Below are positions 1 through 64,000 of a stretch of DNA of 64,000 bases, one piece after another. Source of the stretch: Luteibacter sp. OK325. GTDB lineage: Bacteria > Pseudomonadota > Gammaproteobacteria > Xanthomonadales > Rhodanobacteraceae. The notes under the pieces are model-generated. The model saw only the letters and a list, made by a program, of their open reading frames with translations, ran no database searches and was not told the origin of the DNA. The translations under genes were made by a program, and so were the position numbers. Each line of letters begins with the position of its first letter. Positions within the stretch are counted from its first letter, which is position 1. The stretch lies in assembly GCF_003050935.1 (NCBI RefSeq), contig NZ_QAOX01000002.1, positions 744,001 through 808,000 of the forward strand, read 5' to 3'.

Positions 1-535
1 ACCTGACCGTCAGCAGGTCGCAGCCCGAGTGCGTCACCGCATTGCGAATCGCCTCGCGCACTATGCCGAGCACGTCGTTGGCCACATCGCCGGGTAGCGT
101 CCGCTCGCGACCCCTCACTTCAAACCGGAACCTGACCTGCCAAATCGCCGTCTCGACGTCGCCATCCCCTCGAATCAGGTCGGCGATGTATTGACGCTCC
201 TTCCCGTTGTTTCGCAGTTGGAAAATCTTGTCGCGACCCTCGATCACGATGGCGCGCGTCTGCCGCGCGACCTCCCTGATCTGCTCGCGGCAGTCCTCGG
301 ACAGGTCCTGGTCCTTGCCCCAGAGGTCAAGCCGAAGAAGTACCGCCTGGAAAGCCTGCAGCAGTGTGTCGTGCAAGTCGCGCGCGATGCGCTCGCGCTC
401 CATCTGGCGGGCCTCCGACCACGCTCTGGTTCGCGCCCCGCGCTTTCCCACGCGGTCGCGGAGCACGACCCAGAACATGATGGCAGCCGTCACAGCATGA
501 CCCGAGTACAACCACCATGGCCCTGATGAGGTCAT
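1..535 (-). CDS. Sensor histidine kinase, NarL/LuxR-type (partial, runs off left edge)
   Basis: Reading the minus strand from an ATG at 535 gives an open frame to the window edge (178 residues seen). A hydrophobic stretch near residues 13-25 is followed by a HisKA_3 dimerisation/phosphoacceptor motif (ERIARDLHDTLLQAFQ, phospho-His at residue 55) and the start of the HATPase domain with its N box (REAIRNAVTHS, about 160-170). The family autophosphorylates this His and passes phosphate to a LuxR-type response regulator, which should lie off the left edge. The frame closes upstream at a TAA near 632, so almost no sensor domain is encoded. Many relatives carry a large periplasmic beta-propeller before this point, so the gene may be 5'-truncated. 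The exact start is uncertain; an ATG near 590 is also in frame. Confidence 0.75.
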   Translation of the reverse strand, partial: MTSSGPWWLYSGHAVTAAIMFWVVLRDRVGKRGARTRAWSEARQMERERIARDLHDTLLQAFQAVLLRLDLWGKDQDLSEDCREQIREVARQTRAIVIEGRDKIFQLRNNGKERQYIADLIRGDGDVETAIWQVRFRFEVRGRERTLPGDVANDVLGIVREAIRNAVTHSGCDLLTVR

Positions 536-904
536 CTTGCCGCTGCAGATAAGGTTCTCATGGCGACGAGGGTGCCACGACCACCGGCGCATTCCGTCCG
601 CGATGTCGCACAAATCGTCCGAGTTTGCTTATCGGCGACGGCATACGGAAGAATGCGGTACGGCACCACGTCACCCGGTCGCTCGGCCAGGCCCTTCTCG
701 AGGCCTTGCCGCCGGGCGATGCGCAGCTCCGTATTAATGTGGACGTGTCCTTAATTTTCTGTACTGCTTCGGCTTCTGGGTACGCATTCATGCATTGCAC
801 TGCTGTAAAATGACCGCCTGCGCTTTCGAGCAGCGCACGCTCGCTGTTCGTACCGCCATCATTGTCCGTTTTGCTCGATACGCTTTGTACAGTCAGGAGT
901 TACC
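536..904. other. Non-coding stretch between divergent genes
   Basis: Region between the minus-strand kinase and the plus-strand permease. Short open frames exist on both strands, but none shows a recognisable family or a convincing ribosome site. The half next to the permease is AT-richer (around 730-810) and probably holds its promoter. Nothing else is supported. Confidence 0.4.
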
Positions 905-2344
905 GTGAGCCGTTCGGCCGTTGCGCAATCGCCAAAAACCCACAAGCTTTCCACCCAGTTCATCGTCTTCATGGTGCTCGCCGCTGCAGCACCGCTTGCC
1001 TCGATGATCGGCAATCTTCCCATCGCCATCTCGCGTGGCACGGGCGGGAACGTACCCGTCGCCTTCCTGATCGCAGGCTTGATCCTGGTCGCATTCACCA
1101 CGGGCTATGCCTTCATCGGCCGCCGGGTGGTCAGTACCGGTGCGTTCTATACCTATGTGTCCGAAGGCCTGGGTAAGCCGCTCGGCGTCGGGACCGCGTA
1201 TAGCGCGATCCTTTCGTATGGCGCGTTTACCTTTGGTCTCGCGGCGGCATGCGGGTATTTTGACGAGCAGGTGTCTATCGCGGTCGGCCACAGGGTCGAC
1301 TGGACGATCTGCGCCGCTGTGTCTGTCGTGCTCGCCGGCATCCTCAACTATCGGTCGATGGATGCTTCGACCAAACTGCTGGCGGTCATCATCATTGTCG
1401 AGAGCGCCGTGCTCGTCGTCTTCGATGTCAGCGTCATTGCCATAAAGGGATGGGCAGCCTTCCCGCTTGCATCCTTCGCGCCCAGCCAGTGGTTGGCCCC
1501 CGGCATAGGCGTCTCGCTGATGACGGCATTCACCTGCTTTGTCGGATTCGAATCCGGCGCCCTTTATTCAAAGGAAGCGGCTGATCCCGTACGAAGCATC
1601 CCGCTGGCCAGCTATGTCTCGGTCATCCTGATTGGTTCGTTTTACCTCTTGACCGCGTGGATCACCGTTGGCGCGCTCGGCGTCAGCGAGGCGAAAGCCA
1701 CGGCTGTCGCGCATGGCGGCACGCTCATTCTCGATCTCATCAAAGATTACGATGGGCAGACCGCATCCGATATCGCCGGTGTCCTGCTGTGTACGTCGAT
1801 GCTGGCGACCTATATCGCTATCCATGCCGCCGCCTCTCGCTACATCTTCGCGCTCGCTCGCGAAGGCTTGCTGCCGCGGATGCTGGCTCGGTTCGATGAG
1901 GTTCGCAATGTGCCGGTGGCGGGAACGATCACCATGTCGGTAGCGACTGTTATCTGCCTTGCTTGTATCGCTTCTACGCGAACCGATCCCTACGCGGCGA
2001 TTATTCCTGTACTGATCGGCATGGGGACGTTGGGGATCATTGCGCTTCAGGCAGCGGCGGCGATTGCCATCGTTTCTTACGTGTTTCGACGCAGGCGCGA
2101 AGCGGGGCCGGTTGTTCTGATTTCGTCGGTGTGTGCGGCGATCGGGCTTTCCGTGGCGCTGACGACCGTGTGTGTCAACTTTACGCTGCTGTCGACGGTG
2201 AATACGCCGTTTGTGGCCTGGTTGCCGGCGCTGTATCTGGTGACGCTTGCTGCCGGGCTTGGCTTCAGCCTCTGGCTGCGAGGAGCGCGTCCGGGGAAAT
2301 ATGCTCGGTTGGTGCTTGTCGAGCATCGGGCTAACGCCGGCTAA
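905..2344 (+). CDS. APC-superfamily amino-acid permease
   Basis: 479-residue integral membrane protein with about 12 hydrophobic segments, the usual length and layout of the amino acid-polyamine-organocation permeases. The first helix carries the glycine-containing loop after APLASMIG typical of substrate binding in the family, and TM3/TM6 regions (GFESGALYSKEAADP; SRYIFALAREGLLPRMLARFD) match bacterial APC permeases closely. It would import an amino acid or amine across the inner membrane by cation coupling; substrate cannot be assigned. The start is a GTG at 905 with an AGGAGT ribosome site a few bases upstream. It is transcribed alone and faces the NRAMP-like gene convergently. Confidence 0.85.
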   Translation: MSRSAVAQSPKTHKLSTQFIVFMVLAAAAPLASMIGNLPIAISRGTGGNVPVAFLIAGLILVAFTTGYAFIGRRVVSTGAFYTYVSEGLGKPLGVGTAYSAILSYGAFTFGLAAACGYFDEQVSIAVGHRVDWTICAAVSVVLAGILNYRSMDASTKLLAVIIIVESAVLVVFDVSVIAIKGWAAFPLASFAPSQWLAPGIGVSLMTAFTCFVGFESGALYSKEAADPVRSIPLASYVSVILIGSFYLLTAWITVGALGVSEAKATAVAHGGTLILDLIKDYDGQTASDIAGVLLCTSMLATYIAIHAAASRYIFALAREGLLPRMLARFDEVRNVPVAGTITMSVATVICLACIASTRTDPYAAIIPVLIGMGTLGIIALQAAAAIAIVSYVFRRRREAGPVVLISSVCAAIGLSVALTTVCVNFTLLSTVNTPFVAWLPALYLVTLAAGLGFSLWLRGARPGKYARLVLVEHRANAG

Positions 2345-2435
2345 AGACTCGCGCCGTTGCGAAGTACGCAGCGTCGCCGCCCTGCCCGTTGGTTGCCCCA
2401 ATACGGCCACTCCGCACCGGTAGCGTGCTGCCTGT

Positions 2436-2501
2436 CCGAGATGCACGGCTGTTTACACGCCGTGACATCTCGGAACGGTATCGTCACGCCGCAGCGTGAC
2501 G
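2436..2501. terminator. Two intergenic hairpins between convergent genes
   Basis: 2436-2449 (CCGAGATGCACGGC) pairs with 2459-2473 across a 9-base loop with one bulged A. 2482-2489 (CGTCACGC) pairs perfectly with 2494-2501 around a CGCA loop. Both lie between the converging permease and NRAMP-like genes, the expected place for bidirectional terminators. Neither is followed by a clear T tract, so termination is inferred. Confidence 0.5.
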
Positions 2502-2561
2502 CCTCAAAGGGAAGTGATCATGCTGGACCAGCACCAAAGCACACGCCAACCGCCATAGCCT

Positions 2562-3842
2562 TCATCCACCCTTCCCCATCGTGGCAAACATGACCACGGC
2601 AGCTGCGAGCATGACGAGGGTGGCGACCCAGCCGAGAACCCTCAGGCCACGGCCGACACCGTGGTTGCCCATGGTCTTCGGTCGATTGGCAATAATCATG
2701 ATGGCAACCATCATGGGCACGGCACAAACACCGTTGACCACCGCGCTCCAGTAAAGGGCTTTGACCGGGTCGATGGGCGTGAGGTTGAGTAAGGCCCCCA
2801 CCAGCATCGAGGCCACGAGCACGCCATAGAAGAGCTTCGCGTCCGCCGGCTTGTGCTCGAGGCCATACACGGCTTGCATCGTCCCCGCGACGGAGAACGC
2901 GGTAGCGCCCGCAAGTACGGGCACGGCAAGCATCCCCGTGCCGACGATGCCCATCGAGAAAAGGGCAAAGGCAAACTTTCCGGCAACGGGTTTGAGGGCT
3001 TCGGCGGCTTCGGAAGATGACTGAATGTCGGTCTTTCCGTGAGCATGAAGAACGACGGCAGCGGTGAGGATGATGAAGAACGCCACCACATTCGAAACCA
3101 CCATGCCGACAGAGGTATCGATGGCAATGCGCTTGAATGCATCGGGAGCTTGTTCGTCGGCATGCTTTAGCGGCTCGCGCTCATCGCTGTCGCGGATCTC
3201 CTCGACTTCCTGGGCAGCTTGCCAGCTGAAGAGGTACGGACTGATGGTGGTGCCGAGGATGGCGACGACGGCTGTGGCGTATGCGGCGGTTCCCTGAAAT
3301 GCGGGAATGAAGGTCCCTTTCATCGCCTCGCCCCAGGGCACCTTGATGACGAAGACGGTCGCAACATACGTGAGCAGGCTTAAAGCCAGAAACTTCAAAA
3401 TGGGGGAGTAGCGATTGAACGGCACATAGACCTGCAAGACAGTCGAGACGATGGCCAGCACACAGGCGTACAACAAGGTCGGGCCACCGATGAGCAGATT
3501 GACGGCCGCGCCCATGGCACCCAGATCCGCGCCAATGTTGATGACGTTGGCGATGATCAGCAGCACGGTGATGCCCCAAACCAGCCCCTTGGGGAAGTTG
3601 CGGACCATGTTGTCGGCCAGACCCCGTCCGGTCACACGCCCGATGCGAGCACTCACGGTCTGGATACCAATCATCAGGGGCAACGCCAGAACCAGGGCCC
3701 ACAGCGTGGCATACCCGAACTGCGCCCCGACTTGCGAGTAGGTGGCAACGCCACTCGGGTCGTCGTCCGCCGCACCGGTGACAAGCCCGCCTCCGAGACG
3801 CTTCCACCAGGGGTCGGACGAGGCGGAGTCGGGCTTGGTCAT
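2562..3842 (-). CDS. NRAMP-related divalent metal ion transporter
   Basis: 426-residue, about 11-helix membrane protein of the NRAMP (MntH/SLC11) superfamily, which moves divalent metals with protons across the inner membrane. TM1 carries DDDPSG (residues 26-31) where classical members have DPGN, and the TM6 segment reads TTISPYLFSWQ (about 198-208) where Mn/Fe transporters have the metal-binding MPH motif. The fold is clear, but the selectivity residues differ, so Mn or Fe import should not be assumed; NRAMP-related Mg transporters and other divergent branches are alternatives. The start was put at the ATG at 3842, which gives a normal family N-terminus. A longer frame from a TTG at 3926 is also open. 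Confidence 0.85.
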   Translation of the reverse strand: MTKPDSASSDPWWKRLGGGLVTGAADDDPSGVATYSQVGAQFGYATLWALVLALPLMIGIQTVSARIGRVTGRGLADNMVRNFPKGLVWGITVLLIIANVINIGADLGAMGAAVNLLIGGPTLLYACVLAIVSTVLQVYVPFNRYSPILKFLALSLLTYVATVFVIKVPWGEAMKGTFIPAFQGTAAYATAVVAILGTTISPYLFSWQAAQEVEEIRDSDEREPLKHADEQAPDAFKRIAIDTSVGMVVSNVVAFFIILTAAVVLHAHGKTDIQSSSEAAEALKPVAGKFAFALFSMGIVGTGMLAVPVLAGATAFSVAGTMQAVYGLEHKPADAKLFYGVLVASMLVGALLNLTPIDPVKALYWSAVVNGVCAVPMMVAIMIIANRPKTMGNHGVGRGLRVLGWVATLVMLAAAVVMFATMGKGG

Positions 3843-3947
3843 GAGCGCGTCCGAATGGCGGGTTTTGCGGATGCTTCGCTGCCGGCCGTGAACCCGCCGC
3901 GAAGCATCCTTCCGACACTTCACCAATCTTTCCTGGAACTTTCGTCC

Positions 3948-5138
3948 TTACTCTGCCGGTTCGAGCTCGACTTTTATCCAGCCCGGCTGGCGCTGGTCGA
4001 ATTGCTCATAGGCACTGATGGCATCACTCAAAGGTTCGCGCTGGGTGAGGATGGCGGTCGGCACGACCTGACCTGTGCGGACAAGCTCAACGAGCATCGG
4101 CACGTATTTCCTGTGGTTGCAGTTGCCCATCCTGATGGTCAAGTTCTTGTTCATCGCTGCACCAATCGGGAAGAGATTGTCACCGGGCGGGTAGACGCCA
4201 ATGATGGCAACGGTGCCCGCCTTCGCGACCGCATCGACGGCCCATGCGAGGGACTGCATCGGACCGTCACCGGCCTTGAAATGCTCGCCCTCCTCCCGCG
4301 CAGTGGATGACGCCTTCTTGGCATCCTCCGACGTATTGCTCTTCTGGGCAGGGCCACTGTGAGCGTGTTCGGCATCCACACCAACCGCATCAATCACCGA
4401 GTCGACACCTATTCCGCCCATGAGTTTCTTGATGGTCTTAACCGGGTCTTCTTTCGAGAAATCGATGATTTCCGCGCCCTGGTTGCGAGCCATTTCCAAA
4501 CGGTCGGCATGCTGGTCGACGGCAAACACGCGCCCAGCCCCGAAGAGCTTTGCAGAAGCAATGGCAAATTGGCCTACCGGGCCACAACCGAAGACCGCCA
4601 CCGAGTGGCCGGGTTTGATGTCGGCAAGGTCAGCACCGAAGTATCCGGTCGGAAAAATGTCGGAAATCAGAATGGCTTCGTCGTCACTGATCCCGTCTGG
4701 AAGTCCGACGAGATTTATGTTGGCAAAAGGCACCCGGACCTTTTCGGCCTGCATGCCGTTGAAGCCGCCGGCTTCCTTCGGACCACCATAAAACGCGGTA
4801 CCTGGACCGTTGGGATTGGCGTTGTCGCACTGCGCGTAAAAGCCAGACCGACAGAGTGGACAGTAGCCGCACGCGATCGTCGACGGCACCACCACCCGGT
4901 CACCGACCTTGAGGTTGCGCACCCCTTTGCCGATGCTCTCAACCACGCCCACGCCCTCGTGGCCGAGGATGGTACCGGGCTCGACGCCGGCCATGGTGCC
5001 CCGAATAAAATGGAGATCAGTTCCGCAAATGGCCGAGCTCGTCAGACGAACAATCGCGTCCGTGTCGGCTTCGAGCTTTGGTTCGGGTACTTCGTCGAGG
5101 CGGATGTCACCGAGGGCGTGGAAAACGACGGCTTTCAT
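3948..5138 (-). CDS. Zinc-dependent alcohol/formaldehyde dehydrogenase-like protein
   Basis: 396-residue medium-chain dehydrogenase. Catalytic zinc ligands are visible at C38 (ICGTD) and H60-E61 (GHE), the structural zinc site at C90, C93, C96 and C104, and the NAD(P) Rossmann loop GCGPVG at 184-189. Such enzymes oxidise alcohols or formaldehyde adducts with NAD. An unusual charged insertion rich in Ser, Lys and Glu (about 260-295) separates two Rossmann strands. The start ATG at 5138 has an AGGAG site upstream. It sits 105 bases downstream of nothing co-directional and 20 bases after the transporter's possible upstream start. A second FDH-type paralogue lies at 6033-7172. The substrate is not resolvable. 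Confidence 0.85.
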   Translation of the reverse strand: MKAVVFHALGDIRLDEVPEPKLEADTDAIVRLTSSAICGTDLHFIRGTMAGVEPGTILGHEGVGVVESIGKGVRNLKVGDRVVVPSTIACGYCPLCRSGFYAQCDNANPNGPGTAFYGGPKEAGGFNGMQAEKVRVPFANINLVGLPDGISDDEAILISDIFPTGYFGADLADIKPGHSVAVFGCGPVGQFAIASAKLFGAGRVFAVDQHADRLEMARNQGAEIIDFSKEDPVKTIKKLMGGIGVDSVIDAVGVDAEHAHSGPAQKSNTSEDAKKASSTAREEGEHFKAGDGPMQSLAWAVDAVAKAGTVAIIGVYPPGDNLFPIGAAMNKNLTIRMGNCNHRKYVPMLVELVRTGQVVPTAILTQREPLSDAISAYEQFDQRQPGWIKVELEPAE

Positions 5139-5271
5139 CGAGACGTCTCCTGACCAAAAGGGCCAAGCTAGCGATCGCCCCGTGACCTCTCAATCAGGAC
5201 GGAGCGGTCATGGGCTCACCCGCTTTTGACAGGGCCTCCTCCAGTTCGCCGAGCCCCAGCTACAATGGCGA

Positions 5272-5670
5272 ATGCCCGAAGCCATTACTCCGTCGACCAC
5301 GCCGCTCGTCCTCATCGTCCACGACGACGTGGCTGTAGCCGAGGCGGTTGCCATTGCGCTGGAGGCTACCGGTGCAAGTGCGGTGCAGGTCAATCGGACC
5401 AGCGACGCGCGGCTGGTCATCCAGGGCGCACCCGGGCTGACGGCGGTGATGGCGCGATGCTCCCTCGATCTTCCCAACGAGCAGCCCTTGTTGGCTTGGG
5501 TGGGCGAGAACCGTCCGGAGGTGGCCCTGGTCGCGCTGTGTTCGACGCCCGGACATAGCCACGAGCAGCTTCCCGCCTGGTGCCAGCTGTTGAGCCCGCC
5601 CTTTGATGGTGTCGATCTCAAGCGCGCCCTGGTGGAAGCTCGCCTGACGGTGTTCGCGAGTCGGGCTTAG
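5272..5670 (+). CDS. Degenerate response-regulator receiver domain protein
   Basis: 132 residues forming one receiver-like domain: first strand LVLIVHDD with paired acidic residues, then alternating helices and strands ending with a PPF motif. At the strand-3 position where the phospho-accepting Asp is expected the sequence reads AVMARC, and the usual KPF lysine is replaced by P. Phosphorelay activity is therefore unlikely; it may act as a phosphorylation-independent protein-interaction domain. No strong ribosome site precedes the ATG at 5272. It is monocistronic and divergent from the upstream dehydrogenase. Confidence 0.55.
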   Translation: MPEAITPSTTPLVLIVHDDVAVAEAVAIALEATGASAVQVNRTSDARLVIQGAPGLTAVMARCSLDLPNEQPLLAWVGENRPEVALVALCSTPGHSHEQLPAWCQLLSPPFDGVDLKRALVEARLTVFASRA

Positions 5671-5698
5671 CTGTTCGAGGGCCTTTGCGCCGCGCCAC

Positions 5699-5914
5699 TC
5701 AGATGCGCAGTGTTTCCCAACTCCCGTCCGCGCGCTCGATCTTGACGACGGCTGTGCCGCCCGCGTTGAGAACCATGCGGGCGTGATCCGCAGCGAAAGC
5801 CACGGCCGATTTTTCGTCGGCTCGTTGCTCTTCCTTACGCCCATCGGAACGCACACGCCACTGGCCGCGCGTCGTTGACGGAGGCGCGATGTAGATGACG
5901 ACCTCGTCGCTCAT
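5699..5914 (-). CDS. DUF2188 domain protein
   Basis: 71-residue protein; the pattern GQWRVRSDGRKEEQRADEKSAVAFA followed by a VVKIERADGSWE tail fits DUF2188, a small domain common in stress-associated gene neighbourhoods and without a defined activity. The start ATG at 5914 is preceded by AAGGAG at good spacing; a longer in-frame start at 5965 lacks this. No signal peptide. It lies among dehydrogenases and other small hydrophilic proteins that resemble a general-stress region. Confidence 0.65.
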   Translation of the reverse strand: MSDEVVIYIAPPSTTRGQWRVRSDGRKEEQRADEKSAVAFAADHARMVLNAGGTAVVKIERADGSWETLRI

Positions 5915-6032
5915 GGCTGGCTCCTTCCCATGGGTCAGCCCAAACCCTAGCTCGCAAGATGTCACGATTCGCTAGAGGGTCGGTGAAGAAAACGCCGTCA
6001 TAGTTCGCGATGGGCGGACGTGTTTTCCGGCC

Positions 6033-7172
6033 TTACGAGCGACCGGGATGAAGCACCACCTTCGTCCAGCCGTTCTTACGGTCGTCGAAGTTGCGGTAGG
6101 CATCGGGTGCCTCTTCCAGCTCCAGCTCGTGCGAAATGATCCTTGACGGCGCGGCCTTGCCCTGGTGAATCAGTTCACGCAACCGGCGGTTGTAGTGCTT
6201 CACGTTGGCCTGGCCCGTGCGCATGAACTGTCCCTTGAACCAGAACGTTCCCATGTCGAAGGCGATCTTGCCTTCCTTGGCCAGGTCATCCTCCGCGCCC
6301 GGGTCCTTCGGTACGAACACGCCGACCACACCAAGGCCACCGGTCGGGCGAACCGATGCCACCAGGTCGTTCATCGTGGCGTTCGGGCGCTCGTGCCCGT
6401 GGTGGTCGTGGCACTGGTAGCCCACGCATTCGCAGCCGCGATCGGCGCCGCCACGGGTGAGTTCCAGGATCCGGGCGACATGGTCGCCCTTGGCATCGTT
6501 CACGACCGTGGCGCCGAATACCTCAGCCAGCTTCAAACGATCCGGATGGCGGTCCACCACGATCACCTGGGAGGCGCCTTTGATCTGCGCCGACAGCGCA
6601 GCCATCAAGCCGACGGGGCCAGCGCCGTAGATCACGATGCTTTCGCCCGGCTGAAGGCCGGAGAGTTCGGTGGCGTGCCAGCCGGTCGGGAAGATGTCGG
6701 AGAGCAGGACGTAATCCAGTTCTTTTTCCCGCGCGTCCTCAGGCAGCACAAGGCAGTTGAAGTCCGCATACGGTACGCGCAACAGCTCGGCCTGGCCGCC
6801 ACTGTAAGGGCCCATGTCCGCAAAGCCATAGGCGGCGCCCGCGCTGCCCGGGTTGGTAGTCAGGCAGAAGCCCGTCAGGCCCGCTTCGCAGTTGCGGCAG
6901 AATCCGCAAGCGACGTTGAAAGGCAGCACGACGCGGTCGCCGACTTTCACGCGATCCACCGCCTGGCCTACTTCGATCACCTCGCCCATGTTCTCGTGGC
7001 CGAGAATCTTGCCCTTTTCCACGCTGGTGCGGCCCTCATACATGTGAAGGTCGGATCCACAGATGTTGGTGGTGGTGATGCGGACCAGCACGTCCGTAGG
7101 TTTTTCAATCCGGGCATCGGGTACCGCGATGACGGCAACATCCTTTGGACCGTTGTAAACCAGCGCTTTCAT
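6033..7172 (-). CDS. Glutathione-independent formaldehyde dehydrogenase-like zinc enzyme
   Basis: 379-residue medium-chain dehydrogenase with catalytic zinc residues C38 (NICGSD) and H59-E60, structural zinc cysteines C89, C92, C95 and C103, and a nucleotide loop GAGPVG. The segment GADRGCECVGYQCHDHHGHE and the long C-terminal part resemble the glutathione-independent formaldehyde dehydrogenases (FdhA type), which oxidise formaldehyde to formate with tightly bound NAD. The start ATG at 7172 has GAGGAGAGG directly upstream; the frame stays open to 7490 but without a comparable site. Two such dehydrogenases within 4 kb suggest aldehyde or alcohol detoxification, which is inference. Confidence 0.85.
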   Translation of the reverse strand: MKALVYNGPKDVAVIAVPDARIEKPTDVLVRITTTNICGSDLHMYEGRTSVEKGKILGHENMGEVIEVGQAVDRVKVGDRVVLPFNVACGFCRNCEAGLTGFCLTTNPGSAGAAYGFADMGPYSGGQAELLRVPYADFNCLVLPEDAREKELDYVLLSDIFPTGWHATELSGLQPGESIVIYGAGPVGLMAALSAQIKGASQVIVVDRHPDRLKLAEVFGATVVNDAKGDHVARILELTRGGADRGCECVGYQCHDHHGHERPNATMNDLVASVRPTGGLGVVGVFVPKDPGAEDDLAKEGKIAFDMGTFWFKGQFMRTGQANVKHYNRRLRELIHQGKAAPSRIISHELELEEAPDAYRNFDDRKNGWTKVVLHPGRS

Positions 7173-7521
7173 GGCCTCTCCTCGGGTTGGAAAGGCGCAC
7201 GATGCGATATGCGGTGGTTGTGAATCGTCCTGTTCGTGTGATGGGGCGTATACACGGATGAAGGCGCCCGGCCTTACCGCTCTGCCGATGACCCGGCTGC
7301 ACGTTGAACCGACAAGAAATTCTAGCGGTGGTTGAGGCGGCCTTGGATGAATAGTTCTTCGATGGTCGTAACGCTCATGGTTTTCCCTCCCAGGGATTTG
7401 ATTGTGGAACCGTTGGATGCTCGCTTGCTCACCCATCCTTGACGGCCCCTTCCCTCCCAAGTGGTCTTCTCGGTCATGCATCGCCGGCATTCTTGCCGGC
7501 GACTAGACGAGGAGAGGATGC

Positions 7522-7797
7522 ATGGGCTGGAACGACCACATCGACAACGACCTGACCGCCCTGCTCAAAGAGCTCATTTCCGCAGGATTTGTTTTTGAAG
7601 GAGGGGCGCCATTCGATGTTGCCCAGAAGGTCATCGCCGACGGGAAAGTAAGCCTGACGCCTGTCGAGACGAACGTATTTGAAGAGCAGCTTGTCCCTGC
7701 CCTCAGGGCGCTCGAGGAGGCGAAACTGGAAGACGATGTCGAGGACGCGTTGGGACTGCCGCCGCCGGGCGGCGACAGGCCTCCTAGACCTGGCTAA
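7522..7797 (+). CDS. Small acidic hypothetical protein
   Basis: 91-residue soluble protein, no family recognised. It is acidic and mostly helical in appearance (ALLKELISAGF; VPALRALEEAKLEDDVEDAL) and ends with a Pro/Gly tail. GAGGAGAGG sits seven bases before the ATG at 7522, which supports translation. Its last four bases overlap the end of the convergent small gene at 7794-7949. Confidence 0.6.
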   Translation: MGWNDHIDNDLTALLKELISAGFVFEGGAPFDVAQKVIADGKVSLTPVETNVFEEQLVPALRALEEAKLEDDVEDALGLPPPGGDRPPRPG

Positions 7798-7949
7798 CGG
7801 ATGCCCTCGTCACGCTTTGAGGCCTTGTCCATTTTCTCCTCGCCTTCCTTGATTTCCTTATCACGTTTGTCCTGTTGCGCTTTGTCCTGGTGGGCGACCT
7901 TGTTGAGGTTGCGGTCTCCGGATTGGGGCTTGTGGTTCTGGTCAGCCAT
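7794..7949 (-). CDS. Small highly charged hypothetical protein
   Basis: 51-residue frame read from the ATG at 7949 and preceded by a GAGGAG site. The product is extremely hydrophilic (Lys, Asp, Glu and Gln rich, for example HQDKAQQDKRDKEIKEGEE), like intrinsically disordered stress proteins. No domain is recognised. It follows another short hydrophilic gene (7964-8098) by 14 bases, so the two are probably co-transcribed. Confidence 0.55.
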   Translation of the reverse strand: MADQNHKPQSGDRNLNKVAHQDKAQQDKRDKEIKEGEEKMDKASKRDEGIR

Positions 7950-7963
7950 GGCACTGTCTCCTC

Positions 7964-8098
7964 TCAACCGTGGTCTTCGTCGTCATGGGTTTGCTGCGTG
8001 GACTCCGCGTCCTTGGGTTTCTTCTCGACCCGGTCGCCGGTGCCGGCATCGAACTCGCGGGGATTGCGGGGGGTGTCTTTGTCGTCTGGTTTGGTCAT
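7964..8098 (-). CDS. Small hydrophilic hypothetical protein
   Basis: 44-residue frame from the ATG at 8098, with GAGGG upstream. The product is charged and Pro-rich at the start (TKPDDKDTPRNPREFD) and acidic at its end, likely disordered. The frame stays open to 8212 but the upstream part has no ribosome site. No family is recognised. It probably forms a transcription unit with 7794-7949 and perhaps 8209-8523. Confidence 0.45.
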   Translation of the reverse strand: MTKPDDKDTPRNPREFDAGTGDRVEKKPKDAESTQQTHDDEDHG

Positions 8099-8208
8099 CG
8101 CCAAGCCCTCAGAGGATGGAGGCAAGAGCATCAACCTCTCTGTGTCAGGACGAACCGACAGCGGCGTGAAGGACAGCATCAACTCATCCCCTCGCGGGCT
8201 AACGAAGC

Positions 8209-8523
8209 TCAATGTTTCTTGTCCGCCGCACGCATGGTCTCCGTACTGCCGTTGGTCCCCTGCCCTTCGACCGGGCTGGGCACGGGCACGCCGTAGCTGT
8301 CACGAGGACCCGACGGGGGCTTTTGGTTCCGCTTGGTATTCAGGCCATCAGTGAGGCGCTGTTCGCTTTCGGCCTTCCGCGTCTTCGGGGTTTCCACAAC
8401 GGTCTGGGCGCCTGAGTTGGCGGTTTGCTTTTTGACTTCCACACCGGCGCCCGCTTGTTCCTGTGCGTAAACCGAGGTGCACAACAGGGCGCAGACTACA
8501 GCAGCGTGCATGACAGTTTTCAT
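8209..8523 (-). CDS. Small secreted hypothetical protein
   Basis: 104 residues starting at the ATG at 8523, with GGAGG nine bases upstream. A clear Sec signal peptide (MKTVMHAAVVCALLCTSVYA, cut after VYA) precedes a hydrophilic mature part of about 84 residues rich in Lys, Thr, Gln and Ser and without a recognised domain. Likely periplasmic. The ORF is open to 8622, but the signal peptide and ribosome site fix the start. Confidence 0.6.
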   Translation of the reverse strand: MKTVMHAAVVCALLCTSVYAQEQAGAGVEVKKQTANSGAQTVVETPKTRKAESEQRLTDGLNTKRNQKPPSGPRDSYGVPVPSPVEGQGTNGSTETMRAADKKH

Positions 8524-8641
8524 GGAAACGGTCCTCCGGAGGCCGACCGCATGATGTAGCTGAAGCGGGTGAACACCGAAGCTGGGCAGTGTGAAATGAG
8601 CGATACACGACTGCGCCTGCATCCATTGCCAGACCTTCCGA

Positions 8642-9244
8642 CTACAAGACCGCCGGCGGGAATGTAGACGTATCAGGCTCCCTTGGAACGAGGGCCCCCG
8701 CAGCCATGACCCTCAACACGGCGTCGGCCAGGACAACGCCACGCAAGTCGAATTCGGCTTTTTGCCCGCGAACCGACACGATGGTCAGTGATGTACCCGT
8801 TCGGACCGCCGCATACATGCTGCGTTTTTCCCTCGCGCTGTGCGGCGAAAGGACACGCGTCCCGCCCTTGCACACCACATCAAAGGAAAGCCACGCGCCG
8901 CCGACCTTATAGCGAACCGTCCTGGGTGCGCTTTCACAGGGCGCTTTCGGATCGCCGTCGGCAAGGCCGAACACTGTCTTGAGTGAGCTTTTCCAGGTCC
9001 AGGCGGCCAGCCGGACGTCGCCGCCGTTTCCTGGAGCCAACACCATCAGCCCGCCCATGTTTTTCCATCGGGAAGAAACGGGGGGATCCGCATCGGCGCT
9101 CGTAAGCTGGTCCAGGTTGGCGAACGCGTCATCGAGCGCTTTTTGAGCCGCCCGCTTATCACCCGCCGCCTGTAAGGACGAGGTCGCCACGAGCGTGGCA
9201 GTAAGCCAAATTATTGTCAGTTTTCGTCGGCGCGGCGCGCCCAT
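8642..9244 (-). CDS. Secreted hypothetical protein, paralogue of 31094-31693
   Basis: 200-residue protein with an N-terminal signal segment (hydrophobic residues 9-26, cut near LQAAG). The mature part shares a whole-length framework with the product of 31094-31693: DAFANLD, SSRW...GGLMVLAPGNGG, YKVGG.W.SF.VVC.GG.RVLSP, a ...DL.G...ADAVL segment and a Pro-rich PPAVL end. Two conserved Cys (CESAP and VVCKGG) suggest a disulfide in the periplasm. No named family is recognised. The paralogue lies next to an Rhs gene in island B, whereas this copy lies next to an IS3 remnant at the left of the mosaic. Confidence 0.6.
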   Translation of the reverse strand: MGAPRRRKLTIIWLTATLVATSSLQAAGDKRAAQKALDDAFANLDQLTSADADPPVSSRWKNMGGLMVLAPGNGGDVRLAAWTWKSSLKTVFGLADGDPKAPCESAPRTVRYKVGGAWLSFDVVCKGGTRVLSPHSAREKRSMYAAVRTGTSLTIVSVRGQKAEFDLRGVVLADAVLRVMAAGALVPREPDTSTFPPAVL

Positions 9245-9392
9245 CCTCGTATCCTCAATGGGACTAGTGCCTACCGGCGGATCGACGCAGTGGTTGGCCT
9301 TGCAAGACTCGTCCGAATCCGGTGTCGCCCCCCCGTAAACTTACTCCAGACATAATCCGAGGTCGCCGGGCAAGATATCCCCAAGGAGACCC

Positions 9393-9485
9393 ATGATGCG
9401 TAAGAGCAATTTCACCGAGAGCCAGATCGTCGCGACGCTTAAGCAGGTCGATCGGGGCCGTCGAGAAACAAAGGCACGTGAATGA
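9393..9485 (+). pseudogene. IS3-family transposase OrfA remnant
   Basis: A 30-codon frame begins MMRKSNFTESQIVATLKQVD, the characteristic start of the IS3-family OrfA helix-turn-helix protein, and then breaks into unrelated sequence ending at a TGA. AAGGAG precedes the ATG. Only about the first 20 residues match, so this is the 5' scar of an insertion sequence. It marks the boundary between chromosome-like genes and the mosaic to its right. Confidence 0.7.
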
Positions 9486-9566
9486 AGCAGACAACCTTAG
9501 CGTATTCATTACGAACTTCAGGCAGCGAACAACCGGGCTTCGATCCGTCTCACGCGACGACAGCCG

Positions 9567-10763
9567 TCAGCATACGAGTGCGCCGCAGTCGGCGCGACCA
9601 GAAATGCTCACGAGGTAGATTGTAAAGGGGTCCCCCGCGAGTTCGCGAAGAAGAAATCGAAGTGTTTGCACAGTATGCAGCGTTTTACCCTTCGCTCGCG
9701 CGCCCTCCTCCGTTCCGTCGTAAGCATTTAGTGCCTTGCAAACACTCCTCAGAATCGATTTCCCACAGGTTCGAAGCTTGGGATCACTGGATTCAAGTAG
9801 GTGAGAATACAATTTCGATAGTTCGACGGCTCCGCGAAACCCAAGCGGCCGAATCACATTCAGTCCTTCTTCGAGATATTCCCAGGCTAGTGCCTGACTC
9901 ATGCAATCGGTAATGAAGTTGAACGAAAGTCCCGATCGCATGGAGATTCGAATGGGGTCACAGTACGCGATCTGCGTAATGGTCGTAATGTCTTCCTTTG
10001 CAAGACGCGTCGAAATGTCGTTGTTCACACCCTGAAGCTTCATGACTTCGTCCGTTTCCGAGCGAAGGCTAAGAAACTCAGAGAATCTCGATTGACAAAG
10101 AAACAGACGGCGAAGCATTCGGTGGGTCTCACTTAATGGAAACGCGGCAATCGCGAATGCAATGAACGCCGCTGCCGTCATCCTTTCGGGTTCTGCGCGG
10201 GGCGGGATGGAGGCATAGAAGTAAACAAAGGCGTACCCAAGCGGAATCGAACCTGCGATACGTAGCGTACCCCAGTGCACATCAGACGGAGAAAAATCGA
10301 GCCGGCGCGCACGCGTTATGAAATCATTCGTTACCCATATGAACGCGCCGGCAAGCGCGGTCATCGCAGGAATAGGAAGCGCGAATACCAACGGAATCCG
10401 TGCCGAGCAAGTGACTGCGTCGCAGAGTAATGCCGCCAAAGCTGTCACCTCGACGTACGCACCTATTGTCGCCACAACACTCACAATGACGAGGGGCCAG
10501 TTAAACCAATGCTCTCCGTACCATTTTTCATATTCAGACTTGAGCTTTTCGGCGTTCTTGATTGGCGTATCCGAGACGTCGGTTGCCTTGCAAAACATCC
10601 TGAAGTAGTAACCTGCCGCGAGAGGGCTTTGCCCATCCAGAATCTCCAGCTGTTTGATCTTTTGACCCGCCTTCATGTATCGGATAACGGGGAACACAAC
10701 TATGCAGGGTATGAAGACGATGATCAGGCACTGCACCAACAGAGAGGTCAAGTGATAGCTCAT
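9567..10763 (-). CDS. Membrane protein with C-terminal helical hairpin-like domain, unknown
   Basis: 398-residue protein. Hydrophobic segments lie near residues 5-30, 90-120, 130-150, 175-195 and 200-225; the C-terminal half is soluble and helical, with a stretch (IAYCDPIRISMRSGLSFNFI) that resembles a helix-hairpin-helix-like repeat unit. No family is recognised. An AGGTGAT ribosome site precedes the ATG at 10763, while the frame is open to 10907. Base composition is visibly more AT-rich than the neighbours, which suggests transfer. It stands alone between an IS remnant and a helicase remnant, a place where defence or toxin genes often sit, but no function can be stated. Confidence 0.6.
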   Translation of the reverse strand: MSYHLTSLLVQCLIIVFIPCIVVFPVIRYMKAGQKIKQLEILDGQSPLAAGYYFRMFCKATDVSDTPIKNAEKLKSEYEKWYGEHWFNWPLVIVSVVATIGAYVEVTALAALLCDAVTCSARIPLVFALPIPAMTALAGAFIWVTNDFITRARRLDFSPSDVHWGTLRIAGSIPLGYAFVYFYASIPPRAEPERMTAAAFIAFAIAAFPLSETHRMLRRLFLCQSRFSEFLSLRSETDEVMKLQGVNNDISTRLAKEDITTITQIAYCDPIRISMRSGLSFNFITDCMSQALAWEYLEEGLNVIRPLGFRGAVELSKLYSHLLESSDPKLRTCGKSILRSVCKALNAYDGTEEGARAKGKTLHTVQTLRFLLRELAGDPFTIYLVSISGRADCGALVC

Positions 10764-11336
10764 GAGATCACCTTTTATTTTTCGAATGCCGATTTCGCCA
10801 CCGAGTGGGATGGGATCGGCACGATAACTGTCGGTTGCCGATGCCCGCGGTGACGCCTCGAGTCCATGACATCGATGACTATCAGCCGCCGTCGCTTCCA
10901 TTGACAATCATCCATTCGACCTAAGTAAACGGACCATATCTGCCTTGCCGAAAATGTCGTGTAACAGGTTTGGCACAGTAGAGAGCGGTCACTTGGAGGC
11001 TATCAATGATGCGTGTTTACGCACTCCGACACAGGCATAGATAAGCGAATAATCGTCGGCTCACGTCAGAGGTTCGTGCTTCACGCGCCGATCGGCGCGC
11101 TGCGCAGCCATCTACCGACAGAACTCAAGGGACCGCTCGGTGTACACGGCACTTGAACTCGGCGACCGTGGCTAAAGTGCACAACGAGATCCGTGCGATG
11201 CTTGACCTTCCTTCGCAGAAATGCGCTCCTCCCCAGCCGAGCTTGGCAGTCATAGATACAACTCACGGGAGTAGTTTTCTGCTGTGCTCGTTAGACCCGG
11301 GTCCGGACGATTCGGATCGAGGAAGTTGCCCCCTTC
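10764..11336. other. Non-coding stretch, with a 16-base palindrome
   Basis: No gene is supported. A perfect palindrome CGCGCCGATCGGCGCG lies at 11084-11099. The helicase-like frame downstream is closed on its 5' side by a TAG at 11292-11294, so the missing part of that gene is not here. Otherwise this looks like junction debris. Confidence 0.35.
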
Positions 11337-11768
11337 ATGCCAGAAACCACGCTTGAAGCCTTCGCGGCCCTCGCCGTGTTTGCCGATCCAACAGGTGATG
11401 ACGACGCGCCAGTCCCAAAGAGCTTGCTGCGGACCTGTGCTGTGGCAGCGGGCGGCCGCAGTGTCAGCGTCACCGTTGACACCGTGGGCAACACCAAGGG
11501 GGAGACGCAACTCGCAACGCTCTATCTCGAGTCCATCGGACGCTATTCGAAGCGGTTCGATGTGGTCGAAGCCATCGCGCGTCAGACCGGGCGCAAGACG
11601 GTCAAGGGCAAGCCACTCAAAACCCTCCCCGCCCAGATGCGTCATGCCTACGTCGGGTTTTCCCGGCCCACGCGTTTTCTGTGCCTCGCCGTCAACAGTG
11701 AACGGCTCAACGCGGATGACCGGAAAATCCTCATCGATACAGGGTGGCGCGTGGACGACATGGGCTGA
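11337..11768 (+). pseudogene. C-terminal remnant of a UvrD-like (superfamily 1) helicase
   Basis: The 143-residue frame holds the end of a UvrD/Rep-type ATP-dependent helicase: NTKGETQLATLYLES matches the KGET motif region, and MRHAYVGFSRPTRFLCLAVN matches the late YVGxSRPTHLLCLA motif. All the N-terminal motor motifs, including Walker A and B, are absent, and an in-frame TAG closes the frame at 11292. Helicases of this type occur alone or beside OLD nucleases in Gabija-like defence systems; which one this was cannot be told. It is a deletion remnant and unlikely to be active. Confidence 0.65.
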
Positions 11769-11982
11769 CGACTCAATCATCGACCGCGCCGTGAACCTGA
11801 TACTAGGGCTCGCAATTGTGTGCGCCGCCCCGGTGGCAGCTCATCCAGGCAGGCGCACTACAACGTGAACTCCGCAAGGAGCAATGGGCGCTAGATGCCC
11901 CTGCCACGGCCCGGATGAAACACGACCCGGGCCCTGGCAGCGTGCCTTCGGCGTGATGCGGCCAAACGGTAGACAGCAGGCA

Positions 11983-13116
11983 TCAAAGCCGCGCCCGCCC
12001 ACGCCCCTCGCCCTGCCCCTGCGGCAACGCCTGGTTCAACCACCAGCGCTCGATGATGGCGCGTGGTGCAGGCGACAGCTTCTCGTCGGGCGTCTCTCCT
12101 TCGCAGTCTTTTGCATCTGGCGACAGGCCGTGTGCAAGCAGCCACGTGCAGACCCAGGGCGAATCAGCCAGGTGAAGCAGGGATTCTCCGACGTCGGAAT
12201 GTTCCGCATGGAAATCGGCAAAGCCTTCGAAGAGCGGCATCAGGTGCACGTCGCCCGCGCGCGAGTCGAGGATGGCAGCCAGACCCAGCGCGTCGGCACC
12301 GGACCAGTCCTCGTACGGATCGCCAGGGTTTTTTCCACACGAGAAAAAGCGCCCGGCTTCCATGGCCCCGAGTTTGAGCAACCCGTGGACGCGCGCGGAG
12401 TCTCGTTCGCGCAAGGCGTGGACAATCTCGACCGTCGCGTCGAAGCGGGCAATGAGCGGCGGGGTGCCCGATGCCGAACTCGGCCGCACGGTGTCCGCAT
12501 GCTCATAGCCCAGCGCCGCCATGTCGGCCACGACACCTGGGGATACGACGTGGGCGACCAGGGCGTCGGGCACGGGGCGAAGACAGCGCTCAAACCATGG
12601 GTAGTTCTTCCCCCGAAGGGCCATCACCAATGGGATTGGGGTCCCGTCCACGTCTAGATGGCCGGGTGTTGCATTGGCACCAAAAACCTTGGTGCCGGCG
12701 AGCTTGCCGAGCGCATCGAGCAGCTGCGCGCGCAGGCCTTCGGGCACGGGCGCCCCGTGTTCGAGCAGATAGCGCGCAACGACGTGGTGCCAAGCGAAGT
12801 GCAGCAACGTCCGTCCGCGCGAATCGACCTGGTTGATGTTGCCGCCCCGGTTCAAGAGGAGCGGGAGAAAAAGCAACTCCCCGCGTGTGCTGTCGACGAG
12901 GGCCGCCATGGACGTGGGCGTCAGGCCGACGACGTCGTCATCATGGATGTCCGGGGTGTAGGACAGGCACTCAAGCGTGGGGTCGGCGCGGTCGGCAAGG
13001 CACATCGCCGCGTGGGCAAGGTCCCGATACTGGATTGCGAGGCCGAGGGCCAGGGTTTCATTGATCGGGCCGAACCGCGACGTGTTCGGAGGCAATATGC
13101 AGGGCATTCTTGGCAT
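11983..13116 (-). CDS. Ankyrin-repeat protein
   Basis: 377-residue soluble protein. Ankyrin-like units are visible at both ends: GRTLLHFAWHHVVARYLLEHGAP and GESLLHLADSPWVCTWLLAHG, with further helical pairs between them. No signal peptide or membrane segment. The start was set at the ATG at 13116, with AAGGA eight bases upstream; the ORF is open to 13353. It is divergent from the export operon beginning at 13563 and shares its 446-base upstream region. Ankyrin proteins bind other proteins; a role in immunity to, or regulation of, the neighbouring operon is only a guess from position. Confidence 0.65.
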   Translation of the reverse strand: MPRMPCILPPNTSRFGPINETLALGLAIQYRDLAHAAMCLADRADPTLECLSYTPDIHDDDVVGLTPTSMAALVDSTRGELLFLPLLLNRGGNINQVDSRGRTLLHFAWHHVVARYLLEHGAPVPEGLRAQLLDALGKLAGTKVFGANATPGHLDVDGTPIPLVMALRGKNYPWFERCLRPVPDALVAHVVSPGVVADMAALGYEHADTVRPSSASGTPPLIARFDATVEIVHALRERDSARVHGLLKLGAMEAGRFFSCGKNPGDPYEDWSGADALGLAAILDSRAGDVHLMPLFEGFADFHAEHSDVGESLLHLADSPWVCTWLLAHGLSPDAKDCEGETPDEKLSPAPRAIIERWWLNQALPQGQGEGRGRARL

Positions 13117-13562
13117 GGGTCTCATCCTTGAGGGTTGGTCGTTCCAACCTACCCAGGAATCGGAGTCCGTCAAGGGGGACACAAACGGATTTTGAGTCCG
13201 CCGCGTAACCGGCTGCCAGGCCGGCTTCCCTGGACGACGACATCCTTTGTCGCCTAGTCCGTACAAATTCGTCGAACAGGGGCTCGCCCGCCCCTTCAAC
13301 GAGGGCATGCTGGTTGGGACCGACACGACGAACAGTGTTCGTTCCGAAAACACGCGCGATTGCGACAGAGTTTATGTCTGCAAGATGACACCTCTCGCAG
13401 CAGCCAAATAGCAGAAGCGCACGCCCATTGTCTGTAGGGGAAGTCCGACAGCCCGCAATTTGTGACGGACGTCGCGGGTTGTCCAGCACTTTTGCACTGC
13501 AAGGTTGCAAGACGTTGCAACCCGACCTAGAGTCAGGTCGCAAGTTCATGGAGGATGGGCGC
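13117..13562. promoter_or_regulatory. Intergenic region with clustered TTGCAA palindromes
   Basis: This region separates the divergent ankyrin gene from the export operon. Close to the operon start are three adjacent inverted repeats: TTGCA-C-TGCAA (13492-13502), GGTTGCAA-GACG-TTGCAACC (13503-13522) and CGACCT-N6-AGGTCG (13523-13540). The TTGCAA half-sites occur four times within 30 bases, which looks like a binding array for a dimeric regulator or a structured leader. GGAGG at 13550-13554 then serves the HlyD start. No regulator gene is adjacent. Confidence 0.5.
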
Positions 13563-14837
13563 ATGGAAAGCGGACTTTTTCGCAAGGAAGCTCTCGATAG
13601 GAAGCGCGGCGACGCACTCGGTCCGGTGCGTATTGTCGCCCCCCTCTCGCAACGCTACGCCATGCTCGCGTCAATGGCGTTCGCCGTTTGCGTGATTGCT
13701 TGGCTCGTACTGGGAACCTACACGCGCCGCGTACATGTGTCTGGCGTTCTTGTTCCCGCCGCAGGATTGATTGACGTGTCTGCCCGCACCCCAGCCACCG
13801 TCACCGCCGTCATGGTGAGAGAAGGCGAGCATGTCCGGCAAGGACAACCCGTTGTCGCTTTGTCTGCCGAGCGCAGCAGCGAAGCGCTCGGCGCGACGTC
13901 CGCGTCAATCATTGGCAATCTCCGTGCGGACGTGCAGCGTGTCGAAACAGACATTGCCCAGGCAAAGCGGCTCAGCGAGGAACAACTGACCGCACTTCGC
14001 GGACAAATTGCCACCGCGAGACAGCAGGTAAGCGACATCGACGGGCAGATAGTCCTTCAGAAAGCCCAGATCGATTTGCAGCAGGCGATGCTCGTGAAAG
14101 TGGCGCCATTGCTGGAGAAAGGATTCATCTCGGCTTTCCAGGTCCAGCAACAAAAGTCCGACTTGCTCAACACGCAAGTCCAGGTCAAAACGTTGCAGAG
14201 GCAACGCGCAGACACTGCGCAGCAGCTCTCAACGGCGCTCGCCCAGATTGCGCAGACGCCCATGCAATTGTCGGCCAAGATCAGTGAGCTGAACGGACAA
14301 AAATCTGCAGCGGAACAGGCCTTGGCCCAGGCTGAAGCCGAGCGCTCCATGGTCCTGCTGGCACCAACGTCCGGCGAGGTGTCCAGCGTCCTTGTCAAGT
14401 CCGGACAGGCAGCAGCAGCTTCCCAGACCCTTGTCTCTATCGTTCCGGACGACACGAAACTCGTTGCGCAGCTTCTGGTCAAGAGCGAGGCCGTTGGACT
14501 TGTCGGTGTTGGCAGGGACGTCGCCATTCACCTCCAGGCCTACCCCTACCAGAAGTTTGGCGTCCAAAAGGGCGTGATTTCGTCCATCTCGCGAAGTGCC
14601 ATGAACCCGCAGGAAGTCGCTTTCATTCTCGGCCAGGCCCAGGTCGAACCCGACCCTTTGTACCGGATTGATGTTGCGCTCGCGTCCCAGCAGGTCACTG
14701 CCTACGGCCGTTCAGAGCTCTTGAAAGCAGGGATGACCCTCGATGCCGACCTTCTCCTCGACCGGCGCAGCCTCATTGAATGGATGTTCGAGCCGCTCAT
14801 TGGCATGAAGAAGCGCTTTGAGGACCACCGGCCGTGA
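13563..14837 (+). CDS. HlyD-family periplasmic adaptor of a type I secretion system
   Basis: 424 residues: cytoplasmic N-terminus, one transmembrane helix (about 36-56), a lipoyl/barrel-sandwich half (GVLVPAAGLIDVSARTPATV), a long coiled coil (about 110-260, Gln/Ala rich) and the second barrel half (MVLLAPTSGEVSSVLVKSGQ). This is the CvaA/LcnD-like membrane-fusion class that links an inner-membrane ABC exporter to an outer-membrane TolC. The start at 13563 has GGAGG eight bases upstream; the longer frame from 13428 does not. Its stop overlaps the start of the ABC exporter (GTGA), so the two are translationally coupled. No TolC gene is in the operon. Confidence 0.85.
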   Translation: MESGLFRKEALDRKRGDALGPVRIVAPLSQRYAMLASMAFAVCVIAWLVLGTYTRRVHVSGVLVPAAGLIDVSARTPATVTAVMVREGEHVRQGQPVVALSAERSSEALGATSASIIGNLRADVQRVETDIAQAKRLSEEQLTALRGQIATARQQVSDIDGQIVLQKAQIDLQQAMLVKVAPLLEKGFISAFQVQQQKSDLLNTQVQVKTLQRQRADTAQQLSTALAQIAQTPMQLSAKISELNGQKSAAEQALAQAEAERSMVLLAPTSGEVSSVLVKSGQAAAASQTLVSIVPDDTKLVAQLLVKSEAVGLVGVGRDVAIHLQAYPYQKFGVQKGVISSISRSAMNPQEVAFILGQAQVEPDPLYRIDVALASQQVTAYGRSELLKAGMTLDADLLLDRRSLIEWMFEPLIGMKKRFEDHRP

Positions 14838-17023
14838 GCACGCCCGCAGAGGACAAGATCGTGGACGGCGAAGGCTGGAGCGAGCTTCTCCAGATGCACC
14901 CCCGCCGTCGCCTTCGGCTCGTGCGCCAGACGGAAGCGGCCGAATGCGGGCTTGCCTGCCTGTGCATGCTCTTGGGGTACTTCGGCCATCACACCACCAT
15001 GTCGGAACTTCGCCAGCGGTTCCCGGTGTCCATCAAGGGCACAACGCTCGGTGAACTGGTTCGCTGGTGTGAGGCGTTGCAGCTGGTCGCTCGTCCCGTC
15101 CGGCTCGAAGTCGAGGAACTCGGCGACCTCCAGCTCCCGGCAATCTTGCACTGGAATCTCGACCACTTCGTTGTCCTGAGCGAAGTTTCCAGCGCACACG
15201 TCGTCATCCAGGACCCTGCCGGCGGCACGCGGAAGGTTTCAACGAAAGACGTTGCGTCCATGTTTACCGGCGTGGCGCTTGAGATAGGGAAGGGCCCTGC
15301 TTTCCAGCGCAAGAAAGCACCTCCGTCTGTCTCACTTCGAAAGCTCGCCGGGTCGGTCAGGGGCATCGGGTCGTCGCTGCGCAACATCTTTGGCTTTGCC
15401 ATCGCGCTCGAGGTGATTGCGCTGCTGATGCCACAGCTGCTGCAAGTCGTCGTAGACCAGGTCCTTGCGGACTCGGACCACGACCTGCTCATGATGGTCG
15501 GTCTCTCGTTCGTCATGCTCGTCGTCGCCCAAACGGTCATCACGGCGTTTCGCACATGGTCTGTGGTCTGGCTGAGCACGCATTTTACGATGAACTGGAC
15601 GGGCCACGTCTTCCAGCACCTGATGCGGCTGCCGCAAATCTACTTCCTCAAACGCCATCTTGGTGATGTCGTATCCCGGTTCGGGGCCATCTCGGTCATC
15701 CAGCAGAGCCTGACCACCCAATTGGTCGGCGCCATGCTTGACGGCCTCATGGCCGTGGCGACGCTCGTGCTTATCGCCATATACAGCCCCGTGCTGACAT
15801 GCATCATCGTCGCCAGCGTCAGTGTGTATGCCCTGCTCCGCATCGCGTACTTCCGCTCGTTCCAGGAAGCCAATCTCAGCCAGATTGTGATGAACGCCCG
15901 GCAGCAGACCAGCCTCATGGAGTCCATCCGTGGTGTGCAGACCATCCGGCTGAACAACCAGGCAGCCATGCGCTCCGCGCGTTATCTCAATCACACCGCT
16001 GACGCGCTCAACACGCAGGTCTCCGTGCAGCGGCTGACCCTAGCCTTTGACGCGATGAGCGGATTGTCTTCCGGCCTCCAGCGCGTGGGAGTCCTGTGGC
16101 TGGGCGCGTGGCTGGCACTGAAGGGCGATATGACGGCGGGCATGCTCATGGCCTTTGTCAGCTACGCAGACCAGTTCACCACGCGTGCTACTGGCTTTGC
16201 CGACTACCTCATCCAGTTGCGCCTGCTCAGACTCCAGGGCGAGCGCCTTGCCGACATCGTGATGATGCCGCCGGAACAGCACCTCCACGGCACCTATGCG
16301 GGCCCCACGCCGGCGCCGTCCATCCGGTTCGACAATGTCAGTTTCCGGTATTCGGAGTCGGACCCGTGGATCCTGCACCGGGCGTCGTTTGAAATTGCTG
16401 CCGGGGAGTGCGTGGCCATTGTCGGGCCCTCCGGGAGCGGCAAGAGCACTGTCTTGCGCCTTCTCCTCGGGCTCCTGGACCCACAGGCGGGCAAAATTTA
16501 CGTAGGTGGCATCGAGTTGTCGCAGCTCGGCAAGAGCGCACTCCGGTCTTTGCTTGGAACCGTGTTGCAAGACGACAAGATGTTTGCAGGAACTGTGTCC
16601 GACAACATCTCCTTCTTCGATGACGACGCAACGCCCTCCGATGTCCGCGACGCCGCAAGGCGCGCTGAAATCGACGACGACATCAGCGCCATGCCAATGG
16701 GCTACCACTCCTTGGTCGGCGACATGGGGTCGAGCCTCTCGGGGGGTCAGCAACAACGGATTTTTCTCGCGCGGGCCCTGTACCGGAAGCCGTCCATTCT
16801 CGTTCTCGACGAGGCCACCAGTCATCTGGACATCGAACGGGAACGTCGGATTGCAGCGCTCTTGAAAGAGATGCAGATGACGCGGGTCTTGGTCGCCCAC
16901 CGACCGGAAACCGTCTCGACGGCTGACCGGGTCCTTGTTCTTTTGAACGGCCAGCTGATTGCAGCGAGCATCCAGACCGCCAGTCCGTCCACGGCCGATG
17001 CCGACGAGACAGAGGCAGCGTGA
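14834..17023 (+). CDS. Peptidase-C39 ABC exporter (bacteriocin-type, CvaB-like)
   Basis: 729 residues in the standard order: N-terminal C39 cysteine peptidase with catalytic C38 (QTEAAECGLAC), H111 (NLDHFVVL) and D127 (IQDPAGG); six-helix membrane domain (about 180-450); nucleotide-binding domain with Walker A GPSGSGKST near 531, signature LSGGQQQR near 635 and Walker B LVLDEATSHLD near 657. Such proteins cut double-glycine leaders and export the cargo through HlyD and TolC. All catalytic residues are present. The substrate is very probably the next gene, which carries a colicin V-like leader. Its GTG start overlaps the HlyD stop. Confidence 0.9.
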   Translation: MSTPAEDKIVDGEGWSELLQMHPRRRLRLVRQTEAAECGLACLCMLLGYFGHHTTMSELRQRFPVSIKGTTLGELVRWCEALQLVARPVRLEVEELGDLQLPAILHWNLDHFVVLSEVSSAHVVIQDPAGGTRKVSTKDVASMFTGVALEIGKGPAFQRKKAPPSVSLRKLAGSVRGIGSSLRNIFGFAIALEVIALLMPQLLQVVVDQVLADSDHDLLMMVGLSFVMLVVAQTVITAFRTWSVVWLSTHFTMNWTGHVFQHLMRLPQIYFLKRHLGDVVSRFGAISVIQQSLTTQLVGAMLDGLMAVATLVLIAIYSPVLTCIIVASVSVYALLRIAYFRSFQEANLSQIVMNARQQTSLMESIRGVQTIRLNNQAAMRSARYLNHTADALNTQVSVQRLTLAFDAMSGLSSGLQRVGVLWLGAWLALKGDMTAGMLMAFVSYADQFTTRATGFADYLIQLRLLRLQGERLADIVMMPPEQHLHGTYAGPTPAPSIRFDNVSFRYSESDPWILHRASFEIAAGECVAIVGPSGSGKSTVLRLLLGLLDPQAGKIYVGGIELSQLGKSALRSLLGTVLQDDKMFAGTVSDNISFFDDDATPSDVRDAARRAEIDDDISAMPMGYHSLVGDMGSSLSGGQQQRIFLARALYRKPSILVLDEATSHLDIERERRIAALLKEMQMTRVLVAHRPETVSTADRVLVLLNGQLIAASIQTASPSTADADETEAA

Positions 17024-17134
17024 AGCTTCTGCCCATTGAGATTTGTCTGGTGCCGGCCCCTGTCGCCGGCCCGGATGACAAACCGAAGTCCGGGACGGTG
17101 AATTTCCGGACACCCTCACATGGAAAAGATTGCA

Positions 17135-17683
17135 ATGCGTACTCTTACTAAGGACGAGCTTGAGTTGGTTGCGGGTGGCCTTGATACGATTGTCGTTAAC
17201 GGGCCAGGTGGCTCGGGTGACGGCGGCGGCAATGGCGGTTGGGGCGGCGGTGCCGAGGGCGGCAGCGGCGGCGGTGGTGGTGGCGGCAGTGGCAGCGGCA
17301 GCGGTAGTGGTGGCGACAGTCCGGCACACGGTGACGCGCCGCCGGTTGATGCAAACTTCACGTTCCACGCCTCCGACAACGCGCAGTCGCCGGGTGTCAA
17401 CCACGGCAACTGGACCTTGTCTGCGGGGGACTGGGCCTTCTCGGGCGCCATGGACATCACCGACGCCGGTCACATCAACACCCTGTCTGCCAATGCGAGC
17501 CTGACGACGCCGAACGGAACCTTCGTGTTCAGCTCGTCGAGCCCGGGCACGGGCTTCGTCCCGAGCGTGGTCGGCGGATATGACTGGGATCTCGGAAACG
17601 GGTTGCAGCTTCACTTTGATGCTGGCTTCAACACCGGCAACGACGAAGTGTCTGCCCATCTCCAGGTCAAATACACTTTCTGA
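17135..17683 (+). CDS. Double-glycine-leader precursor protein with Gly/Ser-rich linker (putative C39 exporter substrate)
   Basis: 182 residues. The first 15, MRTLTKDELELVAGG, closely follow the colicin V leader pattern (MRTLTxNELxxVxGG), so the C39 peptidase should cut after GG at residue 15. The core is about 167 residues: a short segment (LDTIVVNGP), then some 45 residues that are almost only Gly and Ser, then about 105 residues of predicted beta structure (FTFHASDNAQSPGV; GGYDWDLGNGLQLHFDAGF) ending in an aromatic residue (VKYTF), as outer-membrane beta proteins do. No Cys, so no disulfide or lanthionine. This is much longer than classical microcins. The start at 17135 is preceded by GGAAAAG; an ATG at 17120 is also in frame. 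The Gly stretch recalls microcin B17 and E492, but no relationship is claimed. Confidence 0.75.
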   Translation: MRTLTKDELELVAGGLDTIVVNGPGGSGDGGGNGGWGGGAEGGSGGGGGGGSGSGSGSGGDSPAHGDAPPVDANFTFHASDNAQSPGVNHGNWTLSAGDWAFSGAMDITDAGHINTLSANASLTTPNGTFVFSSSSPGTGFVPSVVGGYDWDLGNGLQLHFDAGFNTGNDEVSAHLQVKYTF

Positions 17684-17689
17684 TTCACC

Positions 17690-17711
17690 GGAGGGGCGCG
17701 CGCGCCCCTCC
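17690..17711 (+). terminator. Perfect 22-base palindrome after the precursor gene
   Basis: The 11 bases at 17690-17700 (GGAGGGGCGCG) are followed at once by their exact complement (17701-17711). It starts seven bases after the precursor stop and is followed by a short T run in CATTTAG. A hairpin here could end some transcripts, or protect the precursor mRNA so that it is made in excess of the downstream enzymes. Confidence 0.6.
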
Positions 17712-17731
17712 ACCATTTAGGTAAGACTTCC

Positions 17732-19039
17732 GTGACCAACGCTCATACCAGATTGTGCCTCCTGACCGCCCTTCTCTCCGCAAGCCTTGCGTCGGCGAGT
17801 GTCGCGGCGCAAACCCCCGGCAAGCCTGCACTGAAGTACAACGACATGTCCGACAACACCGGCGTCATCAAGGCGGTCGAAAGCGGAGACAGTGAGGCGT
17901 TGCTCGCGCTGGAGAAAAGGCCGCCCTCGCCGCTGACTGCCCTGTTTGCGAAGGCTGCCCGCGCGCGCATCGGCATGGATTTCCAGGCATCAACGGCGGC
18001 AGCAAACCAGTGCATTGAAGAGAGTCAGAAACAGAAAAACATGGTCCAGGAGCTTGCCTGCGCCATGCTGAAAGCCGGCAACGAGCTCCTCCAGGATCAC
18101 CCCGGCGAGTGGGCGCGACAGCTGAATGCCATGAGGACGAAATTCTATCCTCTGCTGCGGCAATCGCAGGGTCAGGCGTTCGCGTTGAGCGATCTCGAGA
18201 AGATCCCGGATTACGCACCGTTCCTGCAGTTCAAAGACGACGTTGCCATCGAAGGCAACAGCGGCGCGCCGTGGTCCCTCGGCATCCACGTTCTCAAGAA
18301 GGGCCCGCTCAATCCGGTATCAACCATTGAGCCCATGGCAGTCGAGGTCCGCTCCGGGGAGACCCGTTTTGATGCGGTGCTCGACACCGCAGGGCTCATG
18401 TCCCTGCTCAACAGCCCGACAGCGGAAGCTCTCGGCATTCACGCCATTCCCCACTGGATTTCGACCGGTAGCGGCGACTCGGGGCTTGGCACGGTGCCTT
18501 CCCTCTCCATCGGCCAGGTAACCTTGCGCAATGTGCCCATTGCGGTGGGGTCGTCGGGCACCCCCAACGTCATCGGGCTGGGCACCTTGCGCCAGCTGGG
18601 CCAGGTCACCTTTTCGTCGAAGGTGGTTGTCGTCGGTGCAGATGCCCCGGCCCGTTGCCAGACCCATCCCCTCGTCATGCGCTCCACCCTCATTGGGACC
18701 GCGCCAAAGCTCATTGTTCCCATCGAGGTCAATGGCGGCCGCGTGCGCGCCGTGCTCGACACCGGCTTTACGGGGGTGCTTGACCAGTACGGCACGGACA
18801 ACCCCGACGAGCTCAACGGCAAGGTCGAACAAACCATGCAAATCACGGCGCAGGGCCCCGTTGCTTCGACGTATGTGGTCAAGAGCAAACAGATTGGTCT
18901 CGGAGACGCAAGCCAGCAGGTCGCCGTCCGGGTGCGCGCGGCAAAGTCTGGCGTGATCTATGTGGCCGGCCTCAAGCTTCTCGACGGCACCAGCGCCTAT
19001 ATCGATTTCAACCGCCGGGTGATGTGCTTTGGCGGTTGA
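17732..19039 (+). CDS. Secreted two-lobed retropepsin-like aspartic protease
   Basis: 435 residues with a Sec signal peptide (residues 1-27, cut after SVAA). After a helical region of about 150 residues come two Asp_protease_2-like lobes: AVLDTAGLMSLL with D218, and AVLDTGFTGVL with D343, each preceded by VEV-type strands. Retropepsins need two Asp-Thr-Gly loops; here both are on one chain, so it may work as a monomer, although the first loop is DTA. Likely periplasmic or surface exposed. It sits 48 bases after the precursor gene, which makes the precursor, or a bound target, a plausible substrate. The start is a GTG at 17732 with AGGTAAG upstream. Confidence 0.75.
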   Translation: MTNAHTRLCLLTALLSASLASASVAAQTPGKPALKYNDMSDNTGVIKAVESGDSEALLALEKRPPSPLTALFAKAARARIGMDFQASTAAANQCIEESQKQKNMVQELACAMLKAGNELLQDHPGEWARQLNAMRTKFYPLLRQSQGQAFALSDLEKIPDYAPFLQFKDDVAIEGNSGAPWSLGIHVLKKGPLNPVSTIEPMAVEVRSGETRFDAVLDTAGLMSLLNSPTAEALGIHAIPHWISTGSGDSGLGTVPSLSIGQVTLRNVPIAVGSSGTPNVIGLGTLRQLGQVTFSSKVVVVGADAPARCQTHPLVMRSTLIGTAPKLIVPIEVNGGRVRAVLDTGFTGVLDQYGTDNPDELNGKVEQTMQITAQGPVASTYVVKSKQIGLGDASQQVAVRVRAAKSGVIYVAGLKLLDGTSAYIDFNRRVMCFGG

Positions 19040-19069
19040 GGCAGGCTCGCTGACGTTGAAGCGGGCGCA

Positions 19070-19879
19070 ATGAAGACGGCCCGCACCCGAACGGCTGCGC
19101 CAGCTCAGGCCACGATAAAGGTGGTGACCCGGCAAGCGGTGGTGCCGCCGACGGCCGCCAGCCTTTCACCTCGGTTGATTGATATGGCCCGGGAAGCGGA
19201 TTTATTGCTGCCGTCCCTTGGGATTTTTCCTCTTCACCTGGCGGTGTCCGAGCTGGTGCCGGAAGACGACGCCGTTTGGACGGCGCTCGAGCATCCGCTG
19301 TCGTTTGCAGCACCGGCCTCAGAAGTGGCTGACGGCTGGTTGCGCACGCAAGACGAGCTGCGCACGCTCCAGCACCGCCAGGACGCCCTTCGGGACGCGT
19401 TGGCGGCCCCTGACATCGAATCACTCATGCGCTTGCTCCCGGCTCTTTGTAGTGGCGTCACCGGCCGTGCGGCCGTGACCCACCCTTCTGGCAGAAACCG
19501 GACCGAGCCTTTCATGGGCGTCAGCGTCGCCTTCCTCTCCCCCGAGGAAGGCATCGCATCATTTGAGCGCATGCGCGTGTGGCTTCGTGAGAATGCCGAC
19601 CTTCCAGCGGTCATACGCGCGAGTGTGGCCCTCGCCACCGTGACCAACGTGCATGCCTTCGGCGACGGCAACGGCCGCGTGGCAAGAATCCTTGCCAACC
19701 ACGTGCTGCTGGCCAACACCGCCCCGGGCGCTTACGTCCCGTTGCATGAATACGCCCTGGGCAGCCGCAGGAGCCTCACGTTTCGCATCCGGGAAGCGGA
19801 GCTGCGGAACGACTGGTCCGGTCTTGTCGGCTTTGTCTCCACGGTGGTGACCCACTGGGCGACCCGTTCCACCACATAA
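19070..19879 (+). CDS. Fic-domain protein
   Basis: 269 residues. The C-terminal half contains an intact Fic motif HAFGDGNGRVAR (H195 to R206), preceded by the usual helix (VIRASVALATVTNV) and a flap-like segment. Fic enzymes transfer AMP, or less often other phosphate-containing groups, from nucleotides to a protein hydroxyl. No inhibitory (S/T)xxxE(G/N) helix is obvious, which is why a separate regulator, or a dedicated target, would be expected. The N-terminal 100 residues have no recognised domain. It is cytoplasmic. It lies 30 bases after the retropepsin gene and 32 before the nucleotidyltransferase-like gene, within one operon. Confidence 0.85.
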   Translation: MKTARTRTAAPAQATIKVVTRQAVVPPTAASLSPRLIDMAREADLLLPSLGIFPLHLAVSELVPEDDAVWTALEHPLSFAAPASEVADGWLRTQDELRTLQHRQDALRDALAAPDIESLMRLLPALCSGVTGRAAVTHPSGRNRTEPFMGVSVAFLSPEEGIASFERMRVWLRENADLPAVIRASVALATVTNVHAFGDGNGRVARILANHVLLANTAPGAYVPLHEYALGSRRSLTFRIREAELRNDWSGLVGFVSTVVTHWATRSTT

Positions 19880-19911
19880 ACCCGCCTACACCCATTATTG
19901 GACCCGCCATC

Positions 19912-20445
19912 ATGGACACCCGGACGCATCAGGACCCTGCGACAGAACGATTCCTGGCAGCGGCGGCGGCCTCGTTTCCGGTCTTTACACCGAGCGAGCG
20001 CGAGAGCACGCCCCAGAACTCGACCCCGTATGTCATTGGCATCGACAGCTTCAAACGGATAGCGTCCACGTGGCCCGGCCGGGAGGATTTGGTCGGCAAG
20101 CTGGTTGCAGCACTGGACGGGGCCACCCACGCTGGCATCGCGGTTGACTTCGTGCTCATCGGCGGCAGCTTTACGGTCCTTGCCAACAGTGCCCCCCGCG
20201 ATCTGGATGCGGTGTGCCTTTACCGCGTGGCCGATGAGCACCTGTTCGACGCCGGCCAGCTGAAGGTGCTCCAGTCGGCGTGGAAAAGACTTGGCCTGGA
20301 CGCCCGGCTGGTTCCCTGCGATGGCGACCCACTCGTTCTCATCAAGACCATTTCATACTTCAGCGTTCTGTATTCCAAAAAGACCGGAGACATGGTCGTC
20401 AAGCAGGGCCTGGTGCTGGTCGATTGCAGGGACAACGGCACGTGA
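19912..20445 (+). CDS. Nucleotidyltransferase-fold protein (DUF6932-like)
   Basis: 177 residues. The segment VDFVLIGGSFTVL (GGS at residues 84-86) followed by PRDLDAVCLY (D97 and D99) is the glycine-serine loop and DxD metal-binding pair of the polymerase-beta nucleotidyltransferase fold, as in DUF6932-type proteins. A C-terminal helical part follows. It could add a nucleotide to a protein, sugar or small molecule, or act as an antitoxin-like partner for Fic; neither can be told from sequence. The stop shares one base with the start of the WbsX gene (TGATG), so the two are coupled. Confidence 0.6.
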   Translation: MDTRTHQDPATERFLAAAAASFPVFTPSERESTPQNSTPYVIGIDSFKRIASTWPGREDLVGKLVAALDGATHAGIAVDFVLIGGSFTVLANSAPRDLDAVCLYRVADEHLFDAGQLKVLQSAWKRLGLDARLVPCDGDPLVLIKTISYFSVLYSKKTGDMVVKQGLVLVDCRDNGT

Positions 20446-21527
20446 TGGACAACGACATCCGCGCCATTGCCATGTACCTGCCGCAATTCCACCCGGTGGA
20501 GGAAAACGACACGTGGTGGGGAAAGGGCTTTACCGAGTGGCGCGCAACGAGCCGCGCGCGCCCTGCCTTCGAAGGCCACCTCCAGCCGCATGAACCAGCG
20601 GATCTGGGCTTCTACGATTTGCGCGTCGGGAAAGTCCGGCAGGCACAGGCTGACCTTGCCCGCACCTACGGCATCCACGGTTTTTGCTATTACCACTACT
20701 GGTTCGACGGCAAGCGCATCCTCGAACGCCCTCTCGACGAGGTCCTCCGGCTCGGCTCCCCCGACTTTCCGTTCTGCCTTGCCTGGGCAAACGAGCCCTG
20801 GGTCAGGAGCTGGACCGGCCAGCCGGACGATACGCTCGTCCCGCAAAGCTACGGCGAAGGCTGGGAAACCCGGTTTTTTCTCGACACCCTGCCTTACCTG
20901 AAGGACCCCCGTTACATCAGGGTCAAGGGTATGCCCTTGCTGCTCGTGTCCCGGGCGCTTGCCATCCCCGACGTCGGCCGTTGCGCAGCGCTCTGGCGAG
21001 CACTGGCGACGTTGCACGGACTCGATGGCCTGTATCTCGCCGCCGTCCAGTCCAAAGACATGGTCGACCCCCGCTTGTGCGGATTCGACGCGGCCGTGGA
21101 ATTTCCACCGTTTGGCGCGCCGATCCTCCGGTATCCGAACGCATCGCTTCCTGGCAAGGCGCCGGAGTTCCAGGGAACCGTTGCCTCCTACGAAGGGTTC
21201 GTCGACACCTGCCTCGAGAAAGACAACCCGCCGTACACGTGGTTTCGCGGCGTCATGCCCGGATGGGACAACTCGCCCAGACGCGGCGACCACGCTATGC
21301 TTTTTGCCGACGGCTCACCCGCCATCTATGAGCGCTGGGTTTCTGGCGTGTCCAGGTGGACCCATCGTCACAGGGAAGACAGCGAACGACTGGTGTTTGT
21401 CAACGCTTGGAACGAATGGGGAGAAGGCGCGCACCTCGAACCTGATCTTGCATCGGGTCACGCCTATCTCGAAGCAACGCGGGCAGGCCTTGCCTGTGTC
21501 CTGGTCGAGAGCGCCATCGAAGTCTGA
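20445..21527 (+). CDS. WbsX-family glycosyltransferase/GH99-like protein
   Basis: 360 residues. It opens with AIAMYLPQFHPVEENDTWWG and continues KGFTEW, the hallmark of the WbsX family (GH99-like TIM barrel, Glyco_tran_WbsX) found in O-antigen and rhamnan loci. Other family blocks are GIHGFCYYHYWFDGKRILERP, CLAWANEPWVRSW and FVNAWNEWGEGAHLEPD. The family is associated with surface polysaccharides; whether it transfers or hydrolyses is unsettled. No signal peptide. Here it is the last gene of the export operon with no other sugar genes, so it may act on the exported protein. The ATG overlaps the preceding TGA. Confidence 0.8.
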   Translation: MDNDIRAIAMYLPQFHPVEENDTWWGKGFTEWRATSRARPAFEGHLQPHEPADLGFYDLRVGKVRQAQADLARTYGIHGFCYYHYWFDGKRILERPLDEVLRLGSPDFPFCLAWANEPWVRSWTGQPDDTLVPQSYGEGWETRFFLDTLPYLKDPRYIRVKGMPLLLVSRALAIPDVGRCAALWRALATLHGLDGLYLAAVQSKDMVDPRLCGFDAAVEFPPFGAPILRYPNASLPGKAPEFQGTVASYEGFVDTCLEKDNPPYTWFRGVMPGWDNSPRRGDHAMLFADGSPAIYERWVSGVSRWTHRHREDSERLVFVNAWNEWGEGAHLEPDLASGHAYLEATRAGLACVLVESAIEV

Positions 21528-21574
21528 CCCGGACATCCCGCTTCGTAGCGAACCGCCGCGCAGTGCGAACGCGG

Positions 21575-22246
21575 TTACCGAGGGTCTGGCGTGGCTGTCA
21601 TGTTGCCATTGTCGATGACCCAGCGCGTCTTGGCCTTGCCAGCGGCGTCAAACAGTTTGAGTTCCCCGCCTTTTCCCCGAGCGGTCAGCTCAAGCAGGCT
21701 CTTGTCTCCGACAGCGGCATCGGGATTTTCAAGAACGAAAGTGGCGGACCTGTCCTTGTCATCGACATACATGCCGATGGCGTCGCGCTCGGGATAATCA
21801 AACGCAATGCCGCCCCGACCATTGCTGAGCCATGACATGCCACCGCGCTCGTTGCCGTCAGTGTCGTGGAGCGTAATGCCGACGCCCGCCCCAATGCGGT
21901 GGAAATTCGCCGGAACCACCCCTTTGATTTGGGGTGTAAAGGAATCGCCGACCGTCAGCCTGTCATGACCCTTCTCGTCCAGGAACTCCATCGCGGCCGT
22001 CCGCTCATCGTGGCGGATGCGAGCCGGAACGTCCGGAAACGGCGCACCGATGAGAATGCGGGGATGACCGTTGGCATCCTCAATCACGAGTCCCTTGGCG
22101 TGAATGACGTCGGGCTGGCTCCGTGTGGGTCCGGCGACGGCGAAGGTCGTGCCCAATCCCATACAGAGGACTGCCAATGCGCCGCAGATGACGGTGAGCT
22201 TCGTGTTGCGGGCCTCCAGTGTGGCCAGCCGTGTTTCGATGTCCAT
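21575..22246 (-). CDS. Membrane-anchored beta-rich hypothetical protein
   Basis: 223 residues. A short cytoplasmic coiled segment (MDIETRLATLEARNTKLTV) leads into one membrane helix (about 17-38), then a periplasmic part with repeated motifs (KGLVIEDANGHPRILIGAP; ITLHDTDGNERGGMSW; ELKLFDAAGKAKTRW) that look like short beta units. No family name can be given. The start at 22246 has AAGGGAAG upstream; the open frame to 22396 is a run-on. It converges on the WbsX gene, 47 bases away, and is the last gene before the first integrase scar. Confidence 0.55.
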   Translation of the reverse strand: MDIETRLATLEARNTKLTVICGALAVLCMGLGTTFAVAGPTRSQPDVIHAKGLVIEDANGHPRILIGAPFPDVPARIRHDERTAAMEFLDEKGHDRLTVGDSFTPQIKGVVPANFHRIGAGVGITLHDTDGNERGGMSWLSNGRGGIAFDYPERDAIGMYVDDKDRSATFVLENPDAAVGDKSLLELTARGKGGELKLFDAAGKAKTRWVIDNGNMTATPDPR

Positions 22247-22539
22247 GTCTTCCCTTTTCGATTGGCACGCATTGTGCCATGCATGTGGATGCTGTTTGCC
22301 CGCAAAGGGTTTATAGCATCGGTGCGTCGGAATTCGGAGGACACCGTCACGGCGCCGAACAACCGTCGTTTTACGCGTGGAGATCCTCCCCGCCATGCCT
22401 CAGTGAAGCGATGGTGGGGTCCCGGCCTCGCTCTAGACAGTGATGCAATGTGGCCCCTCCAAACGTCGCTGAGCCCGTCCGCACATCGCTCGCCCGGCTC
22501 ACCATCAGGGCGGTTCCCCGAGAGCTCTGGCAATACAAT

Positions 22540-22614
22540 GAGGGACACGGGCATGCGCCGACGAAAGTGCCAGGTGCCACTTGGGGATTTGACGAGGTAG
22601 TGCGGGATGCGCAT
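22540..22614 (-). pseudogene. Integrase N-terminal fragment A
   Basis: From an ATG at 22614 the minus strand reads MRIPHYLVKSPSGTWHFRRR and then MPVSLI, matching the first 26 residues of the integrase fragments at 32469 and 46806 (N-terminal region of DUF6538-type tyrosine recombinases). Similarity stops near 22540, after which unrelated sequence follows. It is the scar of the integrase that inserted island A, with the tRNA-derived core 89 bases upstream. Confidence 0.8.
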
Positions 22615-22702
22615 GCGAGACCTTATGTGTCCCGAAATGTGTCCCGATTGCGTATTTCGCTGACCACTCCAAGTAACTGCTTTTACTATGACATTAGTGG
22701 TA

Positions 22703-22719
22703 TGGCGGAGAGAGTGGGA
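22703..22719 (-). repeat. Attachment-site core copy 1 (tRNA-Ser 3' end)
   Basis: TGGCGGAGAGAGTGGGA is identical to the 3' end of the tRNA-Ser gene at 46895-46911 and to 32558-32574. It lies next to an integrase start, as attR/attL junctions of tRNA-targeting islands do. It separates island A from island B. Confidence 0.85.
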
Positions 22720-23231
22720 GACCGTACGTCGATCCACCCCACCCCGCAAAACATGCCTTTTTCGGTGGCGACCGCCCGCAACAAAGTGCCTAGGGAAGGT
22801 GTCCACGCAACGTAGCACCCGCCGCGCGCTGAATCCACGTCGGCTGCCCCTCTCATCAAGGCGCCGCTTGGGTGATAACATCTCGCGCCGATCGCGAAAC
22901 TCACGACGGTAGTCGTTCGCCCCTTCCCAAGATCGAACAGCTGTATCGACGAAGGCAAGATACTTCAGAGAGGCGCCGAGGGATGTCTCGAAGGGCAGGC
23001 TGACGTCGTCCGTAGAAAGCTCAACCCATCGTTTCAACTCGCTCAAGTCTTTAATCGGCAGCACGTCGCATCCTGACGGTTCGGATGCCCGCACCCGGCG
23101 CGCGCAGTCTTCGGCGCCGCGCAGTCACTGGGAAATATTTGGCGTCAAGCGCGGCCATTCTTCCGCCCGCGGCGCTACAGGCATGATCGGCTCATGCCTG
23201 TAGCAGCTGAATTGGCAAAGACCACAGCCCC
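22720..23231. other. Degraded stretch with a perfect 12-bp hairpin at 23175-23203
   Basis: A minus-strand frame from 23094 gives MRASEPSGCDVLPIKDLSEL and about 50 more plausible residues before it runs through the attachment core, so it may be the start of a gene cut off by island insertion. At 23175-23186 CTACAGGCATGA pairs perfectly with 23192-23203 around TCGGC, just past the end of the DUF4265 gene; it is a likely terminator of the island B operon, though no T tract follows. Confidence 0.4.
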
Positions 23232-23705
23232 TCACGCCTTGGTGCGCCCGGTCTCATATCGCAAGAGACCGCCAGTTTGCATATCGGCCAAGACGTCTGC
23301 GAACTGTTCCGACTTATCGGCAGAAACACTGAGTGCGAGCAGATTTTCTGACGACCATTCCATGATAGGACCTTCCGTTTCGATGCGCTCAAGCGCGGCC
23401 TCCCGGCGGTCTGGTGCCACATCCCCGAACCATACTCGATACGTCCACTGCCCCGACGGCTTTGGAATCTCGAGGATGCTGCGGTCGGCGTCTACGACTA
23501 CTTCATCTCCCAAAGAAAGGTCATAGGCGAAAAAAGAAATACAGCACAGTACAAAGCGGGTATCGCTCAGCCTCTCCCACCATAGCTGTTCCCAATGGCG
23601 CTCGTCGCCTTCACCTTCGATAGGCATCCGAAAAACGAAATTCGACCGCACCCGCCAAACCGGGTCTGCATGCACCGCGACATAGTCTCCCTGCTGATAC
23701 TTCAT
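23232..23705 (-). CDS. DUF4265-like protein, candidate immunity or accessory protein
   Basis: 157 residues, soluble. The order WRVRSNFVFRMPIEGEGDERHWEQLWW, then RFVLCCISFFAYDLSLGDEV and a C-terminal VLADMQTGG segment matches DUF4265 proteins, small cytoplasmic proteins of unknown function often found downstream of polymorphic-toxin genes. The start was set at the ATG at 23705 (GGAATAG upstream); the ORF extends to 23786. It is the last gene in the island B Rhs operon, 108 bases after the lipoprotein gene. A role in immunity is inferred from position. Confidence 0.6.
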   Translation of the reverse strand: MKYQQGDYVAVHADPVWRVRSNFVFRMPIEGEGDERHWEQLWWERLSDTRFVLCCISFFAYDLSLGDEVVVDADRSILEIPKPSGQWTYRVWFGDVAPDRREAALERIETEGPIMEWSSENLLALSVSADKSEQFADVLADMQTGGLLRYETGRTKA

Positions 23706-23813
23706 GCTTCTATTCCGACTGAAAAGTTCGTCGCTGTGTCGTACCAATGCAACATCATGCCGATGGAACTCGCAGCAATACTGCAAGATTTTCCACCACA
23801 GGGAACTCGTCCA

Positions 23814-24242
23814 CTACTTTCCACCAGGGTCGGCCACCTCGACCGACGTAGCATCAATTAGTTCGAGACCAAGATCGCGACACGCGGCAAGACGAATAAC
23901 AGCACCTCTTCCGCTGGCGTCGCTTCGAACGATTCCTGTCGCCTTTACGCGGTGGCCGTCGAGCAGCGAAGCCTTGCCCGAGAGCACGTCGTAGTTCATC
24001 AACGAAATACATTTCCGGGTCTCCCACCGTTCATGGTCGTTCCAGCTTGCCCAAAGGTTCTGGTCCTCACTGCGGAGAGTAATCCACGCGGTGAGCGTGA
24101 CTCGCTTCCCGTTGTAAAGGTCGGGGTGCGCGAGAACATCTTCCATACGAGTGGTCGCCCCCTGATTTCCACCGGCAGGGATGGAGCACGAAAACAACAA
24201 GAGTGACGCTGTCAGTAGTGAAACCTGTGCTCGCATCATCAA
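23814..24242 (-). CDS. Lipoprotein, candidate immunity protein for the island B toxin
   Basis: 142 residues with a lipoprotein signal peptide (hydrophobic segment ending LLFSCS, lipobox Cys near 19). The mature part is beta-rich (NGKRVTLTAWITLRSEDQNLW; GHRVKATGIVRSDASGRG), resembling a small OB-like barrel. Its start overlaps the stop of the core-toxin gene by four bases (ATGA), which strongly suggests coupled expression, as for toxin-immunity pairs. A membrane-anchored periplasmic position would suit defence against a toxin arriving from outside. No family is recognised. Confidence 0.6.
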   Translation of the reverse strand: MMMRAQVSLLTASLLLFSCSIPAGGNQGATTRMEDVLAHPDLYNGKRVTLTAWITLRSEDQNLWASWNDHERWETRKCISLMNYDVLSGKASLLDGHRVKATGIVRSDASGRGAVIRLAACRDLGLELIDATSVEVADPGGK

Positions 24243-25243
24243 TTCTCCGGGCCCGAAAAGTCAGGTCCAAGTTGCTGCTTGTCTAAACTTTTCTGAAGCG
24301 CGTCCGATTCATGTGCCGACATACGACCCTCCAACATCTGGAACTGAAGTCTGCCATTCACCAATTCCGTCACACCGACCCGTCCCTCACTCACTACGCC
24401 GTTCGGGAGACCCTGTGCGAGGGGCCGAGCGTCTGCAGGGCTGACTACGCCGTCGGAACGCCCATCAATATGACCGTGTATGACAGCAACGGCATCCTCC
24501 GGCTTTGCGGCTGTTGCGGAGTCGGTTGTGCGACTACTCGAAGTAGTAGCGTCGGTTGACGCTATGGCGCCAAGTTCTCCTTTGGCATCCCGCTTGATGA
24601 AACCGATTTTCTCTTTCGTTTCTTTTGCGCTAACACTTACCGCACCCATGCCCGATACCATGGCGGCACGCACCGTCGGCGAAGCTTGAACGGTCTCTCC
24701 AGCTGACCGACTAGCGTTGTACGTGTCAGACTGAATGCAGACAAACTTGCTTTGGCCAGGGCAGGATGAGCGTCCATCAAGGTCAATGTTCGTTATTGGG
24801 TTGTCGTTGGCGTAGCTGTAGCGGTTGAACCCATGAGAATCTCCGGCCTTGAGCATAACGGGATCCCGACTGAGGAAGCGACCCGCCGTGGGATCGTAGT
24901 ATCTCGCTTGCATGTAGATGAGCTCCGAGTCCGGGTCGTTCACGTGGCCCGAATAACCTGGTCCGACTTCTGGCGCGCCGAGCGCCTGAATGCCGTAGGG
25001 CCGGTAGTCGGCGTTGCTGATGACATTGCCGGCCGCATCAGCCTTGGCCAGAACCGTCCCTTGGGGACTGGTGTAGTAATAGGTCACCGTCGCCGCAGCG
25101 AATGCCCCCTGGGCGAATGCGAGGGCGAAACCGGTAACTGTCAGGAAGACAGCAATACGGGGTGGCGCCCTGCGCACAGGCCAACCTGATGCCGTGATAC
25201 CGATGCAGCGTTGCCTAATCCGGTCGAGAATCTGCTTCATCAT
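24239..25243 (-). CDS. Rhs core domain protein with JAMM/DUF4329-like C-terminal toxin domain
   Basis: 334 residues. N-terminal signal or anchor segment (about 30-50), then the Rhs repeat-associated core: VTYYYTSPQGTVLAKADAAG, GYSGHVNDPDSELIYMQARYYDP, GRFLSRDP and YSYANDNPITNIDLDG (about 52-157). Downstream of that is the variable part. It contains AVIHGHIDGRSDGVVSPAD: H256, H258, S268 and D271 resemble the HxH...SxxD metal site of JAMM peptidases and the DUF4329 toxins. The start at 25243 gives an N-terminus of the same length as the island C homologue. It follows the large YD-repeat gene by 180 bases. The toxin assignment is inference; spacing differs slightly from classical JAMM. Confidence 0.7.
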   Translation of the reverse strand: MMKQILDRIRQRCIGITASGWPVRRAPPRIAVFLTVTGFALAFAQGAFAAATVTYYYTSPQGTVLAKADAAGNVISNADYRPYGIQALGAPEVGPGYSGHVNDPDSELIYMQARYYDPTAGRFLSRDPVMLKAGDSHGFNRYSYANDNPITNIDLDGRSSCPGQSKFVCIQSDTYNASRSAGETVQASPTVRAAMVSGMGAVSVSAKETKEKIGFIKRDAKGELGAIASTDATTSSSRTTDSATAAKPEDAVAVIHGHIDGRSDGVVSPADARPLAQGLPNGVVSEGRVGVTELVNGRLQFQMLEGRMSAHESDALQKSLDKQQLGPDFSGPEN

Positions 25244-25423
25244 GTCGGTTGCCTGTCCTTGCATTGGTTTTGCTGGAATTGGGCCTTTTATCGTCTCAGG
25301 GGCGCCGATGGGTGCCACGAGACGAGCGTATTTGTAGATCCCTTCCCGTGCCGCGCTTGCCAGCGCACATATGGCAAGCGCTACTCGCGCCGCCGAACCG
25401 GCCGACGACGCGATACCGACACA

Positions 25424-28400
25424 TCACGGATTCGCCGTTTCAGACTCACTCCAGCCAGAACAGCCCGAAGCGTTACAGGCGCGAACAACATAAGTAAGCC
25501 GTGCCCCCGCGTCCTGCAGGTTGCTGTAAAACAGCTCCGCCCCGCCATACACCGATATGTTGTTTTCCAGCACCTCGTATCGCGTCGCGTACGGCTGCGC
25601 TGCCCAGACGACCCTCACTGTTCGCTTGTCACGGTTGACGACATGCACGGTCGCTGTAGGGCGCGGCGGCGTTGGGGGAATGTTCGACACCGTGACTGCG
25701 ACCTGGTTGCTCCAGTTCGTGCATGCCGACGCGTTGCAGCCCTGAACCAGGTAGTAATACGTCCCGTTCCCCCGTCCCGCTGTAGACCAGGACTGTGATG
25801 CCGAGTACTGGACTGCCGTCCAACCCGCACCGTTGATGTTTTCGAGTAGGTTGTAGACCGTTGCCCCCGGAGAGGCAGACCAGTTGAGGCCGTAAGCACC
25901 ATTGGTGCTCGTCCCACCGCCGTTGAGGGTCGGCGGTGTGGTGGGCGGCAGCAGAACGGACACGGGTGCACTCGTCGTGTATCCGCTACAGCCGTTGGCG
26001 TTACAGGCCCGCACTCGGTAATACCAACCGGCTGACACACCCTCGTTGACGGTCGCAGACGTTGCCCCGCCAACGTACACCTCGGTCCAGGCTCCGGTGT
26101 AGGTGTGCTCAAGACGGTAGAGGGTCGCGTAAGGCGCCGCCGGCCAGCTGACCGGCACAGCACCCGTCGAAGTGGCGGGAACCGTGATGCCGGACGGGGC
26201 CGGGGGAATGTGCGCGACGGTGACGGTGTTTGACACCGTCGGGTCCCCGCAGCCGATGGCATTGCAACCCCGCGCACGGAATGCATAGGTTCCGTCCGCC
26301 GGATTGCTGACGGTCGCCGTCCTGGCCGTTCCGGTGTAGACGACCGTCCATGTCGCGCCGCCGTTGTACTGCTGCTCGAGCTTGTAGCTCGTGGTGTTGG
26401 CCGTCGCGGACCAGGTCACGGTGATGGTGGCAAGGTCACCCGACAGTGCCGTGCTCGTCGACGCAGGTGGCACCGGCGCCCGAACGGACGCCGGCATGTT
26501 GAACGTCCCGGACCCGGTGAGCTGGGTATCTGCGCCACCGGTGACGGAAATGCCATTCACATACAGGGGCTGCCCGGCATAGGCGATCCGGTCTGCCTCG
26601 GCAAATGTGATGGTGAAGCGGTACGCGCTGCCCGTTGAGTGGCATTGCGACTGCAGGGCCGCCTCACTGGCGAGGTTGGCGTGATACACGCCGACAGCGG
26701 TTCCCGTCCCCGTAGGTCCGCCGGCATAGAGCCGGACGTCGAGCGAGGTCGGCAAGCCGGTCGAGCACGTCCATCCGCCCAAGGAGGCGCTTGCCCCCTC
26801 CACAAACCGGTCGATGGCGCCGATAACGACTGAATTGGTCGCTTTGGCGCTCGCAATGAGCTTCTTGCCGAGATAGACGTAGTTCGTACCATTGGTCGAT
26901 GCATTGTCGTACTCGAACATCAGCTGACCGGCGCTGTTGTAAGCGTAGTAGGTCGTGGCCGAGGGGGTTTTCTTCTCCACCCGACGTCCAGCCGCGTCGT
27001 ACAGGTAAGTCCCGCCGTTCGCTGCTGTGGCCACAAGCCTGTTTGCTTCGTCGAAGGTCAGCGTTTTTGCGTCCTTGACGACGGTATTCCCGCGAGCGTC
27101 GTAGGTGAACGCGTGAACCTGTCCGGACGCATTGCTGATGGACGTGAGGAGGTTCGAGTCGTTGTACGTGTACGTGTTGGTGCCACTGCTGTTGACGATG
27201 CTGCGAATGTTGTTGAGCGTGTCGTAGGTGTACGTCTCGCTGCCCCACAGGTTGTCGGCGGTTGCCGAAGTCAGGCGATTGAGACCGTCGTAGGTCATCA
27301 CCTTCCTGCGTTGCCCGTTTCCAGCGACGTCATTGATTGCCGCCACATTGCCGGCGGGGTCGTAGACGAAGTCCTCGCTGACGTTGAAGACCCCACCCTT
27401 GGCGTAAGTAAAATTGCTGGGCAATTTGCGGTCGTTTTTCTCTGCCGAGTACACGGCACCATTGCCGAGGTTGAAAGATGCCACGTCCCCGTCGGGGAAA
27501 TAGGCGATGGACGTCGCGTAATTTTCCACCGACGTCGGGCGACCCATCGCATCGGGGTGGTACTGCAGGATGTCCCCGTTCGGGTAGTGCACCTTGCTCA
27601 AGGCACCGTTGCCGTCGTACTCATACCCGAGTGCCCAGTTCCACCCGTCAACGGCGAGCACCTCCGCGGTCAGCGCGCCCAGCTTGCTGTGACCGAATGT
27701 CCAGGTCACCTTGTCGCCAACCGTCGAACCGGATGGATTGCCGAGGGCATCGTAGGAGAACGTACTGGCCGGGGTGCCCATCGGGTAGGTGACCGACGTC
27801 AGGCGGTTCATCGCGTCGTAACCGCGCACGGTCTTTGCGGCCTCGGCCACCTGGTCCCGACCGCAGCCTGCGTCATTGAATGACGCGCCGGAGACACTCC
27901 AGACCAGATTGTCGGCAGCATCGTAGTCCATGATCTGACTGCCGGACTCCGGCTCGAACGACCGGCACAGACGCCTGTCGTCGTCGTAGGTCATCGTTTT
28001 CGATATCGTCTTGCCGGAGTCAACCTGGCTAATCGACCTCGGATTGCCCAAGGTATCGCGGCTGATGGTTTGCTCGACACCCTCTTCGCCCACGACGCGG
28101 GTCACGCTCCCATAGGACGGTTGATCAAAGGCTTGTCCCCATATCGAGGTCTTCTTGCCGCGAGGATCCGTCGTTCGTTTCTCGCCGCCCGGCAGGTATT
28201 CGGTCGCGGTATAGAGGTCGCCAAGTTCGGAGTGCTGGAAGGACTGGGTCGGGCGACCCAGCGCGTCATAACGGTCAGCGACACCAAAGTCCATCGCCGC
28301 CAGTGCGGGCAGCGTGCCATCGCCGTTGCGCGAATACGCGTACGAATGGAATGTCTTTCGCCCCTTCCAGTCGTAGTCTGTGCGCGTGCTTGCCGACGGC

Positions 28401-30931
28401 GTTCCATCGGTGCCGTAAGTGTCATCGATAACCGGCCGAAGCATGGCGTCGAAGGCGGTGAGTTGGACCTTGGCGCCCTGAACGACCGAGCGCTGCCAAT
28501 GCGCACCGGGCAAACCACGCGTGGCGTCGCCAGCGAACGCGTAGCTGAAGGTCTTCGTGTTCCAGGGAATTGAATCGTCCGCAGGGTACGTGATGCTGGC
28601 GATGCGTCCGATGGCGTCGTAGCCGTAGGTCGTCGTCGCACCCACCTGGTTGGTAATGGCGGCGATCTGGCCGAAGTCGTCGACCTGCAGGCTCTGCGTC
28701 GTCACCACGGGCGCGGCAGGATAAGTAATCGTCTGGGGAATGCCCCGCTTGTAGTTCGAAAGTGCGGTGGTGTGGCCGTTGCCGTCGGTGAAAGTCGCAA
28801 GCTCTCCCTGCCCATCAAACGTGTAGTCAACGACTTTCCGTCCAAACCTGTAGCGCTGGGAAAGCGTGAGATTCGTCAGCTCATAGACATCCCGGCTGAC
28901 GACAACCCCTTCAGTCAGGTTCTCAGCCTGCAACGGGATGCCCAAAACCCAGCGTGCGAAGAAAGCCGGGGCGTAGTCCGGAGAGTCTTCCTGAAATGTC
29001 GTCTTCTCGGTGACCCCGTATCCCAGCGAGCTGCTGCGCTGAATTTGAGTGGGCCTCGCAAACGCGTTGAACGCGGTCGCGCTCCATGTGTAGGTATCGT
29101 TCTCGGACGTCACGACCTGAGTGCCTACCGGAAAGCGCTGCCGGTACTGCGCCTCGTTGACGCGGTTCGACGGAGGGAAACCCCAGTACTGTGGGTAAGC
29201 CGCAGCACGACCGTCCTTGCTCGTGCCGTCCAGGTTCTTTTCGGGGTTTACATACTGGTATTCAGTGAGGCGGCGACGGGTGGTGCTGTCGGCTGCTCCA
29301 TCAAAAACCTCTTCCGTTTGAAGCAGGCTCTCGGACCAGTCGTAAACATTGCTGAAGGTGCTGCGTTCTGCGTGCAGGTCAGGATACGTCACGGTCGTCG
29401 AGACCGTGTTCGGGCACCCGTTGGTGCAATTGATTGACCAGCTCTCGTTGGAGGGCGAGTAGGCATAGTTCCAGATTTGCGGTTGCTCCGGCGTGGCGAC
29501 GCCCGCGCCGTAGACCTGCTTTTGCGTGATGCCCATACCGTACGACGCGTTCGGAATCAGTGCGTGTGTACCCGGCCCACTGGGACTCGGGGATGTGTTC
29601 GTGCCGGCGGCACACACACGGCTCACGTGTGATCGGCCGCGCTTGAGAGGCGTGACATTGAAGGTTCCGGTCAATCCCGACGGATGCGTGATGCTGCCGG
29701 TATAAGGCCTGCCGAGATTTCCTGGCTCACCAATGGCGTCGCACGTGCCCGCTGAAGACATGTCGACCCAAGCATTGAGTCCAAAGTCACCCAGATTGAA
29801 GGACCAGGCCGACCCATCCGGTTGCGTCACGGAGGTCAGCGTGTTGAGGAGTCCCTGCTTCGTATAGGCGTACGTCCAGGTTCGGGTGCCAGCCGCCCCG
29901 CCCTGCACGGTAACGCCGTGGACGCGGGGCGTTCCGGCGTCATAGGCAATCGTGACATGCCGGCCATCGCTCGCCGTGATATCCGTGACAAGGTCACCGC
30001 TGTAAGCATAGGTGACCCAGTTGCCAAACCGGTCCTCGATGCGGGTGACCAGCATGCGACCTTCGCGGCGAAGCAGCAGGTCGGAGTCAAGCGCGTTCGG
30101 CTTGAACGTGCCATCAGCTTTGGCCGCCCGGTCGCCCGGACCCGCATCGAGGGCTCGCGTGATGTTTGGCATGTAGCGGTAAGACAGGTGGTCCAGCCAA
30201 TACTTCGTTCCGTCCGGGCCTACTGCAAGAAAACCTTCGGTCGTCGGATCGTTGCTCGCTTGGGGGAGGCAGCCAACCGCCCAGTCTTGCTTGGTTACAA
30301 TCGGGTAGACCAGTCCACCGACTCCGGGCGTAGCGGTGTTCTCTGCCGACCGTTGCAGCAGCTCCTGGCTTCCTTCGCCGGGAATGTGAAGCTGGTAACC
30401 GGTCCACCACGATGCCGGCTCCCAGTCCGCACGTTCAGAATCCCCACCCGGCGCGGCCACACTTGGCGGCGCGCGAAAATCGCTGCAGATGGTTTTTGGA
30501 TTGGTCGAGGCGACAAGCCAACCCTTGACGTTATTTTGATTGGCGGTGGTCGTGGTGATGAGGGGAAGCTCAATGTCCCAGTCGCCAAAGGCGCGGTTTT
30601 GCAAATCCGGCCTGTCATCCATGCTGTGGAGAATGAACTCCCGACCGACAGTGATGGTTGGCCCGGTGCCGGTGACCGTGACGTCGACCTGGCGGAAGGA
30701 CAGGCTGCCGTCATAAAGGCCGATGCGCTCACCGAAGGGATTGTCGCCAAGGGGCTGGATGTCCTGGGACACCTGGATGAGTTTTTTGTACTCGTCCTCG
30801 GGCTGCGCGTTGCTTTGTGCCAAGACGGATCCTGTCACTGACGCCAGCACAGTCGCAATCAATAGAGCCCTGGAGATACTCACACCGCGCCGCACACGAC
30901 CGAAGGCCGTGTCTTGCATCGTCAACATCAT
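25424..30931 (-). CDS. Secreted YD-repeat (Rhs) protein with C-terminal fibronectin-like repeats
   Basis: 1835 residues. Signal peptide (cut near SVLAQS), a conserved head (QVSQDIQPLGDNPFGERIGL), an N-terminal beta region, then many YD repeats (YDAIGRIASITYPADD; YDALGRPTQ; YDAAGRRVEKK), which fold into the hollow Rhs shell. It then reads NYVYLGKKLIASAK, where normal Rhs proteins go on to their core and toxin. Here instead come four fibronectin-III-like units, each ending in a Cys pair such as RACNASGCSGW. The Rhs core itself is encoded by the next gene. The start could also be the second ATG. An island C homologue (37740-43172) has the same plan. Confidence 0.9.
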   Translation of the reverse strand: MMLTMQDTAFGRVRRGVSISRALLIATVLASVTGSVLAQSNAQPEDEYKKLIQVSQDIQPLGDNPFGERIGLYDGSLSFRQVDVTVTGTGPTITVGREFILHSMDDRPDLQNRAFGDWDIELPLITTTTANQNNVKGWLVASTNPKTICSDFRAPPSVAAPGGDSERADWEPASWWTGYQLHIPGEGSQELLQRSAENTATPGVGGLVYPIVTKQDWAVGCLPQASNDPTTEGFLAVGPDGTKYWLDHLSYRYMPNITRALDAGPGDRAAKADGTFKPNALDSDLLLRREGRMLVTRIEDRFGNWVTYAYSGDLVTDITASDGRHVTIAYDAGTPRVHGVTVQGGAAGTRTWTYAYTKQGLLNTLTSVTQPDGSAWSFNLGDFGLNAWVDMSSAGTCDAIGEPGNLGRPYTGSITHPSGLTGTFNVTPLKRGRSHVSRVCAAGTNTSPSPSGPGTHALIPNASYGMGITQKQVYGAGVATPEQPQIWNYAYSPSNESWSINCTNGCPNTVSTTVTYPDLHAERSTFSNVYDWSESLLQTEEVFDGAADSTTRRRLTEYQYVNPEKNLDGTSKDGRAAAYPQYWGFPPSNRVNEAQYRQRFPVGTQVVTSENDTYTWSATAFNAFARPTQIQRSSSLGYGVTEKTTFQEDSPDYAPAFFARWVLGIPLQAENLTEGVVVSRDVYELTNLTLSQRYRFGRKVVDYTFDGQGELATFTDGNGHTTALSNYKRGIPQTITYPAAPVVTTQSLQVDDFGQIAAITNQVGATTTYGYDAIGRIASITYPADDSIPWNTKTFSYAFAGDATRGLPGAHWQRSVVQGAKVQLTAFDAMLRPVIDDTYGTDGTPSASTRTDYDWKGRKTFHSYAYSRNGDGTLPALAAMDFGVADRYDALGRPTQSFQHSELGDLYTATEYLPGGEKRTTDPRGKKTSIWGQAFDQPSYGSVTRVVGEEGVEQTISRDTLGNPRSISQVDSGKTISKTMTYDDDRRLCRSFEPESGSQIMDYDAADNLVWSVSGASFNDAGCGRDQVAEAAKTVRGYDAMNRLTSVTYPMGTPASTFSYDALGNPSGSTVGDKVTWTFGHSKLGALTAEVLAVDGWNWALGYEYDGNGALSKVHYPNGDILQYHPDAMGRPTSVENYATSIAYFPDGDVASFNLGNGAVYSAEKNDRKLPSNFTYAKGGVFNVSEDFVYDPAGNVAAINDVAGNGQRRKVMTYDGLNRLTSATADNLWGSETYTYDTLNNIRSIVNSSGTNTYTYNDSNLLTSISNASGQVHAFTYDARGNTVVKDAKTLTFDEANRLVATAANGGTYLYDAAGRRVEKKTPSATTYYAYNSAGQLMFEYDNASTNGTNYVYLGKKLIASAKATNSVVIGAIDRFVEGASASLGGWTCSTGLPTSLDVRLYAGGPTGTGTAVGVYHANLASEAALQSQCHSTGSAYRFTITFAEADRIAYAGQPLYVNGISVTGGADTQLTGSGTFNMPASVRAPVPPASTSTALSGDLATITVTWSATANTTSYKLEQQYNGGATWTVVYTGTARTATVSNPADGTYAFRARGCNAIGCGDPTVSNTVTVAHIPPAPSGITVPATSTGAVPVSWPAAPYATLYRLEHTYTGAWTEVYVGGATSATVNEGVSAGWYYRVRACNANGCSGYTTSAPVSVLLPPTTPPTLNGGGTSTNGAYGLNWSASPGATVYNLLENINGAGWTAVQYSASQSWSTAGRGNGTYYYLVQGCNASACTNWSNQVAVTVSNIPPTPPRPTATVHVVNRDKRTVRVVWAAQPYATRYEVLENNISVYGGAELFYSNLQDAGARLTYVVRACNASGCSGWSESETANP

Positions 30932-31008
30932 TCCCTTGTCCCCTGTAAACCGGGCCTTTTCAGGCCATGAGTGGTGTTTCCGTGGCTTTCTTTCGGCGCA
31001 AGCCTGCA

Positions 31009-31049
31009 GACAGATGCTGCGACGCGCACCGACGCGTCGCGCATCTGTC
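31009..31049 (-). terminator. Long intergenic hairpin upstream of the island B Rhs gene
   Basis: GACAGATGC (31009-31017) pairs with GCATCTGTC (31041-31049), and GCGACGCG (31019-31026) with CGCGTCGC (31033-31040); only T31018 is unpaired, with a six-base loop. It lies between the secreted-protein gene (stop at 31094) and the Rhs start. No T tract follows, so an attenuator or processing site is possible as well. Confidence 0.55.
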
Positions 31050-31093
31050 CCCCTCCTTAACGAAATGTCTGACCATCCCCGAAGCCGCGTCGC

Positions 31094-31693
31094 TCACAGC
31101 ACTGGAGGCGCTGGATGTGCCGTCTTCGGTCTTTCCGGCATAGCAGCGTCGGCTGCCCTGACGCTCAGCACCGCGTCGGCGAACGGCGCGCCTTGCAGGT
31201 CAAAATCGACTGTCCAGCCCTTGCCCGACTCAATGGTCAGATTCCCACCGTTCCGCACGACGGCGTAGAGACCGTTCTTCCCGGCGACGCTCTGGGGCGA
31301 AAGGACCCGCTTTCCCCCGACACACACAACCTTGAACGAAAACCAGGTGCCCCCGACCTTGTACCGGTCGGTTCTGCCGGTGTCCTCACACGCTGCTTGC
31401 AAATTGTCGCTCGCCAATCCGTACGCTGGCCTTGTCGAACCTTTCTCCGTCCAGCCGACGAGTTGTATCCGACCTCCACTTCGCGGGGCCAGGACCATCA
31501 GTCCGCCAAGCGGTGTCCACCTGGATGACGCAGGGTCATCAGCGTGTTCGCCCATCACCTTGTCGAGGTTGGCAAACGCATCGCTCATGACTTTTTGGGG
31601 AGATGGATTCTGAGCCATTGCTTGCGGCACGGAGGTAGCCAAAGTGGTGACCCAACCAAGTACCCAAATGAGTCTCCGGCGCGTCATTTGCAT
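31094..31693 (-). CDS. Secreted hypothetical protein, paralogue of 8642-9244
   Basis: 199 residues with a signal peptide (RRLIWVLGWVTTLATSVPQA, cut near AMA). The mature part matches its paralogue along its length: DAFANLD, SSRWTPLGGLMVLAP, YKVGGTWFSFKVVCVGGKRVLSPQSV, a VDFDLQG segment and a C-terminal PAPPVL. Two Cys could pair in the periplasm. No family recognised. Its start overlaps the end of the truncated integrase frame, and the Rhs gene follows. Its position upstream of the Rhs genes raises a role in their export or function, which is speculation. Confidence 0.6.
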   Translation of the reverse strand: MQMTRRRLIWVLGWVTTLATSVPQAMAQNPSPQKVMSDAFANLDKVMGEHADDPASSRWTPLGGLMVLAPRSGGRIQLVGWTEKGSTRPAYGLASDNLQAACEDTGRTDRYKVGGTWFSFKVVCVGGKRVLSPQSVAGKNGLYAVVRNGGNLTIESGKGWTVDFDLQGAPFADAVLSVRAADAAMPERPKTAHPAPPVL

Positions 31694-32469
31694 TGACGCC
31701 GCTTGCAGAGCTCGTCAGCCGCCTTCTGTCCCATGAAGTGCACGGCATTGCTCATGTCATCAGGCGACATGCCCGGCTGCCAAAGATGCCAGGCAGAGAT
31801 GTTTCTCACGCTTTCATTGAACAAGGCCTGCGTATTGAACGCATGCTTCTCGCTCAATTCCACGTCCGCCCGACGATGCAAATCGAAAGGTCGATTGCTC
31901 TGCCTCTGTGACAACCATTCGGTCACGACTTTGCCAATCGGCAACGCGGGAATGGCAGCCAGCGACTGAGGCGAAGGAAATGCCGTCTGCGTGGCGGGAG
32001 GTAAGGGCGGGGGTGCTTGGTTTGGCAATGCCGGTGCGTGCTGGTTGGCAATGGCCTGCTGCGCCGCTTCGCGCATCAGTTGCTGGACGTACGGCTCGTT
32101 GGCGAGTGTCCCGATTTTCTCAACCGCCTCCATCGCAAAGGCATGGTCTTCCTTGCCCTTCGCTTCTACTTCGATTGAACCATCCGGTTTTCGGATGAGG
32201 CGGTAGTGGCGACCTTCGCCCGTCAGCCCCGCGATGATCTCGGCAACGTCCTTCTTCCCTGCCATGCCCAACTTCCGCACATAGGTGTTGAGCTCATCAT
32301 ACGCACGCCAAAGAGTGAGTGCGACGTCGCGGGCAACGGGCAGGTCACGGGTGCCAAGGGTCCGCTTGATGACGGGTTTGTTGAAGATGTCAATGAGCGA
32401 CACGGGCATGCGCCGACGGAAGTGCCAGGTGCCAGACGGGGTTTTGACGAGGTAGTGCGGGATGCGCAT
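31684..32469 (-). pseudogene. Truncated tyrosine integrase B (no catalytic domain)
   Basis: From the ATG at 32469 (AGG upstream) the frame encodes 261 residues. The first part, MRIPHYLVKTPSGTWHFRRR then MPVSLIDIFNKPVIKRTLGT, is the N-terminal region of DUF6538-type site-specific recombinases, followed by SAM-like helical sequence to about residue 200. The C-terminal catalytic domain with the R..HxxR..Y residues is missing. The last 60 residues (NESVRNISAWHLWQPGMSPD onward) do not look like an integrase and may belong to another gene joined by deletion. It starts 89 bases from attachment core copy 2. Confidence 0.75.
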
Positions 32470-32557
32470 GCGAGACCTATGTGTCCCGAAATGTGTCCCG
32501 ATGGCAATTTTTCCTGACCAATACAAGGAATTGCTTTTTACTTGGAAAAATACGGTC

Positions 32558-32574
32558 TGGCGGAGAGAGTGGGA
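32558..32574 (-). repeat. Attachment-site core copy 2 (tRNA-Ser 3' end)
   Basis: Identical 17-base copy of the tRNA-Ser 3' end. The preceding 50 bases (including TTTACTTGGAAAAATACGG) are also nearly identical to those at 46.85 kb, so islands B and C came from closely related elements. It separates island B from island C. Confidence 0.88.
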
Positions 32575-32967
32575 CACGATCAACCGACTCTCCCCCAACG
32601 CTTCGGACACTTCCGGTGTGTACGGGAATGTGTACCGGGATCCTAGCGGGTCGGATGGGTCTGTCAATGGCGAAGAATATTTCCGCCTACCCCCTTGACG
32701 AGGCCGGGATCCTGGTTATCGTTGATGAAGAGATGCAGCACGGTGTGCCACGGTGAACGTGGCTTAGAAAAAACGGTGCCTGGTTTGACCATGCGCAATA
32801 GCTGCATCTTTGAAGCCGTCCTTCGGGGCGGCTTTTCTGTCGCCCTGCTTCCGCCTGCCCCGCCCGAGCGCCACTCCCTGGCCAGAGATTGCGCGAACGA
32901 GCATGTGACGAGAAACGCTGCCACGGATCGTCATGGCCGCCAGGAGCCAGCTCAAAAGGGATATTCG
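32575..32967. other. Gene-poor left end of island C, with a terminator-like hairpin
   Basis: No gene is supported. At 32813-32836 AAGCCGTCC, loop TTCG and GGGCGGC are followed by TTTT, an intrinsic terminator reading in the plus direction. Nearly the same element recurs at 33361-33386. No plus-strand gene now precedes it, so its gene may have been deleted. Confidence 0.4.
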
Positions 32968-33327
32968 TTAAGTGGACAGACCGCCAAACTGCTGAAGCGC
33001 GCCTCCCACGATTGCGCCGCCCACGGCACCCACAACGAGTATCGCGCCGCCTATGGCCTGTCGTACAAAGTATCTGTGTCTTTCAGAAAGAATCATTTCC
33101 TTGGCTACGCGCGTCCCTTTGCTGTCCTCTCCGCGAACGTAGCGCTGAGGGTGGAAGATGAAGTTAAAACTGTCCGACCATGATGAGAACTCGAGCCACT
33201 TTTCTCCCTGCTCGCGTGCCAGCTCTTTCGCCTTGTCGCGGACGCGCAGCATATGTTCTATGTTTATGAGAATGTAGATGATCCCAGGACTTGCTCCCAA
33301 AAAAAATCCGAGCTCAAATGATTCCAT
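32968..33327 (-). CDS. Small membrane protein, unknown
   Basis: 119 residues from an ATG at 33327, with GGAG nine bases upstream. An N-terminal hydrophobic helix (ELGFFLGASPGIIYILINI) and a Gly/Ala/Val-rich C-terminal helix (about 93-113, glycine-zipper-like AIGGAILVVGAVGGAIVGGA) flank a charged middle. It could be an accessory or immunity membrane protein of the island. No family recognised. Confidence 0.5.
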   Translation of the reverse strand: MESFELGFFLGASPGIIYILINIEHMLRVRDKAKELAREQGEKWLEFSSWSDSFNFIFHPQRYVRGEDSKGTRVAKEMILSERHRYFVRQAIGGAILVVGAVGGAIVGGALQQFGGLST

Positions 33328-33360
33328 AGTGCTACTCCGGCGGATTCGCCGCATCTCGAC

Positions 33361-33386
33361 AAGCCGTCCTTCGGGACGGCTTTTTT
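33361..33386 (+). terminator. Intrinsic terminator-like hairpin
   Basis: AAGCCGTCC (33361-33369), loop TTCG, then the complementary arm to 33382, followed by a T run to 33386. Direction is plus. It recurs in slightly altered form at 32813-32836. The stretch from here to 33791 holds no convincing gene. Confidence 0.6.
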
Positions 33387-33791
33387 AGTGGCGCTGCTGT
33401 GCCTCGAGATGCGATGGCAGCCGCGCCGCAAAGGCGGGCGTCATAGCCACAGTCAACGCCCGCCCCTTCCTGACCGACGAACCGAGCTCACAGTACGACC
33501 TGACGACGGTCCCCCGGCCGACGTCACGCCCCTCCAACGCTGCCGTGTATTTCGGAGCTCCTTCTCCACCAGTTATCCATTAGCGCTGAAATGGCTTGCG
33601 GTCATGGCTTTATTCTTTCACTCAGGTCCCGGGCAACAAGCCTGCCGCCGTCAACACTTCGTCTCGCGAGGTCATACAGCTGAATCGGTTTCCCAATCGC
33701 ATACTCAGCGGCATTCTGACTGTCCTCGGGGTGTCGGCAAGACCGGCCCCAACATGGCATCCCCTTCAGAATCGAAACGATGAGAACTCTC

Positions 33792-34130
33792 TCAGCCCTT
33801 CCGGACAATGGCACCCCATCCAGTGTACTCAGCGCGAAAAAGCCGCGCGACGCAATGTAGAAGACCAGACGCCATGATCAGGCGAGAGCCGTCGATTGCC
33901 ATGACTATTGTCGCTGTCACTTTGTAGGCATCATCGCTCAAATCCAGGCTGGATTCCGCGTAGCCAGCGCTCCGAAGATAAGCCGATAAATCTTTTGCCG
34001 CATCGAGGCTGTTGCACTCAAAGAAAAAATCGACAGGTCGTTCCTTCTCGGCAATATCGCCCTGCCCGGCGAATCCCTTCAGTGCCTCTGAGTCCTCAGA
34101 CGACAGCTCCAACAGTTCCTGAAGAAGCAC
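33792..34130 (-). CDS. RraB-like protein, candidate immunity protein
   Basis: 112 residues from a GTG at 34130 with GGGAGAGG upstream. The segment RPVDFFFECNSLDAAKDLSAYLRSAGYAESS, a central beta strand pair and the ending ARLFRAEYTGWGAIV match the RraB (RNase E inhibitor)/DUF695-type fold, in which a two-layer alpha-beta domain binds proteins. Family members also occur as predicted immunity proteins in polymorphic-toxin loci. It lies 52 bases downstream of the Imm26-like gene, within a run of small island genes, which favours the immunity reading over RNase E control. Confidence 0.55.
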   Translation of the reverse strand: MLLQELLELSSEDSEALKGFAGQGDIAEKERPVDFFFECNSLDAAKDLSAYLRSAGYAESSLDLSDDAYKVTATIVMAIDGSRLIMASGLLHCVARLFRAEYTGWGAIVRKG

Positions 34131-34181
34131 AGTTACCTCTCCCTTTTGAAGAATCGTTTGCGCCGTTTTTCGGCTGGGACA

Positions 34182-34640
34182 TCAAGTGATCAGGCGTAGC
34201 AACTCAACCCACTTGTTCTTCCGACCGAAATACTCGTCTCGGATTCGGTCCTCAACATGCTCGGCGCTCCACACGGCTGTCCGCTCCAATCCAACCACCT
34301 CGTCAAGGGTTGCGGGCAAGATCGCTCCGTTACGGTAAATTCGCACTTTCTCCGGCCGACCATGCTCCTGAATGAATGTTGGCGGTGCCGCGACCTCTGG
34401 GACCAATTCCTTTGGAACGTCCATGATGGGCCAACGGCCTGACTTGATGGCGCTGTCCATTACCGCGACGTAAAACATAGGGGCGCGCTGCAGAGCATCT
34501 GCGACAGTGGAATGCCCTCGGGCATCGAAGATCGCAAAATTTGCGTCCGGCAAAATCACCGCATACGCAAGCAGATCGTCCTCACCCAAAGCGATGGCTA
34601 CGACGTCGCCAACACGTATTCGAATACGACCTTTTCTCAT
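34182..34640 (-). CDS. Imm26-like immunity protein
   Basis: 152 residues. The start KGRIRIRVGDVVAIALGEDDLLAYAVIL and the following FAIFDARG fit the Imm26 pattern (GDvfaipl....yayGrvl). The rest has beta character with a basic C-terminus. Imm26 proteins guard against toxins delivered by Rhs and related systems. The gene directly follows the orphan toxin tip at 34644-34889, with only a few bases between them. The start ATG at 34640 was preferred; a GTG one codon upstream is possible. Confidence 0.6.
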   Translation of the reverse strand: MRKGRIRIRVGDVVAIALGEDDLLAYAVILPDANFAIFDARGHSTVADALQRAPMFYVAVMDSAIKSGRWPIMDVPKELVPEVAAPPTFIQEHGRPEKVRIYRNGAILPATLDEVVGLERTAVWSAEHVEDRIRDEYFGRKNKWVELLRLIT

Positions 34641-34643
34641 CAC

Positions 34644-34889
34644 CTATTCACCAAATTCTCTTAAAGCATCGCGATAGTATTGAATACGGTTCACGTTTTT
34701 CGTACTAACTCCGTTGATCTTGTTCGGGGAGCTACCGTCCATAGATTGGGAACCGCCATATTTCTCAATGAGCATGTTCTCCCACAAGGTGAACTCGCGA
34801 CCCTCGGTCAGCAATGGCTTGATGTCCTGCGGACAGAGAAAGGCAACCCCGACAACCCGTCTCCCGCCGGGCTTCATCGGCTGCTTCAA
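34644..34889 (-). CDS. Orphan C-terminal toxin tip (Rhs/CDI-type), fragment
   Basis: 81-residue frame, open from a TTG at 34889 (an ATG lies four codons later). Its end, WENMLIEKYGGSQSMDGSSP then NKINGVSTKNVNRIQYYRDA, resembles the tail of nuclease-type toxin domains at the C-termini of polymorphic toxins (..EQ.lIekyGG..lsNkiNgis.kNpny..Y). No Rhs core precedes it. The immediately following Imm26-like gene supports the reading. Orphan toxin tips of this kind are known to serve as a reserve that can recombine onto the full-length protein; that function here is inferred. Confidence 0.5.
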   Translation of the reverse strand: MKQPMKPGGRRVVGVAFLCPQDIKPLLTEGREFTLWENMLIEKYGGSQSMDGSSPNKINGVSTKNVNRIQYYRDALREFGE

Positions 34890-35055
34890 CTCTCACTGTC
34901 GACTCCCTGCAAAGTACCGAACCCGGCGACACCGTGGTAAATGCCCGGGCCCATGGGTGTCTGTCTGCCCCCATCCGAAGTACTCGCAAAATGAAGGTCG
35001 AGGATGGCGTCGACTCGCATTGCATTTCCCGAATACGATCTATCCACTCCGCCGA

Positions 35056-35379
35056 CTAATGCTCGTCGCCCGGTTGAGACCGAAGTCGCCGCTTCGTGTT
35101 CAACATCTCACCGATACGCTTGCACACTGCGCCAATAACACACGCAATACCGAGGTTGATCATGGTGGCAAGCGCGAGGCCCACGAGCCCAATGGTCAAT
35201 CGGGAAGCCATCATCCACAGCGGTTGCTCCGCTGCCCAATGTCCAAAGACACTACCGGGGAGGCCTAGCAACCAGCTGGCGAACCACAATCCGTCCGGCC
35301 ACAGGCGGGCTGCTTGAGCGAGCCAGATGAGTATGCTTGCCACCTGGATCGCAGCGACAAATATCATCCATTTCTTCAT
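35056..35379 (-). CDS. Small membrane protein, unknown
   Basis: 107 residues with three hydrophobic segments (about 4-24, 33-45 and 58-85) and a basic C-terminal tail (KRIGEMLNTKRRLRSQPGDEH). GGATGA precedes the ATG at 35379. No family recognised. Its place among toxin-immunity genes of island C makes a membrane immunity protein possible. Confidence 0.5.
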   Translation of the reverse strand: MKKWMIFVAAIQVASILIWLAQAARLWPDGLWFASWLLGLPGSVFGHWAAEQPLWMMASRLTIGLVGLALATMINLGIACVIGAVCKRIGEMLNTKRRLRSQPGDEH

Positions 35380-35447
35380 GTGTCATCCTCATCCCCGGGC
35401 TCCATTGTTCTTCCCCGTTGCCGTCACCGTATCTTCCGAGGTTCTCC

Positions 35448-35921
35448 TTACACACTCACCCCGTGTTCGCTAAGCCAAACCGCGAAGCCAGGCACGCACT
35501 GATAGAAGACCATCGATATTCTTGCCAAGTCCAGCCCGACCCATTCCGCCTGCATCACCACAAAGTCTGCGGATTCCACCGACAACGTGCTGTTTTTGGT
35601 AAGCGCGCACCATACAAGTCGGTTTCTTGCCGATTCCGCCTTGTCCACATATCCCCGTCGCATGTCTGCATCAATATCATCTGCAAACATCTTGAGGAAT
35701 CGCGAGTATTCACCATGCTCCCTGCCGTCGAGGCGAGCGCGAGCAACGTCGACCGCTTCGCGCTGCACCGTGCTCAGCGTGTCTCCGATAAGGTCGCACA
35801 ACTGCACTGAAACCCTCGGCATTGTTTCTTTGTCGGGCGGCGGGTTCGTCTCCTCAAGAAACAGGTACATGGCGTCCGCAATTTCGGACGACTTTGTTGC
35901 CGACCATTCGCTGCCTGCCAT
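35448..35921 (-). CDS. Hypothetical soluble protein in toxin-immunity region
   Basis: 157 residues from the ATG at 35921 (the frame stays open to 36098). It is mostly helical and acidic (SSEIADAMYLFLEETNPPPD; FLKMFADDIDADMRRGYVDK) and ends LSEHGVSV. No signal peptide and no family recognised. It lies between the periplasmic protein gene 36222-36773 and the small membrane protein gene. The 300-base stretch 35922-36221 before it has open frames on both strands, none convincing. Confidence 0.4.
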   Translation of the reverse strand: MAGSEWSATKSSEIADAMYLFLEETNPPPDKETMPRVSVQLCDLIGDTLSTVQREAVDVARARLDGREHGEYSRFLKMFADDIDADMRRGYVDKAESARNRLVWCALTKNSTLSVESADFVVMQAEWVGLDLARISMVFYQCVPGFAVWLSEHGVSV

Positions 35922-36221
35922 TGTGCTAGCCCCGGGTGACGGAGTCAGAACCTTAACGCCAAGCTTATCGGTAACGTAAGTGCACGTCGGAGTTGGAGTC
36001 CTTACCAGAGACGAGTCATGGACGAACGACATCGCCGGGCTCGACTTTGATATATCGGGTACTCCGGAAGGGTACGCCGAGGCGTCGGAAGCCTTCAACG
36101 CGACTGTCTGCGAGGCATACGCGTTGAGTCAGGCAACTGAGCACCTGCAGGCCGGTTCCGGTCAGGTCGAACTCAACGTCATGGCCTGGGTGCGACAATA
36201 GGGTCGGCTCTGGCGCCTTCC

Positions 36222-36773
36222 TTACGGCTTCTCAAGCCACTTCACAATGTCCGGACCGAGCGTGCTTTGCAGCGGGCAGGAAAGATCCTCCGGCGACACC
36301 CGACGACAGGGTCGCATCCCCGCCAAGGCGCGCGCAACTTCGCCACGCTCCGCATCGTTCACGCCGGCATAAACATGGACAACACCATTCGACTTCACAT
36401 CTGGGACGAGGATGATGTCAATCCGGGGATGACCGTCGGGCGCGGACTTGTAGCCCTTCACTCGGAATCCTTCAACTTTCTCGTCGAATGACTGTGGCGC
36501 GTTAATTTTGTCCTCCTGACTTTGAAGATACGCCCGCAGAAGGACCCGATTATTCTGGTTAAACGTATAACGCGCGACATCAACCGGGACTTCGAAGGTC
36601 ACAGACGCGTTTACCGGCAGTGTTATGCAAACCGCACCCATGAACACATTGCAGCGTTCCTGCGACAGGTCCATCGCTTTCGCGGAGCCTGCTGAGCCCA
36701 ACCAAAGGAAAAACAGGTAAGTGAGACACAGCGCGGCACGATTTGATCTATTTGGTCTCATCACGCTGAACAT
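36222..36773 (-). CDS. Periplasmic protein, candidate immunity protein for the metzincin-like toxin
   Basis: 183 residues with a signal peptide (RAALCLTYLFFLWLGSAGSAKA). The mature part is beta-rich with four Cys (ERCNVF, GAVCIT, RPCRR and LSCPL), consistent with two disulfides in the periplasm. Its start overlaps the end of the core-toxin gene by 26 bases, so it is translationally linked to it; a second ATG at 36761 is possible. Immunity to a periplasm-acting protease is the best guess from position and location. No family recognised. Confidence 0.55.
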   Translation of the reverse strand: MFSVMRPNRSNRAALCLTYLFFLWLGSAGSAKAMDLSQERCNVFMGAVCITLPVNASVTFEVPVDVARYTFNQNNRVLLRAYLQSQEDKINAPQSFDEKVEGFRVKGYKSAPDGHPRIDIILVPDVKSNGVVHVYAGVNDAERGEVARALAGMRPCRRVSPEDLSCPLQSTLGPDIVKWLEKP

Positions 36774-37725
36774 TTCCTTTCGAGTTGATTAACGTCTCGA
36801 CGTCAGACGAGCTAATACGGCCAGGCACCGTGTTCATGATGTCGTCGTTATTCGGAATTATTCCTCCGTCTGGACTTTTTTGATCGTCAACGCCGCCGAG
36901 GTGAAGCACCTCATGCTGAGCTACTCCTTCGCCGAATCGGTCGTCGGTACGAATCGTCGTCTTGTTACCACCTAGGTCAGCATTGCTTCGACCGGTGGGG
37001 TCCGAGGTACTGCCTTTCATCAGCGTTATGGTGTTTACAGCCTTCGACGGCGTTCCCGTGAAGAGACCTTTCGTCACCGTGGTTGTCTCGAAGTTAACGT
37101 TGGTCGCCTTTCCATTCACGACATAGTTGCCCGACATAGCAGCTACCTGAGAAATGAAGATTTCCCTGTTCGATGCACTTGATGCTTCTGCTCCCGCGAA
37201 TATTACAGGATACTGTACTGAAATCGATCCATCCGTGCGCCGAGTTACTATAGGAACACGGCCATCCGGGTCAACGTTCCCGACCGGATTATCGTTCGCG
37301 TAGCTATAAGGCCCGAACCGATCCACCTTGCCTTCCTTGTCCGGTGACGGATCTACACTCAAGAACCGCCCCACCACCGGGTCGTAATACCGGGCCTGCA
37401 TGTACACCAGGCCCGTATCCGGGTCATTCACATGCCCCGTGTACCCCGGCCCCCCAGCCGGTGAGCCCAGCACCTGGCTGCCGTAAGGCCGGTAGTCGGA
37501 CGTCGTCAGGATGTTTCCGGACGCGTCAGCCGTGGCCAGCGGGGTCCCCTGCTGGTTGGTGTAATAGTAAGTGACCGTCTCGGCGGTGGACGCGCCTGCA
37601 AAGAGCACCAAGAGCGACAGCACCAACACACGGCGCCAGGGCTCGCTCATGCTTCTAAAATTCATTGAACGTGTGCCTCGGGCCAGCCGTGAAAGGAAAC
37701 GAACAACATTCATGCATGAGGTCAT
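36748..37725 (-). CDS. Rhs core domain protein with metzincin-like C-terminal toxin domain
   Basis: 325 residues. Signal or anchor segment at about 32-48; Rhs core VTYYYTNQQGTPLATADASG, GYTGHVNDPDTGLVYMQARY, GRFLSVDP and YSYANDNPVGNVDPDG (about 51-155). The variable C-terminal part carries HEVLHLGGVDD (271-281), an exact HExxHxxGxxD zinc motif, with a downstream IMN (296-298) that could be the metzincin Met-turn. So the toxin is probably a zinc protease. The start at 37725 has GGAGAA upstream and gives the same N-terminal length as the island B homologue; the ORF is open to 37788. It follows the large Rhs gene by 14 bases. Confidence 0.8.
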   Translation of the reverse strand: MTSCMNVVRFLSRLARGTRSMNFRSMSEPWRRVLVLSLLVLFAGASTAETVTYYYTNQQGTPLATADASGNILTTSDYRPYGSQVLGSPAGGPGYTGHVNDPDTGLVYMQARYYDPVVGRFLSVDPSPDKEGKVDRFGPYSYANDNPVGNVDPDGRVPIVTRRTDGSISVQYPVIFAGAEASSASNREIFISQVAAMSGNYVVNGKATNVNFETTTVTKGLFTGTPSKAVNTITLMKGSTSDPTGRSNADLGGNKTTIRTDDRFGEGVAQHEVLHLGGVDDQKSPDGGIIPNNDDIMNTVPGRISSSDVETLINSKGNVQRDETK

Positions 37726-37739
37726 GAGAATTCTCCGAA

Positions 37740-40700
37740 TCACGGTGACGGGAAGGACACGTAAGCCGAACAACCAGACGCATTGCACGCCCGGACCGAG
37801 TACGTGCCGGTCAGCGTGGTCGATGTACCACTCTGCAGAATGTACGAAGTGGCAGTTCCGCTGTAGGCAGTCGTTGTGCCGGAGAGCACTTCATACCGGG
37901 TCGCACTCGCGACTGCAGCCCAGGAACCGGTGAAGTTGTATGTCGTCGTCCCAACGACCGTCCGGGTGACCTGCAACCCGGTTGGCACAGTCGGCGGTAA
38001 CGTCACTGTGACCGTGGAATATGAGCCCACGGGGCCACATCCGGCGGCATTGCAGGCCTCGGCCCGATAGCTGTAAGACCCGGTGGCCTTGCCGCAAAGG
38101 GCGAGTGTTCCCGAACCGTCATTGCCGATGGCAACGAAGCTCCCCGAGCCCACCTTCTCCTGCAGCACATACGACGTCGCCCCGGACACGAGCGACCAAC
38201 TCACCGTGTAGCACCCCGTGGTGTTCGTCGCCGGTACCGAAACAGTCGGCGAGTTTGTCGGCACGATGGACACGTTCGACGATCCGACCGGGCTGTATCC
38301 GCCGCACGGGCCGCTGTTGCACGCGCGGACCCGAAAGTAGTACACCCCGCCGGTTGATACCGTCTGCGTGTAGGTCGTCGGCTCGCCTGAATAGATGGTG
38401 CTGAAACTGATGTTGTCGAGGCTTTGCTGGAGTTCGTACGTCCGCGCGTACATGGCGGCCGGCCAACTCATAGCAATCCTTCCCGTGCTCGTTGCCGGCA
38501 CGGAGATGGTCGCCGGGGCGGCCGGGGTGTGCAAGACGACCAACCCCGCACTGGTGGTCCAGCCGCTGCAGCCTGCGGTATTGCAAGCTTCCGTCTGGAA
38601 AACATAGGTACCGTCGGTGGTTGATGCCACCGAAGTCGAAGTTCCTGTCACCGTGAAATTGTTGCCCAACGATGGGTTATGCATTCTCACGGTGTAGTAC
38701 GTGGCACCGCTTGCTGCGGGCCAAGCGACGGTGACGCTCTGCTGGTCGGCATTGAGGATGACGGTGACATTCGATGGGGCCGGAGGAATCGTCACCGGCA
38801 CCGACACCACGGTCGTCGCTATCGGGCTCCAGTTGCCGCACCCACTGGCACCGCACGCACGCACCTGGTAGTGGAACGTGCCCGCTGCTGCATGCGTGAT
38901 GGACTTGCTCAGCGCGGTCCCTGTGTAGACGGCCGTCCACGTACCGCCGTCGGGCTCTTCCTGGAGCTGGTAGCTTGTCGTCGACGGGATTGAGGTCCAG
39001 GACACGGTGTACGCGGTATTGGGCTTGCCGGTCGCCGGTGCTGTGAGCACGGGTGCCCCGGCTCCGGCCACACTGTCCGTGCGGGCAACGAGCTTCTTGC
39101 CGAGGTAGATGTAGTCCGTCCCGTTGTTGCCGCTGGGATTGAACTGCCAAAGCAGCTGCCCGTCGTGCGTGTACAGGGAATACGTGGTCGCCCCCGACAC
39201 GACTGCCTTCACCCGCCGACCTTCGGCGTCGTAGGTGTACTTGTCAGTGCTGGTGTTGACCGAGGTCAAGCGGTCGGCTTGGTCGAAGGTGTAGTGCTCG
39301 GTGCCGTTCAAAGTCACGTTCCCCCGCGCGTCGTAGGCAAAGGTCCGCGACACGCTCCCACCTCCAATGCTGGTGAGCTTGTTGGTCGCATCGTAGGCGT
39401 ACGTGTTGGTTTGTGTCCCCGAGACGATGGTGGTCAGGTTGTTGAGAGGGTCGTAGTTGTACGTATCCGAACCCCACAGGCCGCTTGCAGCAGTCTTCAG
39501 ACGGTTCAGCCCGTCGTAGCCGAACGTGCGGGAGCGCGGGCCGCTGGCGACCAAGTCATCGAGCTCGGTGATGTTGGCGTTCGGGTCGTACTTGAAGCCC
39601 TCGCTGAGCGTGAGGGTCGTGCCTTGGGTGTACGAGAAGTCCGACATCAGCTGCCGGGTGTTTCGTTGGGCGAGATAGTCCACCCCGTTACCCAGCGTAA
39701 AGTGCAGCAACTGGTCGTCCGGGAAATACGAGGCACCGGTCGCATAGGTGCCGGCCTGGGTGGGACGGCCGAAGGCGTCGGGAGCAAGCGGAACAGCTTT
39801 GCCATCCGGATAGCTCACTGCCGCCACGACGCCATTGACGTCATACCCCAGGCCCACCGGCCAGACGTGGCCATCGACGGACAAGCTCTGCCCAGTGGTC
39901 AGGTCGCGCTTGTTGTAGGTAAACAGCCACTGGACCGCCGCCGCGCCAGTCCCTGACGATTCGGTCGACGGCTTGCCGGTCAGCGTGTAGCTGAAGTCTG
40001 CTTCCGGCGTCAACCCATCACCGTAGGCGACCTTCGTGACACGGTTGAGTGTGTCGTAGGTGCGGGAAACCATGGCGGCGGCAAGCACTTGGTCATAGCC
40101 GCAACCAGCTTCAGTGATGTTCTGGCCCTTCGAGCTCCAGACGACGTTGTTGGCCGCGTCAAAGCTCGTGACCGTGCTCATGGTCTCCGGCTCGAAGGTG
40201 CGACAAACCCGCTTGAAGCTGTCGTAGACCATGGACTTGGTGATGCCGCCCTGAATGACGGTTTGCGGATTGCCGTACAAGTCGCGCGTGATTTGCTGGA
40301 CGACGCCTTCCGGGGCTTCCACCTTCACTGCATTTTTCAACTCGGGCTCGTCGAACACCTGGTAGGTCGTGGTCGTGGTGTTGTTGTTCGGATCCGTGAC
40401 CTGCTTCCTCGCACCCCCCGGGTAGCCCGTCGTCGTGACTGCTGCGGGATGGTTGAGGTCTTCAGACGGCTGTATGGTCTGGATGGCCCGGGAGAGCGCG
40501 TCATAGTTCGTTGTGATGCCGTTGGTCACGGCGCTAGAGTTGTACGCCTGCAGCCCGTCAACCGCGTAGGACTGGAAAGTGGTGTTGCCCTTCCAGTCGT
40601 GCACGGTCACGGTGGTTGTCGGCATCGCACCATCGAGGGTGCGATAACGCTGAGCCACCATGGGCCGCAAGAGCGAGTCGAAATAGGTCACCTGCGTGTA

Positions 40701-43172
40701 ATTGGTGGCCGTGCCGTCGCCCTGCGTCACCGTGCGCCGCCAGTGTCCCGTGTCGACGCCCTGCTCGGCAGCCGCCACGAAGTTGTAAGTGAAGACCTTC
40801 GGTGCCCAGGCCACGGTGTCACCGGCTGGATAGCTGATTTGTCCCAGACGCCCGACCGAGTCGTAGCTGTAGGTCGTCGCATTGCCGTTCTGGTCAGTGA
40901 GGGATGCCACTTCACCAAACGCGTCGACGCCGATGTGTTCGGTCGTCTGGTCCGGATAGGTCACCAGGGTCGGCAGGCCGCGCTGGTACCCGCTCAGGGT
41001 CGTGGTGTGGCTCAAGGGGTCGGTAAAGGTCGCAAGCTGTCCCTGGCCGTCGTAGGTGTAGCTCATCAACGTCTGCCCAAAGCGCGAACGGCTTTGCAGC
41101 TGGTCAAGTGCTGTGTACGTATTGACGGATTCGGTCTCCGGAGTGGACAGCGTCGGGGAGACGTTGGTCACCGTCTGCGGAAGGCCCAGCACCCAGTGCG
41201 AGGTGTCATTGAGGTAGGTCGTCGTCTCAACGAGGGCCGTCTGGCCGGCAATCGAGTTCGAGCGGGTGGCTTGGGTGGGATTGGCAAAGGCATCAAACGC
41301 ATTCACCGTCCAGAGGTAGGTGTCGTTGTCCTGAACCGTGGTCTTTTGGTTGACCGGGGTGAGCCGTCCCATCTGGTCGGAGTTCACCGCGAGCACAGCC
41401 GAGCGGCCCAGCGTCTGCGGCCAGGGGTAAGGCCAGGGTCCACTCGCTGGCGGCAATGCGTAGCTGCTGGCTTCGGACCTGACCAATGCCGACGTGTCGC
41501 TGGCAGCGAAGAACTCGGACTTCTGCAGGAGGCTTTCGGACGCATCGAAGCTGTTGCTGAAGGTGTAGCGCGTCGTGCGGTTGGACGGGTCGACCATTTC
41601 GGTCGACACGCTCGTGGCGCACCCGGTGCACGGCGACCAGCTGTCGTTCGGTGACGAGTAGCTGTACGTCCAGCTCTGCGTTCCGATGCCGGCACCACTC
41701 AAGGTTCGCTGGATGAGCGAATTGGATTTGTACGCAGCGGGAAAGCGCAGCTGGGGGGAAGAGTTGGGATTGAGACACACCTTGGGCACGTTCGACCGTC
41801 CCCGGATGGTGCTCTTGAGGATAAAGGTGCCAGTGACGCCGGAAGGCTGCGTGATCGAGCCCGATGACGTGACGGCATCTTGCGGCCGCAGCGTGTAGTC
41901 GCAGCCCTGGTTGCTGATGAGCGAACCGTCGCCAGGCAATGGGGCAAATCCCGCGAGGTGGAACTGCCATGAGCTGCCATCTGGCAAGGTCACCGCACTC
42001 AGACGGGGGATGACCGGGTCCGTGGTGGTGTCGTAGGTGTACGTCCAGGTGCGCGGTGCGGCACTGGCTGGCTGCACTGTGATGCTGTGGACACGGTAGC
42101 CCGGCGGGTCGAAGTAGTTGCCGCCAGTGTCCTTGAACGGGTTCTGCCAGGACTCGTAGGTCAACGTCACCTGTCGACCATCGCTGCCATCGACCTCGCT
42201 GAGATTGCCGCTGGCGTCATACGTGTAGGTGACCGAATTGCCGAAGCGGTCGACCACGTGGGAGGCGACCATGGTCGCGACACGACGGTGTAAAGCACCA
42301 CCGCCGCCCTCGGCGACGCCGTCGGTTTTCTTGAACAGCAACACATCCATGTAGTACTTCGTGCCATCCGGGGAAACGGCAATGAAGCCCTCGCCCGGCT
42401 GGCCGTTCGCCGTCGCCGCCGTACAACCCAAGGCCCAACGCGACTTGGTCACCAAGGGAAAATTGATGGCAGCGCCGTTGGCATCCGTCATCGCCGGGAA
42501 CTGGCTGTTGTACGTCGTGTCGCGCTTGAGGACATCCTGGCTGCCCTGCCCTGGCACGATGAGCTGGTAGCCGTGCCACCAGTCGTCCGCCGGATAGGTG
42601 ATGACCGTGCCCTTGAACGTCACGAACTCGTCTGGCGCGCCATCGGCTGCGCTGCAGCGGTTTGTGTCGGTGATGAAAAACCACGGCGCGTTTGGCGCCG
42701 GGTCCTGGTTGGCGATGCTGCTTGCGGCCGACAATGTCTCGATGCGCGGCGTTTCGAGCGACCAGTCGACGAACGCGTTGTCGATGAAGTCGTAGTAGAC
42801 CGAATCGGGCGGTACGTCTGCAGGATGGAACGAGCGCGTTAGCTCGATGTCCGGCCCCTGGCCCGAGAGCTTGATGTCGTTTTCCTCAAACGACAATCCG
42901 CCGTTGTACAGGCTGATGTTCTCGCCAAAGGGATGGTCCCCGACGGGGTTGATGTCTTCGGACACCTTGATGCGCTTTTGGAACTCGCTCTCTGGCGTGA
43001 CCGCTGCCGATTGGGCAACCGTCTGGCTCGCAAAGAGGGCCACCACTACCGTGCACGCGACGTTGTCGCGCGCCACCGAAATCCGAAGTCCGACATCCGT
43101 CGTCTCCCGTTCCCTTGCTGTCTTGTTGCATGGACGACCCGCCCTGCCAGGTGTCGTCGCCCCTGCCGCCAT
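37740..43172 (-). CDS. Secreted YD-repeat (Rhs) protein with C-terminal fibronectin-like repeats
   Basis: 1810 residues from the first ATG (43172); the frame is open to 43277, and a GTG at 43076 would give a compact signal peptide (ACTVVVALFASQTVAQ). The head KVSEDINPVGDHPFGENISL matches the island B homologue, followed by dozens of YD repeats (YDGLNRLKTAAS; YDATNKLTS; YDAEGRRVKAV). After DYIYLGKKLVARTDS come five fibronectin-III-like units ending in Cys pairs such as RACGASGCGNW, the last being RACNASGCSAY. The toxin core is a separate downstream gene. Likely surface exposed or secreted; the exporter is not in the window. Confidence 0.9.
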   Translation of the reverse strand: MAAGATTPGRAGRPCNKTARERETTDVGLRISVARDNVACTVVVALFASQTVAQSAAVTPESEFQKRIKVSEDINPVGDHPFGENISLYNGGLSFEENDIKLSGQGPDIELTRSFHPADVPPDSVYYDFIDNAFVDWSLETPRIETLSAASSIANQDPAPNAPWFFITDTNRCSAADGAPDEFVTFKGTVITYPADDWWHGYQLIVPGQGSQDVLKRDTTYNSQFPAMTDANGAAINFPLVTKSRWALGCTAATANGQPGEGFIAVSPDGTKYYMDVLLFKKTDGVAEGGGGALHRRVATMVASHVVDRFGNSVTYTYDASGNLSEVDGSDGRQVTLTYESWQNPFKDTGGNYFDPPGYRVHSITVQPASAAPRTWTYTYDTTTDPVIPRLSAVTLPDGSSWQFHLAGFAPLPGDGSLISNQGCDYTLRPQDAVTSSGSITQPSGVTGTFILKSTIRGRSNVPKVCLNPNSSPQLRFPAAYKSNSLIQRTLSGAGIGTQSWTYSYSSPNDSWSPCTGCATSVSTEMVDPSNRTTRYTFSNSFDASESLLQKSEFFAASDTSALVRSEASSYALPPASGPWPYPWPQTLGRSAVLAVNSDQMGRLTPVNQKTTVQDNDTYLWTVNAFDAFANPTQATRSNSIAGQTALVETTTYLNDTSHWVLGLPQTVTNVSPTLSTPETESVNTYTALDQLQSRSRFGQTLMSYTYDGQGQLATFTDPLSHTTTLSGYQRGLPTLVTYPDQTTEHIGVDAFGEVASLTDQNGNATTYSYDSVGRLGQISYPAGDTVAWAPKVFTYNFVAAAEQGVDTGHWRRTVTQGDGTATNYTQVTYFDSLLRPMVAQRYRTLDGAMPTTTVTVHDWKGNTTFQSYAVDGLQAYNSSAVTNGITTNYDALSRAIQTIQPSEDLNHPAAVTTTGYPGGARKQVTDPNNNTTTTTYQVFDEPELKNAVKVEAPEGVVQQITRDLYGNPQTVIQGGITKSMVYDSFKRVCRTFEPETMSTVTSFDAANNVVWSSKGQNITEAGCGYDQVLAAAMVSRTYDTLNRVTKVAYGDGLTPEADFSYTLTGKPSTESSGTGAAAVQWLFTYNKRDLTTGQSLSVDGHVWPVGLGYDVNGVVAAVSYPDGKAVPLAPDAFGRPTQAGTYATGASYFPDDQLLHFTLGNGVDYLAQRNTRQLMSDFSYTQGTTLTLSEGFKYDPNANITELDDLVASGPRSRTFGYDGLNRLKTAASGLWGSDTYNYDPLNNLTTIVSGTQTNTYAYDATNKLTSIGGGSVSRTFAYDARGNVTLNGTEHYTFDQADRLTSVNTSTDKYTYDAEGRRVKAVVSGATTYSLYTHDGQLLWQFNPSGNNGTDYIYLGKKLVARTDSVAGAGAPVLTAPATGKPNTAYTVSWTSIPSTTSYQLQEEPDGGTWTAVYTGTALSKSITHAAAGTFHYQVRACGASGCGNWSPIATTVVSVPVTIPPAPSNVTVILNADQQSVTVAWPAASGATYYTVRMHNPSLGNNFTVTGTSTSVASTTDGTYVFQTEACNTAGCSGWTTSAGLVVLHTPAAPATISVPATSTGRIAMSWPAAMYARTYELQQSLDNISFSTIYSGEPTTYTQTVSTGGVYYFRVRACNSGPCGGYSPVGSSNVSIVPTNSPTVSVPATNTTGCYTVSWSLVSGATSYVLQEKVGSGSFVAIGNDGSGTLALCGKATGSYSYRAEACNAAGCGPVGSYSTVTVTLPPTVPTGLQVTRTVVGTTTYNFTGSWAAVASATRYEVLSGTTTAYSGTATSYILQSGTSTTLTGTYSVRACNASGCSAYVSFPSP

Positions 43173-44167
43173 TGCGCGCGGCTCGGCGAACGTCGGAAAA
43201 CGCGTATTAGTGCCGCGTGAAACGCATTCGTGAGTTATTGCGGCAGACCGAGTGCGAGAAAGAGCAAGAGGCTGCAAACGAGAGAGTGCGGTCAGCGGCG
43301 CGGGAACGAAGCTCCTGAGAGCGCCATCTGTGATCTCAGGACATTCGTCAACAAGTGCAAACCACCGATCTGATCGGTAATTTCTTGCGACGTCGATCTC
43401 GCAAAGCGTTGGGACAGGATGCCCCTATAACTTTCGCCGTAGGAAACCGCTTACACGACGACGCGGCGAATGCCTACACAAAAGAATGGACGCGTCGGTA
43501 CCGCCCTGAACCGCGTGGCCCTCCCATCAGATTTGTCGGTCGGAAAACGTGGGAAATTTGCCGAATTCCCGCAACACAGCGGGACGAAGAAAAGGCCTCG
43601 CAAAGTTCGGCAAGGCGACCGCACAACGCGCAGGTCAGCACTTCTCCTTAGCACTTCGGATAGTGTGCCGCACCTGTCGCACAAATGTTACACCGGTACG
43701 CGCGGGGCCGGTCCTGCGGGCTTGCGAGCTCGGTGGAAACAGCGCCGCCATCTCATCGCTGCGGCCCTCAAGGGCGCCCACGCAACGACAGTGGAAGGCT
43801 CCCGCTAATGGCGACCATCAGGGTCTCGTGACCGCTCCTGCAGGCTCCCGATGTTGCGGAGGACGTCGGATCCTGCCTGGAACATTGCGAGGTTTGCGGG
43901 GTGATGCCTCGCCAGCGGCCCGACGGGGACGCAAGCCAGGGCTGCGCTTCCTCAGTTTCCGCACTCCAGTCCACCTGCCTGGCTCGGATGAATCGACTCT
44001 TCATGAGCGCAACGGCTTCGTTGAACAACGCAACATCTGTATCCGACGATGTACCGAGTTCCTCTTTCGGCACTAACGCAATGCGAAAATGTCGCAGCTC
44101 GAAATCAGTCGAAAAACCGACGACCGCTGCCTAAATGGAGATGACATTGTTCGGGATGAACGCGTAA
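43173..44167. other. Long gene-poor stretch upstream of the island C Rhs gene
   Basis: About 1 kb without a convincing gene. Short frames exist on both strands; a minus-strand one from 44073 (MPKEELGTSSDTDVALFNEA) looks partly coding but has no recognisable family and no ribosome site. The promoter of the Rhs operon should lie near 43200-43400. It probably represents deletion debris next to the truncated oxidoreductase at 44168. Confidence 0.35.
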
Positions 44168-44449
44168 GTGGTACAGGTCACCCAACCATCGTCAATGCGA
44201 CGACACACAGCGACTATTGCAACCATCGCTGTAGGATTGGTGACCGAGCCCGCCCACGCCGAGGCCATCATTGCCAGTGAACAGGCCGACCTAGTGGCCG
44301 TTGCCCGGGACATGCTCTATGACCCGCGTTGGGGATGGCATGCTGCTGCCGCCTTAGGAGCGACCGTCGATGCACCGCGTCCGTACTGGCGCGCACCGCC
44401 GCACGGTCATGCTGACCTTTTCAACGATACGACCTTCGGCGCCCGTTGA
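44168..44449 (+). pseudogene. C-terminal remnant of an old-yellow-enzyme NADH:flavin oxidoreductase
   Basis: The frame reads IATIAVGLVTEPAHAEAIIA, then ADLVAVARDMLYDPRWGWHA and AAALGATVDAPRPYWRAPP, the last FMN-phosphate-binding strand (GLIT, GRxxLxDP) and C-terminus of OYE-family (YqjM/NamA-like) reductases. Homology begins only near 44210; the other 80 percent of the gene, including the catalytic residues, is absent. It stands beside a LysR regulator and an SDR gene, a common neighbourhood for intact OYE genes. Confidence 0.75.
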
Positions 44450-44503
44450 AACGACGCACGGCAGACCGATTCCTGCCGTGCGCCATGATCACTCCAACCT
44501 GGC

Positions 44504-45409
44504 CTATCCATCGACCCTCGGAAAGAGATTCTCAGTCAGAAAGTCGACGAAGGCGCGGACTTTCGGGGCGATGAAACGATTGGACGGCCATACTGCGCAA
44601 AGAACGCTGGCGAACGTCATGTACTCGTCCAGGACGACAATCAATCTCCCGTCGGCGATCTGCTGCCGGATGGCGAAGTCGGGAAGACACGCCAGGCCGT
44701 TTCCCCTTTCCGCCAGCGTGATCAATGGTTCAATGGCGGTCGACGTCACGGCGACGGGAAGAACCAGACCCCGTTCCGTTGTCGTCACCTCCAACGGCCA
44801 ACGTCGTATGCGCCCAGACGTTGCATATCGGTGATGCAAGCAGGCGTGCACCATTAGATCCCGGGGAACGATCGGCATGCCTGCACGTTCCAGGTAAGCC
44901 GGCGAGCCGACGATTCGCAGATGAAACGCCCCCAAAGGTCGTGAGATAAGGCCGGAGTCCGCCCCCTTCCCTGTGCGGATGACCACGTCATAACCATCAT
45001 CGACGATATTCACCAGATGATCGGTGAAATTCAGATCGAGCTCGATGTCGGGGTAGGCAGAGACGAAATCGCTGATCGCCGGCATAATCAGCTCCCCCAC
45101 CATAGGCAAACTCACTTTGAGCCTACCCATGGGCGTGATCTTCGAATGAGCGAGTTCTGCGTGGACCGCGTCGATCTCTGAGAAGATCCGATAGCAACTA
45201 TCGAGAAATAACGCCCCTTCCTGTGTGAGAGTCAGGCCGCGCGTATTCCGGTGAAACAACCGGACACCGAGCCTTTCCTCCAGGCGAGAGACCGCCTTGG
45301 TGACGGCAGAAGGCGACACGTTCAATAGCCGCCCGGCCTCCGTGTAGCTCCGGGCCTCCGCTGCCCGCACGAATGCATTGAACGCGCTTAGGCTGTCCAT
45401 TCCCTCCAT
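44504..45409 (-). CDS. LysR-family transcriptional regulator
   Basis: 301 residues in this version. The N-terminal winged helix-turn-helix is clear: FNAFVRAAEARSYTEAGRLL, NVSPSAVTKAVSRLEERLGV and RLFHRNTRGLTLTQEG. The rest is the two-lobed periplasmic-binding-like effector domain (GRLKVSLPMVGELIMPAISD; DLNFTDHLVNIVDDGYDVVI). It is divergent from the SDR gene at 45602, the classic layout in which the LysR protein controls itself and the neighbour. A palindrome at 45511-45527 lies between them. The start is one of three close ATGs (45400, 45409, 45442). Confidence 0.88.
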   Translation of the reverse strand: MEGMDSLSAFNAFVRAAEARSYTEAGRLLNVSPSAVTKAVSRLEERLGVRLFHRNTRGLTLTQEGALFLDSCYRIFSEIDAVHAELAHSKITPMGRLKVSLPMVGELIMPAISDFVSAYPDIELDLNFTDHLVNIVDDGYDVVIRTGKGADSGLISRPLGAFHLRIVGSPAYLERAGMPIVPRDLMVHACLHHRYATSGRIRRWPLEVTTTERGLVLPVAVTSTAIEPLITLAERGNGLACLPDFAIRQQIADGRLIVVLDEYMTFASVLCAVWPSNRFIAPKVRAFVDFLTENLFPRVDG

Positions 45410-45510
45410 TACCTCATCGACTCGGACACCGGCGTCCGACAAACGTCGACTATAGGCCCTCGATTAGCGCCCCTCAATAGATGTCGATCATTATACAAGA
45501 AGACAAAAAA

Positions 45511-45527
45511 GTCCGAAATGTTCGGAC
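45511..45527. promoter_or_regulatory. Palindrome between divergent LysR and SDR genes (candidate operator)
   Basis: GTCCGAA-ATG-TTCGGAC is a perfect inverted repeat with 7-base arms, located in the AT-rich gap between the LysR and SDR starts. LysR-type regulators bind dyads of this size in such gaps. The classical T-N11-A spacing is not exact. Confidence 0.5.
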
Positions 45528-45601
45528 TGTCCCACCCCTTCAAAACATCCTGATGAGGTCGGAAACTGCGGCTCCCGGCCAGCATGGCCAGCCAACGAAA
45601 T

Positions 45602-46336
45602 ATGACCATGAATAAATTACAGGGAAAGATGGCCGTCATCACCGGAGGCACTCGAGGAATCGGTCTTGCGACCGCAACATTGTTTGCGAACGAAGGCGCT
45701 TACGTTTTCGTTACAGGACGCCACCAGAAGGAACTTGACGAGGCCGTGGCTTCCATCGGCAAGAACGTCACTGGCGTCCAGGGAGACGTGGCCAATCCCG
45801 ACGACCTCGATCGTCTCTACGAGCGCGTCAAAGCCAGGGGTGGCATCGATATCCTTTTCGCCAACGTCGGCCTAGGGGGATTTGTTCCCTTGGGAAGCAT
45901 CACCGAGGACTACTACGACAAGATGTTCGACACGAACGTCAAAGGTCTGCTCTTCACCGTCCAGAAAGCGCTACCGCTTTTAAACAATGGCGCTTCCATC
46001 ATCCTGACCGGCTCGGCCGCGGCCGCCAAGGGCACTCCCGGTTTTGGCGTCTACGCGGCGAGCAAAGCGGCGATCCGCTCGTTCGTGCGAACCTGGACCG
46101 TCGAACTGAAAGACCGGCACATACGGTCGAATGTCCTCAGTCCCGGGCCAGTATCCACACCCCAGACGGCGATCCAACCGCCCGAAGCCATTGCCCGCAT
46201 CGTAGCCTCCGTGCCGATGGGCCGCATGGCGGAGCCCGAGGAGATCGCGAAAGCGGCCCTCTTCCTGGCGTCGGACGAATCCAGCTTCATCACGGGGATC
46301 GAACTGTTCGCCGATGGCGGTAGGGCGCAGGTCTAA
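45602..46336 (+). CDS. Short-chain dehydrogenase/reductase (classical SDR)
   Basis: 244 residues. The Rossmann motif TGGTRGIG lies in the first strand-helix, NVG replaces the NAG motif (FANVGLGG), then the catalytic Ser (ILTGSAAA) and YAASK pair, with a C-terminal ITGIELFADGG. Such enzymes interconvert alcohols and ketones with NAD(P). The start was set at 45602; the ORF opens at 45584 and an ATG at 45608 is also possible. It is divergent from LysR. With the OYE remnant it suggests a former small oxidoreductase module. Confidence 0.88.
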   Translation: MTMNKLQGKMAVITGGTRGIGLATATLFANEGAYVFVTGRHQKELDEAVASIGKNVTGVQGDVANPDDLDRLYERVKARGGIDILFANVGLGGFVPLGSITEDYYDKMFDTNVKGLLFTVQKALPLLNNGASIILTGSAAAAKGTPGFGVYAASKAAIRSFVRTWTVELKDRHIRSNVLSPGPVSTPQTAIQPPEAIARIVASVPMGRMAEPEEIAKAALFLASDESSFITGIELFADGGRAQV

Positions 46337-46528
46337 CTTTCGATGCCTATGTCACGCAACGTCCGGTCGGTCGTCTTCGCCAACACCTTCGAACACCTGC
46401 ATCATTTTCTCCCAGCGACCTGACCGGGACCTCTAGATGAACGGCGGATCACCTGTGGCTGTAAAGGCAGCCCGGCTAAGCGCGACTTGTCGCTTCTTCT
46501 CATCGTGCACGAACTGGTCGTAGGTCGC

Positions 46529-46806
46529 TCAGCGAATAGATGACACCCTGCGTCGACAAGAGGGCGTCACCGAAAATCTCTCCAAGAGCCTTGTGGAAAT
46601 CGGCTTGCTTGTCCCCGCAGCCGACATGCACGCACGCGTACGCACGCCAAAGAGCGAGCGCGATGTCGCGGGCAACGGGCAGCTCGCGTGCCGAGTGTTC
46701 GTTTGATGACCGGTTTGCCGAGGACGCTGACGAGCGACACGGGTGTGCGCCGGCGAAAGTGCCAGGTGCCGCAAGGTGTTTTGACGAGGTAGTGCGGAAC
46801 GCGCAT
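46529..46806 (-). pseudogene. Frameshifted tyrosine integrase fragment C
   Basis: The ATG at 46806 begins MRVPHYLVKTPCGTWHFRRR, then TPVSLVSVLGKPVIKRTLGT, matching integrase fragment B. After about 43 residues the frame shifts; the neighbouring frame continues with PVARDIALALWRAYA-like sequence, as in fragment B, and decays by 46540. It starts 89 bases from the tRNA-Ser 3' end, the normal position of the integrase of a tRNA-integrated island. Confidence 0.8.
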
Positions 46807-46894
46807 CGGAAGACCTATGTGTCCCGAAATGTGTCCCGATGGCAATTTTTCCTGACCAACACACGTAATTGATTTTACTTGGAAAAATACGGTC

Positions 46895-46984
46895 TGGCGG
46901 AGAGAGTGGGATTCGAACCCACGGTAGGCTCACACCTACGGCAGTTTTCAAGACTGCTGCCTTAAACCACTCGGCCATCTCTCC
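46895..46984 (-). tRNA. tRNA-Ser (anticodon UGA); 3' end is the island attachment core
   Basis: The minus strand gives a full class II tRNA: acceptor stem GGAGAGA pairing with TCTCTCC, D arm, anticodon loop CTTGAAA (anticodon TGA), a long variable arm, T arm GGGTTCGAATCCC and encoded CCA. The last 17 bases (46895-46911) recur at 32558 and 22703. serS lies 95 bases downstream of its 5' side on the same strand. Confidence 0.97.
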
Positions 46985-47079
46985 GTATTTTCAAGCACCG
47001 AAAGGGCATTGCACCCTACCCGGCTCTAAACATTGACGCCCCCAGGGAAACCCCCGAGGGCGCCAATCATACCCGACGA

Positions 47080-48468
<1,389 letters not shown>

Positions 48469-49866
48469 TTACCTTACGTAGACGCGCGCGGTGCCGTCTG
48501 GCTTCAGACCCGCGACGGGGCTGGAGCAGTTCGCCGTTTTAAAATACTCGAACAAATACGTGATGTTACGAACGATCCAGCCGGCCTGCGAGGAAGCGTT
48601 CATGGACAGGCAGGCCCAGAGCTTCCGCGGCTCACCCGGAAGGGTCACGAAGACCTGGTAGGCCATCTCGGTCGGGGGGTTCCAGTAGTTGAAATTGCCC
48701 TGGATGGTGCAGGTCGCCGTTGTGGTCGCCGCGCAATTGATGTCCGAGAAGGACATCAGCTCCGGGTTGCTCGGCTCTTGAGAGAACTTGGCGACGATCG
48801 GAGCCATCGCTGACAGCTGGCTCGATGTCGTCAGGTCCGCTACGGCGGCGTCCGAGACATTGCCGTCGCAACCGGCACAGGGCGTGCCGCGATTAAGCGG
48901 CCACTGGGTCACTGCGAACAGATTGAACGTCGGGTGCTGGTTCAAGAAAAGTGCAATCTGCGCTGCGGTCGTGGCGTCGTTGTGATACGTCTCGATGAGC
49001 ATGACCGGCTTGACGCGCTCGCTGGCCGGCAAGGTATTCCACACGTCGGTAAGGTTCGCGTAGACGTCGCCATAGGCAGTGAACGCATAACGCGACGGAC
49101 GGGCCGCCCCATACGCCGCCAGGGTTCGGGAAACGTTGTCGGCATTGGCGATAGACGAAAAACCGAACGTGTCCGACGAGCCGAACACAAAGGTGTAGTC
49201 CGCCCACAGACGCTGCATGTACTGAAGCGTCATGCCATTGCGATCCGCGGCCCCTTCGCCACCCAGATCGTATATGGCCCCTGTGACGCTTCCGGCCAGT
49301 TCCTGGTCGGTGATCGTGTGCACCTTTACGATGTAGTTCCAGGAATGCTGATAGGCCACCTCGTCCCAGCTTGCCCAACCCGCGGCGGCACCGTCGGTGA
49401 ACCGAATGACGACGTTCCGGAAACCGAGTGCTACGGCGCGCTTCAACAACGCCCGCAGGTTGGCTTCGTGCGTCGGATGCATGGTGCCCAGACTATTGTC
49501 GATCGTCTCGCCCCATACCCAATCGTCCGGAAACCCGTTGTAACAGGCGCCGCTGGCGGCACAGACGGATAGATCCCGCATGCCGAACTGGAGAACGATG
49601 TAGTCCATTCCCGAAGCTCGCATGGCCGCGAGTTGCGAATTCGCCAGCGTCGGATTGATGTTGTACAGCCCAATCGGCGTCTTGAAGTTACGCCCGGGGA
49701 CATACCACCAGTTGTTCACGGTTGACCACGGAATCGTCGATGAGTACGTGCCGAGGTCGTAGGTGAAATAAACCACGCCCTGCCCGCCTACGGAGGCCGC
49801 CCGGGCCGAAGGGAAAAGACTGGTGACAAACAGACAAAATAGCGCCGCGATAGATCGAAATTTCAC
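48469..49866 (-). CDS. Secreted glycoside hydrolase-like (TIM-barrel) protein, unknown
   Basis: 465 residues with a signal peptide (RSIAALFCLFVTSLFPSARA). The body alternates strands and helices in a TIM-barrel-like manner: MDYIVLQFGMRD, VALGFRNVVIRFTDGAA, AGSVTGAIYDLGGEGAADR, YAFTAYGDVYANL and VKPVMLIETYHND, where acidic residues end strands as in glycoside hydrolases. A C-terminal Cys-containing beta domain follows. No GH family can be named. The start is a GTG at 49866 with AGGAGG upstream; the open frame to 49923 is less likely. It is monocistronic. Confidence 0.6.
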   Translation of the reverse strand: MKFRSIAALFCLFVTSLFPSARAASVGGQGVVYFTYDLGTYSSTIPWSTVNNWWYVPGRNFKTPIGLYNINPTLANSQLAAMRASGMDYIVLQFGMRDLSVCAASGACYNGFPDDWVWGETIDNSLGTMHPTHEANLRALLKRAVALGFRNVVIRFTDGAAAGWASWDEVAYQHSWNYIVKVHTITDQELAGSVTGAIYDLGGEGAADRNGMTLQYMQRLWADYTFVFGSSDTFGFSSIANADNVSRTLAAYGAARPSRYAFTAYGDVYANLTDVWNTLPASERVKPVMLIETYHNDATTAAQIALFLNQHPTFNLFAVTQWPLNRGTPCAGCDGNVSDAAVADLTTSSQLSAMAPIVAKFSQEPSNPELMSFSDINCAATTTATCTIQGNFNYWNPPTEMAYQVFVTLPGEPRKLWACLSMNASSQAGWIVRNITYLFEYFKTANCSSPVAGLKPDGTARVYVR

Positions 49867-50077
49867 GAAACCCTCCTGGTTAATGTCGCAAGTGCGCCGA
49901 CGTCCACCAGGGGACGCGTGCAATGCGACGATCCGTCGTCGGCGCTGGGCCGGATACGTTGCGACATCCCCTGTGGCGTCGCGGAGTCTACTCTCGGCCC
50001 AGGGTTGCGCAAATCGTAATATCTTGCCACCAACGGAGGGGATGGCTCATGGGGGCGATGTACTTCGCCCGGCCAGA

Positions 50078-53000
50078 TCAGAACTTGTAAGTGAACTTCA
50101 GCGCCCCGCTGTTCGACTGGAAGTGACTGGCGAACTCGCCCTGGTATTCCAGACGAATGTCGACATCCTTGCTCGCCTTCAGGTCCACGCCGGCCACGCC
50201 CTTGAGGCGGTCCTGTGGCATATCGCTGGTCATGTGGAAGTAGACCGGACCCGGCGCGTCGGCGAACTGCATGTCCGTGCCCAGTTTGTTCTGGCTGTAG
50301 AACGAGCCGCCCAGGCCCGCATAGACCTGCAAAGCCATGCCGCCGGTGAAGGCGAAACGACTGCCGGCCTCGATCATGGGCGACGCGCCGAGGACGTGGG
50401 AATGCGAGGCCGCCACGTGCAGATCAAGGGGGCCGGCGCCTTTCTCGGTGTATCCATCCGAGTCGATGCGCGTCGCGTGCAGGTCCATGTACGGCTTCAG
50501 GTACCAGCTAGCGAAGGCGAATTGTCGGCTGATGCGCGAATGCAGGCCCCAGTGAGACACGTCGAACGAGGCGCGAGCCGCACCACCCAAGCCGGGCAAC
50601 TGTGCCTGGCGCGTGGAGGTGTAGGACATCTCGCCGCCTTCGAGCGCGGCCGAAACCAGCCAGTCGCCCATCTGGTGCTTGACCACCGCGCCAGCCGTCC
50701 AGCCACTGCCGTTGATCGAATCCGAAGCTGACTTCGTGTCGAGGTCGCTGTGGTCCGACGAGACGGAGCCACCGACGAACCAGTCGGAATCCACCTCCTT
50801 CTGGCCACCGAGCTGGAACACCTGTCCATTCTGGTGGTACCCGACGCTCTCATTCCCGGCATCGCGATCGGTACTGTTGGAAATCACGCGGCCCCACGCG
50901 CAATCGTGCTCGCGCTGGAACAGGCCACCGTCTTCGAATCTCGGGCAGCTGTTCATGCGTTCGACGAAGGCATTGCTCGCCACGACATGCGCAACGCTCG
51001 CCGCCTGGCTTCCTTCATCCGCGATGTTCGTCAGGGCGGTGATGTACTCATTCGAGTTCTTCACCGACGCAAGGCTGGCGTAGGTCTGCGCGAGCGACTG
51101 TGACATGCCGCTGTTCCAGTTCCTATCCAGGTAGAGCGCCTCGGCAACCAAGGATAAAGGTGCCTGTGCTTGTGTGGCCGTGGACGAGAAATGCGATACC
51201 GCATCGGCGCTCACGAGCAGTCCGCTCTGGCTGGCCAGCGCAGTGTAGTTGAACAGATAGTTGCCGCCTGGATCGACGACGGGCGTGGATGGTGCATTGT
51301 TCTGGAAATCCACCGCATCCACGATGGCGATGTTGGTTTCGGGCATGAGCGACTTGGGAACGATGGCTATGTTCGATCCGATGTTCCAGTTGACCTTCCC
51401 GGTGATGGCCAGATGGTTAGCTGTCCGGTTGTAGAAATCGACGTTCGTCTTGATGGCGCCGGTATTGGTCAGGTTGCCATCGATATTGCTGGTGAGATCC
51501 GCGTTGGCGATACCACTGTTGGCCCCGCCGATTTCAAGCGTGCCGGAGTTGATCACGTTACCCGTGGTGTTCCCGTTGGTTCCCCAATATCCCTGGTTGT
51601 CGAAGGTTCCGCCCTTGCCGCTGTTACCCAGGACACCGATACTCACGTCCCCGTAGATCGCGCCACCGGCATAGTTGGTCGCATTGGCGAAGCTCAGCGC
51701 TGTCGACGTTGCCGCGATGGCTGTGCCGTCCAGGCCATTGATGGTCCCGTAGTTGCTCACCTGACCGTCGCCGTTGCTGTTTCCACCCGCCAGCACGATC
51801 GCCGGCGCGGAGATGTTTCCCATAATGGTGGCGCCGCCGGTATTGGTGATCGCCACGAGCGAATTACCGTTATATCCCTGCGAATCGACATAGACCGCGC
51901 TCGACCCTTTACCCGTCGCCTGAACCGTCCCACTGTTCGTGATCACGATGGTGCCCGCATTGCCCGAACCGCCGGACGAGCCCATGTAAACGCCTCCGGT
52001 GGTCGCGTAGTAACCGCCGCCGCCCCCGACGCTCTGCGCAAAGATGGCGTGGGCATTGGCGCCGGAGGTCGACACCGAGCCGGTGTTATCGATGGTGATA
52101 TTGCCGCCCGCACCGATGCGGGCAACATGTGCGTTCTCGTTGTCATGCGGAAACGCGATCGTCGTCGCGCCTGCAGCGAAATCGCCCGCCAGGACACCGC
52201 CGGCACCCACCGTCTGCGCGAGGACGCCATAAGCGCCGTCACCAAGCGTGTTGATGCTTCCACCCAAGGTCATGCTGATGTTGCCGCCGTCGCCTATCAT
52301 GAGCGGGTTATTGAACGGATTGGTGTTCCCTTCGGTCAATCCGACAATCCAGCCGCCGCCACCGCCGATGCTCTGGGCGAGCACGCCATGCGCATCGCGC
52401 TTTGCGGTACTCACGCTGCTTCCCGCCGACGTGGTCACGTTGACATCGCCACCATCGCCGCAGGCGTTAGTGAGCAGCTGTGTCGTCTTGCACGTCGGGT
52501 AGGCGGTCGCAGCGATGGCGTTGCTACCCACGCTCACGGCATTCAGGCTTCCCTTGGGGTCGGCAAGCGGATTGGTGACGCCCGACGACAAGCCGGCGAG
52601 GACGCCCTGGGTGGCCGCTGTCTGCATCACCACCACATCGCCGCCGCCACCGCCCACGCTCTGCGCGACGATACCGACCGCATCGTTGCCGGCCGTCGTG
52701 ATGCTGCCGTTGTTCGTCACCGACACAGCGCCGCCATCACCCGTGGTGCCCAGGCTGCCGGCGAGCGAAATCTGGATGGGTGCGTCGCTCCCGGACGAAG
52801 CGTAGTTGCTTGCCGTCAACAGCGTATGGCCACCACCACCGCCGACGCTCTGCGCCAGCACGCCGAACGATGCATCCCCGGCGGTGCCGACCGTGCCGGT
52901 ATTGGTCGCCGTGACCGCGCCGCCGTTACCGAAATTGTAGGCTTTGCCGCCGTTGGTGGCCTTGAAGGCCACGCCTGGCTTGAAGTTGGAGTTCTGTGTC

Positions 53001-56000
53001 TGCGTCACAGTGGTAGCGCCGGCGACACCACCGCCCGCGCCCACGCTCTGGGCGAGGATGCCGGGTGAGGCCGGGCCGAACGTCTGCACGGTGAAGGCAT
53101 TGGTCGCTGCGACGTTGCCGCCGTCACCTTGCGTCGAGGAGCCTGCTGGCTCGTTATCGAGATTGGTGCCACCGCCAACGTTCAGCACGACAGCGGCAAC
53201 CACATCGGACGTATCCGGGGAGTCGTTCGAAGGATGGGCGGCCGCGTAGGTGAGATAGTCCTGAGCCCAGCCTTCCATCTGCTCCAGGCTCGTCAGGTAC
53301 CACCCCGCGGGGCCCCAGGCTTGCACGCCGGCATAGGTGTTCAAGCGCTTGTCGCTGGCACTGTTCAGCACCGTGCTTGCCGCAAGGTAATCGGCGAGCG
53401 TCGTGGCCGAGGTGGGAAGCCCGGCCGTCGTACCCGTGCCGGCCTTACCGCCACCACCGCCGACCGACTGGACGAACATGCCCGCGGCGTCACCGCCGTA
53501 AGTGACGATGGTCGCGTTGTTGGTGGCACTCACCGTGCCGCCATTACCGGCCTCGCCACCGCCGCCGGACAGCGTCATGGTTTCGTTTTGCTTGCCGGCG
53601 GCACTTTTGATCGTGCCGCCGGTGAACAGGCCACCACCGCCACCGACGCTCTGCGCAAAGATGCCGTTCGCGCCATCACCGATGGTGAGGAGATTGCCCG
53701 CGTTCGTCACGGTGATGCCGCCGCCGTTGGCACCGGAGCCACCGCTGCCGCCGAGGGAGATAGAGGCTGAGCTCGTGCTCTTGGCCTGCAACGACGTTGC
53801 GGTGTCTTTGCTGGTGCCGCCGGAACCGCCGCCACCGCCCACGCTCTGCGCGAAGATGGCATCCGAGCTATCGCCCAGCGTCCAGACGAGCGAGTTTTGC
53901 GTGTTGGTCACGGTGACATTGCCCGCCGCCCCGCCGTTACCGCCCGAACCGCCGAGCGATACGGTGAGGTTGGCGCTGGCGGCGGTCTTGGGGCCCACGA
54001 TCGCCGTGATCACGCTCGAGTCGCCGCCGTTGCCACCGCCACCGGCGACACTCTGGGCAAGTACGCCGTGGGCAGCGGCACCCGCGGTCATGATCACGCC
54101 ATCATTGGTAGCGGTGACATTGCCGCTGGGCGAGCCATCGCCACCCTTTCCGCCCACCGACGTATTGATGACGACGGTAGGCATGTCGGGCGGTGCGATC
54201 GCGAACGCGTCGGAGAGGCTGGCACCACCATTGCCGCCACCGCCCGCGATGCTCTGCGCCAGCAGGCCCCACGCGTCGCTACCACCGGTCAGGATCTGGC
54301 CCTGGTTGGTCGCGATGACGTCGCCGGCACTGCCGCCCGAGCCGCCATTGCCACCCACCGTCACGTTGATATCGAGTACCGCGCTCGCGGAGTACGACGT
54401 AGCGCCACCGCCGTCGCCGCCACCGCCGCCGACCGCCTGGGCAACGACGCCCTTGGCGTGATCGCCTGTGGTACTGACGATGCCGAGGTTGGCGAGGCTC
54501 ACTTGCGTGGTGCCAGGCGTGCCTGCTTCTCCACCCGTGCCACCCGTGCCGCCCACCGTATAGCTGAAGGGGCCGAGCGACGCGTTGGTCGATGAGCCGC
54601 CGGTGCCACCGCCACCGCCGATGCTTTGCGCGACGAGGCCGCTGGAGCGGGTGCCGTTCGTTGCGATGATGAAGCCCGCCTGGGCCGGGTCACTTCCCGA
54701 AGCAAGGCTGCCGTTGTTCAACGTCACCGTGCCCGATGCGCCGCCGCTTTCGCCGTCACCGCCAATGGACACGCCTCCGCCGATCGCGCCGCCTTCGACG
54801 GAGCCACCCGACCCACCGCCGCCGCCGATGCTCTGCGCCACCACGCCCATGGAGTCGTCGCCCGTCGTCGCGATGAGGTCCGACGGCCAGTTCGTGTTGG
54901 ACGAATCGCCCATGGTGACCGACACGACACCGGCCGTACCGCCGGCGGCGCCATTACCACCCTTCTTCGAGAACATGCCGCCCGCACCGGAACCATTGCC
55001 ACCGGCGCCGCCAATGCTCTGCGCAAGGACGCCTGCCGCGGCGAAGCCGCTGGTGGAGATGTTCACATCGTTCAGGGCCATGGAAACGTTCCCGGCGTTC
55101 CCGGCGCCGCCGCCCGCACCCGCGGACCCAGCGGTGCCGTCGCCTTCGCCGCCGTTGCCGCCCAAACCGCCGATGCTCTGCGCCTGGATGCCCGCTGCCA
55201 TGACGGCCGCCTGCGCCACGCCGCCGCTCGCGTCGATCGGGACGATGGCGCCGGTAGCGACTGTCGGGGCACCGACGGCCGTGATGAAGGGCGTGGTCGA
55301 CGCACCAGGCGCACCGACGGTCACGTTGATATCGCCGCCGTTACCGCCCGCGCCGCCGATGCCGCCGATACCGACCCCGAGATCCGAGTAGGAACCTGTG
55401 CCGTCGCCACCCTTGCCACCCTGGCTCAGCAGCACGACGGCTGCACCCTGGGACGACACGCCACCGGTGTGCAGGTTATAGGTGAGGTAACCGCCGTTAC
55501 CGCCTGTGTTCCCCGCAGCGCCCTTAACCTTGCCCGCCCCGCTCGCGCCATCGCTCGGCAGCGGGTTGGCGGCATCGCCGCCGATGGCCTGCATCAAGAC
55601 CGCCGTGGTGCCGGGCTGGCTGTTGTTCCAGCCGCTACTGCTGGCGACGGTCACGAACTGGTCGAACAACACGCCATACGACGAGCCACCGCCACCGGGC
55701 TGCCCCGGGTGCCCGTTGTTGCCGCTCATCTTGCCCGCCGTGGCGCCGTCGCCGCCGAGGCTTTGCAGCCAGACGGCCGCGTTGGCATTGTCCGCCGTGC
55801 TGACGTTGGTGCTGTTGACCCAAGCCCCGCTGCCAATGGTCAACTCGACGAGGTTGCCATCGCCACCCTGACCGCCATTGCCGGTGGGATTGCCGCCGTC
55901 GGAGCCGGTTCCACCCTGGCCGCCAGCACTGATCATGGTGATCGATGGCGCCGTGTCGCCAGGCGACAGCCCGTAGTAGACCGCGGTCGACTGCGAGCCC

Positions 56001-56209
56001 TGCACGCCGGTCTCGTCGAGGCCGCTGTTCCCGATCGACTGCACGTTCACCGCCGGGACATTAGGCGTCGGCAGGCCTGGCGTCGCAAGCACGTCGCCGC
56101 TGTAGAGGGTCGCCACAACGAGAAAGGCGAGGGCCTGCGAAAGCGGGCGACGCGCAAGACGACGGAGCGTGTCGGGACCGTTGGATCGGCGATGCGGGAG
56201 CGTTTTCAT
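50078..56209 (-). CDS. Giant glycine-rich autotransporter (type Va)
   Basis: 2043 residues. An extended N-terminus and signal segment (ALAFLVVATLYSGDVLA, about 26-42) is followed by a passenger of about 1700 residues built of repeats: roughly sixteen copies of A-Q-S-[VI]-G-G-G-G-G at intervals of 60-90 residues, each within a G-[IV]-x-A-Q-S strand. This is a beta-helix-like array. The C-terminal 270 residues are an autotransporter beta-barrel (WGRVISNSTDRD to SGALKFTYKF) with the terminal Phe recognised by the Bam complex. The start at 56209 is the ATG that gives the shortest plausible leader; the frame opens at 56254. Cell-surface adhesion is typical of the family, but not shown here. Confidence 0.92.
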   Translation of the reverse strand: MKTLPHRRSNGPDTLRRLARRPLSQALAFLVVATLYSGDVLATPGLPTPNVPAVNVQSIGNSGLDETGVQGSQSTAVYYGLSPGDTAPSITMISAGGQGGTGSDGGNPTGNGGQGGDGNLVELTIGSGAWVNSTNVSTADNANAAVWLQSLGGDGATAGKMSGNNGHPGQPGGGGSSYGVLFDQFVTVASSSGWNNSQPGTTAVLMQAIGGDAANPLPSDGASGAGKVKGAAGNTGGNGGYLTYNLHTGGVSSQGAAVVLLSQGGKGGDGTGSYSDLGVGIGGIGGAGGNGGDINVTVGAPGASTTPFITAVGAPTVATGAIVPIDASGGVAQAAVMAAGIQAQSIGGLGGNGGEGDGTAGSAGAGGGAGNAGNVSMALNDVNISTSGFAAAGVLAQSIGGAGGNGSGAGGMFSKKGGNGAAGGTAGVVSVTMGDSSNTNWPSDLIATTGDDSMGVVAQSIGGGGGSGGSVEGGAIGGGVSIGGDGESGGASGTVTLNNGSLASGSDPAQAGFIIATNGTRSSGLVAQSIGGGGGTGGSSTNASLGPFSYTVGGTGGTGGEAGTPGTTQVSLANLGIVSTTGDHAKGVVAQAVGGGGGDGGGATSYSASAVLDINVTVGGNGGSGGSAGDVIATNQGQILTGGSDAWGLLAQSIAGGGGNGGASLSDAFAIAPPDMPTVVINTSVGGKGGDGSPSGNVTATNDGVIMTAGAAAHGVLAQSVAGGGGNGGDSSVITAIVGPKTAASANLTVSLGGSGGNGGAAGNVTVTNTQNSLVWTLGDSSDAIFAQSVGGGGGSGGTSKDTATSLQAKSTSSASISLGGSGGSGANGGGITVTNAGNLLTIGDGANGIFAQSVGGGGGLFTGGTIKSAAGKQNETMTLSGGGGEAGNGGTVSATNNATIVTYGGDAAGMFVQSVGGGGGKAGTGTTAGLPTSATTLADYLAASTVLNSASDKRLNTYAGVQAWGPAGWYLTSLEQMEGWAQDYLTYAAAHPSNDSPDTSDVVAAVVLNVGGGTNLDNEPAGSSTQGDGGNVAATNAFTVQTFGPASPGILAQSVGAGGGVAGATTVTQTQNSNFKPGVAFKATNGGKAYNFGNGGAVTATNTGTVGTAGDASFGVLAQSVGGGGGHTLLTASNYASSGSDAPIQISLAGSLGTTGDGGAVSVTNNGSITTAGNDAVGIVAQSVGGGGGDVVVMQTAATQGVLAGLSSGVTNPLADPKGSLNAVSVGSNAIAATAYPTCKTTQLLTNACGDGGDVNVTTSAGSSVSTAKRDAHGVLAQSIGGGGGWIVGLTEGNTNPFNNPLMIGDGGNISMTLGGSINTLGDGAYGVLAQTVGAGGVLAGDFAAGATTIAFPHDNENAHVARIGAGGNITIDNTGSVSTSGANAHAIFAQSVGGGGGYYATTGGVYMGSSGGSGNAGTIVITNSGTVQATGKGSSAVYVDSQGYNGNSLVAITNTGGATIMGNISAPAIVLAGGNSNGDGQVSNYGTINGLDGTAIAATSTALSFANATNYAGGAIYGDVSIGVLGNSGKGGTFDNQGYWGTNGNTTGNVINSGTLEIGGANSGIANADLTSNIDGNLTNTGAIKTNVDFYNRTANHLAITGKVNWNIGSNIAIVPKSLMPETNIAIVDAVDFQNNAPSTPVVDPGGNYLFNYTALASQSGLLVSADAVSHFSSTATQAQAPLSLVAEALYLDRNWNSGMSQSLAQTYASLASVKNSNEYITALTNIADEGSQAASVAHVVASNAFVERMNSCPRFEDGGLFQREHDCAWGRVISNSTDRDAGNESVGYHQNGQVFQLGGQKEVDSDWFVGGSVSSDHSDLDTKSASDSINGSGWTAGAVVKHQMGDWLVSAALEGGEMSYTSTRQAQLPGLGGAARASFDVSHWGLHSRISRQFAFASWYLKPYMDLHATRIDSDGYTEKGAGPLDLHVAASHSHVLGASPMIEAGSRFAFTGGMALQVYAGLGGSFYSQNKLGTDMQFADAPGPVYFHMTSDMPQDRLKGVAGVDLKASKDVDIRLEYQGEFASHFQSNSGALKFTYKF

Positions 56210-56415
56210 AGTCGGAATGTCCGGTGTGATCGATGACACGATCGTCGCGAACATCGCCGGGCCAATCTGTCGCTTTGCAGCTCGCTATGTCTGAATCGCA
56301 CGGCCGCTGGACCATGCGAGCCATGCGTCGTGCGAATCGACAAGTCAAAACAGGGGAAGCCTGTAGCGTCAGTGACGGCAAACACCGCTCAAAAGCACTT
56401 TCTCCAGGCAAGACC

Positions 56416-56661
56416 GTGATCAGAACCCGACCAGAACTTCAGGCAAGGCTCGACGCACTTGCTGCGACGCTGCACCAGCTGAATGTCGATGGCGCTCGAC
56501 AGCAATCGCTGTGGGAAGCGTTTGAGCTCTACACCAACATTTCCGTGGATGCATACGTCGACGAGGTCGACCGCGCCTGGTGGTGCGAGCAGGTCTGCGC
56601 GGCTGCCGAGCACTACGGCCTGGCGAATCATCTCTGGTTGCAAATGCCGGACATGCTTTAG
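56416..56661 (+). CDS. Small acidic hypothetical protein
   Basis: 81 residues from a GTG at 56416 with CAGG upstream; the open frame from 56233 has no better start. It is helical and acidic (LQARLDALAATLHQLNVDGA; ISVDAYVDEVDRAWWCEQVC). No family recognised. It converges with the AraC gene at 56669, eight bases away. Confidence 0.5.
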   Translation: MIRTRPELQARLDALAATLHQLNVDGARQQSLWEAFELYTNISVDAYVDEVDRAWWCEQVCAAAEHYGLANHLWLQMPDML

Positions 56662-56668
56662 TGCGCGC

Positions 56669-57448
56669 TTATCGCTTGAGATAGGCGCCCGGGGTGCAGC
56701 CGATCATTTGCTTGAAGAACGAGATGAACGCGCTGTCGCTCGCAAATCCCAGCTCAGCCGAGGTATGCGAAACCGGCTGTCCTGTCACGAGCATCTCCAC
56801 GCCGCGGAGCACACGCCACTGCTGCCGCCACTGCTGGTAACTCATGCCGGTTTCCCGCTGGAAGATGCGCCCTATCGTCTTGGCCGTCGCGCCGATGACA
56901 TTCGCCAGCTCGCGGAGCTCGGGTGGGAGGACGTCTGGCTGTGCCATGAGCGGAGCCAGACGCCTGTCCTGCGGCATCGGTAACAGCATCGGCTGCCGGG
57001 GCGCCTCCCGAATCTCATGAAGGCTGAGTTCGATCAGATGGTCGAACGGCGGCTCTGCCCAGTCCTGATCGACGGGCGCCACGACGAGCGCTTCAACAAT
57101 CGCTTCCATGAGGGGACTCACGGCCATGACAAAGGCCTGTTGCGGAAGCTGCGCACTGGTTTGCTCGTCATAGAAGACCAGGCGGACGTCCGCCGAATGA
57201 CGAACAACCGTGCGGTGCGGTATGTGGGGAGGAATCCACACGGCGCGCGAGGGCGGAAGCAGGCAGAGCAAATCTCCCACCGTGAGCCGGGTGCACCCCT
57301 GCACGGCGAAACAAAGCTGCCCCTGCGCATGTTGATGAAAGTCGGTGTCATCGTCGGACACGACGATGGCGAACGCTGCCACCTTACCCGCCAGGGTTGG
57401 CGTGTCAGGGCAGATCTTAGTGCGCACGTAGGACTCGATCCTGGGCAT
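56669..57448 (-). CDS. AraC-family transcriptional regulator
   Basis: 259 residues. An N-terminal cupin-like sensing domain (FHQHAQGQLCFAVQGCTRL; AVWIPPHIPHRTVVR) is followed by the C-terminal double helix-turn-helix (ELANVIGATAKTIGRIFQRE; TSAELGFASDSAFISFFKQM, ending IGCTPGAYLKR). Such proteins activate or repress neighbouring genes in response to a small ligand. No obvious target adjoins. The start at 57448 is chosen for family length; the frame is open to 57511 and no strong ribosome site is seen. Confidence 0.88.
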   Translation of the reverse strand: MPRIESYVRTKICPDTPTLAGKVAAFAIVVSDDDTDFHQHAQGQLCFAVQGCTRLTVGDLLCLLPPSRAVWIPPHIPHRTVVRHSADVRLVFYDEQTSAQLPQQAFVMAVSPLMEAIVEALVVAPVDQDWAEPPFDHLIELSLHEIREAPRQPMLLPMPQDRRLAPLMAQPDVLPPELRELANVIGATAKTIGRIFQRETGMSYQQWRQQWRVLRGVEMLVTGQPVSHTSAELGFASDSAFISFFKQMIGCTPGAYLKR

Positions 57449-57738
57449 GGAGCTAGTGTGCGCGCGGGCTGGGACCCTGTCCACGAGGCCGAAATTGCCG
57501 AAAGCGTGCATGGTGCATGTTGTCCGATTTCAAGAACTTTATGTCCCGTCGCAGAAAGCGCAATGCCGCGCGTTCTTGAACAATAAGCGTGCCTTCAAGG
57601 CATCTGTTCAAAGGGGCTGGGGACCAAACCCCTTCAACCATCCGAGGCAACGTTGCGACAAGCCAAAGGCTTCGTTGCGGGGGACGTGCGGCCTGAATCA
57701 ACACGCATCCACGTGCATCTGCATCAGAGGTCGGCTGT

Positions 57739-58539
57739 ATGACGGTTTTTCACGATTCCCACTGCATGGCGTTGCATAGCGTCACCGAGGTCATCCCACC
57801 GAATGGCGTCGCCGTCACCGTGATCGTCGTGATGGGCCCGTATGCCATCCAGCGTCGCGTCGATGGCGAATGGGCCGATCACCTCAAGCTCCCGGAGGGT
57901 GGTGTACTGGTGATGAAGTCGACCGATGCCATCCGACTCGTGGGTGTGGCGCCGAAAGGCGTGGCACTCATGGTGTCGGAGGCCAGTGCCGCCGCGCATC
58001 TGGGCCACCTTGGCGAGGATCTCGGCGCAGGGCGTCTGGTGCGGCTATCACTGGATCCACTCATCCTTAGTCTCGGGAAGGCGCTAATCACCTCGATGTA
58101 CGACGGTGTCGATAACCTCGTCACAAAGAACGTGATGGACGTCCTCGTCACGCGGCTCGGTCAGGTGTCGCGACAGCCGCTAAGCGCAACCGAATTCGAG
58201 CGGACTTCGCTGCCGAACTGGCGTTTGCGCCGTGTCATCAATTACGTGGATGGGCGGTTAGACGAGGGCATTTCCCTCACCGAGATGGCGTCGGTCGCTG
58301 GCCTGTCGGCCATGTATTTTGCAGCACAGTTCAAGGCAGCGACGGGAATGCGGCCTCATCACTATGTGATTGCGCGACGGATCCAGCATGCCAAGCACCT
58401 CCTCCACCGATCAGAACACACGGTGTTGCACATCGCCCTGGCCGTGGGATTCCGAACGCAGTCACACTTCACAACGGTGTTCAAGAAACACGAGTCAATA
58501 ACGCCTGCGCGTTGGCGTCGGGGGCAGCTTGCGGCCTGA
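57739..58539 (+). CDS. AraC-family transcriptional regulator
   Basis: 266 residues. The C-terminal domain has the two helix-turn-helix units of the family: LRRVINYVDGRLDEGISLTE, MASVAGLSAMYFAAQFKAAT and VLHIALAVGFRTQSHFTTVF, ending KKHESITPARWRR. The N-terminal half is a divergent sensing domain without a clear cupin pattern. AGAGGTC lies before the ATG at 57739. It converges on the DUF2589/holin locus, whose last gene ends next to its stop, but no link is shown. It is unrelated in detail to the AraC gene at 56669. Confidence 0.87.
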   Translation: MTVFHDSHCMALHSVTEVIPPNGVAVTVIVVMGPYAIQRRVDGEWADHLKLPEGGVLVMKSTDAIRLVGVAPKGVALMVSEASAAAHLGHLGEDLGAGRLVRLSLDPLILSLGKALITSMYDGVDNLVTKNVMDVLVTRLGQVSRQPLSATEFERTSLPNWRLRRVINYVDGRLDEGISLTEMASVAGLSAMYFAAQFKAATGMRPHHYVIARRIQHAKHLLHRSEHTVLHIALAVGFRTQSHFTTVFKKHESITPARWRRGQLAA

Positions 58540-58851
58540 TCAGGAGCCATTCTGACTTGAAGCCTCCCGATGCCGCTGCATGGACCGGCACACCCAGTTC
58601 ACCATCAGCAAGGCCGTGCCGAGGTTGGTCATCACCTCACCGGGCCAAACGTGTCCATAGCTGATGTCTTCAAAGCCCATCTGGTCGGCGACGATACCCA
58701 GCACGTTCACCAACCCGCCTGCCGCGATGCAGGCGTGGCACAAGCGCAGCAAGCGGCGAATATGACGATCGGTGAGCAGCCAACAACCGCATACGACCAT
58801 GACCAGGCTGCATGAGAGGTCGGCGTAGAGATAGAAAAGCCCATCGTTCAT
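58540..58851 (-). CDS. Small membrane protein of the holin-like pair
   Basis: 103 residues with about three hydrophobic segments (9-27, 38-58 and 72-90) and a hydrophilic C-terminus. A conserved-looking GHVWPGEVMTNLGTALLMVN segment occurs in similar small proteins near phage-like lysis genes. Its start overlaps the stop of the upstream holin-like gene by four bases (ATGA). It is the last gene of the DUF2589 operon. Either a second holin or an antiholin is possible. Confidence 0.5.
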   Translation of the reverse strand: MNDGLFYLYADLSCSLVMVVCGCWLLTDRHIRRLLRLCHACIAAGGLVNVLGIVADQMGFEDISYGHVWPGEVMTNLGTALLMVNWVCRSMQRHREASSQNGS

Positions 58852-59177
58852 GGTTTATCGCCTCCGGCGATGCGGTCGATCATACGATTGGCCAGCGAGT
58901 CGCCGCGCGAGTCGATCAGCCGCTGGGCAATCATCGTCAGCCGCAGCCCGAAACAGCCGACCAGGAAGGAAACGCCGGCCTGGATCTCGGCCGGCGAATC
59001 CGGAAGGAAACGTCGTTCCAGCATGGGCGCGAGGAAGATCGCCATCATCGCCCCGCACACCACCTGCACGACGGCACGTTTGCGCGAGGCCTCGTTACCC
59101 AGCGCCACCGGAAGGATGGCGCCACCCACCGCCGCCAGCAGCAGCCAGAAGCGGGTGAAGAGCAGCATGGTGTCCAT
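58848..59177 (-). CDS. Holin-like membrane protein
   Basis: 109 residues with an N-terminal helix (LLFTRFWLLLAAVGGAILPV), a second helix (VVQVVCGAMMAIFLAPML), a third (AGVSFLVGCFGLRLTMIAQ) and a charged tail. Size, topology and the neighbouring endolysin fit a phage-type holin that lets lysozyme-like enzymes or cargo cross the inner membrane. The start at 59177 was preferred to the longer frame from 59240, because it gives a membrane-compatible N-terminus. It overlaps the next gene (ATGA). Confidence 0.55.
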   Translation of the reverse strand: MDTMLLFTRFWLLLAAVGGAILPVALGNEASRKRAVVQVVCGAMMAIFLAPMLERRFLPDSPAEIQAGVSFLVGCFGLRLTMIAQRLIDSRGDSLANRMIDRIAGGDKP

Positions 59178-59191
59178 GATGGTGACCTCGC

Positions 59192-59617
59192 TCAGGGTTG
59201 CGCGGCAGCCGCCGGCGACGGCTTGAGATCGCCGTGCCACGTGGTCTTCGCCGAGGGGAAATCGATCGCCAGGCGGCCGTCCTTGCCCGGCTTGAAGGTG
59301 ACGTCACGACCCTGAAGGTCCTGGCAGAACTTCCCGCCGTTCGTGGACACCCCGAAGCGATACACCGTGGCCACATCGGCTTCCTTCAGGTACTTCGCCG
59401 GCACGTTGCACGCAAACGGCTCGTCAAAATGCACATCCGCCTTGTCCGCACTAAACGCCACCTGCGCACCCACATCCGAATTCGCCTGCTGCACCAACCC
59501 ACTCCACCTCCCCTGCGGCTGCCCCGCCAATGCCAACCCAGGCACCAGACAACCCAGGACCAGAGCCCCCTGTAGGAGCCGATTCATCGGCGATGCTCTT
59601 CCAATATTCAAAAACAT
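59192..59617 (-). CDS. Small secreted hypothetical protein
   Basis: 141 residues from the ATG at 59617, preceded by AGGAGG; an ATG ten codons later (59587) also fits. A signal peptide (LLQGALVLGCLVPGLALA) leads to a mature domain with two Cys (FACNVPA and KFCQDLQ) and beta character, ending in a Pro/Ala tail. Likely periplasmic. No family recognised. It lies between the small TM protein and the holin-like gene in the DUF2589 operon. Confidence 0.55.
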   Translation of the reverse strand: MFLNIGRASPMNRLLQGALVLGCLVPGLALAGQPQGRWSGLVQQANSDVGAQVAFSADKADVHFDEPFACNVPAKYLKEADVATVYRFGVSTNGGKFCQDLQGRDVTFKPGKDGRLAIDFPSAKTTWHGDLKPSPAAAAQP

Positions 59618-59625
59618 AAAACCTC

Positions 59626-59799
59626 CTAATGATTGAAATACCCAAACCCAACAACCCCGGCACCAACAACGACAGCAACCACCATCCCCAAAACCCACCC
59701 ACGCCTCCGCCGCAACGACCCAGCCGGAACGTGATCCACACAAGCCAACACCGCCCTCGCCCACTCCGCCGACACCCGCAACCCCGAAAGCTTCTCCAT
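59626..59799 (-). CDS. Very small single-span membrane protein
   Basis: 57 residues. A basic helical N-terminus (VSAEWARAVLACVDHVPAGS then LRRRRG) precedes one strong membrane helix (WVLGMVVAVVVGAGVVGFGY). The ATG at 59799 follows GGAGGT and overlaps the upstream stop (TGATG), so translation is coupled. It could be a spanin- or pinholin-like component; no family is recognised. Confidence 0.5.
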   Translation of the reverse strand: MEKLSGLRVSAEWARAVLACVDHVPAGSLRRRRGWVLGMVVAVVVGAGVVGFGYFNH

Positions 59800-60242
59800 C
59801 ACCCCACCTCCGCCACGACCGGCACGCTCACCACCCGATCGTCCAGGACGATCCGCGGTTGCCACGCATCCGCCGCGCGAAAACTGATGCTCATGTGATG
59901 CATCCGCAGCCGCCGGAACCACCTGCGCCGCGCCGGCCGCATGTCGATCACCAGCTCGTCGACACCAAAGGGCCCGCGCTCGTAACGCAGCCGGCAATCG
60001 AACGCCACCGATAACTCGGTCACCAGCGGCACGCGCGGATCGCGGAACGCACGCAGCGGAATTACCACCGGCTCGAGCGGCGCATCCGGACCGGGATCGC
60101 GCGGAATCTCAACGTGCAGGGCCTGGGCATCGGTATCGCCCGCTTCGATATGCATGGCACGGCGTCGCCGCAGAGCCTCGTTGGCCGCTTCCACGGACAC
60201 GCGCAGCGCGTACAACAACTGGTCGAACGTGCAGACAGCCAT
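59799..60242 (-). CDS. DUF2589-related protein
   Basis: 147 residues, no signal peptide. The N-terminus (FDQLLYALRVSVEAANEALR) has the helical pattern of DUF2589 proteins, and the following ALHVEIPRD...VVIPLRAFRDPRVPLVTELSV corresponds to the strand that in the two neighbours reads PLLAIVKVPNLSITTVDITF and PILPLVSTNVLRIKEVEITF. The function of the family is unknown. The start at 60242 has GGGGAG upstream. It is coupled to the small TM gene. Confidence 0.55.
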   Translation of the reverse strand: MAVCTFDQLLYALRVSVEAANEALRRRRAMHIEAGDTDAQALHVEIPRDPGPDAPLEPVVIPLRAFRDPRVPLVTELSVAFDCRLRYERGPFGVDELVIDMRPARRRWFRRLRMHHMSISFRAADAWQPRIVLDDRVVSVPVVAEVG

Positions 60243-60247
60243 GTGCC

Positions 60248-60508
60248 CTACTCCCCGATCAGCCAGGATGGTTTGCGTGGAAAACCCACGTGGTAGCAGA
60301 TCCACTGCAGCACTACCTGGTGCTCGCCGATCTGCAGAATGGTGAAGCTCTTTTCCATGCCGATGACCGAACCGCGCGGCGAATCGGTAAGGCAGCGGTT
60401 GAGCAAGGCGCGTGCTTCTTCGATCTTCGCCTCGCTATTCATCTGGTTGGGGTTGTCGCTACCGACAACCACGCGTTTGACGAACTTCACGTCGGTCAGG
60501 TCGAACAT
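60248..60508 (-). CDS. Small hypothetical protein of the DUF2589 locus
   Basis: 86 residues, soluble, with mixed alpha-beta character: VKFVKRVVVGSDNPNQMNSE, a helix ARALLNRCL and a closing strand pair around FTILQIGEHQVVLQWICYHV. GGGAG precedes the ATG at 60508. It is tightly packed (5 bases) against the following gene. No family recognised. Confidence 0.5.
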   Translation of the reverse strand: MFDLTDVKFVKRVVVGSDNPNQMNSEAKIEEARALLNRCLTDSPRGSVIGMEKSFTILQIGEHQVVLQWICYHVGFPRKPSWLIGE

Positions 60509-60573
60509 CCTGTGTCTCCCGCAGAAGGGATCGCGACACCTCGGGGGTATCGCGATCCAATGGATCGAAGCGA

Positions 60574-61266
60574 TTAACCGCCCGCCGCCGCACCACCGCC
60601 AGCAGCCGCACCACCACCCGCCGCACCGCCACCGGCAAGCGCCGGCGTGGCCGACACAGGCACCGGCTTACTGATCTTGCGCGGGGCGCAAGCCGTCTGC
60701 AGGATGTCCAGCACACGCATCAGGCCTTCCGGCGCGCCACCGTCTTCGGCGTGAACCGCGACGTTGTACTTGGCGGAGTTGTCAGACGCGCGGGTGCTTT
60801 CCTTCGACGAGGACACGGCACCGGAGACCTTCGCCGTGGCCTTGAAAATGCCCCAGCCGATCGACATCGACGCATCGAACGAGCCGCTCTTGGAGTCCTT
60901 CTCGGTCTGGCTGAAGGATGACTTCACTTCCATGTTGAAGGTGATGTCCACCGTCGTGATGCTCAGGTTGGGAACCTTGACGATGGCCAGCAGCGGCACT
61001 TCCAGCTCGACCTCTTCTTCGGCGATGCCAGCGCCGCTCGGGTCGTCCACGGGACGCTTGAACTTGAAGCTTGCGGTACGCGTGGCACCCACGCCGGTCG
61101 GATCGTTCGCGGCCGGCGGCAGGAAGCCGATGACCTTGATGAAATCCGCGGTGGCCTGGGCGAGCTTTACCTGGGCTTCGCAGGCGGCGGTGAGCGGCGA
61201 GCCGATCAGGTCGGCAATGGGCAGACCCTTGAACTGGCTTGAGATGTTGACGAGTTCGTCAGCCAT
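60574..61266 (-). CDS. DUF2589 protein with Gly/Ala-rich tail
   Basis: 230 residues. The N-terminal block FKGLPIADLIGSPLTAACEA and the following QVKLAQATADFIKVIGF are typical of DUF2589; the middle (VELEVPLLAIVKVPNLSITT then VDITFNMEVKSSFSQ) is the conserved beta region. The last 25 residues are nearly only Gly and Ala in G-G-G-A-A repeats. AAGGAG precedes the ATG at 61266. No signal peptide, so if it leaves the cell it needs a holin or other route. Function unknown. Confidence 0.75.
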   Translation of the reverse strand: MADELVNISSQFKGLPIADLIGSPLTAACEAQVKLAQATADFIKVIGFLPPAANDPTGVGATRTASFKFKRPVDDPSGAGIAEEEVELEVPLLAIVKVPNLSITTVDITFNMEVKSSFSQTEKDSKSGSFDASMSIGWGIFKATAKVSGAVSSSKESTRASDNSAKYNVAVHAEDGGAPEGLMRVLDILQTACAPRKISKPVPVSATPALAGGGAAGGGAAAGGGAAAGG

Positions 61267-61334
61267 GATGTGACTCCTTGTGATATTTGACGCGCCGCGC
61301 GGAATGCGCACCGCGGTTCAGCGCGATCGACGGA

Positions 61335-61856
61335 TCAGTCGCCGGGCTTGAACGTCTTGAAGACCCCCTGGGTCTGTGAGAGGTGGTTCATCAGCCGCGC
61401 GGCGCCATCGGTGGGCTCGCTGCCTTCGACGCGGATCATCACGTGCACCGCGCCGCTCTTGCCTTCCTTGCCGCCGGCCGTCGGGTCCACGCGAAGGTGC
61501 GGGCGTGAGGACGCCGGCTTGCCTTTCCATCCGGGCTGCGCGGTCGAATCGTCGTCGGGCGTGTCGCCTTCGATCAGCGGACCGATGTCCGCATCGAAGG
61601 TGATCTCCACTTCCTTGATGCGCAGCACGTTGGTCGAGACCAGCGGCAGGATCGGCGCGCGGTAGAGATCTTCATCGTCTTCGCCGGCTTCCGGATGCAT
61701 GGACGGCATGCGGATGACGACGCTCTTCGGCCGGTTGTCTTCGTCGAAGAAGTCGCTCAGGTGCGACATCTGGTGTTGCTCGATGCGGTCCTGTGCATCG
61801 ACGACCGCGCCGGCAATGGCTTCGATCAGGGTGTTCAGTGAGGTCTGCGCGGCCAT
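61335..61856 (-). CDS. DUF2589 protein
   Basis: 173 residues: helical N-terminus (LNTLIEAIAGAVVDAQDRIE), strand block (APILPLVSTNVLRIKEVEIT) followed by FDADIGPL, a charged, Pro/Gly-rich middle, and a C-terminal strand-helix (GAVHVMIRVEGSEPTDGAAR then LMNHLSQT). It aligns in outline with 60574-61266. The start ATG lies four bases after the endolysin stop, so the genes form one operon. Function unknown. Confidence 0.7.
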   Translation of the reverse strand: MAAQTSLNTLIEAIAGAVVDAQDRIEQHQMSHLSDFFDEDNRPKSVVIRMPSMHPEAGEDDEDLYRAPILPLVSTNVLRIKEVEITFDADIGPLIEGDTPDDDSTAQPGWKGKPASSRPHLRVDPTAGGKEGKSGAVHVMIRVEGSEPTDGAARLMNHLSQTQGVFKTFKPGD

Positions 61857-61859
61857 GGC

Positions 61860-62420
61860 TCAGACGCCTCCCTTTGCAGCGGGCGCCAGGTCGGGGAACG
61901 AGTCCACGCGGGCCAGCCAGCCTTTAAGGAACTTGCCCAGGCCCGGCCGCTGGTTCACCAGGTTGGTGTAGTAGTCCTTGCGGCCTTGCTTATAGGCCGT
62001 GTAAACGGCTACCGAATCGGCCGTGGCCAGGGCGGCCATCGTGCCGGCGCCGATCGCACCATCCACACCGAGCTGCGGCGAGGCACCGAGTGAGTTCAAC
62101 ACCCGTTGCAGCAGCTTCGAGGCATTGGCGCCGGCATTGACCTGGAAGTCGAAGACGATGTTCGCCAGCGGCTGCAGGGCGATCTCGTCGCCGTGCACCT
62201 TGTCCCAGTAGAGCGCCTTGTAGATCGTGCCGGCCTGGGCGTCGGTCAGGGCGCGCAGGTTGTCGAGCGTGGGCTGGAGGTTCAGCAGGCGCAGCGCGCA
62301 CTGCTGGAACGTCCCGATGGTTACGCCCTTGTTGGTCGCGCCGCCCGGATCGGCGGGGTCGTTGACGAACCCGCCCTCGTGCTTGAGCAACGTGGGAAAA
62401 AAGGTACTGAAGTCGGCCAT
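61860..62420 (-). CDS. GH108-family endolysin/muramidase
   Basis: 186 residues. LLKHEGGFVNDPADPGGATN then KGVT with catalytic Glu15 is the hallmark of glycosyl hydrolase family 108 N-acetylmuramidases, followed by the family's YYWDKVHGDE-like and ANIVFDFQVNAGANASKLLQ blocks and the C-terminal peptidoglycan-binding-like helices (GVDGAIGAGTMAALA; YKQGRKDYY). It cuts peptidoglycan glycan strands. No signal peptide, so it needs a holin. It is the first gene of the tightly packed DUF2589 operon. Confidence 0.88.
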   Translation of the reverse strand: MADFSTFFPTLLKHEGGFVNDPADPGGATNKGVTIGTFQQCALRLLNLQPTLDNLRALTDAQAGTIYKALYWDKVHGDEIALQPLANIVFDFQVNAGANASKLLQRVLNSLGASPQLGVDGAIGAGTMAALATADSVAVYTAYKQGRKDYYTNLVNQRPGLGKFLKGWLARVDSFPDLAPAAKGGV

Positions 62421-62537
62421 GAGTGATCTCCCGATGCGGCGTAGTGGGCCCTGGTGGGATCACTATCGGTTCGCATCGGCACGCGCGGGATCGGGAAAAC
62501 ACTGATTACCGCGCGTGCGAATCCTGATCGCGTCATG

Positions 62538-63188
62538 TCATGGTTCGAGGGCGGTGAGTCCTTCGCGCAGGGCGTAACGCGTGAGCTGCGCAATGCCGTT
62601 GATGCCGAGCTTGGCCATGATGTGCTCGCGGTGCGTGCCGACGGTCTTGACGCTCACGTGCAGGCGCACCGAGATGTCCCGTGCACTGAACCCTTCGGCG
62701 AACAACTGGGTGATTTCCCGTTCGCGCGGACTCAACGGCTCGCGCGGCGCGAAGGAAGGTGAGCTCGTGCGTCGCATGCCATCCACCAGCAGATGGGCGA
62801 TATCCGGGCTGATGAAGAAACGCGAACGCATGACGCTGTCGATCGCCTCGTGCAGCACCTCGAAACCGTCGCGTTTGAGCACATAGCCGTGCGCGCCGGC
62901 GTCGAAGGCGGCGCGTACCCAGCGTGAATCGTCGTACGACGATAAGCAAAGCAGCCGCGTACGTGGACATCGCGGCGCGATGCGGCGTATCGCTTCCAGG
63001 CCGCTCAGGCCGCGCATGGCGCAGTCGAAGACGATCAGTCCGGGCTGGCAGCGAAGCGCCACGCGCACGCAGTCGCGTCCGTCGGCGGTGCTACCGATCA
63101 CCTCGTAGCGTGGCAGCGCGGCCAGCAGCGACGCGACGCCCTCGCGCAGCAACGCCTGCTCGTCGGCAAGCAGCACGGTCAGCGGCAT
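62538..63188 (-). CDS. NarL/LuxR-type response regulator
   Basis: 216 residues. Receiver domain with LLADEQ, phospho-acceptor Asp in IVFDCAMRGLSGLEAI (about 54) and K in YVLKRDG; C-terminal LuxR helix-turn-helix (PLSPREREITQLFAEGFSAR then DISVRLHVSVKTVGTHREHI). It would activate target promoters on phosphorylation. It is co-directional with the endolysin operon 118 bases downstream and is a likely regulator of it. No kinase gene adjoins. The start at 63188 was taken; a GTG at 63200 is also open. Confidence 0.88.
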   Translation of the reverse strand: MPLTVLLADEQALLREGVASLLAALPRYEVIGSTADGRDCVRVALRCQPGLIVFDCAMRGLSGLEAIRRIAPRCPRTRLLCLSSYDDSRWVRAAFDAGAHGYVLKRDGFEVLHEAIDSVMRSRFFISPDIAHLLVDGMRRTSSPSFAPREPLSPREREITQLFAEGFSARDISVRLHVSVKTVGTHREHIMAKLGINGIAQLTRYALREGLTALEP

Positions 63189-63368
63189 CACCGGAAACAC
63201 CCAGCCAGGGTGGGCACGCGGTCAAAACGTAAAACACCGCCACGAGGGGCGGTGGTGTGGTCATGCGAAGACATCCTGGACCCCCTTGAAGACCCTCTGC
63301 CAGCTCCCCTGCCGGATGGACGGCCGCCGGGCTCTCCCGGCGGCCGTTACGCGCGCGGGCGTCGGACC

Positions 63369-63887
63369 TTAAAGATTGCCGATGCCTGTCGTGATCTCGT
63401 CGACACCGTCCTGCTTGGCGAATTCCTTCCATAGGTCGCTACCCGATGGATTGATCGGCGAGATGCCGTCCGTCCCGCCACCGGCGAAAGCGGTGCTCTT
63501 GCCCACTTCGTCGAAGAGGAGGTCGCGCTTGGTGGCCAGCACGCGGGCGCCGGTATCGTTGGCCAGGCGTTGCGCGGGCGCCCACAGCTCGTTGGTGTCG
63601 CTCAGCGTGCCGCCGCTCTTGGTGACTGCGCTCTCGCAGTTGGCCATCACGACACGCTGGACGCCGAGTCGGGTCACGCACTGGGCGAGCGATTTCAGTA
63701 TGTCCACCCCTTTGATCTCGTCGCGGTGGCCGACCACGATCAACAACGAAAATTCTTTCGAAGTGACGTTGCCGAGCGCGGATCCGTCGACCCAGTTCGA
63801 TACTGCGGGATACAGCGCTTGCAATCGCTTCGCTTCGCGCTCGCCGTCGGCGGAGCCGCTCGGCCAGGTAATAAGAGTCTTTGCCAT
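63369..63887 (-). CDS. Caspase-like (CHAT/C80-type) cysteine protease-like protein
   Basis: 172 residues. FSLLIVVGHRDE places H54 at the end of a hydrophobic strand, and VQRVVMANCESAV places C84 at the end of the next, the His-Cys arrangement of clan CD proteases (CHAT, C80/CPD-like). No extra domain is present. GGAGC precedes the ATG at 63887. A role in cutting or activating the locus's products is plausible but only inferred. After 63887 the window holds no further gene. Confidence 0.55.
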   Translation of the reverse strand: MAKTLITWPSGSADGEREAKRLQALYPAVSNWVDGSALGNVTSKEFSLLIVVGHRDEIKGVDILKSLAQCVTRLGVQRVVMANCESAVTKSGGTLSDTNELWAPAQRLANDTGARVLATKRDLLFDEVGKSTAFAGGGTDGISPINPSGSDLWKEFAKQDGVDEITTGIGNL

Positions 63888-64000
63888 GGGACACGCTCCA
63901 GTCGGTGGGTAGGTGCGAGAACCGTAGTTCGGTGCACCCCACCGGCCGTATCGGCCAAATGCTGATTTTCGCGACGGGAACTACTTAGATGAGAACTGCG

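What the first reader, a model, noticed from the sequence alone, without database searches (positions are those of the whole stretch)
13563..21527. Seven-gene operon joining a colicin V-like export pair with a retropepsin, a Fic enzyme, a nucleotidyltransferase and a WbsX protein
Seen: HlyD adaptor, C39 ABC exporter with intact Cys/His/Asp, a precursor with a double-glycine leader, a secreted two-lobed aspartic protease, an intact Fic motif, a GGS...DxD nucleotidyltransferase fold and a WbsX/GH99-like protein, all co-directional with gaps under 110 bases and two overlaps. Known: C39/HlyD pairs export leader peptides; Fic and NTase folds transfer nucleotides to proteins; WbsX proteins are linked to glycans. 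I know of no described RiPP or microcin class with this set. Inference: the exported protein is nucleotidylated or glycosylated and then processed by the retropepsin.
Basis: partly seen in the sequence, partly recalled or inferred. Interest (0 to 1): 0.92.

Follow-up and report, generated by a model that had tools for sequence, protein, structure and literature searches.

The report
Exported colicin-like toxin with protease partner
A soil bacterium carries a gene set that seems to make, export and self-protect against a protein weapon aimed at other bacteria, built from parts of two known weapon types plus enzymes that may chemically tag it; none of this has been tested in the laboratory.

Summary
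The seven genes are there as described, in one direction, with tight spacing. The host belongs to the genus of named Luteibacter records.

The set is not a one-strain curiosity. HlyD, C39 exporter, double-glycine (GG) protein, retropepsin and Fic recur in a Dyella. The same five plus the nucleotidyltransferase recur, in another gene order, in two genomes of one genus of a second family. WbsX does not recur there.

Comparison points to a modular antibacterial-toxin locus rather than a classical RiPP. The exporter is kept while the exported protein's C-terminal domain changes, and the protein behind it changes too. Lysozyme-motif proteins are followed by relatives of a protein that also follows an XVIPCD T4SS effector. 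Beta-rich ones, as here, are followed by the retropepsin. Pieces of the exporter's 3' part lie between cassettes in two genomes.

Right after the leader the window protein reads L-DTIVV, a TonB-box-like motif such as group B colicins use for import.

Best reading: microcin-style export, colicin-style import, a beta-rich toxin, the retropepsin as cognate immunity (less likely maturation), and Fic/nucleotidyltransferase as tailoring or regulatory enzymes. No activity is shown, and the toxin fold could not be modelled with confidence.

The parts
13563..14837 (+). HlyD-type periplasmic adaptor of a type I exporter (424 aa)
   Evidence: Pfam HlyD_3 43 bits; 36-58% identical to 8 HlyDs of related exporter loci
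14834..17023 (+). C39 peptidase ABC exporter (729 aa) with the Cys/His/Asp motifs; expected to cut behind the double glycine and export
   Evidence: Pfam C39 + ABC; motifs; relatives. TolC-type genes lie elsewhere: 2 of 21 matches in the genome exceed the curated cut-off
17120..17683 (+). exported protein, 187 aa precursor, 167 aa / 16.1 kDa mature, pI 4.1
   Evidence: no Pfam family
17120..17179 (+). double-glycine leader MEKIAMRTLTKDELELVAGG
   Evidence: same leader type in related loci
17183..17197 (+). TonB-box-like DTIVV at mature residues 2-6 (9-mer LDTIVVNGP, 17180-17206)
   Evidence: PSSM of 30 TonB boxes from the genome's own receptors: 10.5 bits, shuffle p 0.0002; such a score in 29 of 5988 background segments. 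An earlier 10-mer scoring missed it
17207..17344 (+). Gly/Ser-rich, probably disordered linker (candidate translocation or modification region)
   Evidence: first 55 mature residues 49% Gly
17345..17680 (+). beta-rich C-terminal domain, candidate toxin domain, ends in aromatic residue (LQVKYTF)
   Evidence: AlphaFold2 model all-beta but pLDDT 54.9; 25% identical to the L231 C-terminus in a two-sequence alignment; no fold match at E<=0.001
17732..19039 (+). secreted two-lobed retropepsin-type aspartic protease (435 aa); candidate periplasmic immunity or processing enzyme
   Evidence: Pfam; 8-sequence alignment with both catalytic Asp invariant; best solved relative 9iy9 'Exported protein' E 1.8e-11; relatives next to GG proteins
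19070..19879 (+). Fic enzyme (269 aa), motif HAFGDGNGRVAR, no [ST]xxxE[GN] inhibitory motif
19912..20445 (+). DUF6932 nucleotidyltransferase-fold protein (177 aa), GGS-x10-DxD plus third Asp
   Evidence: strong relatives in only 3 other of 299 order genomes, each beside Fic and exporter genes
20445..21527 (+). stand-alone WbsX/GH99-like domain (360 aa), stop/start overlap of 1 base with the NTase; not seen in the related loci read

Best explanation
A modular antibacterial toxin locus. The C39/HlyD pair, with a TolC encoded elsewhere, removes the double-glycine leader and exports a 16-kDa protein. This begins with a TonB-box-like motif, continues with a Gly-rich linker and ends in a beta-rich toxin domain. 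A susceptible relative would take it up through a TonB-dependent receptor, as with group B colicins, and the C-terminal domain would act in the envelope. The secreted retropepsin is the cognate partner: it most likely destroys toxin that (re)enters the producer's periplasm (immunity); less likely it cuts the toxin to its active form. Fic and the nucleotidyltransferase are cytosolic accessories that most likely put a nucleotide on the exported protein (linker or TonB-box region) or on a producer protein involved in its export or uptake. WbsX is a local add-on. Shown by sequence: exporter, leader, motif, exchange of the C-terminal domain together with the following gene, recurrence of Fic and NTase. 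Inferred: killing, TonB import, immunity by proteolysis, nucleotidylation.
For: Recurrence: HlyD-C39-Fic-GG protein-retropepsin in Dyella sp. ASV24 (L113/L144); GG protein-retropepsin-HlyD plus NTase-Fic-C39 on the other strand in G271 and G311, one genus of another family. Strong NTase relatives: 4 of 299 order genomes (this one, G112, G271, G311), each within 5 kb of Fic with exporter genes beside; of the 3 weaker matches two were read and show no exporter. Cassette logic: the three SLT-motif proteins (L007, L038, L121) are each followed by an F9 protein, whose homologue (E 5.7e-40) follows an XVIPCD protein with a peptidoglycan-binding domain in this same genome (L128). NPGN-type L045, L120 and L117a are followed by mutually homologous secreted proteins. 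Nine loci have a retropepsin (>=120 bits) directly behind the exported protein, one with three in tandem. Pieces of the exporter's 3' part, 90-95.5% identical, recur between cassettes in L117 and L288; a 104-bp direct repeat (102 identical) flanks a 171-aa secreted-protein gene in L231. TonB box: 10 of 19 larger GG proteins at p<=0.02 against 0 of 40 small GG peptides. Controls: of 24 Fic matches under 65 bits the 19 held, and of 38 retropepsins under 250 bits the 22 held (198-245 bits), show no HlyD, no exporter-level C39, and no Fic/retropepsin pairing within 1.5 kb (one generic ABC hit of 84 bits).
Against: No activity, uptake, immunity or modification is shown. The toxin domain has no family and no confident model. 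The lysozyme assignment of the L007/L038/L121 proteins rests on a motif read by eye plus the partner gene; Pfam gave them no domain (for L007 and L038), the PDB profile search hit the linker region only, and the L131 model failed (pLDDT 36). TonB-box test: the motif was noticed before it was scored, the first scoring missed the window, 9 of the 19 fail, and of 4 GG proteins found later only L292 is borderline (p 0.016 and 0.022). Pairing has exceptions: in L042/L043 the retropepsin is divergent and the GG protein is of another type; in L114 retropepsin and Fic lie together with no GG protein found; the L288b partner is not detectably homologous to the others of its type. Two low-scoring retropepsins (187 bits in L113, 124 bits in L114) are linked to Fic, so score does not split linked from unlinked cleanly. 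Fic was not found in L039-L043 and L123, and near L044 only as a distant fragment, so it is not essential to the system.
Confidence: 0.55

Rival explanations
1. One reading: a RiPP-like pathway in which Fic and/or the nucleotidyltransferase modify the exported protein (WbsX perhaps glycosylates it) and the retropepsin is the maturation protease.
For: Fic recurs with three kinds of C-terminal domain (L007/L038/L121; L045/L120; window/L113/L231), and another NTase with a 2OG oxygenase (L042/L043) or an Stf0 sulfotransferase (L288) stand in other loci, as tailoring enzymes would. Both retropepsin lobes keep the catalytic Asp.
Against: In nine loci the retropepsin sits in the slot that holds an immunity-type protein elsewhere, and one locus has three in tandem. 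WbsX does not recur in the related loci. No recognition element or modified residue is identified.
Confidence: 0.25
2. The exported protein is a surface or biofilm protein with a Gly-rich stalk and beta-rich domain; the retropepsin trims or releases it.
For: Gly-rich linker, beta-rich (low-confidence) domain, acidic pI.
Against: The same exporter and leader type carries lysozyme-motif and HExxH-motif proteins in relatives, immunity-type partners follow the former, and cassettes recombine at the exporter's 3' part, as in polymorphic toxins.
Confidence: 0.1
3. Fic and NTase are a separate module (defence or toxin-antitoxin cargo) that happens to ride in exporter loci.
For: The Fic matches the PADLOC SoFic model (E 2.7e-11). 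Fic relatives occur without an exporter in the stretches read of L114, L115, L118, L119 and L122. Fic and NTase are neighbours here and in G271/G311.
Against: The strong NTase relatives of 299 order genomes are all in exporter loci; Fic occurs in exporter loci mostly without NTase, so it is no obligate pair; Fic also stands in a toxin/partner cassette with no exporter in the stretch held (L121).
Confidence: 0.2

Closest known systems
Class II microcins (microcin V type)
   Same: Double-glycine leader, C39 exporter plus HlyD adaptor, Gly-rich product, TonB-dependent uptake in the known case (PMC12511343, passages)
   Different: Mature product 167 aa / 16.1 kDa against the <10 kDa limit (PMC10233263, passages); a large C-terminal domain that is exchanged between loci; a TonB-box-like motif of its own, which microcin V is not predicted to have (PMC12511343, passages); Fic, NTase and retropepsin in the locus
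Group B colicins (colicin M type)
   Same: TonB-box-like pentapeptide at residues 2-6, as in colicin M (PMC11658791, passages), followed by a flexible N-terminus and a C-terminal domain
   Different: C39 type I exporter and cleaved leader; no central receptor-binding domain recognised; partner is a protease. A lysis gene was not specifically looked for
Polymorphic toxin systems
   Same: Constant N-terminal export part, variable C-terminal domain, cognate partner gene behind, orphan cassettes and recombination remnants
   Different: Small proteins on a C39 double-glycine route. In the survey PMC3482391 (passages of the first 300,000 of 357,715 characters) C39 appears as a toxin peptidase domain; 'double-glycine' was not found there, though the search listing counts one occurrence in the whole text
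Xanthomonadales T4SS effector/immunity pairs (X-Tfe/X-Tfi)
   Same: The F9 partner family is shared: it also follows an XVIPCD protein in this genome (L128); periplasmic immunity logic as in PMC10933484 (passages)
   Different: The window protein has no XVIPCD and a different partner (retropepsin)

Membership tests
Class II microcin | double-glycine leader and C39/HlyD exporter next door | tested here: met
Class II microcin | mature size about 10 kDa or less | tested here: not met
   16.1 kDa; limit from PMC10233263
Class II microcin | proven antibacterial activity with dedicated immunity | not testable with these tools
   no experiment
Group B colicin | TonB box in the toxin's disordered N-terminus | tested here: met
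   motif level only: p 0.0002 by shuffling, 29 of 5988 background segments as good; the scoring was changed once; function untested
Group B colicin | central receptor-binding domain | tested here: inconclusive
   only a Gly-rich linker and a 112-aa beta-rich domain; model poor
Group B colicin | release through a lysis protein | not tested
   no search for lysis genes was run; the locus carries a C39 exporter instead
Polymorphic toxin system | shared N-terminal trafficking part with exchanged C-terminal domains | tested here: met
   at least four kinds of C-terminal part behind one leader/exporter type; kinds assigned partly by eye
Polymorphic toxin system | cognate partner gene that changes with the toxin domain | tested here: met
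   F9 with SLT-motif 3 of 3; homologous secreted partner with NPGN-type 3 of 4; retropepsin directly behind the exported protein in 9 loci; exceptions L042, L043, L114, L288b
Polymorphic toxin system | cassette arrays or recombination remnants | tested here: met
   exporter pieces in L117 and L288, 104-bp repeat in L231; none in the window, L041 or L116
RiPP | leader-guided modification of the core | not testable with these tools
   Fic/NTase present; no modification data
Fic AMP-transferase | HxFx[D/E]GNGRxxR motif | tested here: met
   HAFGDGNGRVAR; the L038 relative reads HALPNGNGRLSR, with N for the acidic residue
Fic AMP-transferase | transfer of AMP to a protein | not testable with these tools
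   substrate unknown
X-Tfe (XVIPCD effector) | C-terminal XVIPCD | tested here: not met
   no Pfam family in the window protein

The most novel reading that the evidence does not exclude
A new class of protein bacteriocin that unites microcin-type export with colicin-type TonB import, is nucleotidylated in the producer by Fic and/or a DUF6932 nucleotidyltransferase, and is countered by a periplasmic retropepsin acting as a proteolytic immunity protein.
Probability: 0.2. Interest if true: 0.92.

Novelty: new variant of a known kind. Interest (0 to 1): 0.72.

Why it matters
If right, it joins two textbook routes (C39 export, TonB-box import) in one small, modular protein with a set of exchangeable warheads in Luteibacter, Dyella and their relatives. 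It gives Fic enzymes a possible new job, on bacteriocins, and makes the retropepsin a candidate proteolytic immunity protein. Each claim is testable with gene deletions and a competition plate.

Tried and rejected
Rejected: a single-strain oddity (the set recurs in another genus and a second family); WbsX as a core part (58 of 197 family genomes carry relatives, but 61 of the 65 listed matches lie in open frames of 677 aa or more, and L235 shows a stand-alone one among polysaccharide genes); class II microcin membership (size).

Led nowhere: plasmid search with the NTase, no match; genome-contig scan with the NTase, none confirmed; PDB profile search with the SLT-motif alignment, hits to the linker region by the two alignments shown and the listed coordinates; PHROGs, weak hits for the GG proteins; structure of the window C-terminal domain (pLDDT 54.9) and its fold search, no match at E<=0.001; structure of the L131 SLT-motif domain (pLDDT 36); class-wide Fic search, only the window's own genome among 350 sampled at E<=1e-18. 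Paper searches with no paper: double-glycine leader + Fic domain + bacteriocin (58), retropepsin + bacteriocin (60), nucleotidyltransferase + lasso peptide + Fic (65). Searches returned listings (61, 84, 85 and 97 capped); nothing listed describes this gene set by title and opening of the abstract. 'Not in print' rests on these and on passages of PMC3482391, PMC12511343, PMC10233263, PMC11658791, PMC10933484 and PMC9576775; no paper was read whole.

Analysis changes: the TonB-box PSSM was first a 10-mer, which could not score the window box because its Leu is the first mature residue (window p 0.71); dropping the weak first column gave p 0.0002. The 6.8-bit threshold was set after seeing the scores. 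L124 (no GG leader) and L232 (near copy of L231; my first coordinates were wrong, its GG protein was read) were left out of the 23-protein count. Two of the 23 are small (L113 102 aa, L136 139 aa). The two Fic/retropepsin control sets were read to 1.5 kb only, the linked sets to about 9 kb.

Recalled, from no call: the lysozyme/transglycosylase motif reading, the Fic motif and its inhibitory motif, the retropepsin DTG norm, the double-glycine leader pattern, the meaning of the NTase motif, and the mass shifts in the next steps.
Full report
Observation. The seven genes at 13563-21527 are real, co-directional and tightly spaced.

Recurrence of the exporter. The exporter was searched in 23 genus genomes and 197 family genomes, and the neighbourhoods of 16 loci were read (one of them, L048, the genome's own second exporter locus); 18 further loci followed from Fic and retropepsin matches, 5 from NTase, Fic and WbsX matches and 20 from the family exporter search. 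The closest relatives share a HlyD/C39 pair with a GG-leader protein beside it, but that protein differs in its C-terminal part. In L007, L038 and L121 (the last without exporter in the stretch held) it carries E-S/T-S-L-G-T...G-L/I-F/Y-Q-Y...T-W, a pattern I read by eye as lytic-transglycosylase/lysozyme-like. In L045, L120, L117 and L288 it carries N-N-P-G...E-Q-D-G, with one weak PHROG endolysin hit for L120 (E 0.0019). In L040 and L292 it carries an HExxH string, with weak Pfam hits below cut-off (DUF6782; DUF3810). In the window, L039, L041, L044, L113, L123 and L231 it is beta-rich by eye (modelled for the window only, with low confidence); phmmer links L039/L198(=L044)/L124 and L041/L123, while the window and L231 are linked only by a 25%-identity alignment and L113 by nothing.

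Partner genes. Behind the three SLT-motif proteins stands a homologous small secreted protein (F9). A homologue (E 5.7e-40 between the L038 and L128 copies) stands, in the window's own genome, directly behind a 519-aa protein with XVIPCD (99.3 bits) and PG_binding_1 (68.8 bits). XVIPCD proteins are effectors of the bacteria-killing Xanthomonadales T4SS; the peptidoglycan-targeting one studied has a periplasmic immunity partner (PMC10933484, passages). F9 is therefore most likely an immunity family. Three of the four NPGN-type proteins are followed by mutually homologous secreted proteins, one with a DUF4431 hit below cut-off; the fourth (L288b) is followed by a secreted protein without detectable homology to them. 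A retropepsin of at least 120 bits stands directly behind the exported protein in nine loci: window, L039, L041 (three copies), L044, L113, L123, L124 (its protein lacks a GG leader), L231 and its near copy L232. Exceptions: L042 and L043 (retropepsin divergent, GG protein of another type) and L114 (retropepsin and Fic without a recognised GG protein). Of 38 retropepsin matches below 250 bits, the 22 held at 198-245 bits have no HlyD, C39 or Fic match within 1.5 kb; two of the other 16 are the linked L113 and L114 copies.

Cassette behaviour. In L117 and L288 truncated copies of the 3' part of the same C39 gene (292 bp 95.5% and 143 bp 93%; 740 bp and 479 bp at 90%) lie between or beside successive GG-protein cassettes. 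In L231 the last 104 bp of C39 recur as a direct repeat (102 of 104 identical) across the HlyD end, flanking a 171-aa secreted-protein gene. No such piece is found in the window, L041 or L116; L044 shows only its second, diverged exporter. This is what repeated insertion of cassettes at the exporter end would leave.

Fic and NTase. In one search the Fic profile gave 38 matches, 14 of 75 bits or more: 4 used to build it and 10 others. Of the 10, four have C39 (three also HlyD) within 10 kb (L113, L116, L117, L120), one is in an SLT-type toxin cassette without exporter in the stretch held (L121), one is beside a retropepsin (L114), two are beside a sulfotransferase (L118, Stf0 by Pfam; L119, by eye), and two have none of these (L115, L122). 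Of the 24 matches below 65 bits, the 19 held have none of the system's genes within 1.5 kb, apart from one generic ABC hit of 84 bits. The flank read differs between these sets (about 9 kb against 1.5 kb). The DUF6932 profile gave 7 of 299 order genomes. The four strong ones are the window's genome, G112 (NTase divergent from HlyD, Fic 4.9 kb away with HlyD and C39 between) and G271/G311, where NTase, Fic and C39 follow one another on one strand and GG protein, retropepsin and HlyD on the other; G271 and G311 are of one genus and count as one case. Of the three weak ones, G143 and G092 were read and show no exporter; G161 was not read. A class-wide Fic search found only the window's own genome among 350 sampled at E<=1e-18. 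All four profile members have a Fic motif (L038 with N for the acidic residue) and none has the [ST]xxxE[GN] inhibitory motif.

TonB box. Having noticed V-V-T-A-P-like strings right behind the leader, I built a PSSM from 30 TonB boxes of the genome's own TonB-dependent receptors (30 of 56 plug matches were held) and scored the first 45 mature residues. After one change of the scoring (see Tried and rejected), 10 of 19 larger GG proteins reach shuffle p<=0.02, against 0 of 40 small GG peptides from the named exporter loci; the last 45 residues of the same 19 give 1. The window box LDTIVVNGP scores 10.5 bits (p 0.0002), a value reached by 29 of 5988 segments of 600 background proteins. Of 23 proteins, 11 reach 6.8 bits against 2.2% of background segments, with the threshold set afterwards. 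Four proteins found later gave one borderline case (L292, p 0.016 and 0.022); 14 other, smaller candidates gave none at p<=0.02. The sequences are related, so these p-values overstate independence. Colicin M carries its TonB box at residues 2-6 (PMC11658791, passages), the place where DTIVV lies in the window protein; microcin V is not predicted to have one (PMC12511343, passages).

Mechanism. I commit to: export by C39/HlyD/TolC (0.9); product an antibacterial toxin (0.65); TonB import by its own box (0.5); retropepsin as immunity (0.5) rather than maturation (0.25); Fic and/or NTase acting on the exported protein (0.4), on a producer protein (0.3), or unrelated cargo (0.2). WbsX overlaps the NTase stop by one base but does not recur in the related loci; its role here is unknown and its loss would not break the model.

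Novelty. The kind (secreted bacteriocin/polymorphic toxin with cognate partner) is known. The combination of a double-glycine leader, own TonB box, exchangeable domains, Fic/NTase and retropepsin partner was not found in the searches listed. I rate it a new variant of a known kind; the strongest claim, a nucleotidylated bacteriocin with protease immunity, is not excluded and not shown.

Noticed in passing
L288:1342-8064 and L117:3851-9618: Arrays of successive GG-protein cassettes with truncated pieces of the exporter gene between them; the L288 array includes an Stf0 sulfotransferase.
   Followed up: partly
L128:4417-6621 (window's own genome, contig 3): XVIPCD protein with a peptidoglycan-binding domain followed by an F9-family secreted protein; its link to the window locus is through the F9 family of related loci.
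   Followed up: partly
L118:375-1966, L119:9550-11154: Fic relatives beside a sulfotransferase (Stf0 by Pfam in L118, by eye in L119) and a secreted protein, without exporter in the stretch read: perhaps another Fic-containing modification module.
   Followed up: no
L042:9610-12755 and L043:4722-7875: Exporter loci with an ankyrin protein, a different NTase (Polbeta/NTP_transf_2) and a 2OG-Fe(II) oxygenase/DUF6817 protein next to the GG protein.
   Followed up: partly
window 24239-30931, - strand: A 1835-aa RHS-repeat-like ORF (by eye, not scanned) with a separate 359-aa RHS-core-like ORF behind it: possibly another polymorphic toxin and a displaced C-terminal end.
   Followed up: no
window 11983-13116 (-) and L045:15912-17162 (-): Homologous genes (ankyrin repeats in the window copy) stand beside the exporter locus in both genomes; window 21575-22246 (-) has a homologue beside L044. 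Whether neighbours or parts of the system is open.
   Followed up: no
L048:1910-5746 (window's own genome, contig 8): A second C39/HlyD pair followed by a 74-aa GG peptide of the small microcin-like kind.
   Followed up: no
L124:9286-11568 (G033): Exported-protein homologue without a recognisable double-glycine leader but still paired with a retropepsin: possibly an orphan or re-routed cassette.
   Followed up: partly
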